Below are positions 1 to 64,000 of a stretch of DNA of 64,000 nucleotides, in pieces (within the stretch, counting starts at the first letter, position 1; every line of letters begins with the position of its first letter). A program made the position numbers and the translations under genes. The stretch covers positions 47,421,224-47,485,223 of the forward strand of contig CM055111.1 of assembly GCA_029204225.1 (NCBI GenBank), read 5' to 3'. This DNA is from Diphasiastrum complanatum. Its lineage: Eukaryota; Streptophyta; Lycopodiopsida; Lycopodiales; Lycopodiaceae. A model generated the notes under the pieces. That model did not search any database. It was given only the letters and a program-made list of their open reading frames with translations, and was not told the DNA's origin.

Positions 1-906
1 ACTTCATCCATCAATTAATTACATTTTATGCTTGTCACCTAACTAGGAAAGCCATTGTACTTGGAAGTATATGGCTTTTGTGACGACTGTACATAGTGTA
101 TACGGTCAATAATTTAGCATCGTTGACGCGGACCAGGACGTCGCAAATTCTCTCACTTCGCATTTTACGTGAAGTGGTTTTCTCTCACTTCGCAAATTTC
201 GGGAAGTGACTGAGAACATTTCTCGTTCAAAATAGACGACCTTCAGCATTTTCTCTCTTTTCGGGATTTAAAAAGACGAAGGTGCCCTTGAAACAGTTTA
301 ACTTATGGAAATAGATGACCTTCAGAAATTTTCTCTCTCTTTGTATTTTTCAAGAAAATACGAAAAAGCCAAAGGTGTTAAAACTAGTTAAACTTTTGAA
401 CTGCACAACTTTAAACTTTTGAACTATGCAAGTGTCGCATTTCGGCGAAATGCAAAAGGCCGAAGCTGTTGAAAACATAGTTCATTTCTGCAGACTGTTG
501 CGACACTTAGTGTATTTTTGCAGACTGTTGCGACACTTAGTGTATTTCTGCAGACTGTTGAAAAGGTAATGTAAATCTGCAGACTTGTTCTAAATGCTAG
601 TTCTTGGAAGTCCTTGAAGATGGCCAAGTCTTCAATGACTTCAAGTAATTGAACTTAACATCTGAACTTGAAATTATGGCAGGATTGGTTACTCTTTGCT
701 GGAGATTAGCCGGAAGCCCGTTGTAGACGTTCTTCAAATAATTTGGCTGTCTAAGTTTGTGATTCCTGTAGGTATCAGATGAGCAGATGTAGAACCAAAG
801 TTGGCTTCACTTGACCCTAGATCAATGATCAATAAACATGCAGGAAGAATTATGAAATAGAATTAGTCATTTACCAAGGAGGAAACTGTGGGCTTAATTC
901 TCAACA
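1..906 (-). mobile_element. LTR of element-A family, cut by window edge
   Basis: Read on the minus strand, this stretch begins with TGTTGAGAATTAAGCCC at 906 and follows the 5' LTR of element A (8422-9817) for most of its length, including the blocks around 590-790 and the segment matching the region just upstream of A's TATA box. It is more diverged from both A LTRs than they are from each other and has gained a 30-bp tandem repeat. The end nearest position 1 is missing, so it could be a solo LTR or one LTR of a larger element. It abuts a plus-strand copia remnant at 907, which it presumably inserted into. Confidence 0.75.
481..560. repeat. 30-bp tandem repeat inside LTR
   Basis: The block starting cagactgttg recurs at 491, 521 and 551, giving two full 30-bp units and a partial third. 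The other two LTRs of this family have only a single related CAGTCTGCAG-type segment here, so the expansion is private to this copy. Confidence 0.85.
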
Positions 907-1030
907 GTACAGATGCTCATGTTTGGCATCAAAGACTAGGTCATTAAAACATGCGTTCAATCTTGTACATGTGTTAGGCCATTTTTGGCAGGGGATTGGT
1001 TCAGCCAAAACGTCCTAAAAAAGTCAAGGG
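907..1030 (+). pseudogene. Copia GAG-pre-integrase remnant
   Basis: In one plus frame this reads STDAHVWHQRLGH, a stop, then NMRSILYM, which is the WHxRLGHxN signature of the zinc-binding domain that precedes copia integrase. The same words open the copia remnant at 27.17 kb (element D) and the reading matches no other frame. Only about 40 codons survive and two stops are present. It is probably the target into which the adjoining LTR inserted. Confidence 0.55.
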
Positions 1031-3079
1031 GCACCACTATTGATGGTGGCTATGCCCTACGTGAGTAAAGAAGGTCCTGCCACATCCAATCCTGGGGGCT
1101 TCCTCTGTTACCCCGTGCTCCCCAACCGATGAGAGTTTTCCAGGCTCTCAGAGATACGGTTGCAAGGAGGGGGTGCTAGTATTTTTTATGCAATCACTAG
1201 CTTCCTAGAATTATGGTTCCACAAAAACTTTTGATCGCTAACATCTCTTTCCCTAGTGAATTTGGTTTACAGTTGGTAAAGATCTTACATGGGCTAAAAA
1301 CCGATTTACTGTCTATGATGTGCTCGTGGGGTGCAAGTTATATGCACCACTTTGTTTGCTAAGCGGCGGTATTTTCGTCGACCGTCGGGTCTAGGTATTT
1401 CGCCAGACAGTACCGATGGCGGGTGTGACTATGTGATGCTTTAACCAAGGCGGTGTATTTCAACCGCGGATGGTGGACGGCCCGCTCTGGTGTTTCACAA
1501 AGGTCGGGTCCAATTAATACGCTTCATAATGACAAAAACCGTAAGAAACACTTCTAAAAATTTGATGATTCCTTATAGCCGTTTAATAAATCTAACCCAA
1601 CAAAATATAAACTACCCAACCTACAATTTTCTCCATACATCACATTCTAAATCAGTACAAAACAAAATTTATTTACTTAACACTTTCCCTAAACAAGTTG
1701 AAAATAGGCAATCATCATTCTCATTAGCCATGCCACAACTGTTTATAAAATATTACGATTCCGGACTAAATTTGAATTTGTGCTAAAAATGATTCACTAT
1801 AATGCACAATCGACCCATACTCTACGACAATATATTCACTAGTTAGGTACTTGCAATTACTGAACTCAAGCAAACAACATTGCAAGCAAGTGATTCTGAG
1901 TTCATACTACCGGTAAACCCACAAATATGCATAGACTTCATCCCACTGTCTACTTGTTCAAGAAAAGGACCACAATCATTTAGGTCCCGATAGGGACATG
2001 GTAAATGCGGAATTATTGAAATGATTAGGTCCTCATACAGTTACACAATGCACTCTCAGTATCCTGTTAGTCATTCAATGAGTGAAACCAAGTACGGACG
2101 TCAAAACACCCACATTCCAATTGAAAGCAAGTAAACACGAGAATCAAAATCGATGTGAGATAAACCCATACCTCAGTGTGAGAGAGAAACCGGAAATCGT
2201 AAAGGCACTAGTCATGAATGCCACTTTTGGTTTGAGGTAGCCTTGCCTTCGTCCTTCAAAGAGCTGCTTGAGAACTTGCCATTCAAGCCAACATGCGGAT
2301 TAGCTCAGAGAACAGCTAATCAACCAAACTTTGTCTCAGATTGGCGGAAGAATCGGCAACTCAGTGAACAAAGGCAGCTTGCTTAATATGCGATACTAAA
2401 TGCTTATCGGTTTATGTGATAATGTAGCACTGTTCGGTAACTACGGCCTGTTATAATTCACAATCTGGTTCATTTTAGAACCAAACGACTTCATACTCCA
2501 AACAAAGATATGTTGTCTACCGAGATTTCACAAAGCAAGCAGCTTAGCTACCCTGTACACTTTGTATAAACATAGCTATGGACTGAAAAGACTTTTCTCT
2601 TGTTTTTATGATATAAAGAAGTAAATCTCTATGGAAAAACAACAATGGCAGCCTCCCAAGATGCCTCGTCTACAAACATTCAGGTACAACTTCTCGTTAT
2701 CAGTTCAGATGTGAATGCTACAACGCACGAACGAGATAAGTAGTTTAAAAAAAATCTCTTTTTTATGGTTCTTCAATATACATCTTCCTTTCTTCAAAAA
2801 GAAACGACTTAATTAAAAGACATTATTACTAACTAATTCTCAAAGAAACCTTGCTCAATAAACTTCACCATAAGGACTCCAATACGACGATCTTAGAAAA
2901 CATGGAAATGCGTAAGGTACGTGGTTTTAACGAAAGGGTTAGTATCTATGCCTCTCATTTCACAATGATAAGCAACCATATATAAACTTAGTTTACACAG
3001 TTGGTGACGTTGTCATTTGCTCTACAAGAAATTTATTTCTAAGTACAAAAATACAAGTATTGATAACCTACACGCCCTT
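1031..3079. other. No recognisable gene
   Basis: I see no coding sequence I can support. The first 450 bases are more GC-rich (CCGTGCTCCCC, GTCGACCGTCGGG, ACGGCCCGC stretches) than the AT-rich remainder, suggesting a different origin, perhaps a transposon end, but no terminal repeats or conserved protein words were found. A 98-codon frame at 1490-1786 has plain AT-rich composition and no motif. Confidence 0.5.
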
Positions 3080-3119
3080 AAGGTACGTGGATTTGTACAA
3101 GGGATTGCCACATTTGTAG

Positions 3120-3258
3120 AAATGGGTATGGCATGTCTTGAAAGTGGTTATGCTTTATGGTGCTTTTTAGTACTGTATTTTATTTTTCAGTTTTACTTTA
3201 CCTTGTTGGATTATGAATACGGGCTTTAAAAAGCTTCAGTCTTGCTTTGTCAAGAGGA
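3120..3258 (+). repeat. Dispersed repeat, copy 1
   Basis: This segment aligns by eye with 23852-23999: a stretch ending in gtcttgaaa, then ttgctttacggtgctttctag-like, a ttgttggattatgaata block, and a shared caagagga end. The aataaa-like word inside it and the abrupt CT tract after it resemble the 3' end of a transcribed repeat, but no coding part is attached. Confidence 0.6.
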
Positions 3259-3269
3259 ACTAAGTGTAG

Positions 3270-3406
<137 letters not shown>

Positions 3407-3604
3407 GAGCCTTTCATTGACGCTGGTTAGAGATTGTTCAGAGTTAGGCTGAGAGTTAGAGCACTGAAGAGATATTTTTCTCTTCTTAGTTAGTTTGGTT
3501 TTAATGATGCTGTTTTGAGGGCATTGCTTCATCTTGGTGCCATCCATTTTGATGTACTCGTTCGTCTTATATGTCTTTGGGCATGGAAAAGACGTTAATA
3601 AAGC

Positions 3605-4925
<1,321 letters not shown>

Positions 4926-5519
4926 TCAATCACAGTAACAACTATTGTTGCTACCAATGCGGGCTCGTTTCTTCCAAGATTTTGTTACATGATTTTTTTC
5001 ACAATTTTCATAAAACTTCAGAATAGTGGTCTTGGAAAAAATTCCAAGCAAATGTTGAATTGTGGTACTTTGGGTAATCGTTGTAGATGGTTGCAAAATG
5101 AAATTGTAATTTGAGCTTCCTCCTTCACCCTTCGAATTTTTGTCAACCACCACAAAATCTCTAATTGCAACACAATCAAAAACTGCCAAGTCTATATATT
5201 TGTGAAGATAATTTTCGTCAATAGAAATTGTGATTCTGCCGTCGCCGCTTTCGTCAGTCAAATCAAATTTCAAATATTTTTCGTACGTGGTTGTACTATT
5301 CCAATTTCCATACTTCGTCCAAATTTGACCCACAAATACATCACATCTAGTGTTGGGATGCACATCATATACTTGAATTGCTTGATCTCGAAATGAATGC
5401 ATTAGACTATTATCAATCGTTTGTTGGGAGGCTTTAGATTGTACGAAAGTCAATTTGTTACATTAAGACCTTTTGGAAAACTTATTCTTTGGCTTTGAAC
5501 ATGTCGAAGAAGAAGACAT
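4926..5519 (-). pseudogene. Decayed OB-fold-like (RPA-like) protein
   Basis: The minus frame starts with an ATG at 5519, meets one stop after 18 codons, then stays open for about 180 codons to 4926. The middle (FVGQIWTKYGNWN, KYLKFDLTDESGDGRITISI, CVAIRDFVVVDKN) has the alternating hydrophobic strands and the D-E-S-G turn common in single-stranded-DNA-binding OB folds, such as the large subunit of replication protein A. In plants, RPA-like genes are often carried by Helitrons. No zinc-binding cysteines or Helitron ends were seen. The class is a guess from strand pattern only; the alternatives are a transposon accessory ORF or chance. Confidence 0.3.
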
Positions 5520-5599
5520 TTTTAAGTTTTTATTGTTTTTGCTATTCACTTGCCAAATCATTGTCTTCATTCAAATCTACAAAACAATTTTGGCACAAG

Positions 5600-6060
5600 T
5601 AATCAATATTAGCAAGCGCAATCTTTATTTTGAATAATCAGATTTTAACATTCATAATTTGTATTTAGAAAATCCCATAATAATCACGATTAGCTTGTAA
5701 AGTATTTTAGTATTTAAAAATATTCAAAAATGGTATTCACAATCTGTATTTAGAAATTTTAAAATTTATTATATTCATGACTAAAATTCTCAATATTCAC
5801 GATCAGTATCTCATAATATTCGTTTTTCAATATTCGCAATTTCACATTAGTATTCACAATGTTCATGATCACTATTCATAATATTCACGATCACTATTCA
5901 CAATTTTCTCAATATTCACGATTAGTATCTCATAATATTCATTTCTCAGTATTCGCAAATTCACAGCAATATTCACAATGTTGACGATCAGTATTCACAA
6001 TATTCATGATCAAAATCTCTGAATCTCTGTTTCTCAATATTCGCAATTCCCAATCATCAC
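5600..6060. repeat. Diverged AT-rich short-period array
   Basis: The words ATTCACGATCA, ATTCACAAT and CTCATAATATTC recur at irregular 20-35-base spacing through about 450 bases (for example near 5790, 5860, 5885, 5915, 5980). It looks like an old, degenerated tandem array. Confidence 0.65.
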
Positions 6061-6337
6061 AGGCCATCAATAAAGTAGTTTTCAGGATGCATCTTTGAAA
6101 ATTTGACCATTTTTTCATCCAATATGAAAGACATTTTGGTTATGTCCTGCAAAAAAAAACAAAATCGCAAAATTATAATGGATAAAAATCAAGTGTTATT
6201 GGTGAAAATTTATTGATGAATTATATATGTCACAAAAAGCGTAATAACTAGAATTGCCTAGCTCAAGTAAAAACAAAACAAAACAAAATGCAATATATGA
6301 GCTTTGACCACATTTGATACTATTTTCTAATACGACA

Positions 6338-8421
<2,084 letters not shown>

Positions 8422-9817
8422 TGTTGGAAATTAAGCCCATAGTTGTCTCCTTGGTGAATGACTAATTACTATTTCATGATTCTTCCTGCATGATCTAGGA
8501 TCAGGTGAAACCAACTTTGGTTCTACGTCTGCTCATCTGATACCTGCAAGAATTACAAACTTAGACAACAATTTACTTGAAGAACGTCCACAACGGGCTT
8601 CCGGTTGATCTCCAGCAAAGGGTAACCAATCTCATTATAATTTTAAGTTCAGATGTTGAGTTTAATACTTGAAGTCATTGAAGACTTGGCCATCTTCAAA
8701 GACTTCTACAAAACTTGCATTTAGAACAAGTCTGAATCTGCCAGATGAGAATTGTTTTTCGAGACAGTCTGCAGAAATGAACAATGTTCGAGACAGCTTC
8801 GCGAAATGTTTGCGACAGTCCAAAAGTTCAACTATTTTAATACCTTCGACTTTGTTCACGAAGAAAGAAAATTCTCGAAGGTCATCTATGTTCATGTTAA
8901 ACTGTTTTTAAAAACACCTTTGTCTTTTAAGGGCACCTTTGCCTTTTTTGCAAAATCCCAAAGAGAGAGAAAAATGTTGAAGGTTGTCTACTTTGAACGA
9001 GGAACGTTCCCAACCACTTCCCAAATTTGCGAAGTGAGAGAAAGGCGCTTTCCTTATAAAGCAAAGTGAGAGAATTTGCAATGCCTTCATCCACGTCAAC
9101 ATTCCCTATGGTTTGACAGTATACACTATGTACAGTTGTCACAGAAGCCATATACTTCCAAGTACAACGGCCTACCTAATTAGGTGACAATCATTTATTG
9201 TAGTTAATACACGGATGAAATCTATAAATATCATCCAAGCACAGATTGTTGGTTGCTCCGTCCATGAGACACATTATTTGAGCCTCCCAATTATGCCGTC
9301 AATTTTTGGTTGTATTGCTATTTGTATTGTGCTTCAGTGTAATATAGCAGCAGCACATTTTTATTTGTGTACAACGTAGATGAATGCTTGTTGTGATTGA
9401 ATGCACTTTCATTGTTGTTTGATCGCGCTTGTTTACTCACTCTAATAAGAACATGGACGTCTACAACTCCTCAGTTTCTGATCAGACGATGGCTGTTTTT
9501 GATGTCTGAGAAACTCGCGATATCATACTGCTCTTCCATTTATTTCAGAACTATACTTCACATTGAATCTGATTTCAGTAGTACCACACACAAACCATCT
9601 CTAATCTCTTCGATGGACTGTACTCTTGTTTTAGAGTATGAATTAATTTTTAAAATCCTGTTGGGTACTCAGAACGCATAAAGCTGTGATTATCTTTAGC
9701 ATAAGTTGTCTATTAGACTGGTTTTTCACCTAGCAGCCGATTAGAATGGGAGAGCTATTCCACAATATTTCTGCTCTCTTTTCCGTTCTTGTTCTTCCTA
9801 TCTCCCTTGCCCCATCA
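8422..9817 (+). repeat. 5' LTR of element A (1,396 bp)
   Basis: Begins TG and ends CA directly before a primer-binding site. It matches 22572-23710, with one block of about 120 bases (around 9370-9500) missing from the 3' copy. A partial third copy lies at 1-906 in the opposite orientation. Confidence 0.92.
9223..9230 (+). promoter_or_regulatory. TATA box of LTR A
   Basis: TATAAATA about 590 bases before the LTR end, in a block conserved in the 3' LTR. Probable start of the U3/R junction region. Confidence 0.5.
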
Positions 9818-9820
9818 GAT

Positions 9821-9832
9821 TGGTATCAGAGC
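9821..9832 (+). other. Primer-binding site of element A
   Basis: TGGTATCAGAGC, complementary to the 3' end of plant initiator Met tRNA, three bases after the LTR. Typical of Ty1/copia. Confidence 0.92.
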
Positions 9833-9883
9833 ATAGCTCAAATAAACCGAGAGATCAAGTTTGTTCTATTTGTATATTGTTAT

Positions 9884-10690
9884 CATGTCTCATGTAGGTA
9901 GCTCTTCATCTTCATCACTCAGTGAAGCTGTTGAGTCATTGACCAGTTCAATGGTTCTAACTTCTACATTTGGAAGTTGAAACTTAGAATAATGTTGATA
10001 GATAGAGATCTTTGGGATGTTATAGAAGGTGCAGACCTGAAACCAGAAGATGGTGATCAAGCAAAGGCCTGGAGGATCAAAGATCAGAAGGCCTTAGCAT
10101 GTATCACACTCAATTTGGCCGACTCCCAAATATTTCACGTTACCACGTGCAAAATCTCTAAGGAAGCACTGGACTTGTTATCAAGTCTCTATGAGACTCA
10201 TGATGTAACCACGAGATTACATCTTAGAAGGAAGTTCTTTACTCTTAGCATGTCTGATTCTACTGCCATCACTTCTCACATCAACAACTTCAAGTCCCTG
10301 TTAGATCAGTTATCAGTTGTAGGATGTTCTATTCAAGATGATGATGTCGTCATGACCTTGCTTTCTTCTCTTCCAAAGTCTATGAGCACTTTGTGGTGAT
10401 GATCTCCACACAATCGAACCTCACCCTTCAAAATGTGATTGGTCATCTTCTTCAAGAAGAAATGCAGAGAAAGACTAGCAGCCTATCCATCAAAGACAAA
10501 TCCATGGCTCTATACACCAAGAAGAAAGACTATTCCAAGGGCAAGAATCAAGTGCAACAGCAACAGCAGAAGCCTCAAACTCAAGGTGAACATGGTGGAT
10601 CGCGCAAGAAGCTTTTCTGCAGATATTGCAAAAGAGCCAATCATGACATCAAGGAGTGTTGCATCAAGATCTACAACGAGGCAAAGAAGT
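9884..10690 (+). pseudogene. Element A gag, frameshifted
   Basis: An ATG at 9884 opens a serine-rich leader; after a frameshift near 9940 the reading passes to the copia gag words FNGSNFYIWKLKLR and RDLWDVIEG, continuing to about 10395. A second frameshift leads to the C-terminal part, which holds one zinc knuckle of form C-x2-C-x4-H-x4-C (CRYCKRANHDIKEC) at about 10618-10660. The protein would have formed the particle and bound element RNA. At least two frame breaks mean it is dead. Confidence 0.85.
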
Positions 10691-10784
10691 AGCAACAACA
10701 ATAACAGCCAGACTCCTCCAACGTGGCCAAATTCAAGGAGCAAGACACACACTTGTTAATGGCTTACAACAACAATGAAGACTG

Positions 10785-11512
10785 TGATAGCTGATACCTG
10801 GACAGCAGCGCTACCCAACACATGACCTCTCGCAAGGAATGGTTTACGGAGTACACAGCTTATAGTAGAGACCAATTTATCTACCTCGGAGATTCTAGCA
10901 CCATACGTGTGGAAGGCAAAGGAGTAGTGAAGATCATCTTCAAGAACGATCTATCTATTTTTGTTCCTAACGTCCTTCATGTTCCTCAATTATCAAAGAA
11001 CCTGTTATCAGTCTCTAAGATAACTGATGAGGGCTACACTGTTACTTTCTCATCTGCGCAATGTACAATACTCGAGGAAGATACTGCTCTGACTACATGC
11101 ACTAGAGTTGGGAATCTTTACGTGCTCTCTAATTCAATTACATTAGCTAGTATCTCTAATGAAAATGTAAACGATAGTGTTGTTCTGTGGCATAGTCGAT
11201 TTGGACACGTGAATACAAGATTACTTTCTTATATGGGTTGTAATAATTTAGTTGATGGACTGAATTTCCCTTCTTCATTAGATAGGAAATCTTTCTTTTG
11301 TGAAATACATCTCTAACGAGATGTCCGACTACATGGCTGAACATGGTATTAGAAGATAGTTCACCACTTCCCATTCACCTCAACAGAACACGATTGCAGA
11401 AAGGAAGAATTGAACTCTTCTCAACTTAGCCAGATCTATGCTACATCAAGCACACCTACATATGAAGTTCTGGGTAGAAGCTACTGCCACAGCCTGTTAC
11501 GTGCAGAACAAA
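10785..11512 (+). pseudogene. Element A protease and integrase, first part
   Basis: The protease active-site region reads stop-YLDSSATQHM: the usual Trp codon is TGA and the catalytic D-S-G is D-S-S. The core follows (ILHVPQL-like VLHVPQLSKNLLSVSKI), then LWHSRFGHVN of the GAG-pre-integrase domain. Most of the integrase core is missing: the reading jumps near 11310 to the GIRR-stop-FTTSHSPQQN and AERKN end of the core. The frame is then broken at codon QNK by element B and resumes at 17322. Confidence 0.85.
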
Positions 11513-12060
11513 TGTGAGAATGTTGTAAAATTAAAAATAATATTAAACTTAGAGATTCAAGTTTTGGGGTTTGTCCAAACTTGAGGTAGACTAGTCTAGT
11601 AACTTTCCAATTAGAGTCAAGTTAGATTTTAGTCTTCATAGTGATGTGTAGGTCTAGAACCTATCAAGAAGCATTTGAGGCTACTCTTGTAGGTCAAAGG
11701 ATTCTCAAAATGAGAGATTCTCAAGTATTATCCATTTCTCTTTTTGTCATCTAGTAGAGAGGTAGAGGCAATGTGGCATCTAGATTGTTCTCTCTCTCCA
11801 CGAGTTCTAGAAGGCCTCTTGTATTATAAATAAGGTGGCCTTGTACCACAAGATTACACTTCTTCAAGTAAAGCTTCCATTTGATCCATTTGAGATGTAA
11901 TGATAGTTAGATTGTGATGAATGCTCTTGCCTTCATGCTAACTAGCTTGCCAATGTTTTCCATCTCATTATTTTTGGAATAGAAGCTAGTTTAGTGTGCA
12001 ATCATTCATTCTCTTGATCCTTTGTACTTGCAACTGGTTCACACATGTGAAAAGTTCTCA
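11513..12060 (+). repeat. 5' LTR of element B
   Basis: Starts TGTGAGAATG and ends AAGTTCTCA. A TATAAATA at 11825-11832 lies 236 bases before its end and is conserved in the 3' LTR, so it is the probable promoter. Confidence 0.93.
11825..11832 (+). promoter_or_regulatory. TATA box of LTR B
   Basis: TATAAATA within a stretch that is the same in both LTRs. Confidence 0.55.
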
Positions 12061-12072
12061 TGGTATCAGATC
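12061..12072 (+). other. Primer-binding site of element B
   Basis: TGGTATCAGATC directly after the LTR: eleven of twelve bases complementary to initiator Met tRNA. Confidence 0.85.
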
Positions 12073-12816
12073 TTGATAGGAGAATACACATCTGATCATT
12101 GCTTTGTCAAATGGAATGACTTCTCATCATTGTTGGTGAAATTTTGCCTCTTATTGGCACTCGATTTTGAGCTAACTAGATCCAATCTCATCATCACTTA
12201 TTAATGTATCTTTTTATCTGATTTCAAAGCTGTACGGCCTACTGTAGTAGCACGTGTGAGGCCTCTAATCAAGATAGAGTGGGGGCTATGTTACTTCTCA
12301 TTTTTTCCATCCATGTTGCATATGAATGGAAAGCTAATCAAGTGTAGATTGTGATGCAAGTGACCTCAAGAGGATTGGTGGATTCTAAGGAGAGTTCTTG
12401 GCATTCAAAGTGAGGCATATTGAAGAAGAAAAATAGAGTTTTACATGCTTGAAGGATGTACTATCAAAGATCCTTTATTGTAGGAGTCAAAATAGCAAAT
12501 TTTGACTATTTTTCAATTTTCTTCAATCTAAGAAGCATTGTTTGGATCTATGATCCTATGAATGGATGAAACTTTCTAAATGATAAATCTGACTTTTTTA
12601 AGCTATTTCACACGTGTGAACTTAGATTTACTTCATCCACTTTTGCTTTGAAAAATAAAGTGCAAATTTTGACTAGCACCTAGAAATTGTAATTTTTGGC
12701 CTTCTTTGAGTTCTCAATCATTTGTTACTTGATTCCAAGTGATCATTAGTCTACATTTGATTAGCTTTGAACCTCTGAACACATTCATTTAGTAAGCCAA
12801 AATCAATTCTCTAGGC
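12073..12816 (+). other. Untranslated leader of element B
   Basis: Between primer-binding site and gag start. It carries only short frames and no recognised motif. Confidence 0.6.
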
Positions 12817-13547
12817 ATGACTTCAATGGGATCTTATCAAAGTGAGAGACTCACTTCTACAAATTATGGTACATGGAAAGTGAGGATAGAATCCATTCTT
12901 GTACTTCAAGATCTAATAGATATAGTGAAACAGAATGAGGAGGAGCCTACTAATCCTCAAGAAATTTCCAAATTCAAGAAAAGAGCACGTGTTGCTCTTC
13001 ATGTTTTAAAGCTAAATGTCTCTGATGAAGTTCTAAGAGAGATTAGTTCTTGTGTTAATGCTCAAGAAGCATGGAGTACTCTTCAATCCATTTATGAGTC
13101 TAAAAACACTTCAAGAGTCCTTACTCTAGGAAATATGATTTTTCAAAGTTTTCAAAGAAAGGATGAAAGTGCTTCATCCTATGTTTCTAGAGTCAAGGAT
13201 CTCCATAAAGATCTTTGTTGCATAGATGATTCTATCAAATCTAAATAAATTGTTCAAGTTATTTTGAATGGATTAATTGAGGATTTTGATATTATTGTTC
13301 AATCTTATGCAATCAAAGATGACTTACCCTCTTTAGAAGCCTTACAAGGAGTCCTGATAGCCGAGGAGCATAGGCATCAAACTCAAATGCAAGATTTGAG
13401 AGATTGTCTCTCAAGGATGGAGGAAGTGATCAAGCACTCTTCACCAAATCCAAGGAGAAGAGAAAAGACAAGAAGAATGGCAAGAGCTCCAAGGACAACA
13501 CAAAATCAATTTAGAAGACATCTGAGGAGGAACCAAGCTCATCCAAA
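12817..13547 (+). pseudogene. Element B gag
   Basis: Opens MTSMGSYQSERLTSTNYGTWKVRIESIL, typical of plant copia gag (LTxxNYxxWK). It stays open to a single TAA at 13246, continues in the same frame to about 13455, and then must shift frame to reach KDKKNGKSSKDN, another stop, and the basic run that leads into the zinc knuckle at 13566. The words EAWSTLQSIYES and ASSYVSRVKDL are standard UBN2-type gag signatures. Two stops and one frameshift disable it. Confidence 0.88.
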
Positions 13548-15038
13548 TTGAAGAAGAACAAGTACAAGGTTACTTGTTTCTCATGTGGCAAAAAGGGGCA
13601 TTTTGCCTCCCAATGCTACAAAAGGAAAAAACAAGCCAACATCACTTGTGAAGATGAATCTCCTTGTGACAAAGAAGATTCACTTATGATGTCTAACTTT
13701 TCATCTTTCTCTTTCAAGCATTCTAATGTATGGTGGCTAGATAGTGGTGCCTCATCCCACATGAGTAGTGATAAAAACTCTTTTTGTAATCTTGTACCAT
13801 ACAAAGGATCTAGAAGCTGTATCTGTACAGCAAATGATGAGGAATGTATGATAGAAGGCATAGGAAGCATATCTCTAGATAAGCTTGATCTCAATGATGT
13901 GCTCTATGTTCCTAGTTTGACTAAAAATCTAATAAGTGTAGGCCAACTCAATGATGATGGTCTACAAGTAGACTTTAAAGATGGTACTTGCTTGATCACA
14001 AAAGATGATGATATAATAGCATCATGTTCTCGTTTTGGATGGTTATTCAAGCTTGATGGAAATGGAAATGCTAATCTTTGCTCGGATATTGTGCTACAAG
14101 GAAAGCTTTCAAATGAAGATCTATGGCATAGGAGGTTGGGCCATCCCAACTCCAAGGCCATGCAATCTATGTGCAAGTTGGAGCTAGCTCATGGTTTGCC
14201 TAAGTCCATAATCAAGGAGCCAAGTCCTTGTGATGCATGTGCATTGGCCAAATCACATGCAAGGCCACATCAAAGATCAACCATCAAGTCCAGAGCACCT
14301 TTGAAACTCATCCATAGTGACATCCATTTCTCATCCACCCAGAGCAAGGGTGGAGCTACATGTTTTATAACATTTATTGATGATTACTCATGTTTTTGTT
14401 GGGTTTACCTCTTATCTTCTAAAGCACTTGCATATGAAGCTTTTGTGAAGTTCAAAGCTTTTGTTGAGAATCAACTATCTTGTAAAATTAAAGCCTTGAG
14501 AAGTGATAATGGAGGTGAATACATCTCCACAAAGTTCATAAACTTTTGTGATGATTTTGGCATTAGAAGAGATTTCACTTGTTCATACTCTCCTCAATCT
14601 AATGGAGTGGCCAAAAGAAAAAATAGAACTCTATGTGAATGTGCAAAGGCACTTAGACTAGGAGCCTCTCGTTCTAAAGATTATTGGGGAGAAGCCATAG
14701 GATGTGCTAATTATCTTTGCAATTTTTTGCCAAATCATGCTATAGAAGATATTGCACCTTATGAAAAGTTCATTGGAAGGAAACCCGAGGTCAATCATCT
14801 TAGAACATTTGGATGTGTATGTTTTGTACATGTACCTCTTGAAACAAGAAAAAAAGAAGATGCTAATGCTCTTAAAGACATTATGATAGGCTACTCAAGT
14901 AAAGCCTATAGGATTTTTGTTCCATCTACTAATCAAACTATGATAAGTAGAGATGTGATCTTCCATGAAGATCGAATGTACATGAAGGACAATGTGCAGG
15001 AATCTCAAGAGCTTATTCATCAAGGAGGAGTCTCTTAA
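13548..15038 (+). pseudogene. Element B zinc knuckle, protease, integrase
   Basis: A 490-codon open stretch. In order: zinc knuckle CFSCGKKGHFASQC (residues 10-23); protease WWLDSGASSHM with intact D-S-G (about 62-72); GAG-pre-integrase LWHRRLGHPN; integrase core with D in HSDIHF and D in RSDNGGEY. The third catalytic residue, normally the E of NGVAERKNR, is K here (NGVAKRKNR), exactly 35 residues after the second D. The C-terminal FGCVCFVHVP and ISRDVIFHED words close the domain. One base change (GAA to AAA) explains the loss. Integration from this copy should fail. Confidence 0.93.
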
Positions 15039-16752
15039 TCAAGTATTGATCAAGATGAAGACCTGTTGGGGCCAAGATCACAAGAGAAGCCGAGTCTACC
15101 AATGACTCCAAGAAGGTCAACCTGAGAGAGATCTGAGCCTAGAAGACTCACCTACTTGGGAAAAGGCAAACAAGTGGAGGATTCAAGTTCTCTACATGCT
15201 TTTCACACACTTCCATTGAAGAACCATCAAGTGTGGAGGAAGCTCTTCAATCAAAGGATTGGATCAAAGCTATGGAGGCCGAGTATGAAGCTTTGATGCA
15301 AAATGAGACTTGGCAACTTGTAGATCCACCTAATGACAAGCATGTCATTGGATGCAAGTGGGTCTATAGAATCAAGCTCAATAATGATGAATCAATCAAT
15401 AAGTTCAAAGTAAGGCTTTGTGCTAAAGGCTATGCCCAAATCAAAGGCATAGATTATGAAGAAACCTTTGCTCTCGTAGCAAAGATGGTAACCATTAAAA
15501 GTCTCATTACTTTTATGATTGGAAAATGCTTCAACTTGATGTTTCCAATCCTTTCTTAAATGGTTACTTAGAAGAAGAAATATATATACATCAACCTCCA
15601 AGTTTTGTTGAGAAGGGAAAAGGATCAAAAGTATGCTTACTTTTGAAAAGTCTTTATGGCTTGAAACAAGCTCCAAGGGCTTGGTATGAGAGGTTGAACA
15701 CTTATCTTCTTTCTATTGGTTTCAAGATTAGTTCATATGATCCATAATTATATCTTAAACATGTTGGTAATGATATAATCATGTTGCTTATTTATGTTGA
15801 TGACATTCTATTATGTGGAAGCAACATGGATTTACTTGTTGATACCAGGATCTCCTTAGGAAAAGAATTCAAAATGCAAGATCTTGGATTTTTACATCAT
15901 GTACTTGGATTAGAGATCAAGAACTCTAATGACTTAGCTTTCATTTCTCAAGAAAGTTATGTAAGATCTATGCTTAAGAAGTTTAAAATGCAAGATTGTA
16001 AAAGCATAGATACTCCTATGGAGTCTAATGTTAAAGACACTAAAATTTGTGATGAAGCATCCTTTGAGGACATCACACTTTTTAAAAGTCTAGTAGGCTC
16101 TTTAATATGGCTCACTATCACTAGGGTTGATCTCAGTTTTAGTGTGCATAAGCTTAGTCAAAGCATACAAAATCCAAAGATCCATGATTGAAAAAAGGGG
16201 AAGAGGATTTTGAGATATGTTGCATCTACTCAAGACTATGGACTTTGTTTTAAAAGACATGATTTAAGCCTTGTTGCCTTTTTATATTCGAATTTTGCAG
16301 GTGATAAGGTGGATAGAAAGTCCACAAGTGCTTACACAATATTTTTTGGAGGTAGTCTTGTCTCTTGGAAATCTAAGATGCAAGACACTATCTCCTTATC
16401 CTCATGTGAAGCCGAGTACAAGGCTTTGACTATCACAACAAAGGAAGTCATTTGGATCAAAAGATTACTAGTGGAGCTCGGGATCATTCAAGAGGAGGAA
16501 ATACCTTGCATCAAATGTGATAGCATCTCGGCCCAATATCTTGCAAGTAATCCAATCTTCCATGCAAGAAGTAAACACATAGAGTTAGCACACCAGTATG
16601 TAAGAGAAAAAGTTATGGATGGTGAAATTCTCCTTGAGCATGTATCAACTTCAAATTGTTATGCAGATTTACTCACCATGCCTCTAGCCAAGAAGGACTT
16701 TGAAAGACATAGATCAAATCTTGGCTTGATCTCCAAGTCCTTAGTATTGTAA
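15039..16752 (+). pseudogene. Element B linker, RT and RNase H
   Basis: The linker holds stops. RT begins near 15230 (VEEALQSKDWIKAMEAEY, NETWQLVDPP) and shifts frame near 15530. It continues through [40 protein letters not shown], a stop at 15745 and the YVDD box (LIYVDDILLCGS, about 15790). The RNase H part follows after a stop at 16189. Its first acidic site, normally YSDxDxAGD, reads YSNFAGD, apparently two residues short, while the SSCEAEYKAL glutamate remains. Reverse transcriptase and RNase H would have copied the element RNA. Confidence 0.9.
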
Positions 16753-16774
16753 ATATTATTTTTATTTTGAGGAG

Positions 16775-17321
16775 TGTGAAAATATTGTAAAATTAAAATA
16801 ATATTAAACTTAGAGATTCAAGTTTTGGGGTTTGTCCAAACTTGAGGTAGACTAGTCTAGTAACTTTCCAATTAGAGTCAAGTTAGATTTTAGTCTTCAT
16901 AGTGATGTGTAGGTCTAGAACCTATCAATAAGCATTTGAGGCTACTCTTGTACGTCAAAGGATTCTCAAAAAGAGAGATTTTCAAGTCTTATCCATTTCT
17001 CTTTTTGTCATCTAGTAGAGAGGTAGAGGCAATGTGGCATCTAGATTGTTCTCTCTCTCCACGAGTTCTAGAAGGCCTCTTGTATTATAAATAAGGTGGC
17101 TTTGTACCACAAGATTACACTTCTTCAAGTAAAGCTTCCATTTGATCCATTTGAGGTGTAATGATAGTTAGATTGTGATGAATGCTCTTGCCTTCATGCT
17201 AACTAGCTTGCCAATGTTTTCCATCTCATTGTTTTTGGAATAGAAGCTAGTTTAGTGTGCAATCATTCATTCTCTTGATCCTTTGTACTTGCAGCTAGTT
17301 CACATGTGTGAAAAGTTCTCA
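16775..17321 (+). repeat. 3' LTR of element B
   Basis: Starts TGTGAAAATA right after a short purine run (gaggag, 16769-16774), ends AAGTTCTCA. About 97 percent like the 5' LTR by eye count. Confidence 0.93.
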
Positions 17322-17677
17322 ACAGATCCAGCACCAAAGCTGTCAACAACAAGACTCTTCATGAAGTTTGGCATGGGCACAAGCCTAGTGTCAGCCATTT
17401 AAAAATCTTTGGTTGTATATGTTTTGTTCACATTCCTAAACATCTTAGGAAGAAACTGGATCATAGGACAAATAATTGTATTTTCATTGGCTATCCTGAT
17501 GAACATAAAGCTTATAATTGATGACCTAATTACTTAGTATAAATCAGCTGTTCATACATCTCATTATCCATAATAAATCATAATTGTGAATTGTTATGGT
17601 CCATCCGCCAATGTAGTATTTGTCTCTAAGGATGTAATGTTTCAAGAACATACATACTATGACTTCAAACAATCATC
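17322..17677 (+). pseudogene. Element A integrase, second part, and linker
   Basis: Resumes A's integrase exactly where B interrupted it: SSTKAVNNKTLHEVWHGHKP, then LKIFGCICFVHIP and NNCIFIGYPDEHKAYN, ending in a stop at 17520. After a short broken piece the copia word VFVSKDVMFQEH appears, followed by TYYDFKQSS, where element C cuts in. Confidence 0.88.
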
Positions 17678-17939
17678 TGTCAAGAATTAGATTTGCAACA
17701 TCAAGCATTCACCATAAGCAATCACCAAAAGAAGACGGAAGAAGAACACGCACTGTCACTCTATCACACTAACACATACAGAATGTAAAATGTACAAATA
17801 AACCCTGAACCCTGATAGAGAGAGAAAACCTACGAGTAGACTAATAGACTAGCCTACGACTATTGACAACTGGTCACAACTGTCAACATTAATGTGCATC
17901 GTAAACAGTAACAATGAAGTTTATCATTGATTTCTAACA
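17678..17939 (-). repeat. 3' LTR of element C
   Basis: On the minus strand TGTTAGAAATCAATGATAAA to CTTGACA. Matches 21464-21727 closely, with a two-base gap and about a dozen substitutions. Confidence 0.92.
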
Positions 17940-17947
17940 CTCTCCCT

Positions 17948-19690
17948 CAATGATAAAATTACATTTTTCAATCCCTAATAGAGTATGAAACCTCTCGAAT
18001 TTACATCTACCTAATGACTTAGTAAAAATATCTGCCATTTGATCTTCAGATTTACAAAAAACAAGATCAATGGCTCCATCAAGAATTTTCTCTCGAACAA
18101 AAATGGTAGTGTATTTCGATGTGCTTGATTTGAGCATGTAAAACTGGATTTTTGGCAAGGTCAATGCAACTTTGATTATCGCAAGATATAGTAGTCGCAT
18201 CCACCTATGGTTGACCTGAATCCACAAGCAATCTTCGTAACCATACCTCTTCTTGTGTAGCATTGTTGAGTGCTCGATATTCAGCTTCTGTCGATGATAA
18301 GACTACTATAGGTTGCTTTTTGCTGCTCCATGAAATTGCAGCTGTACCATAACTGAATGTATGACCACTAGTAGATCTTCTGTCATCAATATTACCTGCC
18401 CAATCGGCATCTGTATAACCTACCAACATTGGCACTTCAGGCTGATCATACTTCAAACGAAAATTCACTGTCCCTCGAATGTATCTGAGAATACGTTTAG
18501 CAGACTTCCAGTGTGCTTGACTAGGATCTTGCATAAATTGACTAACAACACCAACAGCATAAAAAATATCAGGTCACATGTGTGTCAAATAAATCAAACT
18601 ACCCACCAGTTGTCTATACAAATAAGCATCCACTTTCTCATATTCATCATATGTAGTAAGCTTTATGTTGACATCCATAGGTGTACTCAAAGGCTTACAA
18701 TCCTGCATATTGAACTTATAAAGCAAATCTCGTGCATATTTGCTTTGTGTAAGAAATACCATGTTTTCCTTTCGCCATACTTCAATGCCAAGACAATAGT
18801 GCATCAATCCCAGATCACTCATGTCAAAAGCTTTGGAAAGATCTGATTTAATGTCATCAATTAAGCTCTCATTACTTCCTGTAATAATCAAATCATCCAC
18901 GTACAACACAATGAACATTATATCTGAATCTTGCCTTAGAATGTAAAGATTAGGATCAGCATCACTCTTTATCATTCCCCTTCACTTGAAGTGTTCATCA
19001 ATGCAAGAATACCACGCCCGTGGTGCTTGCTTCAATCCATAAATGGCTTTGTTGAGCTTACAAACGAGATGCTCTCTCCCTGGCTCAACAAATCCTTGAG
19101 GTTGTACTAAGTACACCTCTTCATCCAGCACTCCATTAAGAAAAGCAGATTTAACGTCCATTTGCTGGATCTTCCAACATAGAAAGCAGAAATAGCAATG
19201 ATAGAACGTATAGTTACCATCTTAGCTACGGGTGCGAAGGTCTCTTCAAAATCAATACCTTCCTACTGCTCAAATCCTCTCGCAACCAACCGTGCTTTGT
19301 ACTTGTTGAGTTGCCCATCAGCTCCATATTTGATCTTGTATATCCATTTGCAAGTGATAGGCGTCTTACCATCAGGTAGCTCAACCAAGTTCCACATCCT
19401 ATTCTTCGATATAGCTTCCATTTATATTTCCATAGCTTCATGCCACTCCTTGTGCTCCTTTGCTTTATCAAAAGTTTTTGGTTCTTGAGCCTTGGGCACA
19501 GAACCCATTAGGGCTAGATTCATCTCTAATCTTGCAGGAGGTTTTCGATTTCTACTTGATCTTCTAAGCTCTCCCTGCTCACTTGATTCGGGAGTATTTC
19601 CCTTATTAGCATCACTTGTTACTGACAAGTACCACTTAGGCACTCTCCTAGGAATCTCATTATTGACCCTGTCTTTTTCTTTGCCATGCT
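17948..19690 (-). pseudogene. Element C RT and RNase H
   Basis: Minus strand, starting near 19690 with the linker (GELRRSSRNRKPPARLEM). RT words follow: KTPITCKWIYKIKYGADGQL, ARGFEQ-stop, [19 protein letters not shown], then FIVLYVDDLIITGSNE with an intact YVDD at about 18900. RNase H has all expected acidic sites: GYTDADWAGN, LSSTEAEYRAL and CDNQSCIDLAKNP. The end reads MADIFTKSLGR. Breaks are a few stops (for example near 18573 and 18204) and frameshifts around 19000-19200. This is the most nearly intact RT-RNase H in the window. Confidence 0.9.
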
Positions 19691-20621
19691 AGGAGAATCC
19701 TACGAAGGCCAGCAAAATACGTATAACTGGGCCAATTCTCGCTTGCCATTTGTCTTTTCTTTGTTCCATCTCCTTTTGTTTCTTGAAGCATTCACGCTCC
19801 CAGTGACCAGGTTTGTTGTAGTACCTACAATTTCTAGGTTTATTCTATCTTGAATAGTCGTGTCCTTGACCTCGGTCTTGATTCCAATTACCTCGATTCG
19901 GACTATCATTGACTTGCTCATGAAATTGTTGAAATGATCCTCGGCTTGAGTTTCCTCCTCTCGATTGATACTTTCCACGGTCAAATCTTCCACCTCGTCC
20001 TCTAACTCCAAGAGCTTGATCATAGCTCCTGTTATGATGATTCAAGTTCTCTTGACATTGCTCGTTCAAAAGTAATCCACCTAGATCTTCATAGGTTGGG
20101 AAGATTTTCTCTTGTGGCTATACTCGTCACAAACATCTGATGTGACTCACTCAGACTATTCAATGTCAATTGCACGATCTCACGATCTTGTACTCGCTCT
20201 CCAACTGCTACTAATTGATCATGGATCTCTTTGATTTTCAGTATGTGATCGGCAATAGTTGCACCATCATCCATCTGCAATGTATGCAATTTGTCTTTAG
20301 AAATAGTATTCGAGATGTATTTGTCGTTTCAAACAATGCCTTCAATGTATCCCACGCTTCTTTTGGTCCTTCTGAATCTGAAATATAGGGAATAATTGCA
20401 TCTCTAACTGATAAGTTGATGACATTTTGGGCTTTCCATCTTCTCCTATCAAATGTCCGCTGATCTTCTTCAATCACTGGCCTTGTCTCTTCACTTGTCA
20501 CGATCTCCCATAGCTCCTTTTCCATCAAAATGTTCTTTAGTTTGAATTTCCAAACTGCATAGTTGTCGGCACCTTCCAATTTGCTTGACTCATTAAGGAC
20601 ACTCTCGTTTAAAGTTCTCAT
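19691..20621 (-). pseudogene. Element C gag joined to RT linker
   Basis: Starts with an ATG at 20621 (MRTLNESVLNESSKLEGADN, AVWKFKLKNIL), typical copia gag. A frameshift near 20290 leads to MDDGATIADHILKIKEIHDQL, then an RG-rich tail (GRGGRFDRGKYQSRGGNSSR) and a degraded zinc knuckle (CRYYNKPGHWEREC, with the second Cys read as Tyr). About 30 codons later the reading is already the pre-RT linker, so the roughly 2 kb that should encode protease and integrase are absent. Confidence 0.85.
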
Positions 20622-20696
20622 TACTGGATAGATGAGTCTGGATCACAAAATTTATTCACACCACAGAACTGTAAATTTTTGGTTGTACACCCGATA

Positions 20697-20940
20697 TCGG
20701 TACGACACGCGGGAGCATGACTGCTCAGGATTCTCTTTATCTCTGGCGCGTCGCTCTGATATTGCTACTGATATGTGATATCCGTATGACGCGCGGATGT
20801 ACGACTGCTCTTGGTTTTCTTTACCTCTGGCGCGTCGATTCGATATTGGTACGAACATGCTATATCTGTATGACGTGCGGATGTACGACTGCTCAAGACT
20901 TTTCCTACCTCTGGTGCGTCGATCCAATATTGGTATGAAA
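20697..20940. repeat. About 84-bp tandem repeat, 3 units
   Basis: Three diverged units, each containing acgactgctc (or atgactgctc), a ctttacctctggcgcgtcg-like block and gatattggtac, beginning near 20703, 20786 and 20870. It lies in the untranslated leader of element C between primer-binding site and gag. Confidence 0.85.
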
Positions 20941-21450
20941 AAGATTAAAAATAGAGGGAATATGAGAACTTTCAGAGGGGATATTCGAGATTCCCCACTT
21001 CGGTGCGGCGAAGATTTTGAAATGTGTGATCGTTCAAAAGACAAAGATCAGTAATGTGAAAAGTATGAGGCCTTCTAACTCTAAATGGTAGTACTAGACA
21101 CTGTCTAGTGTGATTTGTGGTACTCCAAACAGACAAATGAGAGATTTCTTGGCAAACCTCTCACACAAATAGCACTTTCCACAAGTACTAGGAAGTATTG
21201 TAAAAAATCTCCCCCACTCAACAAATTTTCAATCTGTCTGATGCTGCCCTGGCCTTTCTGATGCCTCCGAGACTGTGCTTTTGTTCCCCACTAATGATTC
21301 TGAGCTCCAACCCTACAAAATACACCAAAGAAGAATTTCTTCCAACTGTTTTTGTCTCTCTTAGCTTTCACCTCCCGCAAGGGACTTTCTCACTTCGTTG
21401 CGGAGCCTGTGACAAGCTGTATCCACTGATCAGGCACGCATGACTATCGC
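20941..21450 (-). other. Untranslated leader of element C
   Basis: Between 5' LTR/primer-binding site and the tandem repeat. No coding signal recognised. Confidence 0.55.
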
Positions 21451-21463
21451 TGCTCTGATACCA
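21451..21463 (-). other. Primer-binding site of element C
   Basis: Minus strand TGGTATCAGAGCA adjoining the LTR; complementary to initiator Met tRNA. Confidence 0.93.
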
Positions 21464-21727
21464 TGCCAAGAATTAAATATGCAACATCAAGCATTCACCA
21501 TAAGCAATCACCAAAAGAAGACGGAAGAAGAACACGCACTGTCACTCTATCACACTAACACATACAGAATGTAAAATGTACAAATAAATCCTGAACCCTG
21601 ATAGAGAGAGAAAAAACCTACGAGTAGACTGATAGACTAGCCTACGGCTATTGACAGCTGGCCACAGCTGTCAACATTAATGTGCATCGTAAACAGTAAC
21701 AATGAAGTTTATTATTGATTTCTAACA
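21464..21727 (-). repeat. 5' LTR of element C
   Basis: Partner of 17678-17939. Ends (minus) in CTTGGCA just before the primer-binding site. Confidence 0.92.
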
Positions 21728-22571
21728 CCATCAATAAACGATGCTATGTCATTTCATCCTATTTTACGTAGCATGGATTCTTCCAACGTTGATGTTTCTT
21801 CTATAGAACCTACAGCTACAGCTATAGAAGCTGAGCAGCCGACAGTACCTGTCATCAGACCAGACCAAGCTAGCTCGAGCAGATCTGGAGAAATTCAAGA
21901 AGAAGCATCATCGCATTCTGGTCAACCAAACGTCCGTAGATCCTCACGGACGCGGACAGTTCCTGAGAGGTATGCACCTCAATCATTCTGGACTTCATCA
22001 GAAGAACCAGAAAGCCTAGCCAAAGCAATTAACTCCAAGGATGCTGTGGTGGCAAGAAGCTATGGAAAACTCACTTTTGACGAATCAGACCTGGACACTG
22101 GTCGACTTTCTTACTCACAAGAGAGTTATTGACAACAAGTGGATCTTCAAGAAAAAGATCAACTCTGATGGTTTCATTGCTAAATGGAAAGCACAGCTTG
22201 TGGCTAAAGGATACACTCAAGTCCAATGAGTGGATTATCAAAAAAATTTCAGTCCTATCATCAAGATGCAGTCAATCAGGACTCTAATTGCGTTAGCAAC
22301 CGCGGAAGACCTCAAAATGCACCGAATGGATGTCAAGACAACATTTCTCAATGGCAATGTCGAAGAGGAGCTGTACACCTTCCAACCGAAAGGATTCGAA
22401 GTCAAAGGCCAAGAGCACAAAGTGTGCAAGCTGCACAAAGCAATCTACAGTCTGAAACAGGCCGCAAGATCATGGTTCGATAGAATCAACTCTTATCTCA
22501 TTCAATTGGGATTTGCAAACAGTTCAACTGACTGTAATGTTTATTCAAAGCATATAGGCACCAATTCAGTT
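21728..22571 (+). pseudogene. Element A linker and RT, truncated
   Basis: Continues A after C. The linker is open (MDSSNVDVSSIEPTA, VRRSSRTRTVPERY, a usual copia pre-RT motif) and shifts frame near 22050. RT then reads TWTLVDFLTHKRVIDNKWIF, WKAQLVAKGYTQVQ-stop, NFSPIIKMQSIRTLIALATA, MDVKTTFLNGNVEEELY and YSLKQAARSWFDRINSYL. The reading ends at VYSKHIGTNS, before the YVDD box, and fuses into LTR sequence. Confidence 0.9.
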
Positions 22572-23710
22572 CACCTTGCAGGAATCACAAACTTAGACAA
22601 CCAATTTACTTGAAGAGCGTTCACGACGGGCTTCTAGCTGATCTCCAGCAAAGGGTAACCAATCCCATTATAATTTTAAGTTCAGATGTTGAGTTTAATA
22701 ACTTGAAGTCATTGAAGACTTGGCCATCTTCAAAGACTTCCACAAAACTTGCATTTAGAACAAGTCTGCAGATTTACATTGTTTTTTGAGACAGTCTGCA
22801 GAAATGAACTATGTTCAAGATAGCTTCGCAAAAGTTTCACGACAGTCCAAAAGTTCAACTATTTTAATACCTTCGACTTTGTTCAAAAATTCCCAAATGT
22901 CATCTATTTTCATGTTGAACTATTTTTAACGACACCTTCGCCTTTTTAAAGGCACCTTTGCCTTTTTCGCAAAATCTCGAAGAGAGAGAAAAATGTTGAA
23001 GGTCATCTACTTTGAACGAGGAACGTTCCCAGCCACTTCCCAAATTTGCGAACTGAGAGAAAGCCACTTTCCTTATAAAGCGAAGTGAGAGAATTTGCAA
23101 CGCTCTCGTCCACGTCAACATTCCCTATGGGTTGATAGTATACACTGTACAGTTGTCACAAAAGCCATATACTTCCAGGTACAACAGCTTACCTAATTAG
23201 GTGACAGTCATTTATTGTAGTTAATACATGAATGAAATCTATAAATAGATCATCCGAGCACAGATTGTTAGTTTCTCCATCCATGAGACGCATTATTTGA
23301 GCCTCCCAATTATGCCGTCAATTTTTTGTTGTAATTGCTATTTGTATTGTGCTTCAATGTAATATAGCAGCAGCACGTTTTTATCTATCTACAACGACGC
23401 CTGAGGAACTCGCGATATAATACTGCTCTTCCATTTATTTCAGAACTATACTTCACATTGAATCTGATTTCAGTAGTACCACACACAAACCATCTCTAAT
23501 CTCTTCGGTGACTGTACTCTTGTTTTTAGAGTATGAATTAATTTTTAAGATCCTGTTGGGCACTCAGAAGCATAAAGCTATGATTATCTTTAGCATAAGT
23601 TGTCTATTAGACTGGTTTTGCACCTAGCAGCCGATTAGAACAGGAGAGCTGTTCCGCAGTATTCCTGTTCTCTCTCTGTTCTCATTCTTCCTATCTCCCT
23701 TGCCCCATCA
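22572..23710 (+). repeat. 3' LTR of element A, 5'-truncated
   Basis: Corresponds to 8542-9817 of the 5' LTR. Missing are the first 120 bases and an internal block of about 120 bases near 23395. The terminal CCCATCA and the AGTAA duplication after it are intact. Confidence 0.92.
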
Positions 23711-23851
23711 AGTAAGAGAAGATTGGACTATGAAATGTTATCTACAATGCAAGTTGTTGAGTTAAACGTATTTTGTACATGGATAACAACTGACATTCAA
23801 CGTTGACACCTATTTTCCTCACTATGCTAACTTGCGCGGTTTTGTGTGGTG

Positions 23852-23999
23852 GGATATGGTGACATGTACCAGTTGAATGTCTTGAAATATATTTTGCTTT
23901 ACGGTGCTTTCTAGTATTGTATACTATTCAGCTATTTCCTTGTTGGTTTATGAATAAAGGTTTTAAAGTTTTTGGTCTTGACTTGTCAAGAGGAGCTTT
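23852..23999 (+). repeat. Dispersed repeat, copy 2
   Basis: Aligns with 3120-3258. It lies between the end of element A and the Penelope-like remnant, and may be the 5' end of the latter. Confidence 0.55.
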
Positions 24000-24177
24000 G
24001 ATCTGTTTATCTATCTCTATGCATCCTTGAGGTGTAAATCCAACTGTCATTTGGTCAGAATAGTACCAAAACCTTTACCTTACTTGGATTCATAAGCTAA
24101 CAGGAGTTTTTTGACAAGATGCTGTAAACCTAGGTTATGGGGAGCTCCTTCATCCCCCTAATCTATTCATTCACATT

Positions 24178-25170
24178 TTGATTATTTGCATGAAAAAAGC
24201 TGTCATGTTGCATAGTTTTATTAATGGAATAGATCGTGCTACCTGTAACACTGTTGGACCTGATGATAAGGTACTTTGTATGGTTGACATGTTGGACACA
24301 TTACATTGGGTTAAGCTTTACATGGAGTACAGTAAGACCACGATTGATCCCTTGGGTATCATTGAAAACTTTGCTACTGACTTGGCCAAGCTTGTTGGAA
24401 AATATGAGAGGGAAGAGAAATTTTATAATTCTCATATCAAAAAAGTTTTTTCCTACCTTGAGAAAGAAAACGACATTCTTTTTGCTGATCCCACCCCTGC
24501 TATTACTGATTCACCCCCACCTCCACACCCTCTCATTTTTTTTTTTATGATTTGGACGAGGATAGTGCCTCGCAACTTGAAACTTTCTCTCAAGATATAT
24601 GTGACGTTGGTGATCAATCCAATTTTGAATTTTGCCATGTCCCTTTTGTCCCTTCATGCACTATTGAACTCAAGTCTACCCGTACTTCTTACAAGCTTTG
24701 GAACTTACCCCCTGTCAATTTTATTGCACCACTACTTATCGAGCTTTGGATTATTCTTGCACATCTCACTGATAAGAAAGTACAAACCTGCAAACTTGCT
24801 TCCTTGAACAAAAACTTCATTCTTGACACTCCCATTGCCTTTGATAATATCATACGTATGAACAAATTTGAGCCTGCTTGCTGCCCTTCTGAGCAAACCT
24901 GGGCATGAATTCATGGACATTTTGACACCAGTTTCAATAGAATAAATCTCCACCAAGCTAGAATTTGGAACTGGAGAAGACCTTTCTTCAAATGTAGATG
25001 TGGTGACAAATGCAAAAATCAATCTTCCATTATTTGGTTTGACCATGCCATCTGGTATAGGATGAATAACCTGAGCATTTTCTTTCCTGGTGATTCTCCA
25101 CATAACCAACGCAATGCCTTTTTTCTTTGGCTTCACAAACCTGCTAGAGATGCTGTCAAAGCACACCTGA
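24178..25170 (+). pseudogene. N-terminal ORF of Penelope-like remnant
   Basis: A frame opening MIICMKKAVMLHSFINGIDR runs to a poly-T near 24545, where it shifts to DEDSASQLETFSQDICDVGD and continues to 24908. A further piece follows after a stop. The product would be a soluble protein with an acidic middle (EKENDILFADPTP) and a C-C-x-S-E-Q end. I do not recognise a domain. Because it stands just upstream of an RT in the same orientation, it is probably the first part of that element, but a captured host fragment cannot be excluded. Confidence 0.4.
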
Positions 25171-25599
25171 CTTTTCTATTCCTTTGAGCTTGCTGCTAAT
25201 CTTTCTGCCAAACTCCTTGCAAGCCAAGGCAATGCTGAAAATGTTTTGTTTAAAAGATCCATCTTTTTCACATTGCAAGACAAATTCTTCCAAAACTCTT
25301 ATAAAAGAACAAGCACTTTTAACCTCAACAACCCAAGCTTTGTCATATCAGGCCAAGAAGGAAATTTACAGGATACAAAGGCAAAGAAGGGCGAGGCAGT
25401 GGTACAAAGGAAGATTTCTGGTCAAAAAGCTGAATTTTTATAGGGATTGATATGTTTGCAGGATGATGAGGTTTTGGACAGGAGGGAAGTGAGAACACGA
25501 TGGATCGCCTAACGGAAATCTCTTTCTACATTTACTTTACCGCAATAGGATATTTGAGACCATTCATGTGAAGCAGTTTTATGCTCGCATTTTATTATA

Positions 25600-27168
25600 G
25601 TTATTCGGCTTTATACATGAGTCCTTCAACGATATTGTTTTTGGTTGGTCATACATGCCGAATGTTAAAATGGACTGGTATTTTTCTTATGAAGTCTTTT
25701 GCAACTTTCAAGTTGAAAATCTACAAGCTTGCTCATGTACTACTTTGAAACGTTTTAAAGGCTTCATATCAACAAATTTTGATAATATTTTGACTACAGA
25801 TTGCAACTTAATCAATAGTAAGGTCCTTAAATGCTCCTTGGAAAAAGGACTTAATCATATCGTGTTAGAACATACTAATATCCAAGGTACTGCTTCTGAA
25901 TTACGTGATGGGAGGCTTAAACTCAGGAAAATTTTACCTATGTATTCAAGTACAGATATTGATAAGCATGCTGATTTTTCTAGAGAAAGTGCCCTAGAAT
26001 TTTAAAAGAACAAGAAATGGATTCAAGGGGACACCGTCCCACTGCATAAAAATAAGATGCTAGTAATGAACGAAAATGGATTACCAAGCATTTATATGTC
26101 AATGGAATTGACAAGGCTCAACATAATCCTTGTTTCATATGCATATATCTTGTACGTAAACTTGATATGGAAAGACTTGATAACTAAGATTTCACACCTT
26201 TTCCTGATCATACAAATAATCTCGTCTCAAGTTCTTTGGAATAGTAAACACGTCTAAGTCTGATTTACTACCTGATGACTTCATATATTCAAAGGAGTTA
26301 TCTTACTTGTTATGCACATACAAAGTGCATAAAGATACTTTCAAATGGATCACAAATGCACATGATTGTTATTTTTCCAGACTTGCTAAATTCTTGACAT
26401 GTGCTCTTGGTATGTTGTATCCTTTCATTAGGAAAGATACAGGCCTTAAGGCAAACACATACAAGAGCGTCCTAAATGGGGATACATCTTTACTATGGCA
26501 ATGTGATTCATCTATCGATTTCTATCTTAATTTATCCAAACTCATATATACAATGAAAGCTACCGATATTTCTAAATGTTATGAAAATATTCCTTTGGAT
26601 GGAACTGACGATTTAAAAACTATTATGATGAAAATGACCAGTTTGGCCTTTAAGATTGCCAAAATCAAAGTACTCAAATACAGACATATACCTAGGTCCA
26701 ATGATTTTAAATGGTCTTCTGAAACAGCAGTATCGAATGAATGGAATAGTATAGACAATGATACCTTATGCGAGTGGAATTCCTACTTGATAGACAATTG
26801 CATTGTCAGGCTTGGAGATCATACCTGGAGATAGTTATGAGGAATACCTATGGGTTTTTCATGCTCACCAATGTGGTGTAACTGGTACCTTTCATTTTTT
26901 GAAATGTAATTTATCAAGATTAGGGCAATTTGCATTTATGAACAACTTCAAATATTCGTTTAGATATATTGACGACATTTGCTTTATAAATAATCATATG
27001 GTTGGACGTTTCCCAGACAAAACTCAACCGAGAACACCTGAAAATTCATTCTGAATCTATCCCTTGGAGTACCTTGAGATAGATGGAAACAATGCCATTG
27101 GTAATTCAGTGAACTTTTTGAATATTACTATTTCATTCGACCCAATTAGTGGTTGTACACACTTGTCC
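25600..27168 (+). pseudogene. Penelope-like reverse transcriptase, decayed
   Basis: Several in-register frames give, in order: a C-x-C stretch (CSCTTLKRFKGF) with a conserved loop (FDNILTTDCNLI) at 25720-25800, YKVHKDTFKWITNAHD with the K-x-H-K word near 26320, RLAKFLTCALG, the A-motif aspartate in MKATDISKCYENIPL near 26555, and FRYIDDICFINN (YIDD, catalytic aspartates) near 26965. After it come YPLEYLEIDGNN and VNFLNITISFDP. This order and wording match RTs of a family common in animals that groups with Penelope-like elements, not LTR or LINE RTs. The motif-B part is deleted between 26820 and 26940. Several stops are present. Confidence 0.6.
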
Positions 27169-29560
27169 AAATCGAAAATTAGGACATCTAAACATGAGAT
27201 TAATCTTGTATATGCATCATAATAGCATGGTCAAGGACTTAAACTTTAATGCTGCCTCCACCAACATTTGACATGTCTGTGAGATGTGTGTACTAGGCAA
27301 ACAACCTAGTTCAAGATTCCCAAAGGGACAAGCCACTAGAGCTAAGTCCATTCTAGAATTGATACATAGTGATCTGTGTGGCCCTATGAGTACTCCCTCT
27401 CTGGGTTCTGCACTATATTTTATTACTTTTATCGATGATTATTCGAGATTTACCAACATTAAGTTCATCAAGAACAAGTTTAAGGCTTTCAATTGTTTCA
27501 AAGACTTCAAATAGTTCGCTGAGACAAAGACTGGTCGACGACTCAAGACCCTTCGTACAGATAGCAGTGGAGAGTTTCTGTCAAACGAAATATTTGACTA
27601 TCTAGCATCAATCGACATTCATCATCAGTTCACCACCAGCTACACACCACAGCAGAATGGAGTAGCCGAAAGGAAGAATTGAACATTGCTAAATGCAGCA
27701 CGATCAATGATGTCAAATGCTCAGCTCACTAAGAACTTTTGGGCTGAAGCTATTTCAACAACTTGCTATCTACAGAACTATTCAAATACCAAAGCAGTTG
27801 ACTCAAAGACTCCCTTCGAAGTTTTCTATGGCCACAAACAGAGTCTACGACACCTCTAAGTGTTTGGTTGTCTTTGTTATGTACACATTCCCTTTGATCT
27901 GAGAAAGAAGCTTGACCATGTTAGCTGTAGGAGTATCATTGGGTACTCGACGTCACACAAGGCATATAGAATTTTTTATGTCGAATTGAGCCGAATCTCA
28001 GTTAGTCGTGATGTTGTCTTCCTCAAAGATAAATTCTTCGACTTCAAGTAGAAGTAGCCAATGCAAGAGTTCGTCCCAACGACTCCCATCACCATCGACA
28101 TGCCTCGACTTGCGACTGTTCCGACGGACATCGATATCCCTATCGCACAGCAAGGAGAATCATCATCTCAGCAACCGACTATTGTTCAAAGACCTGCACG
28201 ACATCAACAAGAACTTGATCGTTTCATCCCTCAGGCATTCATCAGCAATGATGAACCCACTTCAGTAATAGAAGCATTGACGAGTTCAAATGCAGACAAC
28301 TGCCATGCATGCTGAGTACAATTCATTGATGAAGAACAAGACCTGGTGTCTTGTCGAAGCTCCTATAGATGCAAAGATCATCGACACTAAGTGGATCTTC
28401 AAGATGAAGCTCAATCTAGATGGTTCAACAGCCAGAAGCTTGTCTAGTCGTCAAAGGTTACGAACAAACCTATGGGATTGACTACACTGAGACATACAGT
28501 CCAGTCATAAGACTTCAGTCAATTTGATCTTTATTTGCCTTTGTAGCTACCGAAGATCTAGAAGTACACCAGATGAATGTTCAAACTGTCTTTCTGAATA
28601 GATATATACAAGAAGACATCTACATCTATCAACCTGAAGGTTACATCCTTCAAGGCCAATAACATAAAGTATGTAAGCTACAGAAAGCACTCTATGGGCT
28701 AAAGCAAGCTCCAAGGGCCTAATTTGATAGAATCAATCGATTGTTGTTGCAGCATGACTTCATTCCGAACTCTACTGACTCTAATGTTTATCTCAAACAC
28801 AGAGTCTCAATATATGTCATAATAGCCCTATATGTTGATGACTCAGTTACTTCATGAGACGAAGACTCTTTTGTCAAAGGAATTTGAAATGACTGATTCA
28901 GGCCATGTGCACTACCCTCTGGGAATCGAGATAACAAGAGATAGAGTGAGGAGGAAGTATCACACTAAGTCAAGAAAGGTATCTAACCAGTGTACTCTAT
29001 AGGTATGGCATGAAAAACTACAAGTCAATAGACTCGCCTATGGACCCAGGATTCAAACTGTCAAAAGATATGTGTCCGAAAACTGATGTAGAGAAGAAAC
29101 TGATGTGAAAATACCCCTATCAGTCAATAGTTGGATCGATCATGTATGCCATGGTCTGCACCAGACTTGATCTAGCATTTATAGTTAGCACATTGTCACA
29201 GTTTATGTCCAATCCTGGCCTACCTCACTAGAAGGCTCTACTTAGAGTACTAAGATACATTCAAGCCACTAAGCACTATGCTTTGTGTTATAATGGAAAT
29301 ACAGAGGATGCTTTGACATTACTTACTTATTTTGACTCTGATTGGGTTGGTAATGTGGACACAAAAAAAATCCACATTTGGCTATCTTTGCTTTCTAGCA
29401 GGGGGACCCATTTCATGGAACAATCGAAAAGCAAAAGCAAAAGAAAAGGTTTTTTTTTTAATTATAAAAGAAAGGTGAGGCACAGATGCAGTATCTTTGA
29501 AGGTTGTTATTATTGGATGTTGTATTTGATGACTTTTTCATTTAACTATTGTGAGACTTA
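27169..29560 (+). pseudogene. Copia element D, 5'-truncated pol
   Basis: Begins abruptly inside GAG-pre-integrase (RKLGHLNMRLILYMHHN). Integrase follows: LIHSDLCGPM, ITFIDDYSRF, TDSSGEF in place of DNGGEF, QQNGVAERKN and a stop, FGCLCYVHIP, SVSRDVVFLKD. The linker (about 28060-28310) and RT ([48 protein letters not shown]) are readable with many stops and frameshifts. RNase H ends near 29430 (YIQATKHYALCYNG, DSDWVGNVDT). No LTR or target duplication was found. The wording is closest to element G, so D and G are one family. Confidence 0.88.
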
Positions 29561-30065
<505 letters not shown>

Positions 30066-30199
30066 TTAAAATTTAGAATTAGGGGTAATTTTCATGCATG
30101 CTCGTCATTTTGAATAAATGTCCATTGAATCATGAGCCATGATCATTAAAAGCATACTGCCGGTAGATAGTAAAATTAATACAGTAGTTCAAAGAGCAT

Positions 30200-30315
30200 G
30201 GAAACTATCTTGTTGGCCTTGCCTTGCAAAGACAATACTATGTGTTGAGGTCAGTCAATGGAGTTTGAAAGATAGTCAACGTTAAAGACAAGTTGTGATG
30301 GTGTGTCAAATTTTT
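30200..30315 (+). repeat. Dispersed repeat, copy 1 of second family
   Basis: Aligns with 59569-59690: ttgttggccttg, then aatactatgtgttgaggt, caatggagttt, gtcaacgttaaag and tgtgatgg in the same order and spacing. Confidence 0.8.
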
Positions 30316-33300
30316 TTAAGTTTAAACCTTAATTAAATGTCAAACTATTTCACATGCAAGTAATCATGCATGCATGAAAATAATAAAAAAATAGTAAAAG
30401 ACATTTGGTCAATGGCAAAGAAGTGACTTCTTTGTTTGCATGAGCCAGAAAAGCAATAGCTTAGAAATAAGTATATGCGTGAATGGAAAAGCAAAATGTG
30501 AAGAAGCCCGTCGTCAGAGTTACTTCATTTTGTGTTCTTTGTTGGGTTAGTTGTAAGTGAAACAATGCTGTTGCCAATTAATTTAGGTTCTTTTGTTTGG
30601 TAGTTAAATTTATTTTCACAGTTACATCATTGAGCCTTAAAGGTTTTTGTGAATTTAAGGCTGTTACTTAAAGTTGGAAGACTATTGTGTGCCAATGAAT
30701 AGCTCCAAAATGTCTTCATTTGGTAGTTTTCTTGAGTGTAGGCTTTCATTTCTTTTAAGTTTTATGCTTGACAATTCTATGATTATTGGCTTTATTTTTT
30801 GACTCTATGGCAATGGTGTTGTCCATGAAAGATTATTTTAGTCGTTGATATCACTCACGAGTTGGAGATAGTAATGGACCAGTCTATTATTTAGATGAAG
30901 TAAAGTTACAAAATTTCAATCCGAGTCCCCAGAAGGTTGAATCAGGGCCATCTGTATACAGGTTTTGATGCATGTATATGTTATTCTAATGCTAAAACAC
31001 ATATTTGGCTTCACATAAAGGGGAAGAACATGTATTGGGAAAAACTTGAATATTAGGAAACTATTAAAACTTTGGACGTTATGAAATTTTTTTAATATTT
31101 TTATGTAAGATAGTTTATTTCTTGTATAAAGCTTTTGTGTAAGGTTAAGTCTCAGAGTGGGAAATGTAGAATGATCTTGATTTTGGAAATTATATGTAAG
31201 CAGATTTTGCATTCCAGATAGGCAAAATGATTGAATAATAGAAAGACCAACTTTGTGATTCAAAATTTACATTGAAGAAGTTTCAGTAAGTTGAACATTA
31301 TCTTTCATCCATCTCGTACCAGCTTCAGCTTTTCAAGTTCACTAATCTATATGTCAAAATAGTGCATGATTAAGAACCAAAACTCAAAAGCACCTATCAT
31401 TAACTAAAGTGAAATTTCAAAATTCTAGTCACTTCCTTCAATATTGACTTTATTTAACAACATGAACATACATTCCAAGCCATGAGAAGGAAGATTGATT
31501 GAATTTATGGGGAAAATAGACTTTTGTAGTTGCTCCTTGCTTTATTTATTTTTTTCTTTATTGAGGTTCAAATGGTGGCTAGTTTTGTGAGTCTACTTTT
31601 TTGGGGCCATGCAAACTCCACATGACACGTACTAGATATTCTTTCCATGACTACTTTTACTTCTACCAAACTCTCATCAAGTGGTGCACCATAGGCACAC
31701 GGTACAATGATGTGGTGGACCAAAATGTTTTTATTTGCACTAAAACTTCTCACTTCAATGTTTTTTTTTTTTTTTTCCATCAATGGAATATGTCCCACTT
31801 GTTAAGCCCATAACATCTCATCCAAGGATGCTTATTTTTCCCAATTAGACACATAATGCTTACACTATAGTTATCACTTTGAGTATGTACAAAATAGACA
31901 ATATGCCCCAGCCTAAACTTAATTGATATTTACGTGCATGGTAGGTTGCCCCTCAAGTGGTTTAAAAATTATGTAGAGCCCATATACTACCTAACATGCA
32001 TAATGAGTACTTACAATTGTTATTGAACTATGGAATTTAGATATCATTCCCAAGTCATTGACAAATGATACCTCATTGGCATGGCTTTTTCAAATATCCA
32101 TTGATCACATGCACAATAGTGTTCCCAATGCCCATCATTTGGAGATGGTTTTCTATTTGAAGTGACACATAGAATAATGAATTATAGAATGGCTTTACTT
32201 AAAAGCCTATTGCTTTGCTTTTCAAAATGACATGTAGAAATATAGGAAAGACCTTGTTTGAAAGGCATTGGGAATTTATTTTCTTGAAAAGTTCATGATT
32301 TTATTGAAAAGTGCCCTTATTTGTGTTGTAGCCTTGTGTGTCATGGAGTGGGCCCCATGTGCCCTCCTCTAAGTTCAAGGCTAAGTGGCATATGGCATAA
32401 TACTTCGAATTAATGGATGGAGTCAAGGTCCATATATAGTCACTTTTAACCCAAAGCAAGTGGTGAAATTGTGGACCTAGGCCCAACAAAAGTTTTACCT
32501 CACATAATGTTCTAAGCAAGTTGAGCTTAATGCAAATGCATGCTGGAACTATGTCATAGAGCTAAAAGAAGGCCTACACAAACAATCCTTTACCCTCTCT
32601 TTGAAGTGTGAGGACGATATATCATGGAAGGAGTTGGGCACATGATATTCTGCTTGATAAGGAGTCATTGGTGAGGCTTGGAGGGGCCAAGCCTGTGATT
32701 CCTTATCGGGCAAAATGTCATGCATGACCATCATGGTACAAAATTTGCATTTCGAAAACATAATCAGTTTCTGAAAAATAAAAACTATGGGTCCCCGTTG
32801 TAGGACAAATTGATCATTCTACTTTTTAAGCAATCTAGAAATTGGCCTAAAAAGCCCCAACTATCCAATATGTGCTTGGAAGGTGTCAAATGTGAGTTTG
32901 AGGCTTGCAAGAAGTTCTAACTTGTGGCAATGGATGGAGCAAGCATTTAAGCTCAGATAGTTAGAAGCACACTTTGCACACATATTGGGATTAGAGCTTT
33001 GGTCTTTGTTGTTGTTGTTTTAGCTATGCGAAGAGCCTCTTCAAATGCTCAGATCCTCGCCCATTCTTGATGTCAAAAACGGGCTGGCAGAGAAGAAATA
33101 CGTCTTCACATGGACCCGTGGAAAGGCTAGCCCATTGCATGGGTGAGTCTCTCCAACCTCCTCTCTCTCCTCTCTTGAATTGGGAGAGAACAGGTCAGCC
33201 TCCAATCCGGTCTCGGCGAGCACCTGTTACGGCAAGTTGATCTTAGTTGGTGGTGGACTCATTCAAGAGGTAAGAATTAATGAAGTGCACAAAGACATAG

Positions 33301-33900
33301 GGAGGGATGGATGACGTCAAGAATGGGTAATGGTGAAGAGGCCCTAATCCCAAGGCACTACTAGTGTATTTAAAAGCAGGGAATGGCCTTTACTTAACAC
33401 TTCCAAATGCACAATTTAACAAACACTTCATTACAAAACCAAGCGTCAAAAGAAAAGACCATTTAGGGCAGGGGGCCCACCCTCAGCCCCTAAAACGTGA
33501 CTACTTTTGTTTTAAAACATATCCGCTATTCAATTCAGCTTCTATAGAGCGGTTGGCGACATCTAATATTTTTATTGGCGAACCCACAGCAGCAACCTTA
33601 GAAGGGGACGCACTCTATATGCAAAATAAACTCTAATATCAGGCCTGTATAGTGCTGTTGGTCCTCAAGGAGCAACAACCCTACAAGGTATGCACTATAT
33701 ATGGAGAAGCAACGGCCAGATAGACCTCTCTAGGCCTGCTGGTCCCGAAGGAGTAAGCCATGGCAGCGATGGCGGAAGCTAAGTAGGCGTTGTTTACTGC
33801 ATGTCTATGAGAAGAAGAGAGGGAGGGGAGGCTATTATTACGTGTGTTTTTTTGCCTTTGTCCGTTCCGATCCATACTTTTATTATTATAATGTATAGAG
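30316..33900. other. Intergenic, no recognisable gene
   Basis: Only short frames in all six readings; nothing with a domain signature. A T17-18 run lies at about 31761-31778. The last 900 bases are more GC-rich and lead into the promoter region of the gene at 34269. No RNA gene or transposon end recognised. Confidence 0.5.
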
Positions 33901-33947
33901 CAGTTTAGATAGCTCACTGTTTGGTTGACTGACTGAAAAGAAAGGAA

Positions 33948-33972
33948 GCTTTTTTTGTCTCTCTTTCTTTTT
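33948..33972 (+). promoter_or_regulatory. Pyrimidine-rich patch before gene at 34269
   Basis: A nearly pure TTTTTTTGTCTCTCTTTCTTTTT run about 300 bases before the start codon resembles the Y patch of plant core promoters, or a pyrimidine-rich 5' leader. No clear TATA box is placed. Confidence 0.3.
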
Positions 33973-34268
33973 GTGTATGTTTCTGTTTGCTTTGATGCAA
34001 GAAGAAGAAGAAGCAGAAGTAGATTATGCTTTGGTGATGCAAGAAGAAGGAGCAGCGTTGCTAATAGAGTACGATCGATTTTGCGGCATCGTTGCTGGTG
34101 TAGTTTTCAGAGCAACCATCAATTTTGCTTTTGTTTTGCGAAGCAGCGAGCTGGTCTAGGGTTTTCACGTTCCGCTGAGGTTGGCGGAAGGGAGCGGTTG
34201 TAGAATCTGCTGAAGAAGCCGTACATGCGTGTGAGCGGAGAGGGACGTGCTTCTTTTGGGGCCTGAAG

Positions 34269-37200
34269 ATGATGAATAAGGTTATGGCAGCTGATGATGC
34301 AGCAAATGAGAAGGCTTTCACTGGAGAATCCGGCACAGCATCAGGTATGCCCTCTGACGGGGGGGAGAGTCATGAGATACAGGATGTACAGGTTGATGCA
34401 GAACCCAGTTTGAAGGCAGGTGATGAGGTCTATTGTAGTCAATCTGTGAAAGAAGAAGCATTGCCTGGGATTGCTGTGGATGATGATGATGATGATGAAG
34501 CAGGAAATATCAGTAAATTGGAAGAAGCCGACTCGCCCAAAGCCGAACCTGTTTTGCTTAGAATGCATGACATAGACTTCGCCAAAGAAGTCCAAGGCAC
34601 AATTCTGTCTGAAACGCATGTTCTAAACTGCGCTGAAGACTTCCAAGGTCCAATTCTGCCAGAGGTGCATGATATAAACTCTGCCAACGAAGTCAAAGGC
34701 TCAGTTCCGCCCGAAATGCTTGATTTAAACTTTGCCAGCAAAGTCGAAGACCCAATTTTGCCTGAAATGCATGACATAAACTCTTCCGACAAAGTTGAAA
34801 GCCTAATTCCACCTGAATTGCATGGCATGAACTCTGTTAACGAAGTCGAAGGGTCATTTCTGCCTGTAACGCATGATGTAAACTCTGTTGACGAAGTAGA
34901 TGGCCCAATTCTGCCTGAAATGCATGATGTAAACTCTGCTGATGGATATGTCGGGATGAGTGATACAGACATAGAAGTTGAGATCAATGAGGTTTTATCA
35001 TCAAATGATGGCAATATACTGTCAAAAAATAGTCCCTTTGATCATGAAGATGATAGGGCTTCCTGTTTTGATGGTGAAAAGTTATTTTTAAGCTGCCCTG
35101 AAAGTGCCGGGGATATTGAAAATGGCTCTGACGTTGATCATGCAGAATTTGGAGATGAAGATGCTGCAGAAGTGTTAGAAAATTGGGCAGTTCAAGATGA
35201 TGTATTTATTGACTCAGAAACCATCATAGACAGCGTACCTTTGACAGATACGCTTCCGACTTCAGTAAAAGAAGGCATTCGTAAACCTAGCGTTAACATT
35301 GAAAAAGACAATTCTGATATTTATCTCACAAGTGAGACAAAATGTGAGAGTGAAGATGCAGTGAAAGATGAATCTGTTCGCATAGAATTCTCTGAATCAA
35401 ACCTTCCTTGTGCTGATACGATAGAAGCTCATGCTGGCTTTACAAAGACTTGTTCAAGTGAAAATTTAAAGTTCACTGAAGATGCTCCAAATTCAAAAAA
35501 GAATAACAGTAGCAAAATGGAAGGAGATGTATCCACCAGTGAGAATTTTTTACCCGGAATGGAATACTGTAGGACTGATGCAAGTGTCACGGCAGCAGAA
35601 ATAAGTGAGGTGAAGCTGGATAACAGTCAAGAGTTCCTGTCAGAAGGCAGCGATTTGCAAATGAATTCTGATTGCAGTTTGGATGGTACGACTGAAACTA
35701 AGATCCAGTTGGCACTCCATAATTTGGATCACCCATCTTCTAGGGATATTCACAATAGTGAAAAGATTGCATCAAGGGTACAATATTCAACTAATGTGAG
35801 CAAGAAGCGGATTGACCTGGGCCATCAACTCGTGCGAGAAATCGTAAGTTTTTGTCAACTATGATCTGCTGGAGCATTTGTGAGTCAGCTTGTGAAACAT
35901 CTAGCATGGAGCTTCTATTATATAGACATCTCCATCATAAAGTGATGCATCTAAATTCTTCTTTGCATAGTCACGACAAACTTTGATCCGAGATGTTTAA
36001 AACCTTCCTAGAATCTTTTGATTTGAATGCTTGCTTAAATCCTAGACAGAATCTGAAACTTGTTATTATAAGTTTTCTCATGTAGCCATAGTAGCAACCA
36101 AACTCATTTCAAGCCCGTTGAGTTTCAAACACGTTTGAACTTTGAAATAGCTTTTGTTATATTGGAAAACAAAACCCATTTACACCTATTTGTGCCTTGT
36201 CACCTATTTGCAAGATACCATAAGGTTGTGCATGTTCCTATGCTCCTTAATGTAGTCTTTTTTGTATAACAAATAATGAGCAATTTTTTCTACAAAATAT
36301 AGAAAAAATTCAATTTACTGAAAGCCCTAAAATTGAAAGAAGCTTTTAAATGTTTGGTTGATTTTTCCAAATGTTTCAAACGTTTCAAACTTGAAACGAT
36401 TGGTTGCTACCATGCATGTAGCAATCAATGCCGTATTTTTGGAAGCTAGGGAATGTTTGAGAGGTGAAATTAACGTGATCTATGTAAAAGAGTCATCCTT
36501 GAAGATGTGTATTCTTGGCTGCACTTTCTCTTGGATAACTTGCATATTTCTCTAGGTGATTCTCTTTGTCAACAAACAATAGGTTTTCCCATGGGTACTA
36601 ATTGTGCTGTTCATCTAGCTAACTTTTATCTTTTCTCTTATGAATATGAATATATACAAAGATTAGTTTCTTGTGGTACTTGTCCCATCTTATTGCATAA
36701 ATGAACTCATGTTAGAAGATATATTGATGACCTATTTGTTCCTGATCTTCCTAATTTTGGTAGTTTTCTATATAAAGACCCTAAAGTTTTTGGTGGAGGA
36801 ATCTCTCCTAAAGACTCACGTGATCTTAATTGAACAACTAGTGATGATAAGTGCAATTTTTTAGACCTGTCTATAAGCCAGGCTAGGTCAGGTTTTTTGG
36901 TTGATGTTTTTGATAAAAGGCTGCAGCCAGAATAAGGTAACTCGAACATGATTCACATGCCTCATATTTCTTCAAATATTTCGGATTCTGTTAAATATGG
37001 AGTGATCACTTCTCAAATCTACATGTTTTCTCGTCTTTGTACTAGTAGAGATGCTTTTTGTAGACCAGTGAATTATGATCTTTATCATTATTTTTTCTTT
37101 CTTCTTACTAGTTGTCTTTTGCTTCTTAGTCAACACTGGGTCTACCCAACAGAATCCGGATTCTTTCAAAGCCCAGTTAACAACTTATGCTTGGGTACTG

Positions 37201-40200
37201 ATGAGAAGACATAAGCAATGCTGTTTGGCTAAGAGTTTTTGTTTATTGAATTTTATATTTTTGTTGTGACTTAGATCCTTTGACTTTTTGAGTTGCTTGT
37301 ATATTGTTAATGTTTACTTCGTTCATGATATTATTCATCATAACTTTTTCTTTGAAAGAAACTTTATTTGCACTTTGTAACATAGATCTAGCGGTACCAG
37401 GATCCGCAAATCCCGGTACCGCGGATCCACACTGGTACCGCGGATCCATACTGATCCGCGGTACCATAATATATTAAATTTTTTTAATATTAATATTTAA
37501 TATTTTTTTTTAAATATATATATATATATTTTTTATTGTATTCTAGTGGGCAATATGGGTATCAGCTTGAAGCTGTTAACGAGAGCAATCCATTTCAAGG
37601 TAAATTTATAGCTAAAACAATATCTTTTGGCTTTTTTTGGGCAGATACAGCACTAAATAATATTAGGAAAAAATATTAAAAAAAATAAAAAAATAATATA
37701 TTGTGGTACCACAATATGTACTATACTCAAAACCTTTTGGATATTGAGCTTCTGCATGAAAAGAAATCTTTCGGGTTGTTAGATGTATCATGTAGTATTG
37801 ACCATCAGCATTCACAAAATCAGGTAAAGATCCAACATGATAGAGAGCAATATGAAAGGCAGTGCCAAGTTTCTAAGCAGGAAAGTCAAAATCGCTGGAA
37901 GCTGGAAAAGGTGAGGTCCTTTTCTTTGTATCAAATCACTGTATTAATAAGATAGTGTGGTCCTTGCGTATTATCAGGAAACATCTGTTTCAAGGTAAAA
38001 CCAGTAATAAGTCTTGTTTAACGGATTCAAATCATGAGGCTCTTGTACTTTAGTGAATGCTACTGAAGCTGTGAAGCATATTTCCAGGCATAGTCGCTAC
38101 AGGGTGCTAAGTTGCTTTTGCTTTATGTCTGCCTTTACCTCCATTATGTGAGCATTAGTTCTCTGATGTCCTTGTATCTATGAATTTTAGGGATTGTTAA
38201 TGCACAAGTCTGCATGAAGTTAAAAGTTCTTCAGATCTGACTAGGCTCGAAAATCAGCAAAATTTTGATTAGGTTGAAGGTTTTAGAGAACTCCTATTCA
38301 AAGTATACACCAAATGGGAATACTTTCATTTCTCGTCTCTTCTCCTTTATTCATCTCCAAGTGCTCGTCGGTCTCCGTTTGACTGCAAACTTGCTTTACA
38401 TTTTCTCCTCAATCTTTTGGTTTCCCCAATGTCACCATGCTTGCTTTTTGAAATTATCACTCAATACTACTACCTATCTGGCACCATTTGGTACTTAACA
38501 ATATGTTGCCGTATGTACAGAATGTGTTAAAAATTGTAATGAAACGAATTTGCCTATAAAATCCCCGAACTCCACTCATCTGAAAAAGGCTGCCAGTAGC
38601 AAGAGGAGAGGGGTGGTTGGAGATATTAGTTGTGGTTCCATTTGAGTGAAACGACTTCACATCGAGGGTTTTATCCTCATGCAGAGTACAATAGTAGGTT
38701 TTTTACTATCGCTAGTTTCAGTTTTGTGTTTTTTTTCTGCATGGTAGTTTTTCAATGTTTTTACTTGTTTTAGGGAAACTAATGATGGAGACATCATTTT
38801 TGGGCAGTAGGCATCATTTATCACCTCCCCAGTAGTGTTAGTACGTCCATTGTTGGTTTTAGCTCATGTGTTTTGTTCTTTTGCTTAAATTAGGCCTTTT
38901 CTAGGGTTTAGGCCATACGGGAGTGTGTTAGGGTGGTGTTTACGGCACGTCCCGGAACCCTAATGGGATTCCGGATCACGCTCCGGAATGCGCAACTTTG
39001 GCCCCCCAATCTTTGGGGCTGGGTTTTTACATAACGTTGGCCCATATTTTAGGTTTTTTGCATACTGTAGGCTCATTTTTAGTATTACCGTGCATGCTAT
39101 CATCAATATGTTTAGAGCTTGAAGAGGAAAAGGCAAAAAGGACCACCCTAAAATTTATTATTTTCCGTAAATACCTCTCATTTGTACCCTATATGCTACC
39201 TGCTGGTCTTTATTCAAATTTGAGGTTTTTTTTGGTGACGGATTTGTTGGTCTAAGGCTTTGTGTGAGACTCCTTTGTTATATCTTTCACTATTCTAATG
39301 AATTGGTGACAAGGATGTTGTGACATCTTAATCATCAATGTAGTCCATTCAAATTGTGGAATCCAGTGTTGCATATGATGATGCTTTAAATACTGTTTTG
39401 CAGAACGTTGAACACAAATGTCAGAGCCAAGTCTAGGTTAACTTTTATACATTTTTAGCACATCTGAGCCAGATGCAGCATAAACAAACAGGTGCATAAA
39501 TCCTATTGAGGGTTACGCATTTAAAATTGTCTTCTCAGAGTATCATTAGACTGCCTTTGTTTGAAACTTAGTTGCCCGTTCCGGAACGGAACGCGTTCTG
39601 GAACGTGTGTTCTGTTCCGGAAGTTGGCCAAATTTTTTTTAGATTAAGGAATGCAATCAAGATATATAGCGTGGCTGAGAAAGCGATTCTAGCTCGGATA
39701 TAGATAATGTGGTTTTTAACAAAGCAATGGAGATTAAGGAATGGTCAGAGTAGTATGTCCGAATATAAGGAGGACAGGATGTCGAAGCTACAAGATGTTC
39801 CAACCAAGGATCAGCAAGACAACAAGCGTCGTGATACTGCAGAAAAACGTAGTAATCAGATAACCACGGTCTCCTACTGGAAGCTCTTCCGTTATGCAGA
39901 TTTGCTTGATGTGACGGTAATGGTGGTAGGGGCAGTAGCAGCAGTGGTTAATGGATTCGTATTCCCAGCAATGTTCAGGCCCATGTCATCCACGGGTTTG
40001 AGACTCTCCGGAACGATCCCTCCAAGCTTACAGAGACGATGCATCTCAAATATAGCGATTCTAGGATCAACGTGTTTGTTAAAATAGCGATTCTAGGATC
40101 GTGTTTGGTAAAATTGATTTCTTTGTTAAAAATTACACATCATTGATTTCAAAACAATGATTTCAAATCGATTTCTGATCCGTAGCGTCCCTCAATGCTG

Positions 40201-43200
40201 TTTTTTTTTTCTCTAAAAAAACGTTCCGACCCAAAATGGTCGGAACGGGCTTCTAAGGTTTGAAAAGAAAACCTTCTAGATGTGGTCTTACTTTTTCAGT
40301 GAAGCTTTAGAATTGTTGGCCCCATTTTGTAGGCAGGATATATAGTAACTAATCAAAGTTGCATGTTCCGTTCTGGAACGTGTTCCAGAACATTAACTTT
40401 TTTTGTCTGTTTTTTCAAAAGCTGCCAATATGGGTATCTTGTGAAAGGATTTCAAAAGAGCAGTGCTGTTGCTTGGTTTCAGATGTTTAACCCCCAATAT
40501 CCATTATTCACTTCAATCAGATACTGAAGCAAATGAACATCAGATACTGAAGCAAATTGTTTTTGCAGATATATTCATTAACTATTCATTTCAATTTTAT
40601 CTGCTTCAGTATTTTTGCTATTTATTTGGATCGCAACCAGCGGTGGATCCCTGCCCAATGAGAAAAAATTGCAAATTTTTTGGCGATCCAGGACAGCGTT
40701 TCTGGCCCCAGATCGCAGGCGATCTGGATCGTTTTTGCAACGGATTGCGATCCGCTGCAATTCAGTACTAGTTTTCAAATGACATGCTTGGAATTGCATT
40801 TATCATTTTGCAATCAGTTTATGAACTGAGATTTGGTTAATTTTCGGTTTTTTTTCAGTTTGAGAAAGACAAAGACAAGTGCCATATCTTTTGTCCAAAT
40901 TCAATTAATAAACTCAAAATAGTGTTCACCTTGGGTACACTCCATCAAAAGAAAAGCGGGGGCAAATTGTTTTATTTCACAGAATATTTGCCTGTATAAC
41001 CTGTACAAACTGACATCAGTCATAGGCAGATCCGTAGGTGTAGTGGAGGTAGGGGAAAAGGGGGAGCTCTTATTCCCAAAAATATCATGCTGTAACTGCG
41101 CTGTACCAGCAATCTGCTGCTACAGCAGCTGTTACAGCGCAACAGCTGCTGTAGCAGAATGTTTCTGCTGCTGCGTTGGATCAGGAGATGCAGTAGCGAA
41201 CTGCTGCTGCATCGCTGCTGTTGCAGCGATCTCAGCCACCGTTGCAGCCATGGGAGTAGAGGAGGACGGGACAGGAGGGGGCCAGCCACAGCCCCCACTT
41301 TCTTTCTCGGCATGGAGGTGCTAGGGAATGGAGTGATGGAGCAGCGCTAGAGCATACTTTTTCTTCCAAATGTAAACTAGTTGCTTCACATTTACCTTAT
41401 AGGCTTTATATATTTGCTGCTTTTGTTTCTTGTGTTTTCTAAAATAATTCCTTCACATTCACATTAAAGGTCTTATATATTTGCTGCTTTTGTCTTGCAG
41501 GTCGATAGGGTAGGCAAAAAGGATGAGACTGAGCTTGAAAAAGGAATGGGACGTGAAGTTTTGCCACAAGAAGCTGCGCGGAATGGGATGAATGGGTCAT
41601 TTCACCGAGCAGTCAATGAGGAAGGATACATGTCTATGGAGAAATCTGTGCCAGCTATGAGAAGAGGAGATGTCTCTCAAGCCTCCCAGTCAGGATCAAA
41701 GGCAAGCAGGTACTTTGATAAAGCAGAGTCTGAGTATGGGAAGGATAGATGGGCTGGAAAAGATCTGTTGAGCGATGAAGGTATGCGTGTAAAAGATAGG
41801 CAGCTTTCCAATAGAAGACATACTTTTGTTGATGTACAACAAGAAGCAGTGTCGAAGGGTGGTACGCGCTATGATAATTCTACACCAGCGCATACTGGAA
41901 GAGATATAAATCACCGACAGAATACTCAAGGAGCTAGAAGAGATAGATTTGTGTATGATGCACCGTTATCAAGTAGAGCAAGCAACAAACTTGGTAGTAC
42001 AAAGGAAGCTGTTCAAGGACAGCTCTTAAATACTGAACGTGTGCAGCCAAGAACTGTGGGAGAAGCTATGAACCAGGGACACTTGTATTCAGTTACCGGA
42101 GAAACATCTCACAGTGATGTGAGAAAATTGGCAGTTCGAGGAGAGCTGCAGTTCCAAAAAGTAAGACTTGGAACAGGGAAAGTCTTTGAAAGTCGAGATC
42201 AACTAGTCAGAAAAGACGATGTAGCCCTAAAAGCGAGCTTAAGGCATTCAGACAAGCTTCAAAACAAAGATCAAACTCTTCACAGCAGGGAAGAGAAAAT
42301 GGGAAGGATTGGGATTGACAATCAGCTTAGGTTTGGACCTGTCTATCGACCTCCAAGTGCACGAACACCAAGGTTGCCAATCTCAGAAACACCAAGCCCA
42401 CAACAAGCACAAAAACCAAGCCCGCAACAAGCACAAACACCAAACCCACCAACATCACAAAATGAGACGACTTATTATTTTGATGAGTTGGATGCCGAGG
42501 TGGGATCTCAGGAAAATTTTCAGCCTGGTGCAAGTACTTCAAGAATCTCCTTATCTAATGCAAACCCTTTTCAGAGGAAAGGAACGTTTGAAGGAAGAAA
42601 CGCTTCACAGGTTGCAGGTTCTCCATGGAAAGATGCCAGCTTTGAAAATACGGAGTCACAGTCAGCAAGAGTTTTCTTTGAGAAGAGCGATATTCATGGA
42701 ACTGGAACATCTAATAATGCAGACTCTACTCCTCCAAGATGGGTTAATCCTCAGTTAGGAAAAGAAGTACCTGTGATGCCCGTGTCAAAGTCGAATTTTG
42801 ACGCTGGGAGACAGAATAGATACATTGATTCACCTATGACAAATGCAATCAAACTCGAAGCTGAAAATATCGAGAAATTTGTGGTGAATTTTGACACTCA
42901 AAAACAGAAAAGGCGGATTGGATATTTGAACTTAAATAGAGAAGATGGTGCGCAGAAAAGTTTGAGCAACTTTTCCGGTGCTTCTTCAGGCAATGGGCCT
43001 TCAGAGCAGCAAGAGGATCTTTCCAAGAAATCAGGTTACTATCACAGTGGAAAGCAAACAGGAGCCAAAGATCTTGCAGGAAAAGTTCACAGTACCAATC
43101 TTGTAGCTTCTGGAAGTTCTGCCCAGCCATATCAATCTCAAGCTGCCTCTGGTGATGAGCATCCTAGCAACACCACCCAGAAGGCAAGGTTACTGGGTGG

Positions 43201-44068
43201 GTCCGCGAAGAGCAAAGATAGAAGGCATTTCAGCAACAATTTAAGGGAAGATACTTATAGTCCCAAAGGGGCTCCTACTCAAGATTCTGTATATAGCGAT
43301 ATCCCTGATCCTTCAGCATTCAAATCTTCTCTGGAGTTGAGTATTTCTGGCTTTAGGAACAAAGAGAATGCAACAAGGATAATTGAGGCAAATAACAACT
43401 ACGAAGTAACTGGGGTGGCCACACATGACGAGTTTGAAGAAAGTTGGAGCTCACCATCTTTTCCCATTAACTCTTTGCCTAAAGTAAAGAGCGCGGAAGG
43501 TGTTTCTAGCAAGGCCTGGAGGTGGGGGGATGTGGTCGATGAAGCTGATGAAGCTGATGAAATGGAATTCGGTCCCTTGAAAATGAAGGCCGAGAACAAC
43601 TGGTCAGAAAAAGGACTGGCTGAATATGGTGGCAGGGTAGACACAATTACATCATCCCTTCCCAATGCAGCACAACAGCAGAAGAATTTTGTTGAGCACA
43701 GCCATCATATGGAAAGCAGGACAGTTGTCAAAGATGCTCCAAACAACATTGCTATCTTGGGTCAAACTTCAGCCAAGAAGAGTGTCTGGGAACGACTTGG
43801 GCCTCGCGAAGCTGCAACTGACAGATTGGACAAAACAAAATCTGCTGGTGATGGCCTTGTAATGAAGCCACCATATAGAAGCTCAAATTTTGATAGATCA
43901 CATACAGGCAACACATCACGTGGTAGGCAAGACACCCATTTCAGCGAATTCAACACTTTCCCGATTAACACTGGTGAAGCAGAACTGGTGCAAACATACA
44001 AAGATGAGAAGCAGAAGCGTGGCAAACTTGAATTGTATGTGCCTCGTCGAAGTTCACATAATTTTTGA
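34269..44068 (+). CDS. Large acidic disordered protein, unknown function
   Basis: Gene model: exon 1 34269-35843 (525 codons, donor ATC|GTAAGT), exon 2 37824-37910 (29 codons, ends AAAAG|GTGAGG), exon 3 41501-44068 (acceptor TCTTGCAG, about 855 codons to TGA). All junctions are phase 0, giving roughly 1,409 residues; further small exons in the introns are possible (a candidate GT-flanked piece lies near 37550-37602). Exon 1 is very acidic with a 17-residue repeat and a run of aspartates near residue 75. Exon 2 is basic-hydrophilic. Exon 3 is rich in Ser, Lys, Gly and Gln, with PSPQQAQ repeats, YRPPSARTPRL, an acidic DEADEADEMEFG patch after WRWGDVV, a KKSVWERLGPRE motif near the end, and GKLELYVPRRSS at the C terminus. 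SVWERLG occurs in several plant RNA-binding proteins, so an RNA-related nuclear role is possible, but I do not recognise the family. No signal peptide or membrane segment is seen. Confidence 0.75.
34566..34950 (+). repeat. 51-bp (17-residue) repeat in exon 1
   Basis: About seven and a half tandem units encode a 17-residue motif of the type HDINSADEVEGPILPEM. The H/L-D-x-N start and the P-E/P-P-E end are best kept. Substitutions preserve frame and acidity, and no unit is broken. Confidence 0.92.
36358..37075 (+). pseudogene. Penelope-like RT fragment in intron 1
   Basis: One plus frame, from about 36507 with three or four stops, reads LLDNLHIS, DSLCQQTIGFPMGTNCAVHL (motif B), ANFYLFSYEYEYI, VRRYIDDLFVPDLPNF (YIDD box at about 36720), CNFLDLSI, DVFDKR, and MPHISSNISDSVKYGVITSQIY, then CTSRDAFCR. 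The last block is a hallmark of the same Penelope-like RT family as 25600-27168. The fragment covers the part missing there (motif B). It sits in intron 1 of the 34269 gene in sense orientation and is degenerate. Confidence 0.65.
37391..37465. repeat. 19-bp palindromic KpnI/SacII/BamHI-like cluster
   Basis: GGTACCGCGGATCC occurs at 37415-37428 and 37434-37447 in a 19-bp period. An inverted GATCCGCGGTACC lies at 37453-37465 and a GCGGTACC-AG-GATCCGC variant at 37391-37407. It is a GC-rich island in very AT-rich intron DNA. Confidence 0.9.
37460..37712. mobile_element. Possible small inverted-repeat element
   Basis: GGTACCATAATATATT at 37460-37475 is matched in inverted form, with one or two differences, by AATATATTGTGGTACC ending at 37712. 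The AT-rich similarity continues inwards for some 15 more bases. The interval is about 250 bp, the size of a MITE. No target duplication is evident, and low complexity makes part of the match trivial. A potential exon-like piece (37550-37602) lies inside. Confidence 0.35.
39707..39995 (+). pseudogene. ABCB-type transporter N-terminal fragment
   Basis: The frame has a charged N-terminal stretch, then TTVSYWKLFRYADLLDVTVM, VVGAVAAVVNGFVFPAMF. This is the characteristic start of plant P-glycoprotein/ABCB half-transporters (xFxKLFxFADxxDxxLMxxGxxxAxxNGxxxPxM), where the first membrane helix begins. Homology stops after about 85 codons, where unrelated sequence follows. It lies in intron 2 of the 34269 gene, so it is a captured exon or processed scrap rather than a working gene. 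Confidence 0.6.
40222..40247. repeat. 10-bp perfect inverted repeat
   Basis: CGTTCCGACC, six-base loop, GGTCGGAACG. Part of the GTTCCG-rich sequence of this intron. Confidence 0.8.
41117..41157. repeat. 17-bp perfect hairpin in CTG-rich stretch
   Basis: CTGCTACAGCAGCTGTT, loop ACAGCGC, then AACAGCTGCTGTAGCAG. It sits in a GC-rich, CTGCTG/CAGCAG-laden part of intron 2, 340 bases before exon 3. Confidence 0.9.
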
Positions 44069-47000
44069 GTGGCACAATTTAGTTTCTAGTTCTAGTCCTA
44101 GCTTGCAGTAAGCAATCAGATTCTTCACAGAACAATAGGCGAGCCGTTTTTCCTCTGAAGAAGGGACTTTTTTTAAAATCAGGTGCATACAGCCAAGAAA
44201 ATGGCTAGAAAAGGTTTGCATACAGCTTTCTCAGTTGTTGTGGCGCCCAAAAACAAGTAGTATGTGTTTTTGGAGCTCAAATACACCAAAAGTCTTCGAA
44301 TGGCAGGCATATTTGATAGAATATGGCATGTTTTAGCGAAAGTGATGCTAACTCAATGCGGAGATTACTTCAGTTGAGCACTTTGCATTGATGCACGAGT
44401 GCTAGAAATAATCATTTGTACGTGAATACTGCCCAGACAAGGTTTTATCTGGCAAATGTCGTTACCAAGACAGCAGTTTAAGTACAAGACTGACAAATTG
44501 CAAACTTGATAGACTTTTATTGATTTTATTGATAGACAAATTCCAAAATACTGTCATAAAATTGCTTTTTTGGTAGTTTGATATTGCCATTGCTGAGAAA
44601 TTTTTCTTCCTATAAAAATCAATCCTGAGTCCTGACTATGCAACTGATTCATGCAATGGGGAGTGTAGTGGCTTTGGTCTTGCTATCCTAGATGGCAAAA
44701 AAGCAATTCAACTACGGCATAAATTAAGATTACACCATGAATCTTGTGTCCAAAAGCACTTTAGGTCCTATATGTCATACGCTATGAACTGCTCCCAAAT
44801 CAAACATGATATTTTTCTAGCAAGTCCAAGGAGAAACTAAAATTCTAAGCTCCAATCATCATACACGTAAGCTTTATGGACACTTGGTTGCATATTGTTT
44901 GGATGTAATTATTGGTTGTTTGTGGAACAAACAAGTTCTCTACTTGGCATGCACATTTTTGTGTGTAATTTATAGAGGGTGTTATTGATGTCCCTCTTGG
45001 CGTTAATTTAGAGTTGGTCATTGGTCACAATATCTAGGCTTTGTGTCCAATTTGGGAGTTCCAACTCTATGCTCAGATTGGAATAGTGCTTATTGGTAGT
45101 ACATACACCAAAACAAAATATGATCTTATAGTCACAGGTAGTGCTATCTAGTGTCTATGGATTGAAGATCTTGCAAAGACAATTCAATAACAACAATGAT
45201 AATTGAATAAGCAACAATCACAATCAACAATGAACATTAGTGGTGACACACAAAAATGGATACGATGATGTGCTTGATATATTGATTATATAACACCACT
45301 CGTATACACATCAAGAAGTGGTCATCAAGGCACAAACCTCTTTCACTCCAAGAAGAGACAAAAAAAGTGCCCTTAGTAAGTAACCTCACTTCACAAGGTT
45401 TGGACTCTTAACTAATTGGGCTTATGAAATGCCCTTAAAATTCACAAACCCTCTCGTTTCATATATCATTATACCTCATTCATATCAGGGGGCAACTATT
45501 TTATATTGGACTTGAGTCATTGGCATGACAGGAGTTACAGGTGGGATTCATGATGGAATCAGGAAGCTGCAAACGCAAATGGAAAAAGCACAAAGCTTTG
45601 AGAGCCAGCTCTAGGTTGGAGAGCTGATGGAGATTGCACGTAGTGTGATCGAAGGGCAAACACTATGGTGAGTGTTTTCTAGCGATCTACTAGAGGGGAC
45701 ACTGATGGTGAGGACTTCATGGTGTGTCCATTTGGGAGTACATGATGGCATTATAGTAGGGGGCCAGTCAGAGGCATTGGCATCGATGGGGAGACATCTA
45801 CCATCACAGGCGTGGATAAGCTATCTATAGCTTTCATGCATTTGGCTGTATTTGCAGGAGTCTAGGCTTGGCACAGGTGTTGGAATTTCCATGGTGCAGA
45901 TTCTCAGGTGGTGAGATCAGGGATAAGCCTAGAGGGAGTCACTCAGAGCCATATACCTCAGTACGATCAAGGAGACAGCAGTCTCGGGATCCCATGAGTA
46001 GCGACTCAAGGATATGCTTGCGTTGGCATGGTGTTGGGTGGCACATAGCCAAGGAGAGCGAGCAGATGCTAGGAGTCAGGTGGAATAGGTGATGCTTTGG
46101 AGTTCGGCTTGTCTAGCAGGATGGTGACCAGGATCGGAGACATCAGGTGAGCATAGTATGTGGATGACGAGTCCATTGGGGTGGCACTCAGGGGGATGCT
46201 ACAGTTGCTCAGGTATGATATGTTGTTTGATGTATGGACGATGTTCTTCAGCTGGTGCATCATGTGATGACCTAGGGACAGGTCATGCCTACTTGGAGGT
46301 AGATCGCATGGAGTGTACCTGGGGTGGTACATATCTTGAGGGCATGGAGTGCATTACGGGGTGATGTGGATCTAGCATGCCCATGGTTGTGAGCCAGCAA
46401 GGATGGAGATGGTTGCTCAGGGAGTGACGGCTGATACTTTGGCGAGTGATCAGGTGAGCTGCATGGTTATATGTACAGTTATCTCCAGGTTGGCGTCACA
46501 TGTTGTGTCTATCCATCATTATTTGGTAAGCATGATGCAGCTTTTGGTTAGATCCAGTTGGAGTCTGGTTGCACTATAGTTGGACAGATTCTTGGGGAGC
46601 TATCAGCGGGTAATGGATACTTGGTGATCAGATGATACAGGAGGGTACAGGGTTCTGGAGCTATCCTACCTGATATGCTATGGATCGTGGGTGAGTTATT
46701 CATCACGATAGTGGATCTAGTTTGCATTTGCTTTGGCTTGGACGCTATGATGGATGTGTTGGTGAGATAGGCTCCTTGGTGGGAGGCCTATATACTGGTC
46801 AAATCGGAGTTGCCAACGTCAAGCATGGGAAGTTGAGCCTACATGGGATGTAGGAAAGACAGATCATCATCAGTATCTTTGGGAGGTGGGCGAGCTACTC
46901 AGGTATAGCCTATGGTGAGGTTTGTGTACATTCATTCATTGAGTCCTTGGTAGACTCTTGTGCTTGGAACATGGGGAATGGATAGGGATCAGCTTTCAGG

Positions 47001-47220
47001 ACTTATTGGACAGTTGGATATGCTTGGACATGAGAGCATCTTGGTTACAAGTGCGGGCCATGGTTGGAGACCTGATTTGGAGACCAGTGGTGTAGCAGCA
47101 GATCTATAGGTGGCACACGTGTTGGTACGACAGGATACCACTTATGGGCAGGCCTTGGTCATGTATTTGATGCTTTATCATTCGTGTTGGTTTGCATGAG
47201 TGTGTGTGGGAGGGTATAAT
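44069..47220. other. 3' flank and non-coding stretch
   Basis: The first few hundred bases are presumably the 3' untranslated region of the preceding gene; no poly(A) site can be fixed. From about 45500 the sequence is richer in G on this strand (TGG, GGTG, GATGG words) and resembles the internal non-coding part of a retroelement, but no protein words were found. Confidence 0.45.
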
Positions 47221-47400
47221 CTTATGGTGGTAGTAAGATTTCCTCAGGTTGAGCTTCAGTCGCTCATTAATGTCAGCTTTACAGGTTTGTGCTTGTAAGT
47301 GCCTGATAGGATGTCAGCCTAGCTAGATGGAGGATGTAAGTCTCATGGTGGCAGTGGGATTTCCTCAGTTTGAGCCATGTCGCTCATGTGGTCCACTTGT
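47221..47400. repeat. Imperfect tandem duplication, about 120-bp period
   Basis: tcatggtggcagtgggatttcctcag with gagcc..gtcgctcat at 47341-47385 repeats a diverged copy at 47221-47265. Confidence 0.7.
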
Positions 47401-47616
47401 GTTCAAGTCGAATTGGGGACGAGTCAGTTGGTCGAGAGTGTGGTAGACTCTCTGTATGAGCATTGTGGTTGCATGATACTTTGTGAGTCAAACCTGGTGG
47501 TTTGTTGGTGTGCTTGACTGTGAGTCAAGTACAGAGTAGCAGGACATGCATATCTTTTGGACACTCCAGACATTGCTACAAATTATTTTTCTTTCACTCT
47601 TATCACATTTGAGCTT

Positions 47617-48060
47617 AAGGGAGAGAGTTAGAAATCAGAGTTAATCTGATATACATTTTAAATGTAAGTTCTAAATGTGATGATGTAATTATTGTACAGT
47701 TTATTTGGTTTACTATATATGGGTGTGATCGGGATGTGACCCGTTAGGATATATTGATCGGGCACTGATCCCGTAGACGGCTACTTGGGTTAGCCGGGTA
47801 GCCACACATAGGAAGAATTAGCCTGTACAGAGTTATTTACAGTACTTGCTATACTTGGGGGCATGTCCCAAGTTTGTCGGTTGAATTTGGCCATATTGGA
47901 CCCGACCTTAGTTTGACAGGTGGTAGGCCAATTTTAGGACACCTGCCTTTTCATGCAGTTTGTGAATACTCTATATGTACAGTGTTTCTTTGTAATCTAT
48001 TAACTTTTGATGTGCCATTTATGAGAGCTTGTGAGGAGTGGCTATGGTGATTGTGTGATG
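47617..48060 (+). other. Possible LTR remnant after purine tract
   Basis: AAGGGAGAGAG at 47617-47627 is a typical polypurine tract, followed by TTAGAAATCAGAG, which resembles the start of a copia LTR with its TG lost. The downstream 430 bases have a promoter-like TATATATGG near 47713. No paired LTR or primer-binding site was found. Confidence 0.3.
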
Positions 48061-48093
48061 TGATCTGCATACTGCACTAGATTTTATCAGAAT

Positions 48094-48820
48094 TTCAACT
48101 ATAGGATGGACATCCTGTGGCTTATGAAAGCAAGAAACTCAATCCTGCTCAATACAAGCTCTACAACCTGGACAATCAACAAGCCATCATGAGCACAAAT
48201 GTCATTTTTCTGGAAGACCAATTTTTTGACCACAAAGAGAAAGCTACAGCAAATTCTGACCCAAGGGTCGAAAATCAAAAAATTCATACTGACTCAGAAT
48301 CTCAACAAATCAAATCACATCAGATGGTCGAATTTCAAACAAGAAGAACAAATCGATCCAGACAACCTCCATCCCTATTTAGGAATGATCCAGCCTGCTA
48401 CTTTGTGTAAGAATCAAATACAAATTCTGAAGCAAAGTCATCTACTGATGTTGACCAGTGCAAGGCAACAATGGACACCAAATTTACATTACTAAACGAG
48501 AATGGTTTCTATCCAAACTCGGCAGACTTGAATTTTTATTTCAAGTCTGTATCGGCTCTCTTCATCAACTCCACTCTTTATGTAGATGATATTCTATTAT
48601 TTAGTATCAATCAAAATCTAATGAAGGATCTAAAATGCAAGTTAGCACTGGAGTTAAAAAGGTCTGATAAAGTTCCACGGAGTACAAAAATCGACCCAAC
48701 AAGACAAATCTGATGGCAACAGATTACTTCACAATGGCTCTGACAAAAGAGCAGCAGTTCAGATTCAACGACAAGTTAAATCTGAAGATCAAAGTTTCTC
48801 AAGATCCACATTAAGGGAGA
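48094..48820 (+). pseudogene. Copia element H remnant with gypsy-like start
   Basis: Opens with DGHPVAYESKKLNPAQ, the usual wording of a Ty3/gypsy RNase H. It runs without a break into YKLYNLDNQQAIMSTNVIFLED, the end of a copia integrase. The copia linker follows (RRTNRSRQPPSLF), then an RT scrap with LYVDDILLFSINQNLM (YVDD at about 48580), and the pol end TKEQQFRFNDKLNLKI. Most of RT and RNase H is deleted. AAGGGAGAG at 48813-48821 is the polypurine tract. Confidence 0.7.
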
Positions 48821-48821
48821 G

Positions 48822-49350
48822 TGTTGGAATTCGATGCTTTGCCTCAAATCCATTTGTTAATGAGCATCCTGAAAACTTTACAAAACCAGGAAAACAGAAG
48901 GCTCGAGTTTTTTCCTTAGCCGAAAAATTTTGACGGATCGGTTCAGAATTTTTATGAACCTTCATTGAATTATCCGAGCGCCTTTGAACATGTTTGGTTC
49001 GGATTGGCGGGGGGTCTAATTTTTTTTACCCCGAGAAACTTCAAGCAATTGTTGTCATTTGTTGATATTAAGCAGAGTACATTTTGTCCCACTGTAGTTG
49101 TTGTTCCATTGCGCAATTTTTTATTCCTTCATTTGAACTATTTTGCTGCTAACTGTTGTGTTTCCAATCCATTTATCTAGCTCGTTCCCAGCTTCCGCAC
49201 AACCCACTGATTTTCGACACTTCAGCCACTTCGGCTGAGTCTTGACTTCGGCGTCATCTATGACTTTGGTAGAAATTGGTGCCTTGGCAATTCGTTGGTG
49301 TTGGGGACTTCAGCTGAGTCGATGACTTTGGTTGAGTCGGTTGCTTCATG
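48822..49350 (+). repeat. 3' LTR of element H (end uncertain)
   Basis: Begins TGTTGGAATTCGATGC directly after the purine tract. The 3' limit is not visible; it could extend to about 49480. It has no partner in the window. Confidence 0.55.
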
Positions 49351-49477
49351 TGTTAGAAATATCGTGTATTTCTTGCAGGTAAAGGCTCAAAAGCTAAAAG
49401 CGCTTTGTGGGTAGAAACATTAAGGTTCTTTAGAATACATTGTATTCATCACACGTAGCCTGAAACCACTCCTTTGA

Positions 49478-51300
49478 TTATAAAGCTTTATTAACATTTG
49501 AAGGCTCTTCAAAAGATGTGAGGAACAAATAAGAAGAAGTACTTCCTTTGTCTTGCTTACCCTTATCCTTGTATGTGAGCCTTGATGGCTCCATCCTTGA
49601 CCTTGTGGACCCTTTTGGTGTGCTTGGTGTCCTTGGCTCTAGATTCTCCTTGATCTTGGCTACTTCTCTTCCAAGAGAGTGGTTAGATGAATCACCCTCA
49701 AGCTTATACATTCTAGTCTCATAAAAAATGACATCTCTAGAAATGACAAACTTTTGAGAATTTTGTAACCTTTGCTTGCATTGCCATAGCCTCTATGATG
49801 ATTCCCTTCATGGATGATGGATCCTCCTTGGTCCTTGTGTCCAAAGGGACATGTATGTAGAAAATGCATCCAAACACCTTCAAGTTTTTGAAATTAGACC
49901 TTTCTTCATACAACAACTCTCTCTTAAGATGTTTTACCATTTATAGAGCTATATGGAACTCTATTACATAAGAAATTAGCACACATGAGAGCTTCTCCCA
50001 AAATGAATTAGGAAGGCAAGCATATACTCTTAGAGCCTTAGAACACTCACATAGAGTTCTATTCCTCCTCTCAGCCACTCCATTTTGTTGAGGGTGTAGG
50101 GACAAGATACCTCCTTTTTTATCACAAAAGGCTTTAATTTCATTGGAGATATATTCTCCACCATTATCACTTCTAAAAATTTTGATCTTGTGATCATGAT
50201 GCTTCTCAACATAAGTCTTAAACTTGAAAAAACTCTCAAAAATATGTGCCTTAGAAAAGAGTAGAAATACCCAACCATATCTTGAGTAGTCATCTTTAAA
50301 GGTGCAAACATTGTAGCTCCACCATATTTTTTTGTGCTAGCAAAATGGACATCCGAGTGGATAAACTCAAGAGTATGACTTGTCTTTGTGATTGAACTTG
50401 GAAAAGGTAACTTGTGTGCCAAGGCACAAGCTTCACATACCTTTTTCTCCTTTGCCAACAATCTTGGAGGGCGGAGAGCAAGTTCCTCCTTGCACATGGC
50501 TTCCATTGACTTGGTGTTGATGTGACCAAGCCTCTTCTATCACAAATCAAATGTGCTCTCCTCAGCTACCATCACAAATTGGTTAGGATCAACAAAAGCA
50601 TCAAGCTTAAATAACCTCTCAAACCTTGTTCCTCTTGCTATGATCTTCTCATTCTTCTTGATGTTGCATACATTAGTAGAGAACTCCACAATGAAATCAT
50701 TATCCAAAAATTGGCCAACACTAAGCAAATTCTTACTGATGCTAGAATTGAAGAGAACACCATATATCTCAATCTTATTGGGAGATCCTAAACATAAGAA
50801 AATGGATCTCACACCTTCAACTTTACATTCAAGATCATTTGTTATAAAAATGAACTTTATATGTCCTACTTAAGGTGTGAGTTGAGAAAAGTACTCCCTT
50901 TTATCCGACATGTGGGAGCTAGCCCCACTATCTATCCACCAAGGATCTTCACCTGTGACACTTGATGATGAAAAAATTGACATCATGAGTGAGTCCTCAT
51001 GAGAACTCTCTTCCTCCTCTTGTCCAATTTTAGCTTGTCTTTGTGCTTCTTGGCTTGACTTGACTTGATGATGATGTAGATCCTTGATGATCTCCATCCT
51101 TTGCTTGCTCCTTTTTGAAATCTCCTCCCTTGATCTTTGATTTGCCTTTGCTCTTGAAAAATAAGGCTTTGCCGTCACCATCATTGATGGAGAGGCTCTC
51201 CATCCTTGCTTTAATGTGAGCCTTCCTACTCTCCTTGGCCATCAACACACTTTGAAGGTCTTCAAGTGTAGGCAATTTTCTCATTATGGCATGGCTTTGT
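49478..51300 (-). pseudogene. Copia element E fragment, gag end to integrase
   Basis: Minus strand from 51300: gag end LPTLEDLQSVLMAKE, a basic linker, protease DPWWIDSGASSHM with intact D-S-G (about 50935), and SISKNLLSVGQFLDNDFIVEF. GAG-pre-integrase and integrase follow with LEFIHSDVHFAS, a frame-broken core, and FKNLKVFGCIFYIHVPLDTR. The style is like element B (CEACALAHK, LRSIMI...). Gag start, RT, RNase H and LTRs are absent. Several frameshifts. Confidence 0.87.
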
Positions 51301-52075
<775 letters not shown>

Positions 52076-52260
52076 TGGATCGTAGTGTTAATGGTAGTTG
52101 TAATCGTGGAATCATAAGCATGTGCTTGAATTTGAACTATGTTATCGCTCTCATGGGAACAAATCTCCGCGTGACAACTTAAATATCTACTTTATCCTTT
52201 GATGCTTGAATGTGTTTGGATCTAGGGTTGAAGGTGGATAGGAAATACCCGCTACAATTT

Positions 52261-52278
52261 TGGCGCTGTTGCGGGGGA
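52261..52278 (+). other. Gypsy-type primer-binding site (tRNA-Asp)
   Basis: TGGCGCTGTTGCGGGGGA differs by two bases from TGGCGCCGTTGCCGGGGA, the complement of a plant tRNA-Asp 3' end used by Athila/Tat-lineage Ty3/gypsy elements. It follows CTACA plus four bases, the usual LTR-end spacing. No gag-pol was found downstream. Confidence 0.6.
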
Positions 52279-54920
52279 GCTAGAAAATCAACATGTTTTT
52301 TATTCATGGATGGATGTTAGCTATTTAGGAATGTTGTCTTGGCATGATAGTGTTAAAATTGCATTTTAGGGTTAATTTTGGAGAGAATTTGGCTTGGTTT
52401 GTGTGGATTTTTTGCTTGAAATCTGTTTTGATTGTTGAGCAAGGAAGGCCAGACAGATTACCATTTCTAAGATCCATTTGGATCTGAAGAAATTAGAGAA
52501 ATAAAAAAAATGGTTCATTTTCTACAATTTTGGTGCCAAAAGGGACAAGGATTTTGACATTCTACGAGTAAATCATCAGCGAGTTTTGCGAGTTTTCCTT
52601 GTAAGTAGCTAGTTTTTGGTAAGGGAGAATGCCTCTCTTATCTCCATGCGCTGATCTAGGAAACAGACAATGCTCAAAAAGATCATTGTTGTATACTTGA
52701 TTTTGGTAGCATAGACAAGTAACAGTACTTCTGCTCAATATATGCAATCTCTGAATGTTGGAGGATGTCTGATCGTGGAATAAGACAATACTTCTTCAAA
52801 TTCCAAGATCCACATAAGTGGTATCAACGTTGCAATACAAATGCATTGCCACAAATTTCCTGAATAAATATTATGATTGTTTGACATTGGATGTAAGGTG
52901 GTTAGCGATTTTCAAATCCTGATTGTTTTGAATAATTGTTAGCATTTTCTTTTCTTACCTCAAGGATGGAATTTCAATTCAAAGTGTGTGCATGAATACA
53001 GATATGACGACAATAAAATATATAAGTGACATTATTTGTGAGTGCAAATAGATAATTTTTATTTAATTATTGTTTTCTTGCTTATAAAGGTGCATTTAAA
53101 GTGTGGTCATGCATGCAAGAAAAAGAGAGAGACATGAATTTTGTGCTATTTATGACTTGCATATAAAGATGCATCTAAAAGACCTAGTTCTTGCAATAGA
53201 GTCCTTAGAAAATGTGGCAAAGCCTTTTGTGTGCACATACCCCTATAATTTAAGATATTTCATTCTATGTTGACTTTTGCATAAATGCCATTGACCAACT
53301 TGAACACAGTATTGCCTTTTGCAATGCAATGACAAAACCTCTTTGTTGTTCATATATTATCCAATTAGCTTGTTACCTCTCCTTGAAGACAACTCTCTGC
53401 CTCTTTGCTGCAGCCTCGAGGCTACTATTGGAGGAACAAATCGTTGTTGAAAATTTCTCTTTTAACCTAGCTTTTGTTAAAGTATAGTACGAAGGAGCCT
53501 ACAAAAGACTCCAAGAGTGATTGATTGATTGATACACCAATCTATTGCAAAACTAGTCTAATTGACATTTTTGCCCTAATATGTCAATCTAACCTAACCC
53601 TAGAGTTATGCCAATTTGATGGTTAGGTTACTCATCTACCTCCATGAACTGAGGAGTTTGCTCCTAAATTCTAGGAAACTTGACCAAACAACCTAACTGA
53701 CTCCTATGATTAGGCCCTAACTACCCTAGGCCTATTCTCACACATGTGAACATGCTCACATACATGTGGATTTCAAAATGTACACTAAACTATGTGTTTA
53801 TCAAGCTTAATATTTGCAAATTTTCACAACTTTCTCCAATATGAGCTGTGAGTTACTGCTGCCAACCTTCAACACTGCTTCTGGAGATAGTGTTGCACTT
53901 ATGTGGCTGAATTTCTATGCCATAAACCAATGTTATCTTTTGCAAGCAAAGTTATCTAATATATCAGTAAACAAATTCAGCTTTCAAGCAACTGTGACAA
54001 CAACAAAGGAAGAGTCTTTCATCTTATAACGAGGAAGCTGAGTTAACGGATGAGCAAATCTTGCATCATATGAATTTGGAATGTGACGAATTCTAGATCA
54101 ACGTCCACTTAAACTACCGAAAGCAGTTTTTCTGAAAGATGGTAAGCCTTCGGATTATTTGTCTCTGAAGTGAATCTATTCCTTTTAATTCAAAGCATAT
54201 GAAGAAGAAAGGCTACTTCTGTCAAGATCTCTCTCTCAGTAAGGACGAAGTTCAGATTTTCAAAAGTGACTAACCTATTCCTAAGTATTGTCAAAGTCTA
54301 GGTCAATTGATAAGATTCATGTTGATGTATCCTTAGAATTCCCTTTACTGCAATAAAATTCCCAGTTGTAGGGGGATCTTTGAAACCCAGTATTTAAGAC
54401 AGCATTGATTTTACTTTCTCTTATCTGAGTTAAAATTGTCTAACAAAATATCTGCTCATAAAAGGACCACCAGGGTCATCATGAAAAACCTTGAGATGCA
54501 ACGTTGTGGGCTCTTGATCATAATAACGGTATATAAATAAGTCAAAATATATCAAACTAGCACATAAGCACTACGTAAAAACTATTTGATTATATTAAAA
54601 GCATGGTGACTCATGTCTTTGTGGTTTTAAGCTAGGTGATTTTCTATTGAGGTGTTTTTCCAAGATGCACTAAAAAGATTCGCAATGAATGGTGATGCAG
54701 ACAAGGCAAAGTGCACGTGTGAGATTCATTTCACGTAAAATGTGGACAATCATGCTCATAAAAATAGTAGATACCACTGTAACAAATTATCCTTTGTACT
54801 TGACATCCTAGTATGATACTACAAACTAGAATATTTCCCAAATCGTTCAAAAATGAGATCAACTATTCAACATTCTCCCATTATCTGATATGTGCCAATG
54901 GGTTGAGTTGGTTGGCTGCT
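52279..54920. other. Intergenic, no recognisable gene
   Basis: AT-rich, short frames only. Nothing with a domain signature, RNA gene shape or transposon end. The last part is presumably the 3' flank of the minus-strand oxidoreductase gene. Confidence 0.5.
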
Positions 54921-59440
<4,520 letters not shown>

Positions 59441-59568
59441 CTACTTTTTTCTTTTTCTTTTTTAACATTTTTATTGTGGGGCTTAAGTGATCAAGGCCCT
59501 ACTTTTTGGGCAGCCCTTGGCTAGGGCAAGGTACTCCTTGCTCTTAAGTTGCTCTTAAGTTTCTTGAG

Positions 59569-59690
59569 TTTTTGTTGGCCTTGCTTTGCAAAGGCAATAC
59601 TATGTGTTGAGGTTGGTCAATGGAGTTTCGAATAGAGTCAACGTTAAAGAAAACTTTGTGATGGCGACCTAAACTTTTAAGCCTTGAAAC
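59569..59690 (+). repeat. Dispersed repeat, copy 2 of second family
   Basis: Partner of 30200-30315, just upstream of the AOR gene. Confidence 0.8.
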
Positions 59691-61555
59691 TTGGCTGAGG
59701 GTTAAACTAACATGCATTTGTCCCGTTACAAAATTTGATCCATGAAGATTCTTACAAAAGGCATGCAAACAATGCATGATCCATAAGGCAAAAAAAAGCA
59801 ATGAATGCGGTGTTTTAATATGAATGAATGGTGCTCTACTATATTGCATGAATGGATAGCAGACAATTAGGCTTTTCCTTGGTGAGTCCTCACTCTGCCT
59901 CCTGCTCTGCCCTAGGCTTTTTGTTTCCAAGCCAATAAGTTTTTGATTGTTGATCTCGTAACTGATAGAGCATAACTTTGTTTCAGAGTTAGCTGATCAG
60001 TGAACCTTCAGGGGCCACCGACGCACCGCCCTCAATCTCACAAAAGCGAGACCCCTCCTTATGCAAATTGGAGCTCCAATGACAACACAAATCAGAAAAG
60101 GGTATTCTTGGAAGGAATTGGCATGCTATCGAAATCTTACCTTTCTGAAAAAGCACTTGATCGAGACAAACACAACCGCAACAACATCTAGTTCAGTGCC
60201 ATGAACTAATAGATGAATTGATTGATCATGAAGTATGTGTCAGGAAAGTAGTCAATAAGTTTCAATTAGATTACTATCGTACTAGTGTGAGCTTTCCTTG
60301 TACGAATGTATCATATCAAATGACATGGCAATGATAGTAGTAGTATTTAACAAACACTCATGAATTTTGTGGCCAACGATTCTATGAAGTGATTGACATG
60401 CAAGAGTTCTAAATGATTTTTTGAAGCTTTGATTTCCAACAATTTTTGGCAGAAGTCATAGATGCGTTTCAGAAAATTCATACTCCCTTTTCTAGTAGAG
60501 ATTCCTAGGGATTTCCAAGATGCTTTTTCTAGCAAATTTCAAGTGCTTTTGTCTAGTGATTTTTAAGAGATCGAATCGGCAACGATAGAGAAGTTTGCAT
60601 TCACACATCAGATGAATTTGCGAAGTTGCTTCACTCTGGTTATAATTCTGTTAGCTGATGCCATGCCCCAAGGTGTAAATGCAGAACCTCACCAATCAAA
60701 AGGGCTTCCAGTGGAGATGTTGAGAGCTGGGTTTGAGAGCACAAGAATTACTAGTGCTAGGCTTAAGTTATACATTTTGTGAGCCCCATGGTAATTCCCA
60801 AAAGATGGAAAACCATGTGGGAGCTAGTAATTTAGATCCTCTCAGCTTGAGTTGCGTTTTTAATAAAGATGTTGGGGTGTACTTATGAACGAAGTCCCAA
60901 CCAACAAGAGAAAGACAATGAATACTATGAAGAACAGTGATAATTGTGCTTAACAAGATCGTGGATAACTTAGAGAGCGGAGATTACGAGCTGTTCTTTT
61001 GTGTTAAAAAGATTATCAATGTAGGAGTCTTAGACTGCCGTGAAAGAGAGATTGCAGAAAGATTAGGCGTCTGAGACTGTCATGGAATCCTCTAATACTG
61101 ATAATCTGATTATGAAGAGAATGTAGAAATAATTCAGGCATTAGAGACAGCCATACATTTCTCTTTATGTTGATGTTTGTGTAAGAGAAGTGAGAGTTAA
61201 TTTCATTCAACAAGAATGCAAAAGATGTAGAATAGTAGCGAACCTGTATAATAAATTTGTAGAAACAACGATCAGACCACAATACAATTGTGTTGATAAG
61301 TGCGTGATCCTACTCACAGATTCAAAGCAATTGCTAAAGTTCAAAAAATATATATATATATATCTCTAATCACTAACTCTGAGGAGTCAACTACTGAAAG
61401 ACCTGTTCTGGTCGTTTTATCTCTGTCTGATCATCCTCTGATGCTAATCTTTGATGTCTATATCTTCAATTGCTCATTTACATTTATAGCAACTGGAAGA
61501 TCTTGCATTATTCTAGCTTTATATTTACAAGATCGCTTAACAACTGATTATTAAA
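59691..61555. other. Intergenic, no recognisable gene
   Basis: Short frames only. A (TA)n run is at about 61346-61362. No RNA gene or transposon end recognised. Confidence 0.5.
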
Positions 61556-61955
61556 TGACTAATTAGAACATTTGTTATTGGAGCGTGAAGATGTAGACAG
61601 CCTATGAAGAATCCCATGTAAAACTGCAGTGTCGGGTTTTCGCCTGTGTAGAAACCCGTGTAAAACTGCAGTGTCGGGTATTTTGCCTGTGTAGAAACCC
61701 GTGTAAAACTGTAGTGTCAGGTTTTTCACTTTTTTCCCAAGGCAAAAATTACATGAAAAAATGCATTGTCGCATTTTTCACTTTTTGTCGCTTGTCAGAA
61801 ATGGTGAGAAAAAATACAGACTGTAGCGACAATTAGACCAAAAATGCAAATTTTTTGAAAAATGGTTCATTTTCTGCAGGTTCATTAGAGAGAGTAAAAC
61901 TGAAAGAAGAAAGGAGGGTAGTTAGGATGAGTAGGAGTTAGATTAAATTCCAACA
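61556..61955 (-). repeat. 3' LTR of element G (left end uncertain)
   Basis: On the minus strand it begins TGTTGGAATTTAATC at 61955 after the purine tract AAGGGGGAG (61956-61964). The other end is not fixed because the partner LTR lies outside the window. Confidence 0.6.
61605..61740. repeat. About 56-bp tandem repeat, 2.5 units
   Basis: The block aaactgcagtgtcgggt with cgcctgtgtagaaacccgtgt recurs near 61620, 61664 and 61705, within or next to the LTR of element G. Confidence 0.8.
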
Positions 61956-61964
61956 CTCCCCCTT

Positions 61965-64000
61965 AAGCTTACTGCTACAAATCTGAAACGAATCTGAACT
62001 GCAATTGAGATTTATCATATCTACTAAAGTAGAATGTCTATCTCTAGACAATGGCTTTGTCAAAATATCAACCAACATACTGTCTATATGGGATTCTGTG
62101 GAGGACAACGAAATGCATTTCTGCTTTCTGCTGTTCCATGGAATGAGTCCTCCTGCAAGGAAACAAATATAACCTGATGTGGATTTTCTGGTATCCACGT
62201 CTTCTGCCCAATCTGAATTTGAATATGTGATTAGTGTGAGTGCAGCTTTTGTATTACCATTGTAGCTCAAAGCATAGTGCTTTGAAGCTTGAATGTACCT
62301 CATAACTCTTTGTAGAGCTTTTCAATGTTGTAAGCCTGGATTGAGACAATGTGCTTACTACATATGCTAGATCAGGTCATGTGTAGACCATAGAATACAT
62401 TGTAGATCCTATGACAGACTGATAAGTATACCCGCACATTTTCTTGCTGATCTGCTTGAGTTCTGGGGCACATGTCTTTGGACAACTTAGATCTTGGATC
62501 CATAGGTGTGTCTATGGGCTTGTAGTCCTCCATGCCATATATGCGAAGTACATTGATTAGATATGACTCTTGGGTTATAGTAATCCTTTTGCTTGCGCGA
62601 TCTCTAAGAATCTCCATACCGAGTAGGTAATGGACTGGGCCTAAATTAGTCATCTCAAATTTTGATGAAAGCAGAGATTTGGTTTCCTGTAATAACTGAT
62701 TTGAATTGATGATAATTAAGGAATCATCAACGTATAATGCTATTATAACATAGCTTGACCCTTTTCGTTTGAGATATACATTAGAGTCTACAGAGTAAGA
62801 AGTGAAGTTATGCTGCAACAAGAAGTGATTTATTCTATCATACTAGGCCTTGGGAGCTTGCTTAAGACCATATAATGCCTTATGCAATTTACATACCAAA
62901 TGCTCTTTGCCTTGAAGAACGTAACCTTCTAGTTGATAAATGATTATGTCTTCTTGTATATATCTGTGTAGGAATGTTGTCTGGATGTCCAGTTGGCGAA
63001 TGTCCAGATCTTCTGCAGCAGCTATAGCCGACAAGGTACGAATAGATTGATGCTTTACCACTAGACTAAAGGTGTCAGTGTAATCTATTCCATAGACTTG
63101 CTCAAATCCTTTAACCACTAAACAAGCTTTCCATTTGGATATTGATCCATTTGGCTTAAGCTTTAGCTTGAAGATCCACTTAGAGTCAATAGATTTAATA
63201 CTTGCAAGAGGATTAACAAGACTCCATGTCTTGTTCTTCATCAAGGAATGGTACTCAACATCCATGGTAGCTTTCCATTCATCTGCATTGGAGATTGACA
63301 ATGCTTCTGCAACAGTGGCAGGTTCATCATGACTGATGAACACCTGAGGGACAAAATGATCAGGTTGTTGTCATTGTCTTGCAGACCTTCGAATTGCAGG
63401 TGCTTGAGTGGATGTTTCTCCTGGGTAAATGATTGAGATAGCTTCAGCTTGCGGTTGAAGGTCTAGGCCCATCGATGGTAAATGGAGTTGTTGGGACAAA
63501 CTCCTACGTTTGAACATTCGTAGGTCGATGCCTATCGATGGAGAATGGAGCTGTTGTGACAGACTCCTGCATTGGCTGCTTCTACTTAATATTATGGAAT
63601 TTGTCTTCAAGAAAGACAACGTCGTGGCTAACTGAGATCTGACCTATATTAACATCATAGATACGATATGCGTTGTGTGATGTTGAATAGCCGATAAAGA
63701 TATACTTATAGCTTATTGGGTCTAATTTCTTCCCATATCAGACAGAATTTGAGCACAGCAGAGACATCCAAATACAAGTAAGTGTTTCAGACTTGGTTTG
63801 TAACCGTAGTAGGCTTCAAACATGTCTTGGAGTTGATTGCCTTAGTGCTAGAATAATTTTGCAGATAGCATGCTGTAGAAATGGCTTCATCCCAAAAGTT
63901 CTGGGGTAATTGAGCGTTAACAGTCATGGATCGTGCAACTTCCAATAGACTTCGGTTCTATTGCTCAGCTACACCATTCTGCTATGGAGTGTAGCTGGCT
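61965..64000 (-). pseudogene. Copia element G pol, runs off window
   Basis: Read on the minus strand from 64000: integrase C-terminal part (QNGVAEQ, NFWDEAISTACYLQNY, broken afterwards), linker (63619-63371), RT (EALSISNADEWKATMDVEY, NKTWSLVNP, KWIFKLKLKPNGSISKWKA, DIIIYQLEGYVL, LYGLKQAPKA), a short break, ALYVDDSLIIINSNQ with intact YVDD at about 62730, GMEDYKPIDTPMDP, and RNase H (YIQASKHYALSYNG, YSNSDWAEDVDTRKSTSGYI, CISLSSTESH, then a gap to MLVDILTKPLSRD). The RNase H third site is deleted. Same family as D but less damaged. Confidence 0.9.

Follow-up and report, generated by a model that had tools for sequence, protein, structure and literature searches.

A putative Penelope-like retroelement family of Diphasiastrum complanatum with ends in CT tracts and no recognised endonuclease

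The analysed stretch of 64,000 nucleotides (the window, C20:47421224-47485223 of a genome searched as 1.74 Gb in 5176 contigs) carries on its forward strand the remains of a reverse transcriptase (RT) gene. The RT words claimed by the first-pass annotation are all present on the plus strand between 25730 and 27144, and translation places them in several frames: a C-x-C motif (CSC, 25730-25738), K-V-H-K of the fingers (26322-26333), RT motif A, ATDISKCYENIPL (26559-26597), RT motif C, FRYIDD (26959-26976), YPLEYLEIDG (about 27056-27088) and FLNITISFDP (about 27115-27144). They belong to an ORF2 remnant at 25514-27171 (+) that comprises an N-terminal region with C-S-C, the fingers (KVHK) and the palm (DISKCYENIP, FRYIDD); tblastn with RT frames of other copies recovered it in pieces with E values of 3e-112, 8e-89 and 7e-23. 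Since the RT words lie in different frames with stops between them, the window copy is a pseudogene. Judged by its sequence, it is a decayed, dead member of a large retroelement family.

The interval originally proposed for the element, 25600-27168, does contain RT but is too short, the copy also including ORF1 and a 5′ repeat. The ORF1 remnant, frame-broken, occupies 24118-25398 (+) and was detected in three pieces by tblastn with ORF1 of L037 (E 1e-107, the best, and 4e-29); after it, in a frame ending near 25450, stands LNFYRD followed by a stop. The 5′ end of the copy is a (CT)72 run (6341-6486, +), at which homology to the repeats of locus L009 starts and which has the 5′ repeat immediately downstream. 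The first part of this direct repeat, a pseudo-LTR, spans 6341-8421 (+) and matches both L009 repeats piecewise at 67-89%. Its remainder (23711-24018, +) shows homology to L009, L011, L012, L027 and X025 and extends up to the CT-rich tract that forms the 3′ end of other copies; the pseudo-LTR end reads TCAAGAGGA...TCTATCTCTATGCATCC at 23986. The two parts are separated by a nested LTR element foreign to the Penelope-like element (PLE), at 8422-23710 (+), with TG...CA ends and a duplicated AGTAA (8417-8421 and 23711-23715). Its left LTR (8422-9817) and right LTR (about 22577-23710) are 89% and 93% alike in their aligned parts, and by reading of its frames it appears to be of the copia type. The nested element is 15.3 kb long and probably contains further nested pieces. 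It entered the window copy later than the PLE insertion.

On the 3′ side homology to other copies ends at about 27172, and the stretch 27172-27271 (+) is followed from about 27272 by what reads as a copia-like integrase remnant (Pfam rve at only E 0.028). The double hairpin, (CT)n and 3′ repeat described below are therefore absent from the window copy. The 3′ end of another, 5′-truncated copy lies at 3120-3402 (+); it runs into (CT)64, while its 5′ side is free of a CT run.

A search of the genome with a 204-aa RT piece (26220-26831) returned 151 matches, the best 150 of 3726 first-look candidates being scored. The relatives listed are 52-86% identical to the query, with a best E value of 1.3e-106 besides the query itself, so the RT words are not due to chance. 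Copies, which an element of this kind should have left, are many, at least 151 by this search with the query itself included, and several among the matches listed have uninterrupted frames of more than 400 aa. Twenty 10-kb stretches around relatives, selected for long open frames, were sampled. Many pairs of almost identical copies turned up both in this search and in the one with ORF1, inverted relative to each other on one contig or located on small contigs. This suggests duplicated haplotypes in the assembly, and the copy counts may be inflated.

ORF1, a conserved frame of about 470 aa upstream of RT (470 aa in L037, 467 aa in L038), was read in the longer copies L004/L005, L011/L012, L022, L028, L037, L038 and in the window copy. 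It contains a CRCGDKCKN motif and ends with LNFYRD-stop in L037, L038, L019 and the window and with LKFYQD in L022; the 456-aa frame of L028 departs from this ending through a frameshift. The RT frame is −1 relative to ORF1 in the compared copies, and the two share one frame in L004/L005. A genome search with ORF1 gave 99 matches (best 93 of 6473 first-look candidates scored). Searches of Pfam, NCBIfam and PDB with ORF1 found no convincing relative, and an AlphaFold2 prediction from nine shallow rows was unusable (mean pLDDT 32.4). The dN/dS ratio of ORF1 is 0.09-0.15 in all three pairs. For RT it was computable in 16 of 36 pairs, at 0.01-0.38 with the lowest values near saturation, the other 20 being saturated at synonymous sites. 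These values indicate that both frames were under purifying selection. The saturation means that the subfamilies are old and argues against recent arrival; a recent horizontal arrival is not suggested by these data.

Profile searches of the translations, from which assignment to Penelope-like RTs had been expected, agreed with it in part. An RT of the general RVT_1 kind was matched by 7 of 17 RT frames at E ≤ 1 (best E 1.6e-7), with bit scores under the curated cut-off in all four frames for which a score was seen, and C-x-C lies upstream of it; GIY-YIG upstream was not found. Nine pieces of the window scanned separately had no convincing Pfam match. For the host telomerase RT (TERT), one gene was found via PF12009. 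The RT profile of the family aligned with TERT over motif B only (35% identity over 48 columns, score 31.9, tool probability only 14%). The maximum of 150 shuffles of the motif-B exon was 24.2, and control scores with other sequences of the genome were 12.2-18.2 (copia RT pieces 14.3 and 14.5, a copia pol frame 16.6, a gag frame 18.2). The TERT exon with motifs T to A did not match the RT profile. Searches of PDB sequences gave chance matches only and no RT, and no RT relatives were found in viral and prokaryote contig collections. Placement of the RT near telomerase and PLEs is supported, not proven, by these sequence comparisons, and the family presumably belongs to the Penelope-like class. 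A literature search, made over titles and beginnings of abstracts with subscription journals mostly outside its reach, returned no description of this family or of a PLE specific for CT tracts.

The complete unit consists of (CT)n, a 5′ region of about 2.3 kb, ORF1, ORF2 (RT), two RNA hairpins and (CT)n. Part of a second unit often follows the first, so that the 5′ region stands at both ends as a pseudo-LTR (pLTR). Self-comparison showed the coding part to be flanked by direct repeats of 400 bp or more in 7 of the 20 loci (L009 and L010 being one duplicated site). In several copies they are about 2 kb long, as in L028/X028, where 3544-5517 and 9813-11715 are 92-96% identical over about 1.9 kb; the repeat of L011/L012, also one duplicated site, is 115 bp. 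The 5′ repeat begins at a CT run in X028, L022, X025, L009/L010 and L020. After ORF2 a CT run was found in 12 of the 20 loci, at 1264-1304 nt from the start of the RT piece in ten and at 3182 in two (L009, L010). Beyond this run there is a repeat-like start in 10 of the 12 and other DNA in L016 and L018. The upstream repeat of L020 is preceded by hairpin 2 of another copy, and the units thus stand head to tail. Pseudo-LTRs, partial tandems and 5′ truncation are all present in the family; the pseudo-LTRs and tandem units agree with the Penelope-like reading of the first-pass annotation.

The last ORF2 frame of L028 ends inside hairpin 1, which is followed by hairpin 2 and (CT)n. When nine of ten sequences were aligned (L022, with a deletion, was omitted), 95.6% of cells paired, and both sides had changed in 3 of 28 pairs; in hairpin 2, G-U pairs occur often. 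Slid structures paired in 29-58% of cells, and 9 to 61 of 500 shuffles reached the observed measures, so the hairpins exceed the shuffle control only moderately. They may serve in recognition by RT. No Rfam hammerhead ribozyme, such as canonical PLEs carry in the pLTR, was detected up to E 10 in seven loci, and no Rfam family reached gathering score in the window. Separately, a long hairpin at 8321-8544 of L028, perhaps a MITE, matches the plant miRNA models MIR533/MIR2118 below their cut-offs.

The family has its ends in (CT)n, as read on the sense strand. The pLTR end before ORF1 reads TCAAGAGGA...(CT)3-8 or a near form. Seven independent 3′ ends (L011/L012, L015, L025, L044, the window copy at 3250, L027 and L023) stop at this short CT tract of the unit itself or 4-6 bases before it and pass into (CT)14-104; L028 and L022 differ, their 3′ repeats breaking off at 8215 and 6717 and not at the CT tract. 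The 3′ junction of X025 starts 6 nt short of the CT tract that its own 5′ repeat contains. Both 5′-truncated copies read (L044 and window 3120-3402) are free of a CT run at the 5′ junction. Genome-wide, the pLTR end followed by (CT)12 had 396 forward-strand matches (backward controls 6 and 2) and 3087 on the reverse strand, where one place appears several times among the matches listed. The same end followed by (GA)12 had 13 forward and 116 reverse matches (controls 29 and 2), and the places listed are other, seemingly unrelated sequences. For hairpin 2 followed by (CT)n, 335 + 338 junctions were found, with 0 and 0 for the backward controls. A plain 3′ tail after ORF2 was considered as an explanation of (CT)n and rejected: homology continues beyond the run, which is thus internal too, and a second end lies at the CT tract of the pLTR. 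Among the hairpin-2/CT joints listed on contig C1, 1 of 38 is less than 1 Mb from an end of the contig, and none of 20 loci contains two telomere repeat units in a row; the family is therefore dispersed, not telomeric. In L015 (about 8467-8720, +), (CT)104 joins the pLTR end to the apparent start of another repeat, as though the CT run of one element had been the target of a second.

The X025 copy is itself inserted in a different repeat, and its target could be read without the element. Its flanks, joined (486 nt), gave 41 rows in a genome search, 34 of them across the joint with length differences of −13 to +21 bp; the same search for L011 produced no row across the joint, and the empty-site result rests on one host repeat. 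Of 18 places of the X025 type read, 17 are without PLE. At the exact insertion point 16 of these 17 have a short CT-rich tract: 12 have (CT)3-6 and four are imperfect (L055, L057, L060, L063). L050 and L052, both among the element-free sites, are near copies of each other. The remaining site, L061 (C8:48705660-48705830), carries (CT)42 without an element at the point where (CT)6 or less is found in most of the other host-repeat copies. The X025 copy itself is bounded by (CT)42 and (CT)44. In the eighteenth place, L062, (CT)57 leads into the 5′ end of a PLE from a different subfamily, which has an internal deletion and is closest to the window copy (87-89%). With X025 and L062, two subfamilies have thus entered the same tract of one repeat family, at separate places in the genome. 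Together with the CT junction counts, the empty sites demonstrate a bias for insertion at microsatellites.

A GIY-YIG endonuclease upstream of RT, anticipated by the first-pass annotation, was not found: the ORF1 and RT pieces submitted to Pfam gave none at E values of up to 10, and neither Pfam nor profile comparison detected one in ORF1 or the ORF2 N-terminus, before C-x-C and RT. In the profile comparison, ORF1 and the ORF2 N-terminus scored a probability of about 0.1 against five GIY-YIG copies of the genome, the profiles being shallow; a positive control scored near 100 but was made with related copies, so that the comparison works and a remote nuclease could escape it. A C-terminal GIY-YIG, as borne by the endonuclease-positive PLEs (Penelope/Poseidon, Neptune, Nematis, Hydra, Dryad), was not seen either, the last ORF2 piece of L028 (5838-6239) having no Pfam match up to E 10. 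As far as its sequence can be read, the element is without a recognised endonuclease; a much diverged nuclease may be present in ORF1 or the ORF2 N-terminus.

GIY-YIG stretches do occur in the genome (best 150 of 471 candidates scored). They were considered as the endonuclease of the element and rejected on the few examples read, which belong to other repeats. L039 and L040 have short GIY-YIG frames with no RT seen beside them. When the sampled PLE loci were searched by tblastn with one GIY-YIG stretch, only L014 and L016 matched. In L014 the stretch lies between a frame that reads as a Helitron-like helicase, about 1.2 kb away, and a 5′-truncated PLE; in L016 it is about 4 kb from the PLE and on the opposite strand. 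A dense cluster of short GIY-YIG stretches was seen at C8:0.6-3.2 Mb.

The reading that we prefer, with a probability of roughly 0.65, is that of a Penelope-like element which lacks an endonuclease and uses a (GA)n strand, paired to CU-rich RNA, as the primer for its cDNA. Where a CT/GA tract is nicked or broken, a strand ending in GA repeats would be left; this strand would pair with the CU-rich stretch of the element RNA and prime cDNA synthesis, i.e. target-primed reverse transcription. The opening could come from the fragility of CT/GA tracts, from a nuclease hidden in ORF1 or from help in trans. Target-primed synthesis agrees with the strand bias, the 3′ boundary, the 5′ truncation and the short CT tract seen at empty sites, and internal initiation agrees with the X025 junction 6 nt before its own 5′-repeat tract. 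GA-strand priming, the origin of the nick and the parts played by hairpins and ORF1 are what we infer from these patterns. Against this reading, the (CT)42-57 of the inserted copies is far longer than the tract of most empty sites, a difference for which short-tract priming is not a sufficient explanation. The extra CT may have been present already, have grown later or have been made by RT. Also counting against the reading are the RVT_1 scores under the cut-off, the telomerase match confined to motif B at 14% tool probability, the lack of any RT among the PDB matches and of a hammerhead, the deviating 3′ repeat ends of L028 and L022, and the CT-free 5′ junctions of both 5′-truncated copies.

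It is possible, though we consider it doubtful, that the element needs an endonuclease cut, provided by a diverged nuclease in ORF1 or in trans by a GIY-YIG protein of other repeats. Conservation of an ORF1 that matches nothing and whose fold prediction reached a mean pLDDT of only 32.4 leaves room for such an enzyme, as do the at least 150 GIY-YIG stretches of the genome, and Chlamys/Naiad elements are said to combine N-terminal GIY-YIG with a preference for microsatellites. The profile comparison of ORF1 and the ORF2 N-terminus (probability about 0.1 with shallow profiles, control near 100) speaks against it.

Unlikely, in our judgement, is that the telomerase-like RT itself makes the long (CT)n at insertion by copying a short CU template repeatedly, as telomerase does at telomeres. 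Such synthesis would account for the contrast between element-free sites, mostly (CT)6 or less and with (CT)42 in only one (L061), and the inserted (CT)42 and (CT)44, with (CT)57 at the second insertion, and also for CT on the 3′ side only in both 5′-truncated copies. But replication slippage lengthens microsatellites as well, L061 indicates that a long allele can exist without the element, and three copies (X025, L044 and window 3250) have a run that starts before the position of the CU tract, so the tract is not the template there. A fuller version, on which we place slightly less weight still, is that a telomerase-related, endonuclease-less element left the telomere for interstitial CT/GA tracts and adds long (CT)n there by repeated copying of a CU template.

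An LTR-like or other non-Penelope retroelement, with true LTRs and an RT only loosely telomerase-like, is improbable. In its favour, long direct repeats of about 2 kb stand on both sides, as LTRs would; the head-to-tail units of L020, the ending of L016 and L018 at hairpins and (CT)n without a 3′ repeat, the absence of RVT_2, integrase or RNase H from the element pieces scanned and the failure of copia RT pieces to align with the RT profile all contradict this. That assembly errors or the great abundance of CT repeats produced the CT association as an artefact is hardly credible: the surroundings of the loci often contain CT/GA runs, and the near-identical pairs suggest duplicated haplotypes, but the association is strand-specific (396 versus 13 forward matches), far above the backward controls (pLTR end 6 and 2, hairpin joint 0 and 0) and joined at the same motif.

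The element, with its proposed GA-primed cDNA and no recognised endonuclease, can be set beside several known systems. Athena, of rotifers and terminons, and Coprina have a telomerase-like RT and no GIY-YIG. The window family resembles them, and the endonuclease-negative (EN−) PLEs of Selaginella, in having no recognised endonuclease; Athena and Coprina are tied to telomeres, whereas the window family is dispersed and its tract is CT. The Chlamys/Naiad PLEs reportedly have N-terminal GIY-YIG, C-x-C before RT and pseudo-LTRs, and are said to show a microsatellite bias and no canonical hammerhead. Insofar as this account of them is right, C-x-C before RT, the pseudo-LTRs, the bias for microsatellites and the lack of a hammerhead are shared with our family; the N-terminal GIY-YIG is theirs and was not found here.

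According to the sources cited in this paragraph, PLE RTs and telomerase have a common ancestor (PMC3846280), and plant PLEs have been described for Selaginella and conifers (PMC9033089, PMC12477314, PMC10473749), EN− PLEs being tabulated for Selaginella (PMC9033089). For terminons, C-rich repeats at the RNA 3′ end are proposed to pair with G-rich telomere overhangs (PMC12477314); by analogy, the window family would do at interstitial CT/GA tracts what terminons do at telomeres. With canonical Penelope/Poseidon elements it has in common the pLTR, partial tandems and 5′ truncation, and the internal start of reverse transcription proposed here is like that observed in vitro for PAc, a Poseidon element (PMC11167929). 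Canonical elements differ in their C-terminal GIY-YIG and, in rotifer Penelope, in pLTRs of about 0.2 kb (PMC3846280) compared with about 2 kb here. PAc has a hammerhead ribozyme and AT-rich targets (PMC11167929), while the window family has CT tracts and no hammerhead in seven loci. The Dryad PLEs of conifers, which are seed plants, bear an endonuclease and are ascribed to horizontal transfer (as cited in PMC9033089 and PMC10473749); the window family gave no sign of either.

The family makes the spread of endonuclease-less PLEs away from chromosome ends testable, with a simple-repeat target, visible empty sites, an ORF1 of no known type and thousands of loose first-look candidates (3726 for RT, 6473 for ORF1). 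Some of the genome's long CT microsatellites could stem from it, and the genome is a natural testing ground for the way in which such elements locate a place to insert.

Two further features of the window deserve mention. A 561-aa open frame with repeated PEMHDINSA-like units lies at 34179-35864 (+) and has no convincing Pfam match. A second, distant RT lineage, similar in type, has left a relic at 36474-37211 (+), which tblastn relates to the first at 28.8% over 191 columns (36516-37070, E 1.7e-12); its pieces in the window have no Pfam match. In the genome the best 150 of 2007 candidates for this lineage were scored, and one frame reaches 1071 aa. Its words, GFPMGTNCA... and SNISDSVKYGVITSQIY, resemble those of Chlamys/Naiad-type PLEs.
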